DNA from: Gracilariopsis chorda
Taxonomy: Eukaryota; Rhodophyta; Florideophyceae; Gracilariales; Gracilariaceae
Length of the DNA: 64,000 nt
Reading direction: 5' to 3'
Assembly (NCBI GenBank): GCA_003194525.1
Contig: NBIV01000067.1
Span: forward strand, 124,001-188,000
In this document: positions 1-64,000 of the stretch, one piece after another
Numbering within the stretch: the stretch's first letter is position 1
Layout of the letters: every line of letters starts with the position of its first letter
Made by a program: the position numbers and the translations under genes
Notes under the pieces: generated by a model
What the model saw: the letters and a program-made list of their open reading frames with translations, nothing else
Databases searched by the model: none
Told to the model about the DNA's origin: nothing

Positions 1-1022
1 GTGATCTGGAATGTGTCTCTTTATAAGGTGTATTTATGTGTTGACCTTGCACTGCAATAACGAAGCTAGTTGTTTGCCAACACTGACGGCTAGCCCTTCC
101 AGTTTCTGTATATGTTCTCTATTTCTCCCCACTTTTGCAGGAGTTTGGTTAATGCCAAATAGTTTCCTCTGCACGAGATCAGGGTTCAGCAGTAACTAAA
201 GAAGAATGCTTTGTCTGGGTCGAGGTTTCTAGATATTCGTATTACAGAATACCAAAGATAAGGAAGCAAATCTCTTCGAATCTTTCCTGACACTCCGGCC
301 TGCCTTTCATTGCTTTGCATTCTAAAATCCGCAAACATATTGATGTGGCCCATTGGAGGAAAGCTCATTACTCATTTTTTTGCGATTGCAATCTTTGCTT
401 GTACTGTGATAGTCTTTATTACGGTCAATCACCTCAGACGCGCCGTCTCTGAAACTAAGATCTATACCATGTTCAAATACATGCAAGTTTTCGAATCCAT
501 CTGGCTTGAATAACCTGAGTAGTTAGTAAATCGCTCCTGCAAGAGCTCCAGAATAGATGGTAGTTCCTTTGCGGTTATTTTGGTTAACTACCATTTTCAC
601 TCTTACCAGTCGTCAAAGACACGTTTAGTTGAACATATCATCATGTCGTATACCTTCCTTTTCTTTCTATACCGGTGTCTGCCTGTAACTAGCTCCACCT
701 GGATCGTGGCATGTACATGCTGTCAGGCATTCTCCCCCCATCCGTTGCCCTACTTGGACAAGGCGGCGAAGGATGGACTCCCTATGAGATTCGATCTCAT
801 TTTAAGGGTCAACCACCTCTTGCCACTTCTGCCCCAGACGCCTTGCGTGGCTTCCATCCCAGGCACTTCTCGCTGCTGCGCAGCCCGGCGCCTCCAGCGT
901 AACAGCGGCCCCTGTTGCGTACGCAGTAGACGGCGCTACTACCCCAGATCAGCATACCACGCACGTTCCAGCTACAGTGCCGCCAGCCCCCGTGGCCACA
1001 GCCCTGTCGGCAGCAGCTCTGA

Positions 1023-1834
1023 TTGCCCGGACCAAAGGTGTGCTGCGCTCTAGACGCTGCCTTCCGCAAAAAGAGGAACACGTGCGTGTGCGAGTTTCAG
1101 GGCGGCACCGTCGCGACCCAATGGAATTGTGAGTGTAAAAAGGCAAAAGGGGACCCTGCGTGCTGTAAAACCCACCACCAGAACCACCACCGTGACCAAC
1201 GAGTGCCAGTGCAAGTGTCAGAACAAGCTAATTTTGAACGCCAGCTGCCAACAAGCTCGTCAGCAACTCACAGGCTGGACACTTCGTGTATCGTGCGCAT
1301 GCCCTCTTATCTACGTGCCCATGTGCTGCAAAATGCCATCGGGTATAAAGATTGTGGGCAATGGGTGCATGTGTGCGTGTAACTCTGAGAATGGAATCAT
1401 TTCAGTCAGAGAGTGTGAAGCAGTAGCTGGGGCGCCGGTCTCTTCACCACCACCGCTACCTTGGCCGTTTCCGCCGTCTCTGCCACTGCGCCGAATCCGA
1501 GCTCGTGCACGTGCTCAAGCAGGGCACGCAAGCGCATTCGGACGTGGCTCCATCTCCGTCGCTCAACTCCTCCGCGCATTTCACGAAAGCCTCCCTTGCC
1601 GCCTTCCCGTGGCAGGCAGACCTTATCAACCGCTATAGGCATTCCAAGAGCTCCGAGTTGCAATGCGCCTTTTGCACCCTGTTCAGGCACCAGTTTCGGT
1701 CTTTTGACGTCAACGGCAATGTACTTCCCCCAGGGTTTCAACAGAAACCGCCAAAACAGCAACAAGCACCGCTGCATGGCTGCAAACAATACGCAAAGAA
1801 CTGCAAGGTGAAGGCGCCCTGCTGTGAAATTTAA
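1023..1834 (+). pseudogene. Cysteine-rich protein gene, frame-broken, family not recognised
   Basis: A GC-rich patch in AT-richer surroundings encodes cysteine-dense peptide in more than one forward frame. About 1077-1170 reads CVCEFQGGTVATQWNCECKK and then a CC pair. One base out of phase, about 1180-1420 reads a series of C-x-C and CC groups (NECQCKCQ, SCACPL, MCCKMP, GCMCAC). A third frame ends at 1834 with KNCKVKAPCCEI, and further Cys-rich peptide follows to about 2010. Clustered C-x-C pairs are typical of secreted disulphide-rich proteins, but no signal peptide or complete frame can be assembled. I infer a decayed gene, or one with very short introns or sequencing indels. No function is proposed. 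Confidence 0.35.
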
Positions 1835-2199
1835 GTGCCTTGTCGTCTGTGCCACGACAAATGTCTCTCCAATGACCACCAATTCACCGTTTTGGCATCG
1901 ATACGGTGCTATGAACCATGTGCCTCACTGAGCAGAGCCTCTCTTCGCATTGCACGCAATGCTACACCTTTTCCAAGTACTCTTGCAACAAGTGTAACTT
2001 TTTTACCAACTGCATATTTTGCCCCCTTGCCAAACTGCCTCCCAAAAGCAGCCTCTCCCCCGTCTGCACTGTTATCTGCAGTCGCTCTTTCTCCACCCCT
2101 CCTGGCACCACTCCGCTTCCGCCTCAACTGCCCCATGGCTAGTGGTATACCCGCCGTGCCTGCCACGGAGAAGCCAAGGTAAAGGAAGCTTGATACAGA

Positions 2200-4030
2200 A
2201 AACAAGTATTACTTGTTTTTTGAGACGCTTGTATATAATAAGAAGAAGAGAATGGAAGGGAATGAGTTTTTGGAGACATTGGCAGTTTGAAGCAAACCTC
2301 GCCCCGTGCATCAGTCCAGGCACACACAATGGCGCTTGGGATATGAGATAATTCAGGATTTTAACAAAGTCTTCCATCTTCCACTCAAATTATGGAACAC
2401 GGCTTAAAAAATCCTCTATTTCGAGCAGTAGAGAAGAAGAAAATCCAAAGCCCTCAACAATATTAGGGACTGGTTCTGTTCCCAGTTTTGCGTTTCAAGG
2501 GGATTAGAGCGACGGCGCATCTTCTTCAACTGCTTCGATCTCTACTAAATCACGGTACTGAAACGAATGGCTTGAAAAGCTGGAATTGCCTGAGAGTCCT
2601 CGGATGATGGGTTTCCGTCTGGCCTGGACATGGTGAGGTGGCTTGTAGAATGTTGCTGAATTTGTTCGTGGCCTTCACCAGATATTATATAGACAAAACA
2701 TACCCTAATAAGAACAATAGGTTCTGCCAAGCTGGCCCGTCATGGAAAGGATGGGGCCCATGACAGGTTACTATGACTTGTTGCCTAGACCTTGTATGCA
2801 TACGTAGATATTATTCGCCTAGCGTTATTGTCTTTAAAAGGTTGAGGTCCACGGTTTCGAAGCCAAATTGAACCAAACGAATTTTCCTTCGTTTGGCGAC
2901 CCTCACCTTGTCTTAGAGCTGTCTGCTGCTCCTTGCCTCTAACACTACTCTACAAAATTCTACCTGCATAACCATACACCTTGGTCTTTAGCAACGCGTT
3001 AGTGATTTGGCTGCCTCGGTCTGTTTCGAGATTAGCAAAGTTACTAGGTTGCTCTGAGCCACGAACTAGACCTAAAGTATTGGTCATGGGTGTTCAGTAA
3101 AGACTTTTGTGCTAGAACTAATTTTTTGGTCGCGCATCTGTTGCCGACATTGTTTTTCTCTACCACTGCTAGTGGGCCACTATTTTGTGTCGCTTTTATG
3201 ATCATCTATTTTCGCCTTGCCTTAGCCGAGGCCGTTCATTTCTTGTGCCTATCAGCGCAGTACTCACGTTGCTGTTAAACTCTTTTTGGTCTACTATCTA
3301 TTGGCTTTGCAGGCCAGTTCTGGTACTCTCGAGCTACGAACATATTTTCAAGCTACTCTGCGGGAAAGATGGGTACAAAAAGGGCTGTTGTCATCCGTTG
3401 TCGTATAATTCTGCAACATGACACTCACACATGCCGTGAATAGCACTGTGCAGGGTTTTTGTACCTCCTCCACGCCCTGAGATCGAATTTTAGATACGTA
3501 AAATGACGTTTTGCTCTGCTCTTGTATTTGAATGGTCTCTGAACCTGCTCTAAGTCTAGTTTCAAGGGCTGTTTGATATCGACTGATGCGTTGGGTTGTC
3601 AAACGAAGTTTGTTTTGTTTACAAATTTTGCGAATATATTGTGAACAATGTGCATTTATGTAATCCTCCGTAACTTTTTAAGGAGAATAATGGTCTCTCT
3701 TGGACTTGAACGCCAACACTTAGCCCCAGGCGTGTACGAACTTTCCGGTTCTCAATAATTAATCCCGATTGAGATGCGGACAGTACATCACGAAGCAGGA
3801 GAAACATAACACGGTGTCATACTTCGAGTTGCTCTCTACAAATCAGAGAATCAGAACGCACCATAGATTCAGGAGTTGTTGGAACAATCCCTACCTCACG
3901 ACATTTTCTGAACGTTCCAAAGACTGTAGGGAAAAGAAAGCGAACGTTATTTGAACATTTTGTGCCAGAACAGCTCAGTATGGTATCATCACTTTACAGA
4001 TCAACCGGAACCGCGAGCACATTTTCTGGA
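2200..4030. other. Stretch with no recognisable gene
   Basis: AT-richer DNA with only short open frames on both strands. The 84- and 62-codon minus-strand frames between 3350 and 3810 show no family motif. It probably belongs to the surrounding transposon debris, but nothing here supports a specific call. Confidence 0.4.
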
Positions 4031-4234
4031 ACGCTCTACTCATATTGAAGAAGGGTACTTGACTCTAATGGGGAAGAAAAAACCCCTCTCCTTGTTGTTA
4101 TCTTGATTCTCGCCGTAAGACAAAAGAGTAATTGTTCCCCCAAAGCTTTCAACTGTTTGGAGCAGAACCTTCAGTACCGATCGAAACGCGACGGAATTGT
4201 TTTCTGTCATTTCAGTTTTTATCACAGCAGTTTT

Positions 4235-4791
4235 CTATCCCAGTTGTGTCACCTTTATGTTTCGTCCTTTGTCATAGTATGAAGCGAAATCTGTAGCTTC
4301 CAGAAATTGTTTGGCAAAGTATCTAAACTCTTTCGGAACTTCTAAATCGTTTTCTGCCATATAGTCGTACAATTTCTTTGGTTCTTCGAGGTTTTGATTG
4401 TTCTCAGAACAGAAGCGCAAAGCTCCCTTTGTATTTCGAGCACAAGCGCTCCAAAGGTGGTTTGAGACTGCGGAAATCCATGAGTAGATCCGATAGTGCT
4501 TCAATGGCCTCGTAGAACCTAAATACCTCAGCTAGGAGGCTTGAATATTTCTTTGGGAAGGGGAAGTGGTTTGAAGGTGGGAACTTATTTACCATTGAAT
4601 GTTGAAACCGATGTTGCTATGAAGTGGTATTTGTAATCATCGACCATATCTGTAGCAGCAGCAATAGCTACAGCAGAGACTTCTTCACAAGTATTTGCTG
4701 CACACTGATCTGCTGAGAGGATATTTTCTCCGACGAACTCAGTGATCACCATTGAGTTTGAATTGTCAAAACGAGAGAAGTATGGCTGCAT
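4235..4791 (-). pseudogene. Broken gene of unknown family, possibly transposon-derived
   Basis: Three minus-strand frames succeed one another: 4791 to 4585, then 4595 to 4404, then 4504 to 4235. The last contains HYRIYSWISAVSNHLWSACA followed by further Cys and Lys residues, and ends ...YYDKGRNIKVTQLG. The pattern I-x-NHLW with downstream Cys resembles conserved blocks in uncharacterised transposon-related zinc-binding proteins of animals and protists; this is a weak memory-based likeness. At least two frame changes make it a relic. Confidence 0.25.
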
Positions 4792-4998
4792 GTGGAGTAG
4801 AACTACGATAATCCGCTGCGGTTCTATTTCAGTATGAGATCTTTAGGTTTGTCTGAAGTAAAACACTATCGCCCAAGATAATACGGAACAAATGTCATAA
4901 CGCAGCATGTTTAAGGATGGAATAATGCGGATTGATGAATTGGGCACTGTTTGGATCTTATCTCTAAACATTGGTGACCTCGGATTCTACTTGTAAAA

Positions 4999-5544
4999 GT
5001 GGTATGCCAGACACTCCTGTGTTCTGTCAATTACGATGTGATTGGTTACTGTATCCTCAAGACAATACTTGTCAATACGAAAACAAAGCTACGCGAACCA
5101 AATACTCGGATTTGCAAATACCTGGAGAAGCGAAAAGCTGAGTCAAAATTACCAGTGGATCTCACATTTTCACATTTTGTATTTGCCTTGGTTTCGAAGA
5201 GACAAGCATACGAAGATTTGAGCTACTCGCCAAGCAAGTTTCAGGAAGTACAAAGCGCAATGAAAGAACGGATCAAGCGCTCTTTGTCACATCTCAAAAC
5301 TGTTTCAGAATCTGCTAAGGTCCCAACGGAGTGCCCTAGAGCTATAAAAACCATGAAAACTGTCGCCAAACCTCCAAAAGCTAAAACGACGGTCAGTGAG
5401 AGAACACTTCCTGTCTTGAAAGATTTATTGGATGAGACCAAAAGAAGCAAATTGTTGAACGAAGAACAGAATAATAAAATGCACTGTGGGCTTTTAGAAA
5501 TGGTGGTGCTCATTGCAGATTTTGTGATGAAGATGCACTCTTAA
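4999..5544 (+). CDS. Hypothetical protein, 181 residues
   Basis: This is the longest clean frame in the first 6 kb. The product is lysine-rich and probably helical (residues about 90-150 carry many K/R and S/T), with no signal peptide or known catalytic motif that I can see. After the stop the same style of peptide continues briefly in another frame (about 5545-5610), which suggests a decayed C-terminus. It could be part of the adjacent transposon debris. I do not recognise the family. Confidence 0.25.
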   Translation: MVCQTLLCSVNYDVIGYCILKTILVNTKTKLREPNTRICKYLEKRKAESKLPVDLTFSHFVFALVSKRQAYEDLSYSPSKFQEVQSAMKERIKRSLSHLKTVSESAKVPTECPRAIKTMKTVAKPPKAKTTVSERTLPVLKDLLDETKRSKLLNEEQNNKMHCGLLEMVVLIADFVMKMHS

Positions 5545-5610
5545 GAGAATATCCGAAGACTGCGCAAGCATCTCAAAGTGAAGACTGTTGTAAGCGGCAC
5601 GAACTGGTGA

Positions 5611-6400
5611 GGAAGAATATCCAAAGATTGAAAAGCGCAACTGAAAATATCAGCGTCTGCACCGGTAATAAAGAACAAAAACTTGACTTATTTGTTGTAA
5701 GCTAATCACTGAAAGAAAATATACCTGTCAATTGCATTTGCACTGACTGATACTGTTCCGGTCGACATCTTTTCTGCAAGAAGATAAATGCAGCTGGAGT
5801 ATGTTATTTTTATATACTGCAGCGGATACTTGCGTCCCATATAAGTTCCCATTGCATACGGAATTAAACACAAGCTAACCACTACCGTTCCTAAAAGGCT
5901 CGTTTTGGAAAATGGTCCGTAGTAGAAAATGACCTCCTCGGCCCCGTAACATCAGCCCACGATGTCCGTTTCTAGCTAGATCTATAGAACTCAGGCGTTT
6001 CAAATTAATGAGAAGAAGTGCTTGAATTAAAAACCCGCCACTTTCAAACAAAACGTGCTCAAAACCAAGAAACAGATAGGGCTTGTCACGTCAATTTACA
6101 ATAAACGCCAAGCTAGCAAGCAATGAAACGCTATCCGCTAAATCTATTTAGACCACTAACCAGCCACACATTGCTCACATGGCTCTGAAAATGCTACATT
6201 AAACACTTTGACACAAAACAACGATAAGTGTCTACAAAAGAAATGCAAAGAACAAAATGACTTGCACTGGAAATAATGAGTGTTTTCAAACTTAATTAGT
6301 CTATTTGATAAATCAGCAAGCACACATCCTTCATTAAAAGCCTAGTATAAACCCTCAAACATTTTGTACAGATCAAGAACCAAGACAAAATTGCATTTCA
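5611..6400. other. AT-rich non-coding stretch
   Basis: Low-GC DNA with stops in all frames and no recognised motif. It separates the unknown gene fragment from the pogo-type transposase relic. Confidence 0.5.
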
Positions 6401-6422
6401 TCTCTCTGTTTTGCCGCATTGA

Positions 6423-7490
6423 ATGGTTGGGGTTTTATACCGCATGTTAGAAGAACTAAAACTTGCCGTCGACAGTGGAGCTCTCTGGTACATTATGGGA
6501 CGTATTGCATCAGATGGGCGCAAGGGCTGGAAGAATGGCCTGCTTTCCAACGATGCTGTTCTATCATTTCGTGCTCGAAACAGAGAACTGTCATACAAGA
6601 CACACTATGTCGAGGATAAAACCGAGATCAGAGGCAAGAACTTTGAATACCTCAAAACTTTTTCTGACGTCGTAAACAATCATGAGAAGCACCAAGACAA
6701 ACTTCTTCAAGATCCAACACGGATTTGGAACAAGGAAAACCGTCGGTGGATGATACGTGGGGGAAAGCGACGAAGGCTTATGGTTCTGCAGCGTCGAAGC
6801 ATGGCGGCACCAAACTTGCATACAAAGTTCAAGGAGTCGGCAAGCACATCTCTGCCGCTATTCTCTCCTCCGCATCAGGTGAAATGGCTCTCTTGTTCTA
6901 TACCTTTGCTAGAAAGAAATTGATTTCACTCTAGCTTGAGCCTTTACCACCTGTGTACGAAAAGAAGGGGGTGCTATGCAGCAAGTTCCAAAGACCAGGA
7001 TGGATGCCCGAAAATGATGTGATAGTTGGGTCCAGAAACGGTTCGTTGAAAGTATATATATATATATATGGATATCTTCATGAAGCACGTTAATGAATAC
7101 ATACGGAAGCATGTTCCCAGCGATAAATCACATCTACGCACAATGGATGGCCACTCATCCCGAAAAAGGATTAAATTGGTTGTGGAGTGCGAGAAGAATC
7201 TGTCCTTACCTGTCATGAAGCCTGGAAATACTTCCCACATACTTCAACCCTGTGACCGAAAGATCAACAAGACATTTAAGGAATCTCTTCGTCACATTTG
7301 AGATGCATTCAACCGCTCTGCAGTTCCTGAGAGACGAACTTTACGGTTCAACGCCTTTTGCGCTGCATATATATGCTCAAGAAACCATAACACCACACGT
7401 CATCAAAGATTCTTTCCAGTCTTCCGGAATGTTCCCGTTCTCTCCATCATTCGCAGAAACCTCCAAAGTTATCAAAAGGAAAGAATGATC
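6423..7490 (+). pseudogene. pogo/Tigger-type (DDE_1) transposase, decayed
   Basis: Successive forward frames give the DDE_1 transposase order. At 6520-6600 GWKNGLLSND...ARNRELS matches the end of the CENPB-type helix-turn-helix and the linker. A frame starting near 6725 carries GKHISAAILSSASGE (the catalytic-core beta strand of pogo elements). At about 7146 MDGHSSRKR is the second-Asp block (usually LDGH), followed by GNTSHILQPCD at about 7220-7250, which is the canonical T-H-x-LQP-x-D block. At 7390-7450 ITPHVIKDSFQSSGMFPFSP is the usual C-terminal block. At least three frameshifts and a TA-repeat interruption at about 7052-7069 kill it. In life it would cut and paste its own TIR-flanked element in the nucleus; no TIRs were found. 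Confidence 0.75.
7051..7070. repeat. TA dinucleotide microsatellite
   Basis: About nine TA units lie inside the pogo transposase relic, between its second and third readable blocks. The tract shifts the reading frame and probably arose after the element died. Confidence 0.8.
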
Positions 7491-7738
7491 GCCTTTCAAG
7501 CAAAAGCTTTCTTTAGTTTTCTCGTGATTGTACAGTATGCAGCGCCGTTGGAGGGACAAAGAGGTATGTGAGAAGGCGCGTTCCATTTTTGAAGAATAGT
7601 GTTACGCCGAGCTCTAGAGGTTCAGAATAATATAGATATTGTTCAGACGGAGGACGTTGTGGCTACATAAGGTAGTCATAGTGACTTCTTCGTCACGTGG
7701 GAAGCTTACACATTCCTAATCCCGCTGTGACTGTCTCT

Positions 7739-9110
7739 TTTCAAGCGAAAACAGTGAGATCGCAGTATGATCAGAGGAATAAAAGACCCCCTCGTGGATC
7801 GAAGAGGAAGATCCACGATGTAGACGTGCCCTCTCTCTCTCCCTCAAAGTTCTAAGCACGAACTCCACCATCCGTTTGCAGTAAGCCGCCCAGCAGTCGC
7901 TATTGATCTTAACAGTAATAACTGTTTCGAAACAGAAAGATTCGTAGCTGGCCGTTATGGTCTTTCCAAGAGGCAAAAAACCTCTAGTGACAACAATCAA
8001 GCACGATCTGTTCTGCCTACCGATACTGTCAAGCAGACAATTTTAGAAACAATTAAGGCACCGCGTTTGATGGACATAAATGTCTCTGAATTTGTAACTT
8101 TCAAAGAGAACAGAGCAGTTTACGAGACAATAGTTTGAGAAAAAAATGAAGACTCCGAGGTACATATTTCTCTAATGACTTATCGCAGCTCAATTGACGA
8201 CTCAGTACTGGAATTGTTTTTGATTGCAAACTGGATCGAGGCTTTAACCATTGATGAGGTCATGGAAGAGGAACCTAAAGCTTGCATTGAAGAATGCGCC
8301 CACATAGATGAAAAAGACTACGATCTGGGAATAATTGAGCGCGACATATTTCACGTTCAAATGGAAAAACCTTGCCGTGAGGCCAACCTTGAAAAGCAAA
8401 TTTGGAGATCGTGTCTAAAATACAAGACAACGCGGAAGAAGTGTGGGTACGATAACTTCATCGACACTAAACCCAAGTTAGCCATCAGACATATCTACCG
8501 CAAAATAACCGATCGCTCGCTCAAAACCAGTATTAAGTTGATTCTGGACCTTCACAAAGAAGAGTACGAAATAGATTTCCATAATTTTGTGCGAAAAGCT
8601 GTCGAAGAAGCAAAGACGGTCGATCTTAAGGCATCAGCTCGCCGCGATTCTGTTATAATGGAAGCCGAAAATCCTGAAACCGATTTAGTTCGCACCTCGA
8701 AAGGGATTAAGGAACGCAACCACTCGCGCTATGAGGGAAAAGAGCGAAATCGCAATAGTACTATGAAGCAAAGCTGCGCCGAAGAGAACAAGAAGGATTC
8801 AAAACCAGGAGTCCCAGACAGATATTTGATGCAAAAACTTAGATGTGGGTCTTGTCTGAACCCCGACTGCAAGGAAAATCACAGGTTAAGGGACTATGAG
8901 AACACCTCTGTAGAGGTGTTCTCACAGTCCCTTAATCGGACACATCGTACCACATTCCCTGCTCCGCGACATTTGGAAGGAAGATTCCAGTTTGCGTGTC
9001 ACTACCCTAGATCAACCCGTGTCCTTCAACAACCCATTGCTATCCGCGGAACGGATCCGGTGCGGCCGGACGATCCGAGCTCCAATTCGTCTGCGAGTGC
9101 GGCATGGTAG
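7739..9110 (+). pseudogene. gag: Ty3/gypsy-1 gag (capsid and nucleocapsid), broken
   Basis: From 8175 a 311-codon frame encodes a charged, helical capsid-like protein ending in a partial zinc knuckle (CGSCLNPDCKENHRLRDY, about 8845-8900; the last knuckle Cys is replaced by Tyr). The same frame continues upstream through one TGA at 8136-8138. A second frame from about 7739 supplies a basic N-terminal segment, so the real start lay near 7.74 kb. Immediately after the knuckle the sequence folds back on itself (8886-8935) and the frame leaves the expected protein. Gag would package element RNA in cytoplasmic particles. It is followed directly by protease and RT remnants of the same element. Confidence 0.6.
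8886..8935. repeat. 24-bp near-perfect inverted repeat, 2-nt loop
   Basis: The left arm 8886-8909 (TTAAGGGACTATGAGAACAC...) and the right arm 8912-8935 are reverse complements with 23 of 24 matches and only two bases between them. Flanking sequence is not inverted, so this is a discrete fold-back. It sits exactly where the gag zinc knuckle should end. Confidence 0.9.
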
Positions 9111-9261
9111 CGCTCTGTCTCTGTCCAACATGATTTGGTACGTCGCAGACGGGGAGGTAGGTTGCGCGTATATTGGGAGATATGTGCTTGCAGCTATTGG
9201 CCTTGATAACCGCAAGCTTCTCCAAATCGCCTGCGACAAACACAATGGATTTCTGACGTGA
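8992..9261 (+). pseudogene. Ty3/gypsy-1 aspartic protease remnant
   Basis: One frame reads RLRVRHGSALSLSNMIWYVA...IGRYVLAAIGLDNRKLLQIA. The C-terminal block (ILGRPVLxALGLD in relatives) is the second half of a retropepsin domain as found in gypsy elements of protists and fungi. The active-site DTG half is missing, lost near the gag fold-back. It is in a different frame from both gag and RT. In an intact element it would cleave the Gag-Pol precursor. Confidence 0.5.
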
Positions 9262-9331
9262 ACGAGGCTATGCGCACAGTCGGCCAGCCTAACCGTCCGG
9301 CGCCGACGGCACTCCAAATTCCATTTGCGCA

Positions 9332-10224
9332 ATGCAGCTTTCCCACTCCATACCTGGAAACACTATTCATAGTCACGGCGACGAAAGACCTGACTTTCTC
9401 GAAGGCAACAATGTGTACATTGATTTGGGGAAGGACAGTGAAGACGATGTAGAAGAAGCTCTGTCCATATTATTGGACAGTGCAAGAACCAACGGGATCA
9501 GCAAAGAAGCACATGAGAAGCTCCAATCACTGCTACTCAGGTACCACTCGGTTTTCGGGTGCGGCTGAGAGAATCCCTACCAGCCGCAGTGCCACCAATG
9601 AGGGTACGACTTCTTCCGGGGAAACGACCTGTGAAGGTCAAGGCGCGAAGTTATCCTACTCACCAGCGCCAGTTCCTCGAGAAGTACGTTGAAGTGTTGA
9701 AAGATATGGGATTCTTTGTGGAAATCCCAACTGCAGAATGGCAGGCAGCAACATTGCTGGTGCTAAAGCCGGGTTCCAAGGCTCGCTTGCGCATGGCAGT
9801 GGATCTACGGCCCGTCAATGCCGCCACCATAAAAGAGTCATGGCCAATGCCACACCTTGATTCGGAAATTCACGACTTTGCGGGAAGCTTGTTATTTGCA
9901 AGTCTAGATTTCGCCTCCGCGTATTGGCAGCTCCCACTACACGAAGACTCGTACACTGCATGTGGGGTAGTAACCCCGAAGGGGATGATGGCATCAAAAC
10001 GCGTTTTGCCGGGTCTGGCTAACGCGACGAGTTATTTCCAGAGCACGGTGGAGCCTCTGTTTGCGAAAATACGTGGAAATATGAAAGCGTGGCTGGACGA
10101 CTTCAACCTTGACGCAACAGACGACGGTTCACGTTTGGATGTATTGGAGAGGTTCTTTGCGGTGTGTAAGGAGAAAGGGCTTTTCCTGTCTGCAAGAAAA
10201 AAGTCCTGTTCGCAAAGGAGCTGA
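9332..10224 (+). pseudogene. pol: Ty3/gypsy-1 reverse transcriptase
   Basis: The region opens with the protease-RT linker (DSARTNGISKEAHEKLQSLL, 9332-9568). It shifts frame near 9559 and runs as RT: PPMRVRLLPGKRP, then LRMAVDLRPVNAATI, SLDFASAYWQLPL, KRVLPGLANATSYFQ, and the catalytic block as AWLDDFNL (YLDD in most relatives; both aspartates remain). Order and spacing are those of Ty3/gypsy RT. The frame stops at 10224 and the thumb region continues in another frame. One frameshift at each end makes it non-functional as it stands. Confidence 0.85.
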
Positions 10225-11114
10225 AGTGGTGTGGCTGCGTCATCGACAGCTCCGACTACCGCATGGATCCTTACACTATGGAAAGTCTGCGAAACATGGC
10301 AATGCCTCGAACTGCAGCAGAGCTAGCAAAATTCGTATACTGCTGTCGGTGGATGTCGCTGGCAATCCCAAACTTTACTGAACGTGTGGCACCTCTGACA
10401 CAGGTACGTGAAGAGGCTTATACCAAAAGTATAAACAGAACGACAAAGTCCATCCGCAGAATATTATTGTCCACTCTCTCTTGGGGGCCGTATCATAGGA
10501 CGGCATACTCTGAAATACGGGACTGATTGGAGGATGCGGTCAACCTCGCTTACCCCGACCCGGCCAAAGTGACATGTGTTTTCACGGATGCTTCGGACTA
10601 CTACTGGTCAGGCGTTGTCACCCAGACAACAAAAGAACACCGACGTCTGTCTACCGCCGAACAGGCATACGAGCAACTTGCATTTCTGAGATCTGCGTTT
10701 AAGAACTCGGAACTAAACTGGATCACTTTCGAGAAAGAAGCCTTTTCAATCTTCCAGACATTCGAGAAACTCCAGTATGTTCTGGCTGGTAGGCCAGATA
10801 CCCGGGTATTCACTGATCACAGAAATCTGCTCTCCGTGTTCGTACCACTGGCGCTTTTGCCCACATTAAAAAGATATGTCGTCACCAAGGTTCAGAGATG
10901 GGCGTTTTACTTGTCACAGTTCGCCTACGATATCGAACACATCAAAGGAGAGGAGAATGTTTTTGCGGACATACTTACGCGCTGGACTGGAGGCTACCGT
11001 GACCCAGAACCGCGACTTGCATTGTGCAGTCGGGTTTTGTGCGATGAGCAGCAACTGTTTTCGAGCTCAGATGACATCAAATGGCCCAACCTCGTTGAAG
11101 GCAAAGAAGCATAA
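10206..11114 (+). pseudogene. pol: Ty3/gypsy-1 RT thumb and RNase H
   Basis: The thumb reads LFAKELKWCGCVIDSS and ELAKFVYCCRWMSLAIPNF. A stop at 10524-10526 precedes a clean 195-codon frame that is RNase H: CVFTDASDYYWSGVV (first Asp), TFEKEAFSI (Glu), TRVFTDHRNLLSVF (Asp), and YDIEHIKGEENVFADILTRW. All catalytic acidic residues are visible. The domain would remove element RNA from the RNA-DNA hybrid. The in-frame stop separates it from RT. Confidence 0.85.
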
Positions 11115-11229
11115 TGAGCATCACCCGACATAGAACCAGATTGGAAACTGTGCCGGGATGCCCAGGATGGAATGTGGAGAAGGGGAACCTGTCTCTGGAT
11201 CCCTTCTACGGCTCTGGACTTACGAATCA

Positions 11230-11870
11230 AGCTGTTAGTAGTGTCGCATTGTGGAAAACTAGGACACAAAGAAGCAGACGCAACACTAAGTGTGCTACTC
11301 GAGAGCTTTTGATGGCAGAACGTCAAGAAGGATACCCAGTCATTTGCCAAAACGTGCTTGCACTGTTTGGTGACCAGAACGGGAGAGATAGTACCAAGGC
11401 CTTTAGCGCACGCCTTGCACGGGAAAAGGCTAAATGAGGTCCTACATCTGGATTTCCTATACATGGGAACCTCGGATACAGATTTCGTCTACGTTTTGAT
11501 TATACGAGATATCTGTTGGGATATGTGTGGCTCTAGCCTGCCACATCCGCCACCGCAGAAGCTGCAGCTGAAGCGTTATGTCAATGGCTTGGTGTATTTG
11601 GATCCTTTCAATGGCTAATCACGGACAAAGCCACACACTTCAAGAACGCTCTGATCGGAAAGTTAACGGAAGAAACCAGAGTAGGGCACCCTTTTACAAC
11701 ACCCTACAGCCCATGGGCAAATGGCTCAATGGAGCGTGTCTGCCGAGAGGTTCTAAGAGCTTGCAAAGCCTTATTGAGCGAATGGCGCCTGGGGCCCAAA
11801 CAGTGGCCGCGGATACTTGAATGTGTGTGTTGGGTAGAACAGCGTTTGCGGTACGTCAGATCGGGTTAGT
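11230..11870 (+). pseudogene. pol: Ty3/gypsy-1 integrase
   Basis: The zinc-binding segment reads SHCGKLGHKEADATLSVLLE and then a TCLHC pair (HHCC type) with a stop between. It is followed by RPLAHALHGKRLNEVLHLDFLYMG, a signature of a gypsy group frequent in oomycetes, algae and fungi, which carries the first catalytic Asp. After another frame change, about 11600-11740 reads WLITDKATHFKN (second Asp region) and SPWANGSMERVCREVLRACK (catalytic Glu). At least three frame changes are present. In life it inserts element cDNA into nuclear DNA. No LTRs could be matched for this copy. Confidence 0.75.
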
Positions 11871-11933
11871 GAGCTAGGGTACTGGGCACAGAGAACAGGC
11901 ACACAGCTGAAGGATTCCGTTCCTTCAATGCCT

Positions 11934-11963
11934 CTGACTTCTGCTCTGTACTGCAGAAGTCAG
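11934..11963. repeat. 11-bp inverted repeat at gypsy-1 edge
   Basis: CTGACTTCTGC at 11934-11944 and GCAGAAGTCAG at 11953-11963 are perfect reverse complements with an 8-nt loop. It lies just beyond the last integrase-like peptide and may mark a junction. Confidence 0.6.
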
Positions 11964-12268
11964 GTTTTTATATACCGTTGTAGGCTTCCAAAAGAGTGTA
12001 CTTCTCTTTTGGGTAACAGTATGAATTGTAGCTATTCTATATCTACTACGCAACAACGGTGCTGGTGGGTTTCTGCAACCTACGCACCAGCACCACAAAT
12101 TCCAAGCACCTACGCACCAAGTAGGTATGCTATCAACAGTGTGCAATCCGTAATCAATCATGCCCCCCTGAGATGCCTGGGTCTAACAAGCATGGAGACA
12201 CGAGGATTTCCTGCCTTCGCCAGTAGCGAACCACTAGGTTCCATCGAAGATCCTTTGCATCCTAAAAA

Positions 12269-14067
12269 TTATCTTCCTCTGTGGTGAACACCAGCTAGCA
12301 TAGCTGATACTTGTGGTCCTCCGCTGTTCTTTTGGGTATGACCCACGATCTGATTTATGAAGTCTTCGCCACTTGACGTTTCCACTGCGGTTTTCGAAGC
12401 CTGAATGACCACACGGTCAATGTTATGGGGCTCTTGGAACCCGCTATTCTCAATGAGAGCAGTGCGGTTGCCCGTGTCAGTGCTCGGCATTTTAAACGAT
12501 CCCTCCATCTTCCTGCAGAGCTTTCATGAGATCGTTCAACGTCGTACCCCTGCTTGCTTTGGATCCAAGTGTTGGCGGAGGTTCAAATACGTGCTGGGCC
12601 CCAGCATTTCCCACTCTAGGACGCGTGCGTCGTACCCTCGCTTGTAGCGCCGCTGCGCTTTGCGCAAGATTCCTCTCGTCTGCAACATGAGTTGGCGCAG
12701 ATAGGCCAGGAACCGCATCTCGACTTCTTGAGGTTGTCGCCCCTTCAGTGACTCAAGACTTTGGAGAAGCAACGGTTCGGGAACCTGAGCGACCGCCAAC
12801 TTGAACGAGGAGTCCGTCGCGCTATCATGCACCTTGGTGTTGTACCCACAAATCAGCCCATCGATGTATAGGTCCCAACTGTGCTGATGATGAGCAACTT
12901 AGTGCCTCAAAAAATGCAATAGGGTTCTGTTGAACATTTCAACTTGACGGTTGGCCTTTGGATGATAAGTCGATGTAAAGATGTTCTTGGTGCCCAGATT
13001 CAGCACACACTCTGGAAGAAATTTGAAGCGAAGTTAACTCTGTTGTCCCGTATGAATGTAACGGGAGGCACATAGATAAACAGCCAATGGGTGCAGAACG
13101 CTCTTGCGACTGCAAATGCACTGGTTGACTGTAACGGGACGGTTTTCGTGAACTTGGAAGATCGTCCAGAGATCACTAATAGGGAGCGAATACCTTGATT
13201 TGTCTCTTGGAGTGGGGCAAATATATCGATGGCGACACTTTCCGATGGCACGATCGCTGGGAAGAGCTTCAAGCGTACGGCATTGCGTTTTAGTGAGATT
13301 GTCTCCCTTACACACGACTCGCAGTCGTTCACCAGTCGATATAAATCGGCGGCCATGCTTGCACAGTGAAACCTGTGACGTAACGTCGCGTACATCCTTC
13401 GTCCATCCGGATGACCGGCCAAGCGTGGGTAGTGATGCATATGCATCGCGTAGTCTCGCAGAGACCTAGGTAGGAGCACCTACTCTCTTCGTTCCAACTT
13501 GGATGGGCGCACTAGTCTTCCTTCTCCATCTTTGTAAAGTAAACCATTCGGGTCATTCAGAGATTTCTCCCACATCTCCACAAAGAACGGATCTGTAGCT
13601 TTCTCTGCAAGCAGTTTTTATTGTGACACGATTGTCACTTCGTGATCTTCGATGTCGAAGACAGCATGCGTCAGATGCGACACCGCAGACAACGATTTGT
13701 TGTCTTGATGAGCGTCTGGCTGGCATAGAAGGCAAGGGATCTCGTCCGACGGTTGAATGGTGGTCTCACCATCCGTTGGTATGCGCGATAGCGTCTCTGT
13801 GACCTGGTTCTCCAAACATTTCTTGTAGACGACTTCAAATTCGTACTGCGCGAGGCGTAGCCTCTACCTAGTCAATGGAGTATTGGCGTCAGAACCTGAC
13901 AAATCCAACAGCCATTTGAAGTCCTGGTGGTCAGAGATGACCGTGTAGCGCTTGCAATCCAAGTAGGGCTGAGGAATGGTCAAGTGCCACACAACTGAGA
14001 GAAATTCTCGCTCGCTCTTTTCTGGTCGTGTTCTCGATTTCCCTTCTCTCCTCTCTTTTACGGGCAC
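12269..14067 (-). pseudogene. pol: Ty3/gypsy-2 pol relic (RNase H to integrase C-terminus)
   Basis: Reading leftwards from 14067: RNase H end (EKSEREFLSVVWHL, then SDHQDFKWLLDLSG), then a connection with ALSRLP-like ETLSRIPTDGE (about 13800). Integrase zinc finger and core follow at 13479-13000 (HHYPRLAGHPDGRRMYATL, CESC, AIDIFAPL, FIRDNRVNFASNFFQSVC), and the C-terminal domain at 12832-12269 (YKRGYDARV, then HNIDRVVIQ). Each block aligns in order with the complete pol at 46.35-51.57 kb, so this is an older, frame-broken member of a related lineage. It is truncated at its 5' side where the LINE tail begins. Confidence 0.75.
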
Positions 14068-14127
14068 GCTAGTTTAATTCCTACCTAGCGCAGAGCGCTT
14101 CATATGAAAGTAGCGCTCTCTCACGAG

Positions 14128-15950
14128 CTAAACCAGCATTCTTTCAGGCCATTTCTTGATGATTTCTTGAACACTAAGTCCTTGTCTATCGCGCATATTC
14201 GGCAAACATAACCTTCTTAAAGAGTTTCGTAGAGGAAATCGCAGAACAAAGTGCTTTACATCATTTAGAACTCCTGGTATACATTGGCACACTAGCCGTC
14301 TTTTCAAAAAGTAAGGACCCAAAGGATGAAAACAAGGAGTGTAACCAACTGCCAGTTGCGCCTATGCGAAATGATGGTGGTCTTCTGTAGCATTTGTGAG
14401 ATACTCCTTAAAATCGATTCACCTCTTCTCTTGCTTGAAAGCCGCCTCTTCACGTCCGCATAATCGACAATTTTATTATTTGATGCTAACCGTTGGCCAA
14501 AACATCCACAATGTGGATAGCTGTGTCAAGTGAATCTGCTTTCTCAAAAGCACCAGCAAGTGCGTCTGCACTGTACAGCAGTGGAGTCTTCCAGGCAGAC
14601 TTTGCGTAACAGACTGGAACCGTGCTGTTACAATCAAGCTGTAGCAAGGGAGGGCGCAGCAGGAGGGAAAACAAAATGCACTTCTGGATTGAGTCAAAGA
14701 CTATACGGTCGCGCTCCCAAAGCAGTGTCCTGATTCCGAAACGAGGAAGATGCTGCTCAGAGCGACCACTGTACAGTTCTCGACGGCGTCCCAACTGTCG
14801 CTTCCAAATAAAACCAGTACTTCAGCTTGGTTCTGTATCGGTAAACCTAGAGCTTCTTTCGCAAGTGCATCGACAAGTTCATTTTGATAGAGGCCGCAGT
14901 GACTCGGTGCTCACAAAATATCGATAATGCAGCTCTCTCTGATCTTAATCAGACTTCGTGCAACTATTTGCATGATATAGCGTTGTTTGCGACCACAACC
15001 TTGTATAATTTCTATCACACTTTGCCAATCCGTGACCATCCGTATTCGGCCTCTCCAACCCTCTTCAAGATCCATTACATTCAGAAAATAAAATACTGCC
15101 AATGTTTCTGCAAAAACAAACATGTTCCAATGAGTGCTGAGACCTTTCCAAGTTACGGTTGGGTTGATCAATTCCACCAAATTGCATAAGCGCTTCCATC
15201 TACTTCCGAGACTTTGAATACCCTCCAATTGAGCATTTGTCGATCTGCATCCATTACTGTTCGCCCATTGCGAGTCACTACATAACCCATGATAAAATCT
15301 TATGGATAACATATCATCATTCTTGGTTTCCGGCAATGCTGTACTTCAAAGTACTGAAGTAAACGTTCTTCATATTTCACAGTTCCAGCATACCATTTTT
15401 CATCCCATTCTACGGCAGCCCGCATTGGCTTGTTTTCTTCTAGAGAGCTAGCCTTCCAGACTGAACCATCACTTCATATCTCACAGTCTGCATCTGTCAA
15501 TCTTATCATTGCTTGCATTGCTGCAAAGCGCTGGTGTTGTATGGAATTTTTTTTCTTGCATAGCGCGAAATGGATGTGCATTCTTTTTTTGTCTTGTAAT
15601 CCTGGCTCTTCTGGTGACGGTGCATGTTTCAACTGTATCACTCCACATTCCGTTAACAATTTTTCTGCAGACTTCTTCAAAGAAGATCTCGTTTTCCGGA
15701 TGCGTGTCAATGACTCTCGATTGACGGCGTATGCAACCGGAGATGGATTTTCTGGGGAGCATAGTTTTCCCTTTTCATAAAGCTTGGCTGCCTGGATTGA
15801 AGCGATGTCGTACATAGACGGTTGGCTCAACACACCCCTGAGCTTCTGCATTGGTGTCGCTTTTGAACACCCAGTTACTATTCTTGATGCTTTGTTTCTG
15901 GCTTGTTCTAGCTCTTGTACTGCACACGGCAAAGCATTTGGAATTACCAC
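14128..15950 (-). pseudogene. LINE C-terminal region with RNase H and Cys/His tail
   Basis: At 15950-15474: ELEQARNKASRIVTGCSKAT and a typical post-RT segment. At about 15090-14910: RMVTDWQSVIEIIQG, where TDWQSVI corresponds to the TDSxSAL Asp block of RNase H. Just beyond, a frame gives the VPSHCGLYQNELVD-type block near 14.87-14.91 kb, which is the last RNase H motif. The tail at 14322-14128 (RRLVCQCIPGVLNDVKHFVL) is the C-x-C...H motif found at LINE ORF2 ends. Several frame changes are present. Confidence 0.6.
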
Positions 15951-16022
15951 ACCTGCCGCATATCGAGCAATGGAATAAGCAAATCCTACGCTTCAGAGAT
16001 TCACGGTGGTCCAGTCAGCACC

Positions 16023-17000
16023 TCAGGACGTGATAGTCAAGTGAAGCAGAATCAAGGACCTTGTTCTGTTTTTTGTAGCAATTTTCTTGAGATGGTGATG
16101 AAAGTTGAGACGAGAATTCATGAATACTCCCAGGAACCTTGTATACTCTATCCACATACCTGTCACTTTAACGTACTTTAATCGATCTTTCCTCCAATGA
16201 GCATATGTAAACGGTACTAATGTCGTTTTCCTTGAGTTCAGCTTTATGTTGCTCTCCATGCGATATAACTCGAGCGGGATTACTGCATTCTGGATCACTG
16301 CTGCGCAAAAGTCCAGCTCGTTTAATGTCGCTGATATCGAAAGATCTTCATCGCACATTGCCACTGAAATCCTCCCATCATCTTGTCTCAATACCTCTGG
16401 TAGATCTGCTACATAGGCCAGCCTCAGTCCAGGTGAAACTTTACCTCCTTGAGGCAAACCTTGTGGAACAACTATGAGTCTAGTGTCGGCGGTGGTCCAT
16501 CTGCACGTCCATCGGCGATCCATTATAAATGCCCGAATCCATCTCCTTAGATGAGATGGACAATCAAGTCTTGAGAGGTTCACTAACACCCTATGATGTT
16601 GCACACAGTCATACGCTTTCGAGAAATCGCGAAATATCGCCAGCGTTTGCTTTCTTGCTTGCCATCCAGGCTTTATTCTCTAGCAGAGAGCGGCTATATG
16701 TTCATCAGTAGTACGTGTCATTCTGAAACCTGCTTGAAATGCAGGAAGTTTCGGCTCTAGCCACTTCATGAAACCCCGATTCACTAATCTTTCTGATAAC
16801 CGTGCGACAGCACATGTGAGGGAAATTGGGCGGAATCTAACCTTTACCTTGGGGTTCAGTATCGGGATACGTCTTGAAAATATTCACTTCGCTAGTGTTA
16901 TACCCTCTGAGTAACTTCTGTTGATGATTCCCGGTAACAGTTCCTTGGCCACAGATGGTAGGTGTTGAAGAAACGAACTTTGAATTTCATCGGGTCCCCA
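16023..17000 (-). pseudogene. LINE reverse transcriptase domain
   Basis: The N-terminal RT block VWGPDEIQSSFLQHLP lies near 17.0 kb. The core from 16604 reads LRRWIRAFIMDRRW, GLPQGGKVSPGLRLAYVADL (the GxPQGxxLSPxL palm motif) and DGRISVAMCDEDLSI where YADD is expected. Later blocks NSRKTTLVPFT and YTRFLGVFMNSRLNFHHHL match the thumb. The catalytic FADD/YADD has become CDED, so the first Asp of the pair and the preceding aromatic are lost. This supports an inactive copy apart from the frameshifts. Confidence 0.8.
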
Positions 17001-17428
17001 TACCCTCTTAGGATTCATTTCTTTGAGTGCAGTTTCAAGATTTTGCATGAGAAATACTTGACTTGTTTAGGCCTGTGTGTCTTCAGCTTGATGATGGTAC
17101 CGATCCAATACTTTTCTATACTCATTTCTAATCCTGTATATTTACCATGGAGTTGAACAGCATTCATTTGTGACCTTGCGAACCAGTCTGCTCTTTTCTT
17201 GTCCTTCATGTATTTTTTAAGGGAGTACATAACGAATCGTTCACCCACTTACCGCTCTCAATAGTTTTTGTGATTCTACACAATTTCCAGTTATTGTTAT
17301 GGTGCCGCAACGTACTCGTCATCTCTCTCTATGCTGCACGTTTCAACTTTTCCATAACATTGTCGCGTGTTCCTGTGTTTCCGCAATTCTGTTCTTTTTG
17401 CTTCACTAGGATTTTGTCTGTACTCTTT

Positions 17429-18610
17429 TCATTTTTCAGCACGCAGTTGAACCACTTCTGCTGCCTCTGGAGTCCACCACGGTATTTCACGTTTCCTTCT
17501 AGCATATGGGATCGAATTCTTAGCTGCCTTTATCACAACTTCATGAAATAAGTGGTATTCTTCATCTATACTCTGGATACTACTACTTTCTATCATGCAA
17601 AGATGCTCTTCGATGGCCTTTTGAAACTTTTTTAATATGAATTCTTGATACAACAACGTTTCCATTTTTTCTGCACCAGAGATTTGTTCCCAACGTGCAA
17701 TTTCACCAGAAAAGGGTGATGATCTGTGAGAGGTTGCTCAGCAACCTTCCATGTGCTCAAAAGTAACCGCTTTTGGGCTACGACTACTACGTCAATTCCA
17801 CTCTGCGTTTCATGTAATGAATCAATATGGATCGGGACACCATCTATTTTCATTATTATTCTTTATGTCTCCTGTAGCCTGTAGATACGCCTCGAACTCA
17901 ATTTCTGAAGATTCAGCTCTCGTATGATACCATGAACTGCACATATTACAGTCTGCGACCAACATGACTTGTTTGTCCAGTGCCTTATACCATGCTGCTG
18001 ATTTAAGCTGAGGAGGGACGTAAATATTGGCAATGGACTGTGGACCTTTTGGAGATCGTACCAGAGCGGTAACTCGTTCAATTCCGTTTTTGTATGGGTT
18101 TATCTGCAAGCATGTATCGTAGTGATGGTGACTGAAGTCTGATCTTCTCCACATGGAGGGGAAGGTCGGCTGACGCCCATTTTATACAGGTCTTGTAGCG
18201 GTCTAGAGATTTCTATGGCTACGCTACAAGCTAGCTACTGTCCGTGAACATGAAAGCTACAGGCCGATCACGGTGATCAGGCGTGACTTGGCTTGTAGGC
18301 TGTCGTCTGTGTTATAAAGCATGCCAATGCTGAGACCTCTTCTTTGATATGTACCCATACCTCCGCCCTGACCTCCATGTTGTCTAAATCCATTGTTTCT
18401 GTCGCATCGTTCTACCAGGATGAAGCCTTTAATTTTAGGAGTTGGGTCTCCCCTCTGTAGATGTGTCTCTTGCAGACAGAGAATATCATCTTTCCACTCG
18501 GAGGCGAGTCGAGCACTCTCACTTCGTTTCCCGGTCCCAATTAAGCTTCTGCAGTTAAGCTGGAGTTTGCACAAAGTTATTCCTTTGTATCCAATTCTTA
18601 GTTTTTTCAT
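17429..18610 (-). pseudogene. LINE apurinic-type endonuclease domain
   Basis: From the ATG at 18610: TLCKLQLNCRSL (Asn block) and DILCLQETHLQRGD (catalytic Glu). Then, in another frame (18154-17822), SIANIYVPPQ and VMLVADCNMCSSW (catalytic D-x-N). Then (17853-17632) SGIDVVVVAQ...EQPLTDHHPFLVKL, the equivalent of the SDHxPI end block. At 17665-17429 REIPWWTPEAAE is the usual link towards RT. All diagnostic blocks of an APE-like LINE endonuclease occur in order, spread over at least three frames. It would nick target DNA for target-primed reverse transcription. Confidence 0.75.
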
Positions 18611-18803
18611 CCTCGTTAGTCTGAATTATGCTGGTCTCCGTTGGACTCCCAACTGCAGATCCGTTTCGCTTCTCTAGGTAAAGGGAAGACAGGCCCACCG
18701 TGTGAAGGAGGATCGCATCTGCCGTTACCAAATCTGTTAGATGGCTTTCTATGCACGGCCGGTGACCATCGGAGCAAAGAAAGAAGCTCAAAGACTCTGG
18801 AGC

Positions 18804-18854
18804 GCTCTGCATCCCGGAACACGGCCTAAGAGGCCGTGTTCCGGGATGCAGAGC
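18804..18854. repeat. 24-bp perfect inverted repeat, 3-nt loop
   Basis: The left arm 18804-18827 (GCTCTGCATCCCGGAACACG...) and right arm 18831-18854 are exact reverse complements separated by AAG. It lies about 200 bp beyond the start of the LINE endonuclease frame. Arm length and tightness match the fold-back at 8886-8935 although the sequences are unrelated. Confidence 0.95.
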
Positions 18855-20890
18855 TGTGTACCTCTGTTGGATTCAAAGATCGTCGAGCTTCGACAATCGG
18901 ACTATTAGCTGAACGTTAATTTAAAGCATGGGAAAGATCATGGGGGCGACTGACGAATGTGTTCTTACTTTCGTGAGAATATGCCAGCTCTGCACACCGG
19001 AAAAAGGCGATGCCTTAATGTCCATTTTTCCCCCTCTAGTTATCTCAAGCTCCGCGTAGTGCTCAACACTCTATTGAAGCACGTGTAAGAAAGATCTATG
19101 ATGTGGCGTACACTTTCCGACCCCTGTTTACAGAGAAAACGCATGCAGAGAAAAAAGGTGCCATTAACTTCTGTGGACACTTTTATCAATTTGAACGTTG
19201 AAATAACAGTCGGTGCGACCTCTATAGGTTTGGCGTAGCGCGCTTTCTCGAAGATGTATGGCATTTCCCTAAGGTTTGTTTTGACTTCTTTGGACTTATG
19301 TTGTTCTTACTGTCTTCTGTACATGTGCACCATTTGCATTGTTTCAAAATCTATCCAAACGAAAACATCTAGAGTGCTTTTTATTGCAAACGTTACCCCA
19401 CCCATGATTAATGTCTTCCACGCGGACAGAGACAATTACTGTTGTTAACGAGTTTTCTAGAAAACGCAAAAGTTCGTTTGTTTGAGACTTTGAGGCGGCT
19501 GTCTTCGTGGAGCAGCTTCCCTGTCCTTCTTGGCGCACATTCTGACATCTCTTTTCAGATTCGTGATCAACAAGATCCCCAACGTAAGGCTAACGCCCAT
19601 CTCTCTTTATGAAGTGTCATTAACAACCGAACCTCCCATCCCAAACGCAGCATGAAGTGCTTCATTATGCTGTTGGTAGCTGGTTCTGCCTCGCTACCAG
19701 ATGATCAGAGTGTATACTCTGTCCTCGCCCTTAACCCACACCACGTAAAATCTTAGCACGGCAAAAGTTGACCAATACTAAATCTAGAGACGGGGTGCGG
19801 GATCGGGACGTGGCCAGTATTATTTGTGCCGAAGTCCTGTCCGCTCTTTTCTTCTTCTCCTTCTTCTTCTTCTTTATTGCTGTCAACAGATTTGTATTCC
19901 TAAGCTAAAGGAAAGCCTTCAGAAAAAGCTTTCTCCCTTCAGGAGAGCCAAGTGCTTCTGTGGTTCATGTCGAATGAACTCTTGTATGTGTCCGCTCTCC
20001 TCAAGTTCACCTTATTCCACAGCGGCTCAAGAACTTCAGCAACGAGGCTGACACAAAGCCCATGTTTGAACTCCGAGAAATAGAGTCCTCTTTCCAGTTG
20101 CTGCTACACGGGTACCCATTCGTTTTTCTTTGCCAGGACGTCGACGGCATGGTTTCATATTATCCAGCATCACAACTTGACACTGATATCGGGCTGTTAT
20201 CATTGTCGTGCCTTCTGAAATATCTTAAAGCTTGACGTGTTTGTCGCCGTTGGGACGTTTGCGGGCTTTAAAGATATGCTTATGGACTCTGTAGCAAACC
20301 TGAAAGTGCCTGTACATCCTCCCTCATCGACGATTTAGATTTATGAAGACATTCGGAATGAAAAAATAAATTAATTCCCCAATATATCACTATTCATCTA
20401 TGCAATACTTGACTCGATTTGTTTGTTCGGCTTTCAATGTCCATAAAAGCCTCGAATCCGTGATTGTCCTTCGACATCAAAGGCCAAGCAAGGGCAAGCT
20501 GCTCTGCTGATATGTTATTCTATGTTGTTGCGCTTCGCTTTAGTGCTCGGTTACTAAACTGTTCCTTTTCTTTGTTGAACATTCTTCACATTCATAGCTC
20601 TCTCTTGACAATGCACCTTTTACGCAAACGAAGTTGGTCGCCTACCACAAAGGAAACAGAGCATGAAAATCGTGTCCTTTTTGACAGAACTCCTGTTTAT
20701 ATTTCCAGTGGTGGTGGGATATCTTTGCATCTTCTATTGTTGTACATTTTGTTACTCACATTTGTGGCTTACAATCACTTATGTTATCTGACCTCTCTTG
20801 TTAAGACTTTGAAAGCAAGGAAATGGTTACAATATAGATGAATTCGAGTGTTGCTATAGTAGCAGCTGTTCTACCATTTCCCCAGGATTT
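18855..20890. other. Stretch with no recognisable gene
   Basis: Moderate-GC DNA with only short frames. A 125-codon forward frame at 20464-20841 has hydrophobic runs but no family motif and poor codon character. I see no transposon domain, RNA gene or repeat here. Confidence 0.4.
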
Positions 20891-20899
20891 TTGTTCCTA

Positions 20900-21295
20900 T
20901 TATATTGAGAGCTTTAAACTTTGGCGATTACAGCACAAAAGACCCATATCGTCGTACAGACGACCATACAAGGGCGCTGCATTTGCTCTGTTGTTTTGTA
21001 CATAGAATCCTCCAGGTAGAATGAAATCGTCTCCATTAAGTGCTTGGAAGAAGAACTCTTCTCCTGCTGAGAACTTCAATGATCGCTGCAGAATAATATC
21101 TACTACATGGTTCAGCATTCTCTTCGATGGTGGAGAAGCACAGGCCACTGCAATGCTCTTCTTTTCGGATATCGCGCCACGGGACGCTCCACATTTTCGT
21201 GATAGCCAAATACAATGAGCTTCACATGTAAGTGCAAGAAATACTAGTATTACTACACTAAGCATCTTCACATAACCTCTTTTGAGTTTCTGCAT
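20900..21295 (-). CDS. Possible small secreted protein, 131 residues
   Basis: The frame starts with ATG at 21295. Residues 1-10 are basic and are followed by MLSVVILVFLALTCEA, a convincing signal-peptide core with an A-x-A-like cleavage region (TCEA/HC). The mature part is about 105 residues with scattered Cys and a block FSAGEEFFFQALNGDDFILP. I do not recognise the family. A second ATG at codon 11 would start directly at the signal peptide. No other gene is close. It could be a chance frame; the signal peptide is the main support. Confidence 0.35.
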   Translation of the reverse strand: MQKLKRGYVKMLSVVILVFLALTCEAHCIWLSRKCGASRGAISEKKSIAVACASPPSKRMLNHVVDIILQRSLKFSAGEEFFFQALNGDDFILPGGFYVQNNRANAAPLYGRLYDDMGLLCCNRQSLKLSI

Positions 21296-21773
21296 GCTAC
21301 CCAGCTTTCAAACCGTGTATTCTTACCTTTTAGTGCACTTCTTAGAGAATATGATGAGCATATACCGAAGCATTTTTCAGTTTCGACCCTTCGAACAGAG
21401 ATTCGTTGCACGATTTAGTCGATCCCACAAATAGAACCAATCTAAACTTGCGTCGGATACTGCTGTGATGATGGATTACCGCAAGGGTACTGCAAAATGC
21501 CGCTCAAAGCGGATGCAGTTCCGCCCGTCGGAGTGTATCGGTCTTTCGAAAAGGCTATAAAACACTACAAAGTTACGCCGGATGAGGAAGCCAAATGGAC
21601 ATGTGATTGGGTCTATTAGGGGAATTTAGCCGTCGAATAGATATTTAGCATTCTACTTGTAGAAAGCGAATTACCGTTGCCTTGGAATTAGGGGCACGTG
21701 CTCGTAACCACACACACACACATTCGATGGTTACTCCGATTCCGAGACCGATTAGAAATCCCAGCAAGTTCTA

Positions 21774-21860
21774 CGCCCGATTCCCAGTCCAAACGCGTAC
21801 CGTTTCGACACCCCACGCCCGATTACAAGTCCAAGCGCGTACAGTTGCGCCATTCCGATT
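21774..21860. repeat. Two imperfect 42-bp tandem units
   Basis: CGCCCGATTCCCAGTCCAAA at 21774 recurs 42 bp later, at 21816, as CGCCCGATTACAAGTCCAAG. The following GCGTAC is also shared. Only two units are clear. Confidence 0.45.
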
Positions 21861-21899
21861 AGGCACTGTTGCAACTGGGATAGAATGAACGAGGTTTGG

Positions 21900-23780
21900 A
21901 TATTGAGAACGACAGGATTTAGAAAAACTTGTCTGGGAAGAGAAAGCGCAGTGCCTGCGACGCCGGCGACGGTCGTCGCCGTCAGCTGAATCGCAGTGCT
22001 CCTTTGTGCGGAAATAAGCGACAGCGGCTCAAATTTAATAACAGCACCCTGCCTGAAAATCCTAGAACTTCTGAAGTCGTTGATATGTAGGATGGCTACA
22101 GAAAAAGGCTACCAAACGCAGCTGGGAAAGGCTAGTACCCTAGTACACGTGGTACTCCACTCCTATGTCGATGAAGCGGCTTGCATTTCAAGTTGAAAGT
22201 TCAAGTTGAAAATTTGAACGACAATAGTCTGACACGAGAAGAAGCACGAAATGCACGGAGTGTTTCCTATGTTACGTGCTCGGCGTTCTGTCCTCGTTTC
22301 TTAAGGGCTCATGGCCCTTCCTGTACGCGTTCTTTGCCATCTTCAATATCTACGCAATGTATGTTATCTGTCTATATTCAGCTTGTGATCAAATGTTATG
22401 CATTCCGAGCAATTCCAACCTGACTTCAATTACATTTCATGGAACAGCTCAAATCCTGAGCATCTTACAGTATCACATCCTCCGTACCGCTGCACAGATA
22501 CTACCAAGGGTAATTGGGCGTACCAAAGGCTAGCAATTGCTGCAGTACCCTCCGCACCCCTCGGCAAGGCTTGTTCTGCCATTGTTTGAAAAGGTCAAAA
22601 ACAGTGTTCGTTGTTAGATCAGTGTTTGTTTGTGGAAATGTTGTTGTGTGGGCTGTCCTACGAACGCGCTCGATTGAAATTGGCTTCCTATATTCGAATG
22701 TTTAGGAAGGACGCTCTGGTAGCAGGGTATCAAGCAATGTTCAATATGGTGTCGCACCGCACGCCGAACGAACAAGGATATGGATCGAAGAATGCTGAGG
22801 GCTGTGGCGTGATGAGGATCTGTCTCGAAGGCAACCATAGCAGTGGTTCGGTGTGTATCTCATTGATACATTTTACGAGGAAGATATAGGCAGCCAAGCT
22901 GAGCGACATGCCAATAAACGTCGGACGTGAGAGTCAGCCACACAGTTTAGAGAAAGCGCAAGTGCGTTGCTTGACGAACAGCTCGTTGAAGACTTGTATT
23001 TGTTGGATTATATAAAGAAATGTGGAGTTTGCTTACATATGAGCCGCTGCTGGTACAGCAAATGGGCCAGAGAATGAGTGGTGGAGGAATCTGGGAGGGC
23101 GGTTACGGCATGGAGATTGTGTGGAGATTGGTAGTGGGGGTGGGCTAATCACGTGTGTTTGGAAGTTTGGGTTTGTAGCAGGAACCGAGAACGCACGGTT
23201 AAGTTATAAAGGGGATGTTGAGCGAAGAGAGACACGTTCGGATGCGCAACGAATATAGATTTAACGGTAAATTGTGGAGGAGACGGTGAAGTGCGTTGAT
23301 GAGAAGGACAGGATTTTGTTAATCGGAATTTGGAGCAGACGGCGGTGGGAGGTAGATATGTGGTACATTTTAACGGGGCGGGGAAGTGCGATCGGGTGTG
23401 GTGTATGATGGATGACGATAGAATTGATCGGAGGGGTACGGTTATTGATTGGGACGAGATGTTGAGCGCTGTGGAGTTGTAGCTTGTTTTTAAGTTTTGA
23501 GGTGGATTTAAGATGGCGTTGGCATGTTGAAAAGCGAAGCTAAAGTTAATGATGGTGCTGGAGGTGAGGGCGATTAAGTTGCATGGTCGATACGCGTCGG
23601 GACGGACAGAAGGGGGGCATACACAGTTTCCAAACGTGGCCGAGTTTGAAAGGCAGATCAATGCGGGGAAGGGGCGGAAGAAGTGGTGACGTGGAAGTGC
23701 TGGCAGGCGCGCAGGGGCGCACATGCGACGCGAACGAGTCTCGCGAGTTGAACACGTCAGATGGCGGGCTCTGAAAAATG
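21900..23780. other. Stretch with no supported gene
   Basis: Short forward frames at 22276-22533 and 22611-22889 lack motifs. From about 23050 the plus strand becomes G-rich and T-rich, which opens a long stop-free minus-strand frame (23724-23149) of Ser/Thr/Pro-rich, low-information peptide. I judge that compositional. The stretch leads into the GC-rich island. Confidence 0.4.
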
Positions 23781-24569
23781 GAAGAAAGCTTTGAGGGCAG
23801 TGAAGGGGGGGGGGGCGCGTGGAGATGTGGCAGTGGTTGTTTTCAAATTATAGCGATTTGAACGAAGTTTTGATTAAAGCGGCGTGCACTTTGGTCAGCG
23901 GCGAACGCCACCACTGCGCTGCGGGGCGTTGTCGGGTGAATTGGTTGTGAAACGGTCTCTAACATTAGTGCACGCGGGTGTGTGTCAGGGTATGACGGTG
24001 GTGGAAGCGATATGCAGGCGAAGAGCGGTGTCTGCACCCGGCGAGAGAGACGGGAATGCATGGCTGCCACGTTGAGCGCTGAGCGGCGGGGCGATCCACC
24101 AGCGCGGTTGCACACGTACGACTTGGGGCGGTAGAAAAGGGTTGCTTTTTTGTTCACAAGCGCGCGGCGGCAACGCAACAACGAACAGTGGGTGGTGTGC
24201 AGCACTGACAGAGCGGGGGGAGGCGGGCGGGGAGGCGGCGGCGCGCTCTCGCGGCAGCGCACGGCGGACGATGCGACGACGCGCAGCGCAAGTGGCGCGT
24301 ACTCGTGTAGGGCGCCACTGACGGCGGCCTGACAAGCGCGCGTCAGCGAGCGCGTAAGCAGCTGCGCTTGCTGCGCGGCGCGCGGCGCCACGTACTGCGC
24401 GGCCGCTGCGCCACACGCGCGGCGCGGTCACCGCGCGTGCTCGCGCCGCTCTCTCCGCTCCACGCTCGCAAACTGCGCTGCGTTCACCGCCAATGCCCCC
24501 CCCCCACCACGTCGTCTCCCCTCCGCCCCCCCCGCCGCTGCACTCATTTCCGTCGCCGCAGCACCGGCT

Positions 24570-24586
24570 CCAATCGCCCTTAAATA
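24570..24586 (+). promoter_or_regulatory. Possible CCAAT and TATA-like elements upstream of the LPMO gene
   Basis: CCAAT at 24570-24574 and TTAAATA at 24580-24586 lie about 150 bp before the ATG at 24732. Between them and the ATG is a strongly pyrimidine-rich tract (about 24590-24680). The positions would suit a core promoter with a C-rich leader, but the two boxes are unusually close together, so the call is tentative. Confidence 0.25.
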
Positions 24587-24731
24587 CCCGCCGCTCCCAT
24601 CCCTCCACCCACTTCCCCCCCACTCCCCGCCCTCCTCCTCCACACCTCCACCTCCACCCCCCCCACTCATCTCCCAATTGCCCCCTCTGCTGCATCTCCA
24701 CGCGTGCTGACAACTGCCCAATTGCTGCATC

Positions 24732-26111
24732 ATGAACGTCGCTTTCCTTACGCTCTGTCTGTCGCTGCTGCTGCCCGCGCTCATCGACGCGCACGGCCTC
24801 ATGGACATCCCCAGGCAACGCGGTGCCTTCCGTCGTTCCAAGTACGTCCCCACCGCGCTCGACTCCAACGCCCCCCAGGATTTCTACCCCCACTTCCCAG
24901 CGGGCGTCAAGGATGATCGCCCGGGCGCCGGAAAACTCTCCCAGGAAATCGCCGCCGGTGACCGCGGCTGGTACCCGTACGATCCTTACAAGCCGGACTT
25001 CACCTGGAGGGCGGGCGTGTGTGGCGACCCGGCCAACGGAAACCAGGACCACTTGAAGGGCGGAAAGTTCTACTACGACGGCCGAATTGTCGCCACCTAC
25101 CGACAGGGAGGCGTCATTGGCTTGGGGCTGTCCGTCGTCGCCCACCACAACGGCTTTGTCGAGGCGCACGTGTGCGATGTCGCCAAGTGTGAAGGAGGCG
25201 ATATTTCAAAGGACTGCTTCCAGAACGGCGGCTGCGTGCAGCTCAAGCGCGCTTACCAACCGGAATGTGAGTCCAGGCAGTCTGTCCATTGCGGCCCGAT
25301 TGATCACAACTACCCGGGCCGTTGGTACTTGCCGTGTAGCACCGACAACACCGGCCTGGGATGGGATTACTTCCCACCTGAGTACGCCACGTTCCGCCTG
25401 CCCGACCAGTTGCACTGCGAGCATTGTGTGCTGCAATGGTACTGGGTGGGCGCCAACACCTGCAACCCGCCGGGCGTGCTGGACTACTATGACGGGCCGT
25501 ATGGCCCGTTGAACTGGGGCACTTGCAGGGGTCAGGGAGGCGCCCAGGGCGGCGTCACCAGGAATAAGAAACCGTGCGGTGGCACGGAACAGTTTGCTGA
25601 GGAGTACTACCAGTGTGCTGACATTCGCATCGAGCGCTTCGACGGCCCCCGATCGGGAAGACGACCCGTTTCGGCTGAGGAAATCGACCCGTCGGCCACT
25701 CCGCTGCCGTCGTCCGAGCCGGTCCCGGAACACCTCGGCGCAATCGCGCTCAGCGTTGGACGCAGCACGCCGCGCGCCCCGTTGTACGGCGAGGGTAAGC
25801 TCAAGGAACTGTTGCTGTGGGCCGATAATATTCCCAGCCGCGCCTTGACGCAAGGCGCGGTTGTCAACGTGAGACCGTATGACCGCATTGGCGTGGAGGC
25901 GGTGCTGAATGAAGGCGAGACTGTGGATGAGGTCAAGTTTACTGTGGATGGTGACGATGAATATACTGCTCCTTCGGCGCCGTATTTTCTGTTCAGGGAC
26001 TCAAGCCAGGTGCCGTTTTACTGGAAAAAGTTCCCCGTGAACCGTGAGGTGACCATTCGCGCAGAGAGCGAGGGCGACGTCCTGGAAGTTACGGTGACGT
26101 TTTCCAGCTAA
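24732..26111 (+). CDS. Secreted AA15-like copper lytic polysaccharide monooxygenase
   Basis: An intact 459-residue intron-free frame. Residues 1-20 form a signal peptide (MNVAFLTLCLSLLLPALIDA) whose cleavage exposes His21 (HGLMDIPRQR), the N-terminal copper ligand of LPMOs. The catalytic domain (about 21-295) follows AA15 order: WRAGVCGDP (about 92-100), GGKFYYDGRIVATYRQG, VVAHHNGFVEAHVC with His139 as second copper ligand, LPDQLHCEHCVLQWYWVGAN (224-242), and YYQCADIRI near 283-291, which supplies the axial aromatic. Such enzymes oxidatively cleave chitin, cellulose or related glycans outside the cell. About 160 C-terminal residues (300-459) form an extra domain I do not recognise, possibly beta-rich. 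A truncated paralogue lies at 37.15 kb. The substrate is unknown. Confidence 0.88.
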   Translation: MNVAFLTLCLSLLLPALIDAHGLMDIPRQRGAFRRSKYVPTALDSNAPQDFYPHFPAGVKDDRPGAGKLSQEIAAGDRGWYPYDPYKPDFTWRAGVCGDPANGNQDHLKGGKFYYDGRIVATYRQGGVIGLGLSVVAHHNGFVEAHVCDVAKCEGGDISKDCFQNGGCVQLKRAYQPECESRQSVHCGPIDHNYPGRWYLPCSTDNTGLGWDYFPPEYATFRLPDQLHCEHCVLQWYWVGANTCNPPGVLDYYDGPYGPLNWGTCRGQGGAQGGVTRNKKPCGGTEQFAEEYYQCADIRIERFDGPRSGRRPVSAEEIDPSATPLPSSEPVPEHLGAIALSVGRSTPRAPLYGEGKLKELLLWADNIPSRALTQGAVVNVRPYDRIGVEAVLNEGETVDEVKFTVDGDDEYTAPSAPYFLFRDSSQVPFYWKKFPVNREVTIRAESEGDVLEVTVTFSS

Positions 26112-28835
26112 CTTTATTTTTATATTTCGAGTGTGGCTCTCATGCAGTCACGCGCTCGCTGTGGCTGCCGTCGTGCTGCGCTTTGTTGGCGCTTGGCGGA
26201 GGGGGGGACTGTTTTGTGTACATATTTTCTGGAAAGGTGGCGGAAAGGTGAGAAACCTGCATCCGTCGTCGTCGTCCCCTTGCCCCTTTAGCCCCCGACG
26301 AAGCGGGGATGTTGTTGGTGGTGTTGTGTGCGCTGTGAAATCTATGTCGTTGTAGTCTGCACGCCTGTGTGTGGGAACAAGGGACGGTGGCGGAACAAGG
26401 GCGGGCGCGAGGGAGCCACGCATTAACTTTTTGTTGTAGTGGTTGTTAGTGATTTGTTTGTAACTTTTTATCTGTTTGATGCGTTGTGGAAAACGAGTGC
26501 TGCGCGCTTCGGCGTATAAAAGAAGAGAAGCTGAGCAAAGCCTCGTCGATCACACACGTGTGCGCCCGTCGCCATCTTCGTCCGTTCGTCAGCGACACAA
26601 ATCCGCGCCCCCCGCGCGCTGCAGTTTGTCTGCGGCGCGCGCGCGCGGGCGCCGCACAGGCGTCCGTCGCCAAACAGTGTTTGCACCACCGCCATACAAA
26701 CGACAAGCGCTTTATCTTCCGCCTTATCTTCGCAGCGGGCGGCGCCACCGTTGAATTGGCGCGCTCCGCTCCGGTGGTGTTACAGCCCGCCCTTGCGCTT
26801 GCCGTAAAAGTACCCGCCCGCGCCTTCGACACAGCGCGCGCCGCTGTATTCGCGTACCCATTCCACGCCGCTCGCCAATCAAACTTGCGCAGCAGCGGCA
26901 ACGCTCTTTCACCTGCTGTTTGGCGCGCCCCTATTTTTGTCGCGCCGCCGAGAACAGTACCCCATTCCCGCACCCCCCGTCGCCGTCCCACCGCCCAACC
27001 GCGCCCGTTGCAGTGCTTCCCGGCACTGATGAATTTGGGTGTCAAGTGCGCGCCCGCTGTTTGGTCAGCCGGCGCTATAATGCGCGCCGTTTAAATGTGT
27101 CAAGCAAAGAAAAGCGGAGGTGGGTGTGGCGCCCGTGCTGTGCTCGTGCTTTCCGCAGGGAAGCGTATCAGTAGAGACGGGGGGGCGGGGGGGGTGTCTG
27201 ATAACGTGTTTCAGCTGTACGACACTTTTAGAGAATCATGAATAAAAATAGGTGTGCTTACCGCCTTGTATTACGTGTTCTCGCTGCTGTTTGGTGCCAG
27301 TGGCGACGACGGTTGTAAGTCGGTGCGCCTTACTGCCCGATGAGCGTGTGCCATCGCGATATCGGACACGCAGAACAGGCACGTGGGTGTTACACTCACC
27401 GCCCCATTGCCCACCACTAGCTAGTGGCGTGGCCGGCTACTCCAATGAGAACTTACCCATGTTGCGACGTCGCGTAGATTGAGAGAGGTGCTCACTCTTT
27501 TTCGCTCTCGAGTGCTGTGGTTGCTGCGCTTGCATGACGTCCGTTTCCATTACATGCGCGACTACGCACAACTGTTTCCTTCATTCCGCACCCCCTTCCC
27601 CCCGCCTCGCGATCGCGCCCCGTCTCACGTAAGCATACAAACGATTGGGTAATAGTACAGACACAAACCTCGCGTGTCGGGCTTCCATGTCAATGTCATG
27701 GAAGACGCAACCATTCGTGTTCCCTTCGTCGCCAGCCGCACACAACGAGACGGTTCTTCGTCTACTGTCGCAGGAACGAGCGTAACTCGCCGACAATAAT
27801 TGCGCAAAACAGTTCTTTTGTGGTATAATATCCGCTTTGAACCTCCGCCTCGTTGATGACCAAAAAGGATTCTAACAAAAACGGGCACCTTACGTACGTA
27901 CGTGCCCTTGTTATCAACGTTCAAGCGCGCAACAAAGTAGCGCACCACTGTTATTCGCGCGCGAACCGTCGTCGCTCAGCGCAGCGATAAAGTTGGATGA
28001 TGCACTCTACGAATCGTATGAATATTTTATGCAATCTCGCGCTCCGTCCATCAGCAGCTCACCGTCACCCACACATGTGGAGTTTGTGGTTTAAACGAAG
28101 AGTGTGCAGGTGCAACGCAACAGTCGTTAGGCACCAAAAACAACAAGTGCAAGTACAACGAGCTGGAGTGACGCACGATGAGATGACACAATCAACAAGC
28201 AGCGTCGAAACAAAGCTAACACGCTTGTCTGTGCCTGCGGGCACAGTGCAGTGTTCCTCAAAGAACAAACAGCCATTTTGGTCCAGCCCGCTTTAAAAAA
28301 AGAGCAGACAAAGCGCCCCACGCCTCTTTAACGAACGCTGGTACCATTGGTAGTCACAGACGGGCAGGAAGAAGAGGAGTATGCGTGTGTATGAGCCGTT
28401 ATCCACAGCAACAGCTGCAGTGCCAACCGCAGCTTCATTTTGCAAATGAGCGCAAACCGACGTTGTTGAACAAACATCCGCGCATCGCATCAAACGCGCT
28501 GCAAATCATCCGTTTGCGCACGTGCAGTTGGCCGCGCGGGCGGTGCCGAGCGCGCGCCGAATTACTGCGCCTCCCGCTGTAAGTTGTTCCCTTCGGCGCG
28601 CGCGCGTGTCCAACGGCGGCGGCTCGACGAAGCGCTTACAACACCCGTCAGTCGTCACTTGAAAGCCGCCGACAGCAAATGTAAGTCGTGCGCACGCGCT
28701 GTCCACGTCGCCCACGTGGGTCCTCCCACGCAGCGTCCACGCGCGGTCGCCTTTCCATCCTTCCAGGCCGCGCCCACTTATTCCCGAAATCGCTCTGAGC
28801 CGATAGTTGAGAACAAATTCCCTTCATTTGCCCTA
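26112..28835. other. GC-rich intergenic stretch
   Basis: High-GC DNA with overlapping long frames on both strands around 26446-27094. Their Arg/Ala-rich peptides look like composition rather than genes. The first about 100 bp after the LPMO stop matches the sequence after the truncated copy (about 37760-37850), so part of it is a duplicated 3' region. A minus-strand frame at 27948-27625 lacks an ATG and any motif. No RNA gene is recognised. Confidence 0.4.
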
Positions 28836-29924
28836 TGGTTTTCCATAGTGGGGTGCTGCTCGTCTTAACAAGTGCTACACGTGGATGTGTAAACGCCCAG
28901 ACAGACGATGGGCCGTGCATCGCCTCTACAACGCCTTTATCTACGCACATATCCCTAATCCAAGCACCTCTAAACCACGACATTCTCTGCTTCATAGTCG
29001 GTTTCCTTATATACGCCTTGTCCACAACTCTACGCGCATCGGCTGCTCACCGTACAGCATGTCGGACATCTTGCTCTACCAGGTCAGCTTCGCACTTCAC
29101 CATGCTGTGCAGCCCTGTACCGTACTTGTGGAGCAGACGATCTGGCCTAATTGAACGTTGTCCCCAGTACACGCGGTCAAAATTCTGAGCAACCCCCACA
29201 ACAGTTGGAAGACCTCTCTCAAATGAGTGCTTTCGTTTCACAAACCCTATACCTCTTGTCTTTCGTGAACTCGTAGATGAACTGCTTCAAAGGTGACTGG
29301 AAGCGTGCCGGATATATTAGAGTAGTCATGGCACAGAAACGTTAGCATATAAAACGTGATGGTTGGAAGACAATAAATGTTCAAGTAGTTTGTTCAATCG
29401 TGATGCGATGTCGTTGTTTACCTTGTACGATAGCCAGTCGTTTGGATTAGGTATCTTCTGACCGTGATTATGAAAACTCCACTGCTCGAAGTCGGGGTAC
29501 CGGAAGAAATGTTGGGTGCGGGTGAACATGTCAGGCGTGAGTTCATCTTGTCTGAAGATAACTGTCAACGTGACATGCTCCGACTTAATGCTACACTTCA
29601 GTCACCATAGCATTTCAATGGTTTCAATTGGGATGGGTGCCCTCTGAACTTGAGGCTCAATCTACCGCAGCCAGTCCTGCATTGCAGACAGAAAGCAAGG
29701 AACATCAACAACTATTTCTACTCAAGTATCGACTGCGAATGTGTGAGCTAGAAGCGGTTGAACGGCGCGATATTCTGACGGCTGAACAAGAAAGTATTCA
29801 ACTAGTGAGCCGATCGAGAACACGACTAGAAAAGAGAATAGGATTTTAGTATAGACATAGATGACAGGGTCGGTTTCGGCGATAACAGCGACTATATCGG
29901 TCAACATGCGTATAGACAGTATGG
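28836..29924. repeat. 1.09-kb direct repeat, copy A
   Basis: Nearly identical to 39666-40752 in the same orientation, with scattered substitutions and a few 1-3-base indels. The ends are sharp: homology begins at TGGTTTTCCATAGTGGGGTG and ends at TATAGACAGTATGG. A further 30-bp match (ending ATTCCCGAAATCGCTCT) lies just upstream of each copy, next to an insertion of about 700 bp in copy B. Ends are not TG...CA and no LTR motif is present, so it looks like a segmental duplicate rather than an LTR. Confidence 0.85.
29326..29583 (-). CDS. Duplicated hypothetical open frame, copy A
   Basis: The minus-strand frame encodes HVTLTVIFRQDELTPDMFTR, then FFRYPDFEQWSFHNHGQK, NPNDWLSYKVNNDIASRL and ends ...VLYANVSVP. 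It has no ATG at its start, so it would be an internal exon or a fragment. Upstream on the same strand (29910-29740) another frame has a hydrophobic anchor ending FEYFLV-like. Downstream frames (29241-29047 and 29025-28820) carry VGVAQNFDRVYWGQRSIRPD and MSWFRGAWIRDMCVDKG. The peptide is almost unchanged in copy B. It may be a remnant of a type II membrane protein; the family is not recognised. Confidence 0.3.
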   Translation of the reverse strand, partial: SEHVTLTVIFRQDELTPDMFTRTQHFFRYPDFEQWSFHNHGQKIPNPNDWLSYKVNNDIASRLNKLLEHLLSSNHHVLYANVSVP

Positions 29925-29929
29925 ATATC

Positions 29930-30990
29930 TTGCACCGAAGGTTGGGAAAGAAGCAAATTTGCACGGAGGCACGGAGAAATCAATGCATGTACAAAAGAGC
30001 AAAACGTTACGGTTATGATACTGGCATGTCAACTTGTTGACCAAGATGTATCCTTATGAGTGGAGCGGATAGGGAGACGCCGACTGACGTGCGAAGCAAC
30101 TGTCAATAGTTAGGAAAACGGCGGGAATGGTACGGTTTGATGGGAGTTTTTGGTGCATTGATGAGTCAAAAAAATAGAGGGTTGGCTTAAGAAAAAATTA
30201 GAGTGGTTTTTGGACGTAGTGAAATTTCAAAGGGACCCACCCCCCGTCCCCTACATCACCTTTGGTCAATGCTGGTTTCCTTTCCCTAGATCACAACATG
30301 TTCTCGTCTGGAATAGTCGGCTTCCTCCTTTTTTGGGTCCGGTTCAATTTTCAGGCCTTCAAAAATCGATTATCTGATTTTTGAGCCCCAGAAATCAATT
30401 TTCTGAACCCCCCTAAATGGAAGCCTCTACCACTCGTAAGTGGGGCAACGTGGCCTAGTCTTCAGAATTCGCATCTCCTACCTTAATGCGATTCGGAAAG
30501 GCCCCATGCGAAGAATGGAATTCTTGGAAAGTCAAGCAGTTAGTTTAAGTAATCATAGTCTACTACATTAAAAATTGATAAGTTGCAATTATCCCTCCTT
30601 CTGGCTCCACTTACTGAAGCGAATGATTAGGATACATAGTTGTATTCTAGCGGTCCTAGCTAGCAGTTATGATATTAGAGGTTCGCAGCCTACACGCAAT
30701 TCTCAGCAACTAGGAAAAGACGTAAGGCGTAGGGCGGATAATTGGGTACAAGCCTCATACAGCCCACAAAGTCTTCTACAAGCAGCCATTCTCGTAGGCG
30801 AACGACCTTAGCGACGCATACATATCGAATCCAAGGTAGTTGGAAGTTCCGATGAAAGAAAACTGCCCCCTAAACAGAGATCATGCGGCATCTGAAACTA
30901 ATGCATGGGCCAGACAGGAATCCAGCGAAGACAAAAAAAGGCGGGTAATGATGCGGAGCTTCTCAAAATGACGCACCAAGGGTGAGTCTC
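29930..30990. other. Stretch with no recognised gene
   Basis: Mixed-composition DNA between the repeat and the 31-kb relic. It contains small hairpins around 30360-30410 but no frame with a motif, and no tRNA fold that closes. Confidence 0.4.
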
Positions 30991-30999
30991 TTTTGCAAA

Positions 31000-31560
31000 C
31001 TAGAGCGTGCCGTTCTCGTAGCTGACGGGAAAACCGGTGACGTCTGAGTTGCATGGTTCGCAGCAAGAATCCATCTCGATCATGGCACTGTCATAGCAAA
31101 GGTAGGCATCGCCCTCCACGTCGAACAAGTCTTCAACGCAGGTGTAGGCAAAAGTAAGCAAGAATGGAGCGGCAAGGTTCGTTCATTCCTCGTTTGTAAC
31201 CGAGGGTCCGGTGAAGCTTGACGTACACGAAGAGGGTTCATTCAAGGCCATCGCAGAGCGGAATGAAGGAGTGAAGGTCGGGATGAGTCCTGTGAAACTC
31301 ACGACGAGTGCAAGCGCCAAGTTGACAGTCGTCAAGTATTGCTTCCACGGACTTTCGTGCGCGTCGCTGAGCGGATGGTCACGGCTGATGTGATACTCGG
31401 TGGGATCGGCGGTGAGGATGGCGACGTGCGACTAGTAGCTGTCGCGCTTGACGGCCAGCGTGGGCTGCCGGTCGACTCGGTTTGGGGGGGTTAGATAAGC
31501 GGCGGGCAGGAGTAATGCAAGCGGCCGTCGTGCCCATGGGGCGTGAGGAATTCCGGGCGC
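31000..31560 (-). pseudogene. Possible membrane-protein gene remnant with two in-frame stops
   Basis: One minus-strand frame, interrupted only by TAG near 31433 and TGA at 31183-31185, reads protein-like for about 180 codons and stops at 31000-31002. It has a hydrophobic start (PLALLLPAAYLTPP), HVAILTADPTEYHISRDHPL, a membrane span (YLTTVNLALALVVSFTGLIP), and a Cys-rich acidic end (YTCVEDLFDVEGDAYLCYDS, then SCCEPCNSDV). Two spaced Cys clusters and a clear span argue for a real but dead or misread gene. It lies just downstream of the NLR gene on the same strand. The family is not recognised. Confidence 0.35.
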
Positions 31561-31966
31561 CCAGACGAGACGTCGGAGCTCGTAAACATCGACGGTGGGG
31601 GTGCAAATACAGGCACGGAGGGTGGGCGTAGATTGAAGCGGCTGAAACGGAGGCTGCTGAAAAGGGTGAAAAGGAGGTGGGGGACGGTGAGAGTAGGAGA
31701 TGTGGGGATGGCTGCTGGGTTAGAGCGTAACGGATCTGGGCGCAGATTATGACAAGGTTAGACAGATCGGTCTCTGAGGGTGCGTCCGGCGGCGGGGCGA
31801 TCGGCGCGGCGGCTTGGTCGGGGGCAGAGCGCAGCGGCTGAGAGCAAGAGCGGGCAGAGAGAGCGGAAAAACAGCGCGCTTCGGTGGTCCGGAGTGAGCG
31901 CGCAGGGGAGTTGTGAAGCGGACAAAGCGCGCGCGGTTGATACATTGAGCGAAAACATGTGAACAA

Positions 31967-34900
31967 TTACACGGAGTGCGTTGCGTGTTGCACCTGACAA
32001 AACGGGACGGACGATGGACCATGCTCCACAGCAAAATACTTGTCGCCAACTCGAATCACGGGTGTGTCTGGAGGCGCCAATACTTGCTCTTGCGCGGCGG
32101 CATCGCGCCACCTTATTTCCGTATCACGATACGAGGAAAGGCGCGTCTCAAGTCGAGCGAGTCCAAAATTGCGCACGGTTTGGGCCCACGCGCGGTGACT
32201 GGAAGTGATGACGCACTCGGCGCGCGTCACGTCCCACAGTCGCCCGTAACCGTGCAAATCGATGGACAAGACGCGCGAACCGTGCGCATCCGTCTGCACG
32301 TGACGGACCCATGTGCCGTGAACGAGGGCATCGCCGACGGGCTGTGCCGTGTCGACGTCCAACACGCGAACCGTGCCGTCGTCTGATCCGGACACCACTC
32401 GTTTGCCATCGGCACTCCATGCCACGCTCATCACCCGATCCGTATGACCGCGGAGCGGCGGCGCCACGGCCGAAGACGTGGCCACGTCCCAGATCCGAAC
32501 CGTGCCGTCTTCTCCAGCAGACGCAACTCGAGTGCCGTCGCTGCTCATCGCGCAACACCAAACGGCGCCGGTGTCGCCGCGGAGGCGCGCAATGACGCGG
32601 CCACTGTCCGTGTCGAACACAATCGGCGCCCCATCGCTCAGCCCAGCGACTGCTCGCGTGCCGTCATCGCTCACCGCAACGCACCAAGCGTCCACATCCG
32701 TCAGCGGCGCACCAACGGCCGCACCGCTGTTCGCGTCCCACACTCGCACAGTGTAGTCGTCGCGTGACGCCGACACAATTCGACTGCCGTCGCCGCTCAG
32801 CGCAACGACATGCACAGCACCGGTGTGGCCGCGCAGAGGCTGTCCGACCACTCGTCCGCTCTCCACGTCCATCAACCGAACACACCCGTCACGTGACCCG
32901 AAAACAGCTCGTGTGCCATGGCCACCGTATGCAAGACATAGTATTGCGGTTGTGAAGCGTTCGTCATCGTGCGGCGTCTCCACATTTCTCTGCACGTCCC
33001 ACACCCGCACACTGCCGTCCCCTGATGCCGAAACAGCCTCTTTGCAGTCCGCGCTCAATGCCACATGTCTTACAAAACTTGCGTGTCCTCTCAGCGGTGC
33101 GCCCAGCATCTCGCCTTTGTCCGCGTCCCACACGCGAACGGTGTCATCAAACGATCCAGACACAGCCACTCTTCCGTCGCTGCTTAGCGCAACACACTCT
33201 ACCGATTCCGAGTGTCCCGACATGCTCCGCACTGAACTCTCACTGCTGTTGACGTCCCACACGAGAACCGCACCTTCTCTTGTACCGCACACTATCTTCT
33301 CTCCATCAGCGCTCACCGCAGCACACTTCACGTAAACGTTCTCCAGCTCTGCAGGCACTGCCAGCCATTTCCCACACCCGCCGTCCCACACGTGAATACC
33401 GCCGCCCTGAACGCAAACCACTCGTCTCGCGTCACTGCTCACAGCAACACAGTCAACACTTCCACCTCCCGGGAGTGCGTCAAGCGCATCTCCGACAGCA
33501 CCGCTTCCACAGCTTCGCACAGAAACGTTGCCGTCAGATGAGCCGCAAACAATCTTCGATCCGTCTGCACTTACCGCCAAGCAGTTCACAGCACTGCGCT
33601 CACTTCTCACACGGCTACTCGCAGCTTCTCTTATCGTCCCTTCGCTCTTCCACATTCCGCAACACATATTCCTGAGTGAATCCAATTTACCTCGCACTCT
33701 TCTTTCCTCTGCGGCGACATCAGTGTCATCCACATGCATGCTCACGCGCCCGTCAAGCTTGTATCCGCGGTCAATGTCCCATACCAGTACGCTCCCGTCC
33801 TCGTGCCCGGTTATCACCTTTTTCATGTCCTTCGAAAACGCAGCGCAATAACACTCCTGCCGCTCCGTACCAGCTTCATCTTCACCCACACTGCTTGCAG
33901 CAGCGCCTTCCGTCACGCCTTCGGACCGCTTGTTTCCAACAAGTGCATATCGCGTCTGGTTCCCGTACCTTCTATCGTACTCGGTCACGAACACGCCACC
34001 TCTGTCAGCGCCGACGAACCGAACCAATTCCTTCCCGTGCGATATGCAGATCGAGCGGCCAGTCGTCTGAAACGAGTCCAACGCCGCGCCTCCTGCACCA
34101 AGTAAGAATCCGGCCTGAGCTTTCACCCAAGGGAGAGGTGCGTGATGTTCGATCTCTGCTATAAATGCGCTTGTCTTATTGCACTGTTCTGCGTACCACG
34201 CAACACGCCCGTGCAGCTGAAACCAAGCTTCACACGCGTTTCGCGACACAGCACCACAACTCATCCGAGCCGCGCTACGTATCATGTCCAGGTACTTCAA
34301 CGCCGCACCATGCTCCGTACTTGCCTTCCTACTCGCCTCCTCGGCGATTCTTACATCGTCTTCCACACCACTGATGCCATACTTCTGCAGCCGCATCACC
34401 ACCCATTGCGCTCTTTCCAACAACCATAATACTTCCTCCGCTTCTCCTGCTCCCTCCAAAACTCGGCACACGTTGTCAACAATGTACCCGTCGTCTGCCA
34501 CAGTCCACCACGCTCTGAACAACTGTCGATTCTCAATCTGTGCCGTCGGCAAATCTGCGCCGTCGACCATCTTTTGCATATACTTGTCCGCCAGAGTTGA
34601 AAAGTGCGCCTTCTTTTCGTACCTCTCCGACGCCTTGCGCGTCGCAATGTCCAGCACCAAGTCATGCAGCTGTACGTAGAATACATTTCCGCCTTCTACT
34701 CTCATCCGAACAAGCGATACCTGGTCCATCCTTTTGGCAACCTCCCGTGTCTCACCTAAGCTATCCATGTCCCACAGCTTCTGCAGCATCTCTCCGTAAG
34801 CCTTCTGTTGCTTCTTGAGCACGCACAGTGCCCGAAACAACTCTCCAATCTTTCTCTTCGTTAACCTGTCTGTTTCCGAGCTCTCCGACTCTAACACTTC

Positions 34901-36202
34901 GATAGAATTGTCCACAATCAGTCTCAGCGGTCCATAGTTCTCTGCACTGCCCTTGAAAATATTATCTTCTTGGGATTGCAAACTGCGATAATAATCAGTA
35001 AACACATCCTGTTTGTCGCCTTCTCGCTTCTCTTGATGCGTCCATATTGTCGAGCCTGCAATTCCAAGAGCAAGAGGAAGTCCTCCGCATATGTCCAGAA
35101 TACCTGTCAAAGCTTGTCGGTTTGCTGCGCTGAAATCGGCATCACTATCGAATCCAGCATGCGTCAACAACATACGCCGTGCCAGGTCCCCATGTGCCTC
35201 TTTCTCTTCAAAGCGAACTATTCTGTTAGCTCCTCTCAAAAACCGGTCATCTCTGGTTGTGTATACCAGCAGGCTTTCATCGTGTAACATGGTACCCAGA
35301 ATTGTGAAAACGTTCGAGGTTATGCCATTCACCCACCATATATCGTCAACCACAAACAAGCACTTGCGTCCACGAAACCATGGCGCAGCTTTATCAGACG
35401 CATCCTGCAGGTATTTCTCGCCACGTATTGTTGCTGCGAGCTGCACATCACCGGTTCTCTCCACGATCCGCGAGATTCCTTTGATGATGTCGGCAATACC
35501 TGCATCGTTTCCGAGCTCAATGTAGAGGAGCCCTCCATGAAATCTGTCCTTGATTTCCCGGACCGTCGCCAGTCCCCTCACAGCGCATGACTTCCCAACA
35601 CCTCCCAGGCCAGAAGCCACAACGCCAACAACCGTACTGCCGCTCCCTTCCAGAATGGCAGCTTTCAGTTCCCCCTCGCAAGTATCCTCATTTTCGTACT
35701 GCAGTGTTAGTCTCGGCGGATTCGGGGGAACATTACTGCTCGTTGTATATGATACTGACGGGGTCTGAATAGCTGGGCTGTTTTCTCTGAGCGCCGGTAT
35801 CACCGTATCGTTCACAAAGCTGTAAAATTCTGTAATATCTTTCTCATGGTTCTTGAGCCTTGCGTTTGCCCTTCGGACACGCCTCGTTGCGCCAGCATTG
35901 CTCAGCGTACTATTGAGAGCATTTAGATCATTGTTGTTGTGCTCCAGGCGGGACCTGATCACGTGCAGTCTGCTTCGTATGAACTGGTTGCATACAGGTT
36001 CGCGATCGAAGTTACTCTGTCGCTCAGTCATCTCAATGAGTTGTAATGCGGTTCGATGCTCTTCCAGCAAACGTAAGTGCAGTGCGACACTGTCCTCGGC
36101 CAAATCCCTTCTCTCAAAGTACCGATTCACGTACAACTCAACCCTGTCAAGTAGTTCGAACGCTCCGGTTGCTGTGCCAAGTACCGCACCTGTGGCCTCC
36201 AT
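31967..36202 (-). CDS. NLR-like STAND ATPase: helical N-terminus, NB-ARC, WD40 repeats
   Basis: An intact 1411-residue intron-free frame from ATG at 36202. Residues 1-145 are predicted helical and start with a Gly/Ala-rich amphipathic segment (GAVLGTATGAFELLDRV), suggesting a HeLo-like or coiled-coil effector domain. NB-ARC follows: Walker A GLGGVGKS (198-205), Walker B CLFVVDDIW (281-289), sensor YTTRD (314-318), and GLPLAL (374-379). Residues about 400-770 are helical linker. About 12 WD40 repeats occupy roughly 770-1335 (ending LVWDID, VRVWDAD, VRVWDVQ, VRIWDVA, GRLWDVT and others). In this class ligand binding to the repeats triggers ATP-dependent oligomerisation and activates the N-terminal domain, typically in immunity or programmed death (APAF1 and fungal NLRs). 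The ligand is unknown. It sits between two copies of a duplicated block. Confidence 0.9.
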   Translation of the reverse strand: MEATGAVLGTATGAFELLDRVELYVNRYFERRDLAEDSVALHLRLLEEHRTALQLIEMTERQSNFDREPVCNQFIRSRLHVIRSRLEHNNNDLNALNSTLSNAGATRRVRRANARLKNHEKDITEFYSFVNDTVIPALRENSPAIQTPSVSYTTSSNVPPNPPRLTLQYENEDTCEGELKAAILEGSGSTVVGVVASGLGGVGKSCAVRGLATVREIKDRFHGGLLYIELGNDAGIADIIKGISRIVERTGDVQLAATIRGEKYLQDASDKAAPWFRGRKCLFVVDDIWWVNGITSNVFTILGTMLHDESLLVYTTRDDRFLRGANRIVRFEEKEAHGDLARRMLLTHAGFDSDADFSAANRQALTGILDICGGLPLALGIAGSTIWTHQEKREGDKQDVFTDYYRSLQSQEDNIFKGSAENYGPLRLIVDNSIEVLESESSETDRLTKRKIGELFRALCVLKKQQKAYGEMLQKLWDMDSLGETREVAKRMDQVSLVRMRVEGGNVFYVQLHDLVLDIATRKASERYEKKAHFSTLADKYMQKMVDGADLPTAQIENRQLFRAWWTVADDGYIVDNVCRVLEGAGEAEEVLWLLERAQWVVMRLQKYGISGVEDDVRIAEEASRKASTEHGAALKYLDMIRSAARMSCGAVSRNACEAWFQLHGRVAWYAEQCNKTSAFIAEIEHHAPLPWVKAQAGFLLGAGGAALDSFQTTGRSICISHGKELVRFVGADRGGVFVTEYDRRYGNQTRYALVGNKRSEGVTEGAAASSVGEDEAGTERQECYCAAFSKDMKKVITGHEDGSVLVWDIDRGYKLDGRVSMHVDDTDVAAEERRVRGKLDSLRNMCCGMWKSEGTIREAASSRVRSERSAVNCLAVSADGSKIVCGSSDGNVSVRSCGSGAVGDALDALPGGGSVDCVAVSSDARRVVCVQGGGIHVWDGGCGKWLAVPAELENVYVKCAAVSADGEKIVCGTREGAVLVWDVNSSESSVRSMSGHSESVECVALSSDGRVAVSGSFDDTVRVWDADKGEMLGAPLRGHASFVRHVALSADCKEAVSASGDGSVRVWDVQRNVETPHDDERFTTAILCLAYGGHGTRAVFGSRDGCVRLMDVESGRVVGQPLRGHTGAVHVVALSGDGSRIVSASRDDYTVRVWDANSGAAVGAPLTDVDAWCVAVSDDGTRAVAGLSDGAPIVFDTDSGRVIARLRGDTGAVWCCAMSSDGTRVASAGEDGTVRIWDVATSSAVAPPLRGHTDRVMSVAWSADGKRVVSGSDDGTVRVLDVDTAQPVGDALVHGTWVRHVQTDAHGSRVLSIDLHGYGRLWDVTRAECVITSSHRAWAQTVRNFGLARLETRLSSYRDTEIRWRDAAAQEQVLAPPDTPVIRVGDKYFAVEHGPSSVPFCQVQHATHSV

Positions 36203-37145
36203 CCTTCGATGAAAATAGCTGGTTCAGTGCGGATGGGCACCAAAACTCCTGCGGAAAGAGATACACAAGGAGATGCAAGGCGTGCGAACGAGAAGTTCCG
36301 CGGAATATGTCGAAGCTCAGGTTGGGCAAGGGCAGTGGGGTCGTTCCGGCTGTGTTAAACGCAAGTGGGACGGCGGAGGAGGAGCTCATTGCGGAGTGTT
36401 GTATTTCATGACAGATGGCAGGGCGAATCTCGATTTGCGCTCTCCGTGGCTAAGACGTGTATCTCATGCCGAAACGATTGGCTTCAACAGTGACCCTATG
36501 TCCAATGGACAAGCGATGCGCAAATCTGCACGAGATCTTATGCGAAATGAAGGATGCGATTGGTCGACGACAACGATTTTGGAAGTTTGTTGGTTGGTAG
36601 TTGGAAATTATTTGCCGTAAGTGGGGCGCAAGCTGGCGGTGTTAAGTTCCTTGTCATACAGCTGTATCATATCTTAGCCACAACTTGCCGGCCGTCGGAA
36701 ACTCGAGCGTCTCTGTGAGGCTTGTCCCTTGTTATTCATACTGCCAACATTGTGTGGAATGTTCGCAGGCGACCTGAAATTCACGTTACCGTACAACGCG
36801 CCGTCGCTGCTAGTGTACTTTTGGTACCGTTGTACGTCCCTCGTACGGGTGCATAGCGCAAGTAAGCTTCACAAAGGATGAGCTGTAGGTAGGCAAGCTG
36901 GGCATGCAAGATTGCCCAGCACTACGCAACGCTTCAGCGCCAAGAGTTACCAACGGTACAGGTACCTTCGTACCGAACATACCTTGAAATGGCGGCCAGC
37001 GCAAACGATTCTCACGGCGCGCGCATCATCGATGCAACACCGTGATCCGCGCTAACGCGCAGCCTTAACCAAAACCGAAGATAAGCCCTTCCACAACGCT
37101 CCAAACATACAAGCTAAGCACTAGCAAAAATAATTCGTTTTGCAT
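36203..37145. other. Intergenic stretch upstream of the NLR gene
   Basis: About 940 bp containing the presumed NLR promoter (minus strand) and, from about 36600, unassigned DNA up to the start of the truncated LPMO copy. No TATA-like box stands out near 36202. A 115-codon forward frame (36273-36620) shows no motif. Confidence 0.35.
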
Positions 37146-37760
37146 GCGGAGCGTATGGCCCGCTGACCTGGGGCAGGTGCAGCGGTCAAGGAGGCGCCCA
37201 GCGCGGCGTCACCAGGAGTAAGAAACCGTGTGGCGGCACGGAACAGTTTGCTGGGGAGCCCTACCAGTCTGCTGACATTCGTGTCGAGCGCTTCGACGGC
37301 GGCCGATGGGGAAGACGACCCGTTTCGGCTGAGGAAATGGACGCGTCTGCCACTCCGTTGCCGTCGTCCGAACTGCTACCCGAACATCTCGGCGCAATTA
37401 CTGTCAGCGTTGGACGCAGCTCCCCGTGTGTGCCGCTGTACGGCCAGGCCAAGCTGAAGGAACTGTTACTGCGGGCGCACAATATTCCCAGTCGCGCGTT
37501 GACGGACGGCGCAGTTGTGAATGTGGGACCGTATGACCGCATGAGCGTGGAGACGGCGTTGAATGAAGGCGAGAGTGTGGATGAGTTGAAGTTTGCTGCG
37601 GATGGTGAAGATGAATGTACTGCTACTTTGGCGCCGTATTTGCTGGTCAGGGACCCCAGCGAGGTGCCGTTTCATTGGAAAACGTTCCGCGTGAACCGCG
37701 AGGTGACGATTCGCGCAGAGAGCGAGGGCGACGTTGCGGTAACGTTCTCCAGCCAACTTC
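37146..37760 (+). pseudogene. 5'-truncated LPMO paralogue
   Basis: Begins abruptly in homology to residue about 254 of the LPMO at 24.7 kb (YGPLTWGRCSGQGGAQRGV) and follows it to near the C-terminus (REVTIRAESEGDVAVTFSSQ), colinear and mostly in frame. It lacks the signal peptide and both copper histidines. The CADI block is changed to SADI and its preceding YY to PY, so a structural Cys and neighbouring residues have diverged. The original stop is lost because the frame reads on. It keeps the C-terminal domain nearly whole. Divergence is clearly greater than in the 1.09-kb repeats, so it is an older or less constrained duplicate. Confidence 0.85.
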
Positions 37761-38042
37761 TTATTGCGGTTGTGCTCTCCGGCGGTCACGCGCACGCTGT
37801 GGCTGCGGTCGTGCTGTGCGTCGTTGGGGGTTGGCGGAGGCGACTATTTTGGGTACTGCGCCGTGCACAAGCGTTGTCCACGTCACCCACTGGCCCCTCC
37901 CACGCAACAACTTTCGGAAGCGCCCACTCACGCCCTGTCGCGTTCCTTTCACCGCCGCACTCAAACGGCCCCGACAACGTGGCCGCTGCTCGTGCTCTTT
38001 TTCTTCCGCGCCCCCTTCATTGCCCACCCGCCCCCTCTCCAA

Positions 38043-38804
38043 ATGCGCCTTCCCGTTGCCCGTTCGCTCGCTTCGCTGTCGCCCGCGTTTCGGATATGGC
38101 ACGCCCACCGTGTCACAGGCCTTCTTCACCGCCATTCCCCCTCCGATACCTCCGTCTACGCATTTCAACCCTCCGACCGCACCCTCTCCATCGGTGATCA
38201 CCACGCCTCCACATTCGGTTACGTCGTCAGCGGCCATGTCGTCGTACAACACCCGCTAACTCGCACGCAGTGGGCGCTTACCAAAGGTCAGTACTGGTCT
38301 TTACCAGGCATCTGCACGCTGCATTGCCCACCGTCCGCAACCCACTCCGACAGCAAACCCAGCGTGTTTGTAGTTCAGAAGGGCGCTTTCACCGCCTTGA
38401 ACTCCGCAGGCGGCCCTGTGGAACCTCGCGGTCGCTTGCGATACATAGACGGATGCAGCGACACCGTGTTAGTGTCGCCGCCTCATCAAGGCGACCCGTG
38501 TTTGAACATGCTTTACTTCCCGCCTGCCTGCACCCAAACCGCCCATACCCACCCGTCTTTCCGCGTTGGCGTTGTGGCGGATGGACGTGGCGAATGCCTG
38601 TTACATGATGCATCTCCGCCTGTTTCTCTGCTTCCCGCATCTGTTTTTGCGATTGATACCAACTTGCTGCACTCGTTCCGCACCCCGCCGGATTCCCACT
38701 TGCAGGTTATTGCCTTTCATCCGGATAGTGATAGTGGGCCTACTCATCACGACCATCCTATGATCAATCAAACCATCATTTCCCCAACCTCCGCCAATAC
38801 CTGA
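38043..38804 (+). CDS. Bicupin-fold protein of bacterial type
   Basis: I choose the ATG at 38043 because homology-like sequence begins soon after it and the upstream peptide is low-complexity; this gives 253 residues. The first cupin-like barrel covers about 55-115 (TFGYVVSGHVVV, KGQYWSLPG). The second covers about 133-228: DGCSDT, GDPCLNMLYFPP, QTAHTHPSFRVGVVADGRGE with metal-ligand candidates His168, His170 and Glu184, and LLHSFRT with His210. The end is FHPDSDSGPTHHDHPMINQT. The second-half signature matches cupins I associate with marine bacteria. Residues 1-26 are Arg-rich and lack acids, so an organelle transit peptide is possible. The substrate is unknown. It lies about 280 bp after the LPMO fragment on the same strand. 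Confidence 0.75.
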   Translation: MRLPVARSLASLSPAFRIWHAHRVTGLLHRHSPSDTSVYAFQPSDRTLSIGDHHASTFGYVVSGHVVVQHPLTRTQWALTKGQYWSLPGICTLHCPPSATHSDSKPSVFVVQKGAFTALNSAGGPVEPRGRLRYIDGCSDTVLVSPPHQGDPCLNMLYFPPACTQTAHTHPSFRVGVVADGRGECLLHDASPPVSLLPASVFAIDTNLLHSFRTPPDSHLQVIAFHPDSDSGPTHHDHPMINQTIISPTSANT

Positions 38805-39665
38805 TGTGTCTGTGCCGCCAACCCGCTCGTGCAAACACCGCCTCTTCTTCCTCAGCGAACGAAACAACTGCACACCACCGTTCCAGATGCTGTCCTCGCA
38901 CACACGCCGCGCCCACTTATTCCCGAAATCGCTCTCAACTGAACGGGACGCTGATTTCAGCGGTAGTTGTCAAGTCCCCATTCCATTCCGGTCATGTCTA
39001 AGAGAACAAAACTCGGAGATTGCAAACTTGCAGTTCTGTGTGTGCATGCATCTATTCTTTAGGCAAGCACCAACTCTCATTCACAGTTGGCCGCACCTGC
39101 TCTACCACTTCTCCGTGCTGACGCAATGTCTTTACTGATCCGATCTGACATTGGCGATAATTGTCACAGTTCGCCATGCGCAACATGTCAACGGCCTCGA
39201 GTTGGGAATGCTGCTGTCGTCTTCCGTGCGAGATCCTTCGCGATTCCTACCAATAGTACCGCAGCACCAGTCCAACCCACAGTAATATATCTATCCCGCC
39301 ACATCCAGCTAGTGCACTACATAGTCCCCGCTATTTCACTTGTGTACATCCCAGTCTGTTCTGCACTCTCTGTTACAAAAGACACAGCCACCCCTTCGTA
39401 TGTAGTATCTAGATACAGCTCACTGTCTCCGACTGCCCACCATGATAGAGCGGAAGGAGAAAAGTGGTGCAGGATCACAAGAAGACGGGACCCAAAAACG
39501 AAGACACGCTCACAACAAAGGCAAGGCCTATCCTACCGACAGGGGTGAAACCATTGTACCCGCTATCTTTGGCATAGAGAGAGCAACTTGCCGCAAGGTG
39601 ATTGCCTCGCGAGTTGCAGCACTCTCCCAAGCTATGCTTGTTACGCCCGTAAACCATTTGCTCTG
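38805..39665. other. Spacer with insertion next to repeat copy B
   Basis: Contains a 30-bp match to the sequence upstream of copy A (about 38908-38937), then about 700 bp that copy A lacks. The insertion has coding-like peptide on the minus strand (for example WWAVGDSELYLDTTYEG around 39400) broken by stops. No family is recognised. Confidence 0.35.
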
Positions 39666-40752
39666 TGGTTTTCCATAGTGGGGTGCTGCTCGTGTTAACA
39701 AGTGCTACACGTCGATGTGTAAACGCCCAGACAGACGATGGGCCGTGCATCGCCTCTACAACGCCTTTATCTACGCACATATCCCTAATCCAAGCACCTC
39801 TAAACCACGACATTCTCTGCTTCATAGGTTTCCTTATATACGCCTTGTCCACAACTCTACGCGCATCGGCTGCTCACCGTACATCATGTCGGACATCTTG
39901 CTCTACCAGGTCAGCTTCGCACTTCACCATGCTGTGCAGCCCTGTACCGTACTTGTGGAGCAGACGATCTGGCCTAATTGAACCGTTGTCCCCAGTACAC
40001 GCGGTCAAAATTCTGAGCAACCCCCACAACAGTTGGAAGACCTTTCTCAAATGAGTGCTTTCGTTTCACAAACCCTATACCTCTTGTCTTTCGTGAACTC
40101 GTAGATGAACTGCTTCAAAGGTGACTGGAAGCGTTCCGCATATATTAGAGTAGTCATGGCACAGAAACGTTAGCATATAAAACGTGATGGTTGGAAGACA
40201 ATAAATGTTGAAGTAGTCTGTTCAATCGTGATGCGATGTCGTTGTTTACCTTGTACGATAGCCAGTCGTTTGGATTAGGTATCTTCTGACCGTGATTATG
40301 AAAACTCCACTGCTCGAAGTCGGGGTACCGGAAGAAATGCTGGGTGCGGGTGAACATGTCAGGCGTGAGTTCATCTTGTCTGAAGATAACTGTCAACGTG
40401 ACATGCTCCGACTTAATGCTACACTTCAGTCACCATAGCATTCCAATGGTTTCAATTGGGATGGGTGCCCTCTGAACTTGAGGCTCAATCCACCGCAGCC
40501 AGTCCTGCCTTGCAGACAGAAAGCAAGGAACATCAACAACTATTTCTACTCAAGTATCGACTGCGAATGTGTGAGCTGGAAGCGGTTGAACGGAGCGATA
40601 TTCTGACGGCTGAACAAGAAAGTATTCAAATAGTAAGCCGATCGAGAACACGACTAGAAAAGAGAGTAGGGTTTTTGTATAGACATAGATGACAGGGTCG
40701 GTTTCGGCGATGACAGCGACAATATCGGTCAACATGGGTATAGACAGTATGG
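39666..40752. repeat. 1.09-kb direct repeat, copy B
   Basis: Partner of 28836-29924, same orientation. Differences include a 3-base deletion near 39827 and a 1-base insertion near 39982. After the homology ends, 40760-40830 carries a different sequence with small hairpins, such as GGCCTTTCCAAGAAAGGCC at about 40803-40821. Confidence 0.85.
40154..40411 (-). CDS. Duplicated hypothetical open frame, copy B
   Basis: Same frame as 29326-29583 with only two visible residue changes near its end (RLLQHLL instead of KLLEHLL). Preservation of an open frame in both copies, and a 3-base in-frame deletion in the flanking coding-like segment (39852 frame, KPMKQRM versus KPTMKQRM), hint at past or present coding function. 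It has no ATG of its own. Confidence 0.3.
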   Translation of the reverse strand, partial: SEHVTLTVIFRQDELTPDMFTRTQHFFRYPDFEQWSFHNHGQKIPNPNDWLSYKVNNDIASRLNRLLQHLLSSNHHVLYANVSVP

Positions 40753-41131
40753 TAAATCGAAAGTGATTGCACCTCCCTCCCCCTCCTTAGGCGGAGACAT
40801 GGGGCCTTTCCAAGAAAGGCCACTCTGAGAGAGAGAAAAAGTTGAAGCCAATGAGTTCCTATAGAATGGAACAGCACTTGCTGAAAGGTTCTCAGTATGG
40901 AGTCGGTACGTCGACCCCAGTACAAAACGACAAATCTCGATTTCTACGCAAGTTATATAACAGATACTTCCATTTTATGAATACAAGCAGCAAACTAACA
41001 CCTCATAATCGATCTATCCATCAACCTCGCTTTCACCATGACCATCGACATTACCGTAACCAACGAATTGTGTTCCTCATATTGCACAATACTGGTTTCG
41101 CATCGTTCGGCTTCCAACATTTTCACTGCAA

Positions 41132-41788
41132 ATGAGTCCAAAAACCATACAATCCTTGAACGCCTCCTTATTTTACCTGTGGTGCTTAACATACACAATC
41201 AAGCTGCTAGACTCCAAATATTGTCTAAAGTCATGTCAAACTATTTCCAAGCCCATTAAGTACACGAGAAACCGAATTACGCGTGCAATTCACACCAGTT
41301 GTAGCACTGATTGTTATCCACTGTTATCATGCGGCCGCGATTTCGACTTTATCGTGAGCATTAATATACAAAGATCTGACTTTATCAACGAACTTCTTTC
41401 TCAGTTTAAAAGTATGCGCGCACGAATGATTAATCAATTTCCGTACACCGAAAGAACTAAACTAAACAATCATCGTGGTTGTATGCAATCGGTTGTAGTA
41501 CTTGGTTTAGCACTGTGGTATCTGGAAACCAGCGATAGGATGTTTAAGCTTTGTCCGAAGTTCGGATTGGTTCCAACCAGTTTAAATGACTGGCTTGAAT
41601 ATACACTGAGCGTTCACTTTGCGATGTTGAGTTGGAGGACTGTTTCAAATGCTAGAATAATATGGCCGTCAGGGACTGAAATGGAGTGCTCTTTACAAGC
41701 GCTCGCAAAAGGTAAGCCGAATATTGCCATGTATCTGAAGGGTGTGTTTGGGGTTGCAGATGGCGGAAGATTTCGGTGTGCAAAGTAA
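41132..41788 (+). pseudogene. Harbinger-like (DDE_4) transposase, N-terminal half
   Basis: The 218-codon frame has the DDE_4 layout: FINELLSQFKSMRARMINQF, then VVVLGLALWYLETSDRMFKL, FGLVPTSLNDWLEYTLSVHF, and ARIIWPSGTEMECSLQALAK. It ends with MYLKGVFGVADGGRF, where GVADG carries the first catalytic Asp. The remaining core with the other two acids is absent, so it is truncated. Together with the converging Myb-like relic next to it, it suggests a PIF/Harbinger element, which needs both proteins to move. Confidence 0.6.
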
Positions 41789-41834
41789 GATGATGCAAAC
41801 CTCCAAAATGCATACTTTGAAGTGTACAAGTAAA

Positions 41835-42351
41835 GACGCTAGGTTTTCATTTTCATTATCAACGGCCGTTGCTGGCACTTTGGCGTCAATATCCTGATAT
41901 ATTCGCTTCTCAAGACGCACTTCTGGCTTGATGGTTGGGTCCCCTGCTTTTTCCTGGTGTATGCAAGTTTATGAAACTTGTCTTTCAGACTTTCCAATGT
42001 TCTTGGAGGCCTTTTGTTGGTCTCTTCCCGCAGTTTGAACTTCTTGGCTACAACTTCCTAGTGATTCCTATCCAAGGGTTCTACGTCTGCTAGCTAGTCC
42101 AACAGATACTCAACATCATCAGGGCTATAGTTAAGGCTTCTTTTTCGAGAATCGTTTCCGGTCTCGCAGAATTCATCCACTTCGCCCATAATCTCTTGTA
42201 CTCTGTGAAATTTGTAAGGGTAAATAGTTAGCTGTATCAAAGTTTGAAAAGAAACGAATAATGCATATGCTTCTGAGCATGTTGACGGAGAGAGAAGTTT
42301 TGGACAAAACTCCATGGTTTCCCTAGCGCAAAAATTGCCATTCAACGTCAA
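41835..42351 (-). pseudogene. Myb/SANT-like DNA-binding protein of Harbinger type, decayed
   Basis: The minus strand from 42351 runs through stops in one frame: RKRSLNYSPDDVEYLLD, then LADVEPLDRNH, VVAKKFKLREETNKRPPRTL, ESLKDKFHKLAYTRKKQGTQ and SQKCVLRSEYIRIL. The pattern (NYS-x-D-E-x2-LLD, VA-x2-F, R-T-x2-SLK-x-KF-x2-L, K-x-GT-x-P) is that of the Myb-like accessory proteins of Harbinger elements. At least two stops are present. The gene converges on the transposase fragment. Confidence 0.45.
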
Positions 42352-42518
42352 TTAAGGTATAGCTATTTGTAAGCTAGAGAGATTCTCGTAATGATCTTTT
42401 CTAACAGCCGCCGTAAGTTGCCCACATTTGGCAAGGACGTCTCCAAGTCTCTCAAGTGTCATTTTGTCCATTTTTAGAAAGCCCCATGAGAGGCGAGTAG
42501 ATTGGGTGGCGGGTTGAC

Positions 42519-43315
42519 TCAAGTGGAGTGAGCCGGGTTATCTGGGGACATTTTCTGAAAACGGTGATTCTTTTCCTCCGGTAAATCCGATAATCGACGA
42601 TCTGGATGCGGCAAAATCGCTGGACTCGATGGAGAATGAACCACGAGCCGGTTTTCTGAGTCCAGACTACCGTCGGAGGTATGCGTGGTATCAGGGGCGA
42701 GATGAGGGTGAGGAGATACCATAATACAGTCGCGTAAAACCCATTAGTTCTGTTCGTTAATGTACAGAACGACTGTGTCGTTGGCAGTAGGAACCATGCT
42801 ATAAGGCCCGTCCGACATTCGAGAAAGCTTAGGACGCGTTTCTAGTTCAGGATTATAATACTTCTTACCAGGGAAAAGAAATTCATTTGTGTTAACCAGC
42901 GGTAGCAGTTGACGGAGCTTGCCGTCGAAATTACGCTTTTACGCAAGTTAAGGTTTGTCCATAGCTTTCTTGGCACCCGGTAACATCTTCTCCAACCATT
43001 TTCTCCAGTTTTCCTTGTGTGACTGCTGTGAAGAATACGCCGACAAAGTTGGTTGAATCTCGATTGCCACCGGGGATGGGATTCGCGACAGCACCATCTC
43101 AAAAGGTGTAAGCGACGTAACCCGATGTATCTGGGTATTGTAGGCATATGTAACCGCATCGATGTACAGGTTTCAATCCTTAGTATGATCCGAAACATAG
43201 AATCGTAATGCGTTTAGCGTCTTGCGATTAAGTCGTTCCATTTTTCCATTACCGTGCGGGAGATATGTTGTGAAATACATATTTTGAACATCGAGAATAC
43301 GACAGACGTCTTGAA
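42519..43315 (-). pseudogene. pol: Ty3/gypsy-3 relic (integrase end and C-terminal tail)
   Basis: Reading leftwards from 43315, peptide parallels residues about 1050-1360 of the complete pol: GNGKMERLNRKTLNALRF (catalytic Glu block), NLYIDAVTYAYNTQIHRV, TPFEMVLSRIPSPVAIE, FDGKLRQLLPLVNTNEFLF, YYNPELETRPKLSRMSDGPY, then DTVVLYINEQ and a tail with LPHPDRRLSDLPEEK. It is cut off at 43315, exactly where the LTR of the large gypsy begins. Related to, but clearly diverged from, that element. Confidence 0.75.
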
Positions 43316-44123
43316 TGTGGTGCAATGCCCCAAAGGGGAAAAACACCGAAAGACGTCCGGGATCTTCCTCTCACGAGGTGAACCCAGTTGGGTAGAGCCC
43401 TCCCAGAGGTGTCACGGCGAAGCCGGTTTGTAAGACCAGGGACACCTGTCGCGACTCGCGCAGGGAGGTGAAGGCGAAGAATCGGTATCCGCGTGAGCGG
43501 GGTGTGATCCTCAGTAGAGGTATGTTTCCACGTAAGTGGGGGGGGGTGTGAGCGGATGCGCACACGAGGGCCGCGGATAGCGGGAGGTGCTACCCTAAAA
43601 AGGGGAAAGAGGAAGGACGAAGTGGGTCGCGAGAGCGACGAGTAGATACGGCAATGCCGGTGGACAGGACTCCCTATACAGGGCGAAACACCAATATGAT
43701 TGGAACAATTATACTCCCAAGGATGGGCTTCTTTAGATGTGCAAGGGGGGTGAACTTCCGTACACTACGGTGCTTCCCTCCAAGGAGGAGTTGAGAACAC
43801 GCGGAGGCGGTAAAGCTCAGAGCCAATTCCCCAGGTTGGGGTCCATTGTTGGGGAAGGTTTACTGGTGCGACGGCAGTGCGCCGTCGCACTAAGTACTAG
43901 CTTCCCAGAAATGGGTGTGAAAATAATAAATAATATTAACTAAAATACTCCACATTCCGTGGCAACATCCACTACTGTGGCCAACCGCCAATTGACCCAA
44001 AACCGTGTCCCACGTGTCCATACCCACCATTGTGGGGCGTAGTTCATATACACACTACACAACCGATAATATCGGGAAAGCGTTCAAGTACCCAGAATCC
44101 CTCCCTGAGGGCGTTGCACTTCA
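43316..44123 (-). repeat. 3' LTR of the large gypsy
   Basis: 808 bp, matching 54015-54839. In element orientation it starts TGAAGTGCAACGCC and ends GGGGCATTGCACCACA, so it has TG...CA ends. I place the outer edge at 43316 because TGTGG is shared by both LTRs and by the solo LTR ending at 61904. It contains a 10-bp-arm hairpin at 43866-43890 (GTGCGACGGC/GCCGTCGCAC). Confidence 0.9.
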
Positions 44124-44138
44124 TATCCCCCCCCTTAA
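44124..44138 (-). promoter_or_regulatory. Polypurine tract for plus-strand DNA priming
   Basis: On the minus strand CTTAAGGGGGGGGATA abuts the TG of the 3' LTR. An AAG followed by eight G is the purine run that resists RNase H and primes the second DNA strand in LTR retrotransposons. Its position fixes the LTR boundary at 44123/44124. Confidence 0.75.
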
Positions 44139-44180
44139 GACGGGAAAACGACCGCGGACGCGGAGGATTCCCAGACGAAA

Positions 44181-45966
44181 ATGGGTGATAAAAGCGCGTG
44201 CTTTGTCTCCGGTTCTCCGGTAAATCCTTCTGCACCAGAGTCATCAAGCACACAAACGACAACAACAGCCACCCTCCAAAAGGGAAAAATGAACGACGAC
44301 AACAATATCAACAACCACAGCCAACCGCCGAGACTTCTCGGGCGATACACCACCGGTTTCCGGTCAGTTCCCCTGCCTCAGGGCGATCGAAATCCGGTAC
44401 AACCGGGGAATATGGCTGCGGCAGCCGACCATCCCTTCGCACTACCACCTTCGGTGGTGTCCTCCGGAACCACTCCGGTGTCCAACTGGCCAACTTACAA
44501 CACCCTGGTGGGGCTCAACCCGATGAATCGGAATCACGCGTCGCGCCTGCGCCTTGCCCCGTGGTTTCCCCGGTCGCTGTCCTCAATGAGGGATTGGTCA
44601 CCGCTTGTGCGGATGGCTCAGACACCCTTCCGGTGGATCTGCCCAGAGCAGTCACCACATCGTGGGATTGGCGTCACCGGATTGTGATTCCGCGTCACCA
44701 CCTCCGAAGAAACTCGGGCGAGACCGTCACTGCGGCACAGACCGCGCTGACGCGCATGGCGTATCAACGGCAGAGCCGGGCTCCATTCGATGTACCGGTC
44801 CCACCGGAGTTTGGCTTCGACGTTAGCTACTTCCGCACTCGCGGGGAGATTGGGTACGGCGAGAACCGTTCCGCCTCGAGACCCTCGCTTGGAGGAATTT
44901 CCCCGCAGCGCGGCAAGAGGCCCTTTGCTGGGAGCGACCGATTATTCGGGCGGAGTTCAGGTACCTTCCCCGGCAATACCGGTCCAACTTTCTCCAAAAC
45001 TTCATCCGCTACGAGCGGCGTTGGCGATCCCGATTCGGGTATTCTATCCCGTATCAGAACGTGGAGATAGAGCGGATTGCGCCGCCTCACCGACTAGGTC
45101 GGTATGTGGCACTCCCCGAGTGGTGGCGCTTCCATGAAGCCTGCTGGGGGTGCTACATAGAACTCCCGCCGGTACTTACGTACCTCGGTTCGCTGCTCAT
45201 GCAGGATCCCCGGTCGGGGTTGTGGTCCGTAGTGGTTACGGAGTGGGCGGCCCGCAGTGCGGCTTATATCCTCAACGAGGCGTACGACCAGTATCGTCTC
45301 TGGTTCCTTCAACCGCGTGTGCGGGCAGCGATCCGAAACCTGGATCTTCGCATCCCCCTTGGGGGCCAGGCCAACAATGAAGAGGTCCTCCAATTACTTG
45401 GGTACATCGACAGCGTTAGCTGGAGTGAGGTCCCGCTGGAGCAAAGCGGTCGTCTGGATGGCGGTAGCGGTAACACCGGTGGTCCGGGACTCGGTAGAAA
45501 CACCGCCCTTGCGGGGGATTTTATCTACTTCGACCCCTGGGAGTTCCGGGAAATTTCCTCGGAGGAGGCGCGTGAGCTTCGCGATACGCCCCGGCATGTG
45601 CCGGAAGACCACCCGGTGGGGTACGTCGATTCCGACGACTACTACCGCGCATACGGCGGGGATGACCCAATGGTCGATAACGAACCGGAAGAACCCGGGG
45701 AGATGGACGTAGAGGAAACCGGCGCTAGCGCGGAAGCTTTCCCAGAGGGGGCATCTCCGGCCGAGCCGGCTGCTGACCCTTCGGCGGCAAGTGCCGGACC
45801 TTCTATCCCCAGCGGGGTGACGGCGAATGAAAACGAAATCATCGCACGTTTCCTCCGGGGTGCCGGTCTTAGCGCTGCCGAGGTATCGGGGGATGTCACC
45901 ACCATGGCGGACGCGTTGGCCTACCGCCTTGCTGGGGGTTACGCCCTGGACGATGGGGGTGAGTGA
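44181..45966 (+). CDS. Antisense accessory coding region of the large gypsy
   Basis: Lies between pol and the 3' LTR but on the strand opposite to gag-pol. Three consecutive protein-like segments join by two frame changes: 44181-44560 (MGDKSACFVSG..., Ser/Thr/Asn-rich), then about 44560-44860 (DLPRAVTTSWDWRHRIVIPR, PFDVPVPPEFGFDVSYFRTR), then 44827-45966. The last has LAWRNFPAARQEALCWERPI, YRSNFLQNFIRYERRWRFRF, RYVALPEWWRFHEACWGCYI, RLWFLQPRVRAAIRNLDLRI and an acidic Pro/Ala/Ser-rich tail. The total is about 590 codons. Trp/Arg-rich and well ordered, it is not recognised as Gag, Pol, Env or a known capsid or transactivator. Frame changes could be mutations, introns or frameshifting. Antisense extra genes are known in some plant gypsy elements. 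Confidence 0.6.
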
Positions 45967-46349
45967 AACCTCTGGTCCAGTTTCCTGGTATCTTCTTTCC
46001 CTGGCTATGCCAGTTAGTGTAGTGTAGTATTGTGGGGAGCTAGCTGCTCCCCTGAATAAACTTTCCCGTTTAGAACGGTGCTTCTCGGTTGAGTTCCCCG
46101 TCTTCGACGGACTTTGCCTTGTTATCCTTTCCTTTCGCTCTCCGCTCGCACGGCAACGTTACCCAACTTGGGCATTAACCAGCGTGGCTGGGGCTGCAGT
46201 TCCCGTTTGACGGTGGTATCGCAGGACCTGCGACCGCGGGAGGTGTTCAATTGGCTCCCACGTATCCCCACTGGGGTCGTACCCGTACCAGCGGACGCGG
46301 TATTGTAGAATACCATCCTGGTCCCAGGTGTGTCCGACAAGTCGGTCTA

Positions 46350-49300
46350 CTACGAACTCTCGTTCGTAGACCTGCCGGCCGTGCCGGGTGGTGGTTGTAC
46401 TCCCTTGTGAGGGTTGCCCACTGTGCGGTATGTTGCCCCCATCCGGGTTGTCGGCGATGTCTCCGGCGTTGCCGTGCGCTGTCCTAGTGGCCGCTGCTCA
46501 TGCGGGAAAATATCCCTCAAGAGGGTGTGTGGTGTCACGGTTTTCACCGGCAAGTCATTCCCCATTGGGGTGTCGTTGTTCCCGTCTCCACGGTAGGCCG
46601 GGCGAACCGCCAGTCGGCGGCGGACTTGGGCTCCGCCTTCGCGGTTGAGCTCACGAACCGCGAGTTTGCGGGAAGATGACCGCTCCTGCGGGATCGGCAT
46701 TTCCACAATCCCCTGGGGGGTCCCGTGCGACACGGTGATTGGGTGGCAAACCGCCTCCCTGCCAGGCGCACGAGCGCTCTGCACCATACGTTCCGGCGAC
46801 GCCGTGGTGTCCCCGGCTACTGACGGGTTGCCTGGGGCTAACTCCGGTACACCGGTATTTTGGTCAAAATTCCCCTTTGGGGGGTTCTGGGCAGGTGCCG
46901 ATGACACCCTTTTCAGGGGAATTGCCGCTGAGCGCAGTGCACCATCTCCGTGAGGAGGAGCAGCGTCCGGTACGACCGGTTTCGAGCGTGCGATGGCGCG
47001 CGTTATTCCCGAGTTCCTCGGTTCTTCGCCGCAGCGATGCGGGGGTTGGCGCAAATTATTCCCCGTAGCGGGGGCTTTGATTCCGTCAACGACGGGAGGC
47101 GTTTCCGGTGCTTGCGAGCCAGGGCTTAAAGCTTCGACTGCAGCTTGGCCGCCTTTTTCCCCAAGAGGGGTGTGGGTATTCCCCTGTGAGGCCGGCGTAT
47201 CTGGGCGCCCCTTCTCCGCAGGGCGCGGGTCTGATCGACCTGATTGAACCGCTTCCGCGGGGACTTCCGCCAACGGCGGCTTCGAGGCATCGGGCGATTG
47301 CCTTTCCGCTGCTGCGGTATTGGAGTGAGGCTTCTCGTTTTCCCGTGACAAACGGTGTATTTGCCGCTTTTGCGGGGCCTGCGCGTCTGGTTCCTGTTGC
47401 ACAGCACTGCCCGGGAACGGGGGATTAGTGTCGCGTGACATACTCCGTGCTCCACGGTCAGTGTTCCGTATGTTACGGTGTGTTTCCCGTTGCGACGGTG
47501 ATATCGTTCCTCGAAAACGAGTGTTCTCCTCCCCCTCCTTAGACGGAGCGGCGGGATAAGGGATAAAATTCCCCGCCTGGCGGGTATAGATGCGCGCCAG
47601 TGGGGCAGACGAGGTAGGGGCGGGCGCTGAGGGGCCCGAATTACCCGGCTGAGCCGGTGAGTCCGACAGAGTCGGTAAGTCTGAGAGTCCCCGGCTGGGA
47701 TGTGGTAGTACCGTAGGTCTAGTACTCCCGGATTGTTCCGGTGTAGCGGAGTCCGTAGAAACGGGGTTGCCTGGATCCAGGACTACCTCTGACGAGGGAG
47801 GAGGGGCAAGGACAACACGATCATGGGAAATCCGTTCGTGCGTGTCCCCCATCTCTACCACGACAGTGTCGGTGTTAACAGAGATCACCTTGAAGGGTCC
47901 ATCCGCCACAGGCGAGAGTTTGTGACGCTTCTCCCGTTCCGGGTTGTAGTATTCCTTCCTGATGAAGACGTAGTTATTTGCCCGAATCGGGGACGGTTTT
48001 CCTCGCACGCGAGCGTCAAAATCCTGCTTGTAAGCGGCTTGGGCCCGTGCCATAGACTTCCGCGCAGCGGGGACCAGCTTGGAAAGCCATTGCTTCCATT
48101 GCTGCCGGTAGATACCCACAGATGGGAAATTGTCCAAGGTAGCTTGGGGTTCCAGCGCCACAGGCGGGGGTGTTCTACATAGAACTAACTCGAATGGCGA
48201 AACTCCGGTAGTCCGGTGTACCTGCGTATTGTACGCGTAGGTTACCGCATCAGCGTAGAGATCCCAATTCGTTGGGTGGTCAGCGACGTAGGAACGTAAC
48301 GCCGCGAGTAACGTCCGGTTAAACCGTTCAACTTGCCCATTACACTGGGGGTGGTAGGTAGTCGTGAACAAGTTCTTGACATCCAGGATGCGACAAACAT
48401 CCTGGAAGAACTTGCTCACGAACTGCTTCCCGTTGTCAGAGAGCACCTCTACAGGGGGACCGTAGACAAAAATCCAGTGCGTCACCAGAGCCTGGGCCAC
48501 CGTGAGAGCGGTTATCCTCCGAAGAGGGACAGTCCGTACCAGCTTAGAAAAGCGGTCGGTAATGACAAGTACAAACTTGTTTCCACGTTTCGTGGTGAGT
48601 AATGGTCCGAGAATATCGATCGCAATAAACTCGAGCGGCGCCCTTGCGGGGAATAGTTTCATCTTCTTCGCATTTTTGCGGAGTTTGACGCGATTCTTCG
48701 CGCATTCGCTACAAAACCGCACAGTTGCGTAGCAATCCACCGCCATTGCGGGCCAATAGAAATCCCTTCGCAGGGTTAGGTAGAGTTTCCTCCCACCTGG
48801 GTGACCTCCAATGGGGGCGTAGTGTGATAGATGTAACACCCGCGATTGCAGGGAATGTGGTACCACAATCTGTGGGTGGGCTTCGACCTTTCTTACGAGG
48901 TAGCCTTTGTCGTTTACCCCGAAAGGGAGATCTTCACCACCGTTGATACGGGCACGAATTCTCGTACAGAATGGGTCGCCGAATTGTTCTCGGATCATTT
49001 CTTCCGGTGATACCGGTACAAAGTTTCCCGGTAACGGGTTCTCAGATTTATCTCGCGATGCGAGTAGTTCGTCAAAATCAGCATCCTCGTCCCAGGTTTC
49101 TGGCCTAGCCTCGACGGCATATTCCGGATCATCCGGGTCTATAGCCATGAAGCATGGGACTTCATCATCCTCCGTTGGGAGTGCTTCTCCACTTGTGGGT
49201 AACCGCGATAAAGCGTCGGCCTGGGTGTTCTGCGCACCCTTTTTATAAATGACTTGAAAGTCATATTCCGCGAGGCGGAGTCTCCAGCGCATGAGGCGTC

Positions 49301-51572
49301 CCGACGGGTCGGAGATATTCATCAACCACCTCAATGAGGAATGATCCGTGTGCACGGTGAAGTGAATTCCCATAAGGTAGGGGCGCAGAGTGGTCATCGC
49401 CCATACGACGGCGAGGCACTCTTTCTCCGATACGGAGTAGTTCCGCTCATGAACATTGAGCGAACGTGACCAATAACCAATTGGATGTCGTTCCCCCTCG
49501 GGGGTGGTTTGAAAAAGAGCACACCCGACTTGGTAGTCGCTCGAGTCCGTATCTACGGAGTATGGCAACCCAAGTTTTGGGAGATGTAGGATTGGTGCTG
49601 ATGTGACAGCCTCCTTTAAGGAGTTAAAGGCTTCCGATTGCTCGGGCGTAAATATTCCCAGTTTTGGGGGGTTCCCCTTTCGCAACAACGCGTTCAGGGG
49701 CGCTGCAGTATCCGAAAAGTTCGGGATAAACCGTCGATAGACGTTGACCAGCCCCAGAAAGGAGCGCAGTTCCGTTTGAGTACGGGGTTCTTTCGCCTCA
49801 ACGAGGGATTTGACTCGAGTTTTCTCGATCGCTAACCGTCCAGGACGGATAATGTGACCCAGATACTTCACAGTATCTGTGAAAAACTCGCATTTCCTCA
49901 ACTTGAGGGTAATTCCCGCATCGCGGAGTACGGTGAGCACGTCTCGGACGTGAGTGAGATGGTCGTCCAACGAGTTGGAGAAGATGATGATATCATCAAG
50001 GTAGACCAGACAACTCCGCCACTTAAAGCGGTTGAGTAGAATATCTACTGCACGCTGAAAGGTGGCGGGGGCGTTGGTTAACCCAAATGGCATCTGCTTG
50101 AAGCGGTACGTTCCTGCATGGCAGGTGAATGTGGTTTTGTCGCGATCCTCCTGTCTGACAGGTACTTGCCAATATCCCCAATTGGCATCAAGGGCCGTGA
50201 ACACGGTGGCGTCTCCAAGGGAGTCAATGCACTCGTCCATACGAGGGATAGGGTACGTGTCCCTAACAGTCACGGCATTGAGCCGGCGGTAGTCGACACA
50301 GAACCTCCAGGTTCCGTCGGCCTTTAAAGCCAGTACAACTGGGGATGCCCAGGGTGATTGAGCGGGCTCAATCACACCTGCGCGGAGCATCTTGTCCACC
50401 TGGGACTGCTCCTCTTCCCGAGCTTTCAGACCTGCCCTGTAAGGGGGTTGTGCAACCGATCGCGCACCGGGGATTAAATCGATCCGGTGTTCCGTTGCAT
50501 CAATCTCGCCAAGCGAGCCATCCCACATTGTGGTGAATTCCCGTAACATAGTACGGAGTTTGTCGCGGTGCGACTCTGGCACGTGGCTGAAGTCCAGCGC
50601 TTCAAGTGCTTTTTCCGGATCAATCCGGTCATTGCTCGATGGAGCATTGTCCTGTGGAACAGGTGTGGTTCGCAATTCCGAGTTACTCGGTATGTTCGGC
50701 GCTGAAGTAGCGGTTTCATCCCCCTCCTTAGACTTGACGTCTTCGGACGGCGGGGCGAACTCCTCAGAAGAGGTGGTAACTCCGAGTACATCGGCGGCTG
50801 TCATCTTTGTTGGCAGCATTCCCATAGGATGGGGGGTTACACTCCCAATTGATTGGTGTTTGACCAGATACTGGGGGTGTTTGCCAAGGTTGGCAACCAA
50901 TATCCGGAAAGGGACATCCGGGGAAATGGAGACAATTCCATTAGCCAGCGCCAGCTGGGATTTCTCGTACAACGAGGCGAGGGGTTGTATAACCCGAAGA
51001 CCGTGTTGACGGGAATTTACCTGCACCCAGACTTGGGACTCAGCCGGTATAGAAACCGAGGCAGCGACGCGGAGCTTGGTGGACTCGCGGGACGCGGGCG
51101 GTGGTTCCTGCGCAGCAGGGAGCGGAACTTGTTTCCGAGAGGACCGCTTTAGCGGGCGGCGAAAAATCGGAACCGACGATCCGTCTTCAAGTTCTACACG
51201 CCTGAGGCGGGGCCTGATTGCGTCGACAAATCTGTCGCAGTAATCACATCCCAGTATGACTGGTGCTGCCAATGAACGGCAAACGATGAAGTCCAACTTC
51301 ACCACAGAGGTACCAAGTCTCACGACGAGGTCCACTGTGCCCACCGTTTGCAACGGATTGTTGTTCGCATCCGAAATGTCGGGGACCGCGTCAGAGCGGA
51401 TACGCGACCGCACAAGCGGGGGTAACCATGATTCCACAACAAAGTTGGGGCCTGCACCTGTATCCAGGACGGTGAGAAACTTCACCATAAACTGGGGGTC
51501 AAGGACAAGGTCGGCATAGACCTTATAATTGCGCTTGGCCAAGACCAAGACTCTATCAGAATCCGGGGATTT
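46350..51572 (-). CDS. pol: Pol polyprotein of the large gypsy: protease, RT, RNase H, integrase, long tail
   Basis: Uninterrupted frame. Residue numbers here count from the TTG at 51548. Protease DTGAG is at 29-33. The RT core covers about 390-560 (AGVIEPAQSPWASP, FCVDYRRLNAVT, QMPFGLTNAPATFQ, YLDD 516-519). RNase H has acids near 668 and 735 and Glu in SEKE at 707-710. The integrase zinc finger is H909/H916/C946/C949 and the catalytic core D978, D1038, E1074 (D,D-35-E). A GPF-type C-terminal segment ends near 1330. About 400 further residues are Pro/Ser/Arg-rich and probably disordered. The frame opens at 51572 without an ATG; the first ATG is at 51488, eight codons before the protease DTG. 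Gag ends 163 bp upstream in another frame, so expression is not explained by a simple overlap. Confidence 0.92.
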   Translation of the reverse strand, partial: KSPDSDRVLVLAKRNYKVYADLVLDPQFMVKFLTVLDTGAGPNFVVESWLPPLVRSRIRSDAVPDISDANNNPLQTVGTVDLVVRLGTSVVKLDFIVCRSLAAPVILGCDYCDRFVDAIRPRLRRVELEDGSSVPIFRRPLKRSSRKQVPLPAAQEPPPASRESTKLRVAASVSIPAESQVWVQVNSRQHGLRVIQPLASLYEKSQLALANGIVSISPDVPFRILVANLGKHPQYLVKHQSIGSVTPHPMGMLPTKMTAADVLGVTTSSEEFAPPSEDVKSKEGDETATSAPNIPSNSELRTTPVPQDNAPSSNDRIDPEKALEALDFSHVPESHRDKLRTMLREFTTMWDGSLGEIDATEHRIDLIPGARSVAQPPYRAGLKAREEEQSQVDKMLRAGVIEPAQSPWASPVVLALKADGTWRFCVDYRRLNAVTVRDTYPIPRMDECIDSLGDATVFTALDANWGYWQVPVRQEDRDKTTFTCHAGTYRFKQMPFGLTNAPATFQRAVDILLNRFKWRSCLVYLDDIIIFSNSLDDHLTHVRDVLTVLRDAGITLKLRKCEFFTDTVKYLGHIIRPGRLAIEKTRVKSLVEAKEPRTQTELRSFLGLVNVYRRFIPNFSDTAAPLNALLRKGNPPKLGIFTPEQSEAFNSLKEAVTSAPILHLPKLGLPYSVDTDSSDYQVGCALFQTTPEGERHPIGYWSRSLNVHERNYSVSEKECLAVVWAMTTLRPYLMGIHFTVHTDHSSLRWLMNISDPSGRLMRWRLRLAEYDFQVIYKKGAQNTQADALSRLPTSGEALPTEDDEVPCFMAIDPDDPEYAVEARPETWDEDADFDELLASRDKSENPLPGNFVPVSPEEMIREQFGDPFCTRIRARINGGEDLPFGVNDKGYLVRKVEAHPQIVVPHSLQSRVLHLSHYAPIGGHPGGRKLYLTLRRDFYWPAMAVDCYATVRFCSECAKNRVKLRKNAKKMKLFPARAPLEFIAIDILGPLLTTKRGNKFVLVITDRFSKLVRTVPLRRITALTVAQALVTHWIFVYGPPVEVLSDNGKQFVSKFFQDVCRILDVKNLFTTTYHPQCNGQVERFNRTLLAALRSYVADHPTNWDLYADAVTYAYNTQVHRTTGVSPFELVLCRTPPPVALEPQATLDNFPSVGIYRQQWKQWLSKLVPAARKSMARAQAAYKQDFDARVRGKPSPIRANNYVFIRKEYYNPEREKRHKLSPVADGPFKVISVNTDTVVVEMGDTHERISHDRVVLAPPPSSEVVLDPGNPVSTDSATPEQSGSTRPTVLPHPSRGLSDLPTLSDSPAQPGNSGPSAPAPTSSAPLARIYTRQAGNFIPYPAAPSKEGEENTRFRGTISPSQRETHRNIRNTDRGARSMSRDTNPPFPGSAVQQEPDAQAPQKRQIHRLSRENEKPHSNTAAAERQSPDASKPPLAEVPAEAVQSGRSDPRPAEKGRPDTPASQGNTHTPLGEKGGQAAVEALSPGSQAPETPPVVDGIKAPATGNNLRQPPHRCGEEPRNSGITRAIARSKPVVPDAAPPHGDGALRSAAIPLKRVSSAPAQNPPKGNFDQNTGVPELAPGNPSVAGDTTASPERMVQSARAPGREAVCHPITVSHGTPQGIVEMPIPQERSSSRKLAVRELNREGGAQVRRRLAVRPAYRGDGNNDTPMGNDLPVKTVTPHTLLRDIFPHEQRPLGQRTATPETSPTTRMGATYRTVGNPHKGVQPPPGTAGRSTNESS

Positions 51573-51735
51573 TTACTCCGTATCCACGGGCGACGCAACA
51601 CACCGAGGTGCGCAGAGTCCGCGTCAGCGGTGTCTTTCCTCGAGAGGACTTTCACCGGGGAGCGAGGCGAGGACGCCTCGGGCGCCAACAGCCTCGTTCT
51701 TGAGGACGCCTCTCCCAAAGGGGAGACTCCCTCAG

Positions 51736-53910
51736 TTAGTTTTCCGCCTTCGGCGGTGGGTTGGTTTCCTCGACAACGAGTGCTTCATCCCGTTGACGGG
51801 GGTTTCTATCCGCATAAGCGGGGGTTGCAACGGATGGTTGCGTGATCTCCCGAATCGGGGTGTATGAAGCTTGCCGCGCACGCGGGGTCTGTGGTAGGGC
51901 GTGGGAAAAGTCCGTTTTAGCACGGAGGTAGGAAGCCGTCGGGACGGAACGTTTCTCCTCTGGAGTGAGGGCCTCATAATTTGCCACTACCTTGGCCATA
52001 TCCTTCAGTGAACAAATACACTGAGGTGAGGTATGGCCATGGGTATAGCACAGGTGGCATATGAGAGCCAGCACCGCGACATGCGGATTATTATTCCGAG
52101 TATCGGAGAAGCGAACCGCAGGGCGGGTGTCAGTCCATCCAGGCCGTTGATAACGGGATTGACCGTTTGAAAACGGGAGTCGTTGGGGTTGAACCCGACT
52201 GTTACCACCGTATAGAACGGGATCTTCTGTTCCCGTATCATGGGTCATCTCCGTCGTTGACGGTAACTCACTGGTGGGTATCGACACACCATCCCCCTGC
52301 GCTAAATGCACGGTATCAAATCCCTGTCCAGGGTTCCCATCCGCGGTGAGCGGGAGAGAGGAAGCTTCGCTTTCCCGCAACAACGCCTTGGCGGATTTAG
52401 ACCGATTGTTCGGAGTTCTTGCACGAAGTGCATCTCCTTCCGCTCGAGCGTGTTGGACCAGCTCGAGGTAGGTGATCCTTCGCTTGTCCTCCCGATAACG
52501 GGTAACTAAACTCCGGATTGCCGGGTCAAGACCATCAATGAACATGGTACTGCGCTCCCCAGCGGGGTATACGTTACCACATCTGTGGAAAGCCTTGTTA
52601 AGGCGCACCGAGTAATCGGTCTCGGTCTCTCCAGCACGCTGGCGTGTATCTCGCAAAGCGAGGATAGCCTGCTGAATAGCGGTGTTGGTGGCGTAGGAGC
52701 GCAGAAGATACTGCACAGCCTCCGGCCAGCAAGTAACTCCTCCCTCGGAGGCGCGAGAAGATGCTCTGACAGAGGTGTATTGGTCCTCCGCCACTCCCCG
52801 TAAGAAATGCTGTAAAGCCAAATAGGCTTGTCCCTCATTCATACCGAGGATATCGGCCTCCGCTACAAAGCGGGATGGGAAATCCAGTACTAGGACTGGG
52901 TCCTCTCCAGTAAAATACTGGTTGCGGAGCGAGAGCTGCATTCGCTTAATGCATTCTCGCACCTTTCCCGTACCACGGGGCGTACGTCCAAGTGACGAAT
53001 CTTCAAGCCGGTAGTACCGGTATGATAAAAGCTTCCGGTAATCCGGGTTTGTCGGTTTCAATTCCCGGAGACCAGGGTGTCTTCTCCCCTTCTGGCGGGT
53101 TCGGACCATACCTTCAGTGGCCAATGACCGCTTCCAGCGGGAAGAGTAGCCTCGCTTCTCGTCCTCCGAGTTGGAGTCCGAGGAGCTCGAGCTAACCGAA
53201 TGGTTTCGGGATGAGTCCGACGATGTCGAAGAATCGGAGTCCGAATATTTTCGGTGGTGTTTCCGTCGGTGACGGCGTTTCTTCTTCCCAGCAAGCTGGT
53301 CGTTGTGCGATGCCTCGTTTACCGGATCACCCGGGGATGGTTTGTCCATGAGGACGAACTGCTCCAGCGTCTCCAGGCGGGCACCAATCCGATCAAATCG
53401 GGCTTCAACTCCTTCGATGAAGGCGGCGGGTTGTCCCAAACTCTCCAACACGGAGTTGACGTCAGACCGTAAAATACGGAGTTCCTCGGCGACCTCCTTT
53501 ACGGGGGTTGCCGAGACCACCTCTTGGAGGGATTTTAGTTCCCCTACAAGGGTGTCATGGGCGGTTCACAGAGCGCGGACCTGGGATTCCAGGGAAGTCC
53601 CCTGGGGGGTGTTATCGCCCGTTCCACGGGGGCTTGAAGCCGCGACAGCGGGAGCAGGCCGGGGTGCCTGCGGCACTGCGGCAACAGCCGGAGTCGATGC
53701 TGCATTCCCCTGCAGGGGTGATAACGAGGGCAAAAGGAGGTTCCGGGGTTCCCGGTCGGGGGTATCATTCCGCGATGAAGCGGCGCCAGCACGGCTGGAA
53801 CTTGTCCGTATAGGGATACGGGGTACGAACCGAACTTCGGAAGTGTCCGCGTTGTCGCGGGAGTGACTACGCGTAACCACTGGCTCCGCGTCGGAGGGAT
53901 TTCTCGACAT
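51736..53910 (-). pseudogene. gag: Gag of the large gypsy, one premature stop
   Basis: ATG at 53910 opens a frame of about 724 codons whose only break is TGA at 53568-53566. One transition from CGA (Arg) would explain it. The N-terminal 115 residues are Pro/Ala/Ser-rich. After the stop come a coiled segment (EVAEELRILRSDVNSVLESL), a Lys/Arg and Ser/Asp stretch (KKKRRHRRKHHRKYSDSDSS), and a capsid core with YFTGEDPVLVLDFPSRFV, YLALQHFLRGVAEDQY and ETDYSVRLNKAF. A CCHC zinc knuckle CHLCYTHGHTSPQC (Cx2Cx4Hx4C) lies near the C-terminus. Gag would form the particle. Downstream initiation after the stop remains possible. Confidence 0.85.
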
Positions 53911-53998
53911 GAGAAAATACCGTTACGACGCGAAACGATCACGGAACTTCCGGTGAGTGAAAACAAACCTCGTAAGAGGGAAAACAAAACCGATTCTA

Positions 53999-54011
53999 GG
54001 TCGGGAGACCA
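53999..54011 (-). promoter_or_regulatory. Candidate tRNA primer-binding site
   Basis: In element orientation TGGTCTCCCGACC begins 3 nt inside the LTR edge at 54015 and starts with the TGG expected of a site complementary to a tRNA CCA end. The primer tRNA would end GGTCGGGAGACCA; I cannot name it. Confidence 0.4.
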
Positions 54012-54014
54012 CTT

Positions 54015-54839
54015 TGTGGTGCAATGCCCCAAAGGGGAAAAACACCGAAAGACGTCCGGGATCTTCCTCTCACGAGGTGAACCCAGTTGGGTAGAGCCCT
54101 CCCAGAGGTGTCACGGCGAAGCCGGTTTGTAAGACCAGGGACACCTGTCGCGACTCGCGCAGGGAGGTGAAGGCGAAGAATCGGTATCCGCGTGAGCGGG
54201 GTGTGATCCTCAGTAGAGGTATGTTTCCACGTAAGTGGGGGGTGTGAGCAGATGCGCACACGAGAGCCGCGGATAGCGGGAGGTGCTACCCTAAAAAGGG
54301 GAAAAAGGAAGGGCGAAGAGGAGGAAGAGAGGGCGAAGTGAGTCGCGAGAGCGACGAACAAATACGGCGATGCCGGTAACAATAACCCTATACAGGGCGA
54401 AACACCAAGACACTTGGAACAATTAGTACTCCCAATGATGGGTCTTCTTTAGATGTGCAAGGGGGGTGAACTTCCGTACACTACGGTGCTTCCCTCCAAG
54501 GAGTAGTCGAGAACACGCGGAGGCGGTAAAGCTCAGAGCCAATTCCCCAGGTTGGGGTCCCTTGTTGGGAAAGGTTTACTGGTGCGACGGCAGTGCGCCG
54601 TCGCACTAAGTACTAGCTTCCCAGAAATGGGTGTGAAAATAATAAATAATATTAACTAAAATACTCCACATTTCGTGGCAACATCCACTACTGTGGCCAA
54701 CCGCCAATTGACCCAAAGCCGTGTCCCACGTGTCCATATCCACCATAGTGGGGCGTAATTCATATACACACTACACAACCGATAATATCGGGAAAGCGTT
54801 CAAGTACCCAGAATCCCTGCCTGAGGGCGTTGCACTTCA
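54015..54839 (-). repeat. 5' LTR of the large gypsy
   Basis: 825 bp. Compared with the 3' LTR it has an extra purine-rich stretch near 54310-54330, three fewer G in the run near 54238, and scattered substitutions. It carries the same 10-bp-arm hairpin at 54582-54606. It would hold the element promoter, but I see no clear TATA box. Confidence 0.9.
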
Positions 54840-57800
54840 GAAAGTTTCAACATATACGAAGATACGTTTTACGGTTATGCAAAGGCGTACCCTAAACTAT
54901 CTGGAACCACTGAGGACGGTCAAGACAGCCAAATATTTGCCATGGTACTATTGGAAAATTCGAACCTGCCGACAGTGACTTTCAAAAACGAGGTTTTTTC
55001 GTTAATTGCAGCAGCCAGACTCAACCCAATGACATCCGAAAAATTCCATCAGATACCCACAACGAAGCTCGGTACAATGAAGAAGATCCTGACTAAGATT
55101 ATCAATAACAATTCAAACCAATCCGAGGAAGACAACACTAAGATACAAGAATTCACATCAGATTAGATCAACCTCGATGAAGTTGAAGAGTGCCATGAAA
55201 TCATCATGAATATCTTGAATCCACGTAAATTATTCATGACAGAGAAGCCGGAGGGACCTTTTATACGCCTGGAGGACGCTGTAGCAGCAGTCAAAGACCT
55301 GCAAATCGAGAATCTAACGGATAAGAAAACAACAAGCGATATTGACGGAGGGACTAAACTCTCAAAGACTATGATCGGCCGAAAGGGATATCAGACATTC
55401 CGTATTCAACCACAAAGAATCCTCTTTCCGCCAAACAGAGGTTTGCTGGGCATGCGGTAAACCAGATCTCCGACGGAAAGATCGCCTATGCGAGATGCAC
55501 CCACTCAACAGAAAGAGGTCCAATCTCAGACGCAAAGCTCAACCATGGACTATGACGCACAAGGCAGACAACGTACAAGATCACACAAACGAAGAAGAAG
55601 AATCGAAACCAGAAGAGAAGCAGTACTTTCAGTAAGTAGGATCGGTGAGCTCCAACCAGATTCTAACCCAATTCTTGACGAAAAGGCACCTACATCGACG
55701 GGAGGCATTGCCACAGCAGCAATAATCTGCAACAGACTCGGAACACAGGTCAAATTAGACCCACCGCGAGAAGAACACCTACAATGACGGGGCCTCAACG
55801 GAATAAAAGCCAAGTCAGTGAAATGCTCCTGGACATTAAATGTCAAAGACGAGAATTCCAAGCCTCTTTCTCTCACATTTGACCTGATGGACGGAGATGA
55901 TCCAATGATCGTGGGCCTCGACAAAAAGCTATACGTGGACACTATTAACAGGGGTGAGCACAGAAAAAATTCATCGAGCGGCCGGAAGTTAGAGGATTCC
56001 ATACGCTTCCTACATACATCGATATACGCGGACCCGACAAACGACTCAGATTTCTTATCTTCCTACAGCCAGACACAATCATTATTTCTAGGATGCTTGT
56101 CACTAGTTCTAATGCGAATGAAAACCGGACAATGAAATCACTAGCAAAGCGGATACATCGGTATACGCATGCCCCGGCGAACGAAGTGAAGAGCATATGC
56201 AAAAGATACAGGAATACTCGATGAAACACCCAAACGAGCCATAGACTCAACATCTGACATATGGCGTATTTGCACACAGTTCGGACAACCAGTAAGAATG
56301 AGAAAAATACCATTGTCATACGTGATGAACACTTCAACCAGGAAGTACAGATCGACTTCTTCTTCATATATATCAATGGTGGGAAACGAACAGTTATCCA
56401 TATAACAGATACTGGCACAAGCTACTCAGAAACGGTGATCATAACAGACAGATCCTCAACCACAATTCTAAGACAGATAGAATCCATATGGATATGCAGG
56501 CACTGATGTCCATCACGACTATCAGCAGATGACGAGTAGAACTCCTCCGCACTAAGCTCGTTCTGCGTCAGCCACCACATCAAATATCGTCCAAGACCGG
56601 CAAGGAAGCACAGTAAGTTGGGGATAGTAGAAAGGAAAAACCAAACAATCAAGAAGATCATTGACGATATCGACAGGTAGAAATCATAAGACAACCACCA
56701 CACGATCCGCACTGGAGCCATTTGTTTTCTAATACTTTCTCTGGATCAAGTATCGTGAGCTCATTCGAGCTGGTGAGAGGATATACCCCCTCGCTGCAAG
56801 GTATAACACCTTCGGTCTTATCACAAGAAATATTCGATGCACACAAAGAACAAGTAGCAACAGGTGCGCTGCACAGGCTCCATAATAGACGATCCCCCGG
56901 CACTACCAGTCCTCATATGCTACCCCAGGGAAGAAAAGTATACGTATTTATCAAACCATCCCGCGGAACAGGTTACTGGACAAAGGCAGAAGTGGTTGAT
57001 CCCAGGGAACATTTGGTAATTACCAGAAGATCAAGACAAGGCACACCAATCACAACTGCATACGAAGACATCTGCCTCCTACCTCAAAATCCGCTAGCAG
57101 CCGAACTAATGAAAGGAACCCTAAGGAACCCTCGAAGACGCCCTCGGATATGAAGAAGGCTCACCGGAAGGAGGGGGAGAGGAAGACAACTCAACATGAG
57201 ATATGTTTCCGGCAAACAACCGCATGATTTGAGCCCGGAAATCAAGCAAACAACCGGAACGGAAAGGCATCGGTATTTACGGAACAAGAGACGAACAGAA
57301 GCAACACACATCCATCGGGAAGGAACCGACTTCCGATAAGCAGAGGGTACTAGAAAATATATTCGATCACATTGGAAGTAAGCAGGTACTAAAGAAAGAG
57401 CTCACATTTGCACCAGCATGAGTCCTTGATCAGGCTTCCTAGAAAGAATACGACACCAATTGGATAAATGCATACACGCCAGCCCCACAACGCGTGATAG
57501 AACGAAATGCTAACTTCATAACTTCCCACGTGGTTTACAAAGTCAAGAAGGACGAAGAAGGCAAACGCGCAATGAATTCAAGAACAGTTCTGCACGGAAA
57601 CAGGGATAAGGAAAGAAAGGACATTAGAAAAGACTCAAGCCACTGTCCAACTAGACATTATAAGACTTCCTTCTCTAAATAACAACCTTCTTCGGATTCA
57701 GACTTGCAGCGATCGATATTAAGGGGGCATACCTCCAGAGCGCCCCGATAAGAATTCGTTCGCCCACGGCGAGAATGGGATGTGCCCCCTGGCGTATTGT

Positions 57801-58156
57801 GGAAACTAACGAAGCTTCCGCACGGCATCATCGAGGCAGGAAGGCAATGGATGAAGACCCTCGAACAGTGGATGCTCACGTACGGTGAACTAGAACGATT
57901 ATTAGGCGTCGTACAGTTATACGTCAGACGCAAACCAGAAAGATCGTACTGACAGTAGCGAAGCTAACCGCAGACGTTCTCCTGGCTGGCAGCATTGAAG
58001 AAATGCAGGAGTTTATTACAAGGATAGGCAAATGGTTCGTGATCGGAAAGGTGGTAGTGAATCAGAAGATGCTCTTCAGCGGTTGCGAGATGGAACAGGA
58101 CGAACATGGTTCGTGTGGTACAACCGAACACGGTCAACGACCAAATGGGTATTTCG
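54840..58156 (+). pseudogene. Copia-like retrotransposon relic, gag to RT
   Basis: Begins at the gypsy LTR edge. Gag peptides occur at 54840-55460 (SLIAAARLNPMTSEKFHQIP, and CWACGKPDLRRKDRLCEMH near 55440-55490). A protease-like stretch at 55700-55960 includes LTFDLMDGDDPMIVGLD. The integrase end at 56722-57153 is clean (SSFELVRGYTPSLQGITPSV, GRKVYVFIKPSRGTGYWTKA, AYEDICLLPQNPLAAEL). RT starts at about 57500 (NFITSHVVYKVKKDEEGKRA, LHGNRDKERKDIRKDSS, then DIKGAYLQSAPI near 57716). It continues to 58110 (KIVLTVAKLTADVLLAGSIE, FSGCEMEQDEHG); the usual VTDD acids here read LTAD. Many stops. Order integrase before RT marks the Ty1/copia type. Interrupted at 58157 by a solo LTR. Confidence 0.7.
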
Positions 58157-58659
58157 TGTGGACCTCGGCTCTAGGGAGTCCCGGGTGGGCTCGACCTAGA
58201 AGGGGAAAAGAGGGCTACCGGTAGGGTCTGTGGCTGCACCAACCACTAGAGGTGCAAGATAGTCGGCTAGTTCTACGTATCAGCGTGGTAGTCGCTAGGT
58301 ATCGTGACTGGCGGACTCGTAATACCTGATAAGATCTTGGATCACCAAAAAGGTTGACTGTAAAAACCAGTTGGTATCACAATTATCCAAGAGGTGCGTA
58401 CCGTTTACCTTGAAGGGGGAGGAGGCTGACGTTCACCTTAAGGGTGGGTGAGCTCGACTCCCCGTGGACATGGCACGCTACTTGTGCCGCGTCTGAGGTA
58501 CACCCTAGTGGTGCACCTCAGTACTGCAGTTAACAGTTAGAACTATTTCTAAAAGTTAAAGTTAAATATTAGGACATACCGCCCTGGTCCAATCACCCAC
58601 GTGGCACACCGAACTGCTGTTTTAAACACCAATTTGGTACAGAAACCCACTATATGACA
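58157..58659. mobile_element. 503-bp solo LTR inside the copia-like relic
   Basis: A GC-rich block interrupts RT coding sequence: peptide stops near 58110-58156 and resumes at 58661 with SMRRYMKKIKLIYLDRTRR. Ends are TGTGG...TGACA (TG...CA). Flanks are TTTCG on the left and GTTCG on the right, an imperfect 5-bp duplication (4 of 5). Inside are many short hairpins, for example GAGGTACACC/GGTGCACCTC at 58495-58519. It looks like an LTR left by recombination. Sequence differs from the large gypsy LTR but shares the TGTGG start and the hairpin style. Confidence 0.6.
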
Positions 58660-59480
58660 GTTCGATAACTATGTCAATGCGCAGATACATGAAGAAAATA
58701 AAGCTCATCTACCTTGATCGGACAAGGCGAAAGCAGGTTCTCTCCAAGGTAAAAAAATCGAAAAACGGACATACAGGTCCCTAGCAGGAACACTGCTATA
58801 CCTTGGCAATGTATTCATGCTTCAGTCGTCACTTATCGCCTTGTTAATGCAAACGCAGTTATCGAATCTGAAGATACAAGACATTGTAGATACGAATGTA
58901 TCAGTCAATGAACATCCCTGAATGACCCTCGCTCTCCACTTCATAGAACCATCGCAAATACAATGCGCAGCAATTATCACCTACTCAGACGCTTCACATG
59001 CAGGAAAAGCACGGGACTACGGACAATCCGAAATGTTGCAAGGCATCAAAGTTAGCACTGCTGAGGAGACCAAATTTCATAACATCGATTGGTCAAGTCA
59101 CATGTAAAAGAGAATTTCATATTCGACATATGGAGCAGAAGTTTTGGCATGCGCTTCTGCTAATGATAAGGTATTCTAAATCAAGAACGCAATGCGCTCG
59201 ATGTTCAACAGCTGTTTAATAACACATGAAATAGTCGTAGACTCTAAGCCGCTCTGGGATACGACAACTACACTTCACAAAGGGCAAAAATACCGATTGA
59301 GACTTACCATACAACGCATATGCAACAGCTTTGAATCGGGAGAGCTTGACCAACTCATGTGAATACAAGGCAATTGGAACCTTGCAGACGAACTAACGAA
59401 GAGCAACTACGATATGCAGAGAAAAATCGAGCAACTCTGCTGCACTGGCATTTGGAAGTCCGATCAAGAACCGAAAAAAT
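58660..59480 (+). pseudogene. Copia-like relic, RT end and RNase H
   Basis: Continues the relic after the solo LTR: AGTLLYLGNVFMLQSSLIAL (RT end), then RNase H with IITYSDASHAGKARDYGQSE (first Asp). In the next frame come KRISYSTYGAEVLACASAND (Glu), IVVDSKPLWDTTTTLHKGQK (Asp), SFESGELDQLM, and NLADELTKSNYDMQRKIEQL. This block order is distinctive of a copia-like group seen in fungi, oomycetes and algae. One frameshift near 59105 and stops kill it. Confidence 0.75.
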
Positions 59481-60416
59481 AAGTTGACAGCACGAACTGG
59501 GTATGATCTAGATATTTAGGCTCCTGAACACTATTGACGTCAATGTTGTATGCGTAGCAGTTGACCATTATTCAGGTCAACTGAGGTGAGTGTGATGAGA
59601 GGTCTACGTGTTTAATTGATATAGAATTTGTACTTGAACATAGACACGCGACGGAATTGATCATAACACACCACGATAGCTGAAAAACCTCAAAGTTCTG
59701 AACAGTGTGAAAATGAGTCCGTGCGAGTGTTAGAAAAGAAGCAATGAAGCTCTAAGTAAACAAGAGCAGAGAGCTAAGGAGAGAGAGAAGGGCGGAATCC
59801 GGGCAATTGTGCTTGTTACGGTGTTCACATTGTAATTAACGCTGGTTGTAATTAATATGGATTCCAATCATCCCACAGTATTACAGTAAGTACAGAACGG
59901 TAGAAGAAAGTATATTGATGATGTTGGAAAGATTAAAGTTGGCAATAAAGACATTTAAGAATTGTTCCGAACTAGATGGTTGAATTCATGTTGTCTCTGA
60001 CTTTTATACTAAACTACACTACAAAATATTGACAGAGGCTATTCCTTATTGAACCTCAAATGGACGCCTGCCGTTATTGGCATTTACATAAGACTACATA
60101 ACTTGCATAGGTGACCTAAAGTTGTGTGGGTGCCGTAAGCGTTACCCACGCACGCTTATCAGACATAACCTGAGCTACGGGCTCTGACTGGTTTGATGCA
60201 TTTGGTCATACATGAGCTCAGAAGGTTCTCCCTCCTGCTGTACTCGCTGTAACAGTCCGTACTCTGCACCGTGATTGGGTACGTCCTTACTCAAAGCACA
60301 CCATGTACAGTAGATTCAGCCTTAGCCGTGTGTGCGTTGATATGATCTCGTGTCTCTAATTCCAGGACTGCGGCAGGGCTTGCGTTGAGAAGAACCTCTC
60401 CCTAGTGTCTATCGGA

Positions 60417-60452
60417 CCGGTACACTGACCTCATATGAGGTCAGCGCACCGG
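60417..60452. repeat. 36-bp imperfect palindrome with perfect 20-bp core
   Basis: CTGACCTCATATGAGGTCAG is a perfect palindrome. It extends outward to CCGG on both sides with two mismatched positions per arm. No loop separates the arms. Confidence 0.85.
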
Positions 60453-60563
60453 CACGCAAAATTAAAAAAGAATTGAAATCTGATCCGCATGTCCCAACAT
60501 TTCAAATTTTGAACTTGAAAAATGGCCAACCAGGTGGTCTTTCAACTATAAGTAGTTGTAGAC

Positions 60564-60650
60564 GACGACCACTGAGCCATAACAGTAGCTCAGTGGTCGT
60601 CAGGTCACATGCGAGCAAATAAACATGAGTTCGAACCTCGCTGAGTTTAC
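60564..60650 (+). repeat. Inverted repeat with tRNA-like A and B boxes
   Basis: Arms GACGACCACTGAGC (60564-60577) and GCTCAGTGGTCGTC (60588-60601) are perfect. The right arm belongs to TAGCTCAGTGG, a good A box, and about 40 bp on GAGTTCGAACCTC resembles a B box and T-loop. The acceptor and D stems do not close, so it is not a normal tRNA gene. It may be a tRNA-derived SINE relic or a fold-back of a tRNA 5' half. Confidence 0.4.
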
Positions 60651-60923
60651 ATAAACTCCAAAACTCCTTCGGGGGCTCGACTAATTCTAAATATATTTAA
60701 ATTCTCAGAACGTTTATAACACCCACTTGAACAGCAGAAAGAATACGGTGACATCTGTTAAAGGGGCAGTTTCGTCATAGAGTTTAAATAATCTAGCAAG
60801 TCTAAATAACGCGGATTGAATTAGTAGGGGGCTAAAGGTAAAATGAACTTATTGTAAACTTTTGCATTCAAACATATATTTTAAATATAAAAACGAAGGT
60901 TGACAAGGTTGTGGACATCTTCA

Positions 60924-63900
60924 TCAGCTTCTGAACTTCATTATACCGTGACACTCTTCAATGTGTTTCACAAAACAATCTCTATTAGTACCAGTGTGAC
61001 ATAAACACAGTTCTTTTTCTTTTCTGATATAGCACCCGGAACATGAAAACTTGGACTTTGTATTACCTTTGCAGAAATTGCTGAAGTGCAACCGCTTGCG
61101 ATGGCACTTGATCGCCGTTTCGGGTATTCCGGGTTGTTGCTCATTTATGAGTAGAGGGTATACTTGTGCCGACGGATCGGATCGTGCACGTGGCAACAGC
61201 TTGGCCGGATGCGCCGTAACAACGGAATCTGCGCGTGTTACACGGGTACACCACAGTAGTGGATAGCGGGCTAGATACAACTTATTCATTTATTTAGCTA
61301 TTACACTGGGTCGTCTACTGTACTTAGTGCAGCGGCGGCCGCCGCTGCACCTCAGTAAACTTCCCCAACAAGGGTGTTCTACTCCAAGAACTTGGCTCTG
61401 AGTGCTCTCCCCTTCGGCGGTACTAAACTCCATTGCGGAGAGGTATCCCGTTGAACACGGCTCGCTCAACCCCCTTGCTCGCCTAAGACAGCCCGTAGTT
61501 GGGATACTATTACCCACTGTTGTGGTTTTCGCCCGTGTATACCGTTTATCCGGCCTTGCCACTTCGCGCCCGAGTCCCTCTCGTGACTCGCACCCCTACT
61601 CCATTCTCTCCCCTTTTCCCTTTCCTTTTCCTTTCCTTTTCCCCTTTTTGGGCAGCTCCCACTGTCGTGGCTCCTACCGACTTACCGTCGTGTGTGCGCC
61701 ACCTTGTGCACATCTCCCTCCTTTGGAGCGATACCGAAAACCGGCTTCTAATTACCTTCCTACGCTTGTCGCGAAGGGTGACCCCGATTTACAACCGGCT
61801 TCGCCGTGTCATCCCTGGAAGGGCTCTTACACTGGGTTCACCTCGTGAGAGGAAGATCCCGAACATCTTCGGAGTGTTTTCCCGCTTGCGGGCATTGCAC
61901 TACAATTGCATCATCCTTGATACAAGGCTTTTGTAATCTTGCCATCCTTGTTTTTTCTCCTTCCATTCGTCTGCATCAAATGCAAGCCAGTGCCTGCAAA
62001 CATTGGCTTCTCATGAACATATTCACATTCTTGCTCATCTCTACTCATTAGACCTGTGGTATCCCATGTTTTCTGAGTTAGTTCATCAGCCAATTGGAAA
62101 TAGAAGTGATGCGGACTCTTCACTTTTCTGGTTCCATTTGTGGCTCTGTACAAATTCCACGCGTCCACAATACAAATCAATAAAAGAGAGCAATTCACTC
62201 GAAATGACCACTCTTTCACTTCAATTTTCTTCTCCAGATTCAGACCATCTTGTCTGCATCTGTTATGGCGCTCGACCATTGAACAGTTCTTGTAGTACTC
62301 TTCACACACTTCAGGAATTGCGACCTCCAATTCCACTTTCTTAGAAATATTTCCCTTCCGTCTCCACCTTTCTCGAATAATAGGAGAACCAGGATTAACC
62401 GTGCCAGAGGTTGATACGAAATACCTTCTTTCTCTGTCCATCCACATTATAGCCATTATATCATTATTGATAATGCTTCCTTTTGGTAGCATAGATACAA
62501 AATCTCCCCTGTCCGATAGAGTAGTTTCGGAGAGATGTGTCATAGGATATTCACGAGTAGCATTTTTGACAACTCCAGTAGACCTTAAACATTTGTCCAG
62601 TAATGCTTTCGCGGTACTGACAGACGCAAAAAAGGAATCTGCACATACCAACCTTTCTGATCCAAATCATGGTTGCACTAAGCGAAGTAAGACTGCCGTT
62701 CCATGGGCGTTATCAGAATCAAAAACTTGTTCCGGAATATTTGCACCCATATTGAGCTCAATGTTCATCATTATGCCACTTCGTGCATAACATACGGCCT
62801 TCATTTCAAGATTTTCCGGCTTTCTATCTAATGCCGTACAGTGTGGGAGCCCGACATCAATCTAATTACCGCCTAATCCGTACCATCGTGAAATTCCTTC
62901 TTCAACACATAAGGCATGTGATGGTGTGACAAAAGACCGACAATGGTCATTGATTGCCTTCAAAAAATCTGCTACGAAGGGCCAACGTGCGACTCCCTGC
63001 TCTTCAGTCACACCATTTCTGCTGAACCATATTGAACTTCTAAGCATTTCAAATCTGTTCCTTGACATCACAAGACCAATATTTGGCTGAGGAATAAACT
63101 TAGAAAAAGGCTCGAGGCTCTAAAGATCCCGTCTGTTAGAGCACTCAATCCGAGTCATGAGGATAATAATTCCAAGGAATTTGAGCAGTTCTCCCCCTGA
63201 AGTCCTCCGAATGTCTTTGCTTTCTAGTCGAACATTCGTTCTGTTCACTATAATCTGCAAATGCTGCATAGGGAACATCCAAAGGAAAAAATCTAATGCG
63301 CTCATGTTTGGAAGAACGTGAAGAGGTGAGATAAAATCTCCGACTGGGCCAACCACTTTCCACTGATGCATTTGCATACAACCATTCAGAGAACCCAACG
63401 TCGTACATGTTTCCCACACACGACCATGAATCACAGTTGATTGGACTGGTGCATTTTTGCTTAATAAAATTGTGAGGCTGCAAAACTTGCATCTGAGATG
63501 GTGTGACAAGAGCATCTTCCTCGATATTTTGCATCTTAATGGGTTAAAACTTGGTAATATATTCTTTTGATTCACTGCCTCGTCAACACTGGTACCTATT
63601 GTGCAACTGGATAGAGGTAGAGCTACTTCTTTTTCTCGGTTGGGTAGACTAAACTTCACAGTCAGAAAAGTGAGATTTTGATTGTTTACCTTCCTAATGT
63701 CAACATTGAGGACAGAACCTTGTACCGTTTTTAACTTCCATAGAGATCCATAGTAACGTTTACATTTAGCGTCATTTGTAACCAGACAAGCACGGCTGTT
63801 GACAGTTGTTCCAACAGTTGTGCGAAGATCTGTGGACGGGGCCATTGTATACGAATGTTGTTGACGATAGTGCTTGATGTGACAGCTACGACTGTTGGTG

Positions 63901-63943
63901 ATGTGTTGTGGACATGGTTCAGCGCTGCCGGCGTAGAAGACAT
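60924..63943 (-). pseudogene. piggyBac-type transposase gene, split by a solo LTR
   Basis: Reading leftwards: N-terminal segment at 63943-63540 (YYGSLWKLKTVQGSVLNVDI, VALPLSSCTIG). Then DFFLWMFPMQHLQIIVNRTN and GELLKFLGIIILMTRIECSN (about 63290-63125), MSRNRFEMLRSSIWFS and CVEEGISRWYGLGGN (63071-62862), LDRKPENLEMKAVCYARSG, and VCADSFFASVSTAKALL at about 62650 with a catalytic Asp. RHNRCRQDGLNLEKKIEVKE and IVDAWNLY follow to 61911. After the LTR insertion the Cys-rich C-terminus resumes at 61081: NFCKGNTKSKFSCSGCYIRK, CLCHTGTNRDCF, ending at 60924. Several frameshifts and a stop occur. The blocks match DDE_Tnp_1_7. Active enzyme would excise TTAA-flanked elements; no TIR or TTAA end was identified. 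Confidence 0.8.
61082..61904 (+). mobile_element. 823-bp solo LTR, large-gypsy family, in piggyBac relic
   Basis: Starts TGAAGTGCAACCG and ends GCGGGCATTGCACTACA, matching both ends of the large gypsy LTR, here in plus orientation. Interior matches include ACTTAGTGC...GCAC, CAGTAAAC, TTGGCTCTGAG, CCGGCTTCGCCGTG and TGGGTTCACCTCGTGAGAGG. It is flanked by a perfect 5-bp duplication, ATTGC at 61077-61081 and 61905-61909. Taking out the LTR and one ATTGC rejoins the transposase frame at its Cys-rich end. This fixes LTR boundaries and target duplication length for the family. Confidence 0.9.
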
Positions 63944-64000
63944 GATGAGAAGGTCAAAGTGAAAAAGTTTTTGGAAAAGTTTTAAGGTTTTGATAAAGTT

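Follow-up and report, generated by a model that had tools for sequence, protein, structure and literature searches.

Within the 64,000-nucleotide stretch of Gracilariopsis chorda DNA analysed here (the window), one 11.5-kb retrotransposon is crowded with minute hairpins, which raises the question of what rule defines them, what maintains them and what might read them. The element has the layout of a Ty3/gypsy LTR retrotransposon: reverse transcriptase, RNase H and then integrase lie in one pol frame (Pfam order RVT_1, RT_RNaseH, Integrase_H2C2, rve; all above cut-off), and the paired LTRs have TG..CA ends and are accompanied by a polypurine tract and a candidate primer-binding site (ends, tract and site recognized by eye; Table 1). 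The long C-terminal part of pol has no Pfam match. The gag-like frame, which has no Pfam match above cut-off, is so labelled from its position ahead of pol and from one CX2CX4HX4C zinc-knuckle-like stretch found by eye. The two LTRs differ in subtype (773/803 aligned bases identical, 27 gap columns), and because they belong to different subtypes the window copy may be a recombinant; its flanks, CTTGAA and GAAAG, give no clear 5-bp target-site duplication. Scans of viral_contigs for relatives of the element gave no confirmed match. Protein searches for the nature of the host gave light-harvesting matches, one weak phycobilisome-domain match and no elicitin match (in a search that picked up no control either), which suggests a photosynthetic eukaryote, probably a red alga; an actin comparison with solved structures was no more specific.

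Between pol and the 3′ LTR lies a conserved open reading frame antisense to gag-pol. Among its 79 best-scored genome copies (89–100% aa), 65 are without stops across the matched stretch, and the gene matches that of locus L069 at 47% aa over 180 aa; the window's two frames of this gene have no Pfam match. The plant Ty3 elements Grande, RIRE2 and Retand carry an antisense ORF at the same position and in the same orientation (PMC7264820); the likeness is one of layout, and the words "hairpin" and "secondary structure" are absent from the main text of that paper. Structure models were judged too poor for a fold search both for Gag (pLDDT 43.8, 1 sequence), where the model was also unfit for inspection of an RNA-binding surface, and for the antisense protein (pLDDT 35.0, 2 sequences).

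Table 1. Features of the element and of a related stretch in the right flank (positions in the window).
Feature	Position	Strand	Remarks
Whole element	43316..54839	.	Strict CC-hairpin array, ~1 per 45 nt; 428 non-redundant hairpins with arms ≥4
3′ LTR	43316..44123	-	Element sense is the minus strand; strict CC-hairpins 23 vs. 1.6 expected
LTR hairpin	43691..43703	.	Four fully paired forms among 29 copies
Polypurine tract CTTAAGGGGGGGGATA (sense)	44124..44139	-	Directly inside the 3′ LTR; read from sequence
Antisense accessory gene, pol/3′ LTR interval	44181..45966	+	Frame-split in window copy
pol frame, 1732 aa	46350..51548	-	Strict CC-hairpins 108 vs. 10.4 expected
10-bp-arm hairpin GTGATTGAGC/GG/GCTCAATCAC in conserved RT block	50354..50375	.	
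gag-like frame, 594 aa	51736..53520	-	Strict CC-hairpins 41 vs. 3.3 expected
Candidate primer-binding site TGGTCTCCCGAC (sense)	54000..54011	-	3 bases inside the 5′ LTR end; by sequence
5′ LTR	54015..54839	-	Strict CC-hairpins 20 vs. 1.3 expected
Diverged LTR-like stretch, outside element	61169..61927	+	Orientation opposite to element

Inverted repeats in the element were compared with 60 block-wise dinucleotide shuffles, mostly in 250-base blocks, so that local composition was retained. Repeats with arms of at least 4, 5 and 6 bp numbered 600, 237 and 57, against 281.4 ± 16.7, 72.3 ± 7.4 and 19.0 ± 4.3 in the shuffles; non-redundant hairpins occurred once per 27 nt (428 vs. 216) and covered 53% of bases (24% in shuffles). 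The original prediction of short perfect inverted repeats packed throughout the 11.5 kb is thereby borne out, and its example hairpins, that in the conserved RT block at 50354 included, all lie at the places given for them or at most 2 bases away. Of the loops of 0–6 nt that it described, those of 0 nt are unenriched; loops of 7 and 8 nt are barely enriched.

One motif, 5′-CCNN-(3..6 nt)-N′N′GG-3′, accounts for most of this excess. With one LTR counted, 239 strict CC motifs were found where 24 ± 6 were expected, and the mirror GG..CC form stood at chance (27 vs. 23); the polarity count gave 260 CC-first hairpins against ~25 expected and 27 GG-first against 24.4. The inner pairs follow a strict rule: when CC..GG and one inner pair were required to be formed and the other inner pair was then scored, Watson-Crick pairs numbered 260 against 24.5 expected, and G-U (11 vs. 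10) and A-C (13–20 vs. 12) were at chance. Likewise, 5-bp stems were perfect in 185 cases (50 expected) and held one internal G-U in 57 (58 expected). Extension of the stem is avoided, the (−1,+1) positions forming a Watson-Crick pair in 23/260 hairpins (59.5 expected) and, in L069, in 6/81 (18.6 expected). Centres are spaced near 20 nt, with a peak at 16–23 nt in the window element and in loci L069, L070, L020 and L072. Most of the enriched hairpins have energies of −3 to −6 kcal/mol; below −3 kcal/mol, CC-first forms numbered 210 against 20.9 expected and GG-first forms 17 against 21.8 (0.78×). Stability as the sole rule was rejected, since equally stable GG-first hairpins are unenriched. 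The array is one strictly defined micro-hairpin, with a loop of 3–6 nt and a CC/GG base, and the genome has two or more related families that carry it. On hairpin type the earlier description needs correction: the types are non-random, most of the excess coming from stems that begin with CC.

The motif persists under the codon-preserving control that the original prediction had called for. In pol, hairpins with arms of at least 4 bp numbered 262 against 136 ± 11 in synonymous-codon shuffles, and CC-hairpins exceeded such shuffles in pol (113 vs. 20.7 ± 5.1), gag (39 vs. 5.4 ± 2.2) and the antisense ORF (18 vs. 5.2 ± 2.2); synonymous choice encodes the motif. As anticipated, gene boundaries are ignored, LTRs, gag, pol and the antisense gene all carrying it. 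An artefact of composition or codon usage was ruled out by the dinucleotide and synonymous-codon shuffles, and a codon-phase effect was rejected because CC-hairpins in pol start in every codon phase (first C in 32, 39 and 42 cases).

The hairpin excess ends at the element borders: the left flank (43.3 kb) holds 1084 hairpins against 1042 ± 29 expected and the right flank (9.2 kb) 245 against 210 ± 13, and repeats with arms of at least 5 bp reach twice expectation in 12/12 1-kb blocks inside the element and in eight blocks outside. That flanking relics carry far fewer hairpins proved right in most places but not all: a relic at 12.4–14.0 kb has an excess (66 vs. 36 ± 6) that does not follow the CC rule; around it (11.9–14.6 kb), 27/40 stems start with G or T (p = 0.04). 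In the right flank, 12/14 strict CC motifs fall in the diverged LTR-like stretch near 61.17–61.93 kb, whose alignment to the LTR is limited to its end (~155 bases, 81%). The genome-wide sample drew 30 loci from the 110 places listed for RT and 30 from the 150 listed for RNase H. All 30 pol loci of the element's own family were enriched 1.97–2.32× (the window's own and 29 further members), and 29/29 loci of other Ty3 families, many being copies of one family, stood at 0.84–1.31×, without excess.

What maintains the array was addressed by comparing copies (for the LTR, 8 + 20 further copies were fetched). Private and shared variants were counted in 26 of 30 pol copies (L014, L015, L017 and L018 dropped) and 26 of 30 LTR copies (L001, the window's own LTR, removed; L090, L091 and L092 left out), shared variants being counted once per column and allele; p-values are approximate because the copies are related. 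In the LTR, private variants fell in 41/278 stem and 66/439 linker positions and shared variants in 12/278 and 54/439 (Fisher p = 0.005 or 0.0002, depending on the reference copy). For CC stems of LTR and pol together, shared:private was 10:68 against 169:353 elsewhere (p = 0.0003); the difference was non-significant for synonymous pol variants alone (8:28 vs. 45:92, p = 0.31) and for LTR CC stems alone with one reference copy (p = 0.11). Because shared and fixed variants avoid stems and private mutations strike stems as often as linkers, these comparisons argue for selection rather than mutation and support preservation of the array by purifying selection at work in the transposition cycle.

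Between lineages, strict hairpins persist far above the level of control positions, which also supports selection: 106/113 of those of the window element are retained in L072 (0.67 at control positions) and, in conserved pol, 17/29 of those of L069 in the window element (0.05 at control positions). Change is more frequent in CC-hairpin loops than in their stems (49/330 vs. 27/926 in one comparison) and outpaces that of linkers in 3/4 comparisons; in the C-terminal/antisense/LTR part, loops of non-CC hairpins show no such lead over linkers. Compensatory change is rare: among 77 window-element hairpins altered in L069, 1 still fits the motif, and pair-level covariation between the two shows no excess (0.366 vs. 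0.372 in the control). Shared stem variants show no preference for G-U over A-C (7:6 in pol, 3:5 in the LTR). The LTR hairpin listed in Table 1 occurs as CCAAGacaCTTGG in 14 copies, CCAATatgATTGG in 11, CCAATgcaATTGG in 2 and CCAATacaATTGG in 1, and one further copy lacks the outermost pair.

The strand on which the hairpins act is less sharply marked. Local folding of the genomic strand of gag-pol exceeds that of shuffles, at −1.93 ± 0.27 kcal/mol per 60 nt against backgrounds of −0.21 and −0.74. The opposite strand likewise shows more structure (−1.27 ± 0.32), and the antisense-gene region stays at background level on both strands (−0.93 ± 0.47 and −0.74 ± 0.43, the latter, in the genomic sense, within background). 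Hairpin flanks that are A-rich in the genomic sense occur in gag-pol but are missing from the antisense gene and the LTRs; neither this nor the G-U/A-C balance singles out a strand. Plain one-strand RNA folding fits the array poorly; because stability alone is not kept and G-U counts as unpaired, the choice is between a DNA-like rule, a role for both strands and a protein that inspects Watson-Crick geometry.

The reading favoured here, tentatively and somewhat short of an even chance, is that the array serves in cis as a recognition code spread along the element while this is single-stranded (as genomic RNA and/or cDNA), with the element's own Gag/nucleocapsid as its most likely reader. By binding many hairpins, Gag would pick out, compact and package the element's genome, in the manner of the dispersed packaging signals of small RNA viruses. 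Since CC-hairpin loops change faster than stems, what is sensed would be the stem, through its CC/GG base, Watson-Crick geometry and fixed length, and not the loop; an element-encoded reader is suggested by the restriction of the code, as far as tested, to this lineage. Dispersed packaging signals in ssRNA viruses (MS2, hepatitis B pregenomic RNA; excerpts of PMC6281560) are likewise many short degenerate stem-loops with a shared recognition feature, and the element has many conserved stem-loops with a shared motif along its length. However, recognition in MS2 depends, in those excerpts, on an apical loop and a bulged A, whereas in the element the base of the stem is constant and the loops of CC-hairpins are the most variable part; moreover, the array belongs to an LTR retrotransposon and includes LTRs and an antisense gene. 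Counted against a recognition array were the background-level folding of the antisense-gene region, the rarity of compensatory change together with control-level covariation, the non-significant synonymous-only and single-reference LTR CC tests, the loop comparisons in which linkers were not outpaced, and the confinement of A-rich flanks to gag-pol. The exclusion of G-U and the lack of preference for G-U over A-C likewise fail to single out the genomic RNA strand.

An unlikely alternative is that local hairpins keep sense transcripts from annealing to antisense ones, or one cDNA strand to the other, and so prevent the long duplexes that would feed RNA silencing or stall replication. Because both strands must fold, only Watson-Crick pairs would count, in line with G-U and A-C both at chance; the antisense gene exists and is largely stop-free in its best-scored copies, and antisense transcription and dsRNA silencing are discussed for plant elements of such layout in parts of PMC7264820. 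Left unexplained are the lack of enrichment of GG-first hairpins of the same energy range and the avoidance of stem extension.

Genome-scale ordered RNA structure (GORS) of RNA viruses is a genome-wide excess of pairing over composition-preserving controls, and it accepts G-U pairs, as RNA folding does. The element resembles GORS in its genome-wide internal pairing excess; that ordinary ordered structure of the genomic RNA, selected for general stability or compactness, explains the array is nevertheless quite unlikely. The folding of the gag-pol strand, the −3 to −6 kcal/mol range of most enriched hairpins and the A-rich gag-pol flanks agree with it, but the opposite gag-pol strand is structured too, the antisense-gene region is at background, and the units are short, of one polarity, capped in length, spaced near 20 nt and without use of G-U. 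Stable tetraloops are few (among 57 in the gag-pol sense, GNRA occurs 4 times and UNCG once, against 3 and 2 times on the opposite strand; raw counts without a null). Of the original proposal of selection for structured RNA, selection is supported (shared variants avoid stems), and structured RNA only in part, given GG-first hairpins at 0.78× and G-U equal to no pair.

A host factor (for export, translation or replication, or a nuclease to be avoided) might read the hairpins instead of Gag, the element-encoded reader being itself an inference; this is improbable, as the excess is absent from 29/29 other Ty3 loci of the same genome and from most of the window. Least probable is a mutational origin, the other cause named in the original prediction and not supported here as the maker of the hairpins, in which repeated template switching by reverse transcriptase or during DNA replication copies arm onto arm and so makes or repairs palindromes: such switching has been proposed to create and maintain perfect, short hairpins elsewhere (parts of PMC8794818), the arms here are strictly Watson-Crick and one exact loop inversion between subtypes (CCCTtcgcAGGG/CCCTgcgaAGGG) was seen by eye, but copying should, by our own expectation, give no orientation preference and chance pairing beyond the copied arm, and it predicts neither the CC-first polarity, the fixed span and the below-chance outer pairing nor the private mutations that strike stems at about the linker rate, the private/shared difference and paired double changes far rarer than single losses. 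Some multi-base differences between copies were seen by eye and are unscored against a null.

If the recognition-array reading is true, a retrotransposon carries a second, structural message along its full length, through both-strand coding sequence and LTRs, strict enough to recognise a diverged relative. The array would then be a concrete LTR-retrotransposon test case for how assembling particles choose their own genome, and the simplicity of the motif suits testing with synthetic oligonucleotides; it also cautions that hairpin-based signs of RNA folding can mask rules outside RNA thermodynamics. Judged from titles and the starts of abstracts, no paper among those listed (in two cases 15 of 184 and 10 of 27 matches) described such a hairpin array; by title, none of those listed for GORS with retrotransposons concerned such an element, and none of those listed for red algal retroelements dealt with that subject. 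A broader idea, unlikely as it stands, is a whole-genome identity code in which each lineage of the clade would write its own hairpin "password" into all its sequence (for this element, length-capped C-first stems with Watson-Crick pairs only, roughly every 20 nt), read by its own protein to tell self from non-self nucleic acid. Two observations agree with it: the sister relic at 12.4–14.0 kb is rich in hairpins without CC stems, those around it mostly starting with G or T, and the LTR-like stretch at ~61.2–61.9 kb retains the CC code with its sequence similarity mostly lost.

The segment at 43316–54839 is a single LTR retrotransposon copy with its sense on the minus strand, and hairpins are enriched along its whole length. 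All example hairpins named in the original prediction are present in the sequence, and the density it claimed does exceed that of shuffled sequence: with loops of up to 6 nt, perfect inverted repeats number 600 at a minimum arm length of 4 versus 281±17 in 60 block-wise dinucleotide shuffles, and 237 versus 72±7 at a minimum of 5 (same shuffles). The excess persists when codons are shuffled synonymously, with the protein and its codon usage unchanged. In the element, 53% of bases lie in hairpins versus 24% expected; in 1-kb steps the element lies at 1.8–2.4 times expectation versus 0.9–1.2 times in the adjacent kilobases, and the highest 4-kb block outside it (12001–16000) reaches 1.41 times.

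Most of the excess follows one strict motif, 5′-CCNN-(3–6 nt)-N′N′GG-3′ (CC-hairpins). For arms of 5 or more, enrichment peaks at 3-nt loops (79 vs. 10), followed by loops of 1, 2, and 4 nt; for arms of 4 or more, it is highest for 3- and 4-nt loops (145 and 140, each against 37). A loop length of 0 shows no enrichment, and 7- and 8-nt loops hardly any. Maximal 5′ arms start with CC in 260 cases versus 36 expected and with GG in 39 versus 35. When CC..GG anchors (span 11–14) with one inner pair formed were scored for the other inner pair, it was Watson-Crick in 260 cases versus 24.5 expected; G-U (11 vs. about 10) and A-C (13–20 vs. 12) pairs occurred at chance. The pair just outside the stem is Watson-Crick in only 23 of 260 hairpins versus 59.5 expected from the margins, an avoidance also seen in L069, a locus of a related lineage (6/81 vs. 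18.6), and in the comparison copies L072 (10/123 vs. 27.9) and L020 (8/78 vs. 19.2); in the element, like-with-like mismatches A-A, T-T, and C-C are favored at this position, and G-G is not. Stability alone was rejected as the rule, because among hairpins below −3 kcal/mol the CC-first form is enriched (210 vs. 20.9) and its GG-first mirror is not (17 vs. 21.8; others, 124 vs. 54.7). In each of the five sequences tested, centers of neighboring units are preferentially 16–23 nt apart, and a second, lesser rise follows at about 40 nt.

Features of the window, with observed versus expected counts of the strict motif
Feature	Position	Strand	Strict motif	Remarks
Decayed Ty3 relic	12386–14016	minus		akin to hairpin clade; integrase about 47% aa
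Left flank			29 vs. 27	
Left-flank relic	42501–42998			encodes 32% match to post-integrase-core part of pol
3′ LTR	43316–44123	minus	23 vs. 1.6	
Polypurine tract	adjoins 3′ LTR			
Antisense accessory gene	44181–45966	plus		split in window copy
Pol-to-LTR stretch, including antisense gene			50 vs. 6.3	
pol	46350–51548	minus	108 vs. 10.4	RT, RNase H, zinc-binding and core integrase domains (Pfam)
gag-like frame	51736–53520	minus	41 vs. 3.3	no Pfam match above cut-off
Leader			13 vs. 1.6	
Candidate primer-binding site	next to 5′ LTR			by eye
5′ LTR	54015–54839	minus	20 vs. 1.3	
Right flank			14 vs. 5.2	
LTR-like stretch	61169–61927	opposite orientation	12 of the right flank's 14	

The 30 pol loci fetched from the own family, among them the window's, all lie at 1.97–2.32 times expectation. 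Among 30 RNase H loci taken from 150 listed, 29 belong to other families (many being copies of one family), with RT 38–48% identical where aligned, and lie at 0.84–1.31 times; the thirtieth, L067 (RT 82%), reaches 1.58 times. Its relatives L069 and L070 range from 1.3 to 2.2 times per kilobase and both follow the strict rule (in L069, 81 vs. 10.6 expected); L069 has the antisense gene as well (47% across 180 aa). At L071 (4298–7001), an own-family copy adjoins a 43% Ty3 family, and the hairpin excess starts at the own-family copy.

In the 91.3-Mb host genome, searches that include the window's own copy gave at least 41 LTR matches at 95–100% and at least 110 RT matches at 96–100%; the antisense protein gave at least 79 at 89–100%, stop-free in 65 of the 79 best-scored. 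These counts are lower bounds biased to good copies, since only the best candidates were scored. The window's two antisense frames have no Pfam match, and structure prediction gave no usable fold model for the protein. The window's LTRs (773/803 aligned bases identical, 27 gap columns) belong to two different subtypes and no clean target duplication was seen at the ends, so this copy may be a recombinant. Pol of the own family comes in two subtypes; these share about 79% identity over the integrase part and are almost the same over the RT part, so the family's copies look like mosaics. Some LTR pairs on C15, C222, and C288 are spaced about 9.0–9.3 kb apart versus 10.7 kb, perhaps marking copies without much of the antisense gene.

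Patterns of variation among copies bear on whether the array is maintained. In the non-coding LTRs (26 of 29 aligned copies counted), private variants are equally frequent in stems (41/278) and linkers (66/439), whereas those common to at least two copies are rarer in stems (12/278) than in linkers (54/439), with a Fisher p of 0.005, or of 0.0002 when a different copy serves as reference. Shared:private ratios are 5:51 in pol CC stems versus 98:250 elsewhere (p = 0.0015) and 10:68 versus 169:353 for pol and LTR pooled (p = 0.0003); the difference is not significant for synonymous pol variants alone (8:28 vs. 45:92, p = 0.31) or for CC stems of the LTR alone (p = 0.11). Between subtypes, in the C-terminal/antisense/LTR part, the element's CC-hairpins differ at 27/926 stem and 49/330 loop positions, versus 243/3194 elsewhere. 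CC loops change faster than linkers in three of four comparisons, the fourth being pol seen from L020 (20/232 vs. 315/3141); non-CC loops in the C-terminal/antisense/LTR part are not faster. Of the element's strict hairpins, L072 retains 106/113 and L020 retains 63/73, against unchanged fractions of 0.67 and 0.62 at control positions. Between lineages, 19/48 L069 hairpins are kept in the element across whole pol (control 0.03) and 19/95 in reverse (0.05); in the conserved pol part the figures are 17/29 (0.05) and 17/62 (0.075). Compensation after a stem-base change is rare (1/77 and 1/30), as would follow from the rejection of G-U, which leaves no tolerated intermediate, and pair-level covariation between the element and L069 equals the control. 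Compensated alleles do exist, for instance CCAAG/CTTGG and CCAAT/ATTGG at one LTR hairpin and CCAAG/CTTGG versus CCAAC/GTTGG in pol. On this sequence evidence, the array is read as being under purifying selection with slow turnover.

Since inner positions must be complementary whatever their identity, it is a single strand that would fold; a dimeric reader of double strands has no evident way to impose such a requirement. Relative to shuffles, gag-pol folds at −1.93±0.27 kcal/mol per 60 nt on the genomic strand and −1.27±0.32 on the opposite strand; the antisense gene (−0.74±0.43 and −0.93±0.47) is above background (−0.21 and −0.74) on neither. G-U and A-C are treated alike, and no consistent strand sign was found in hairpin-flank composition. 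The polarity and the length cap speak for a reader whose binding site has a set shape, and the restriction of the rule, as far as tested, to one lineage suggests that the reader would be element-encoded; Gag, which has a zinc-knuckle-like stretch read by eye, would be the natural first candidate and the antisense protein the second. Genome-wide stem-loop arrays are a known kind, among which the CC-hairpin array is placed; dispersed packaging signals, as presented in PMC6281560, are its closest working analogy. Among the open-licence papers listed by the searches, judged by titles and abstract starts, none describes such an array. A bolder reading is of a lineage-specific identity code written in hairpins.

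The hairpin code singled out the diverged LTR-like stretch at 61.17–61.93 kb: it was first spotted through the rule, and the alignment of one end to the LTR (81% over about 155 bases) was found afterwards.

The relic at 12.4–14.0 kb has a hairpin excess of its own (66 vs. 36±6). Apart from its self-match, its best genome matches reach about 47% aa, hairpin-family members among them, and no closer copy occurs among the 150 best-scored places. Its hairpins are of another type than CC: anchors in 12.0–14.6 kb are CC in 3 cases versus 1.6, TG in 12 versus 3.9, GA in 11 versus 3.5, and GT in 7 versus 2.5, and stems in 11.9–14.6 kb tend to start with G or T (27/40, p = 0.04).
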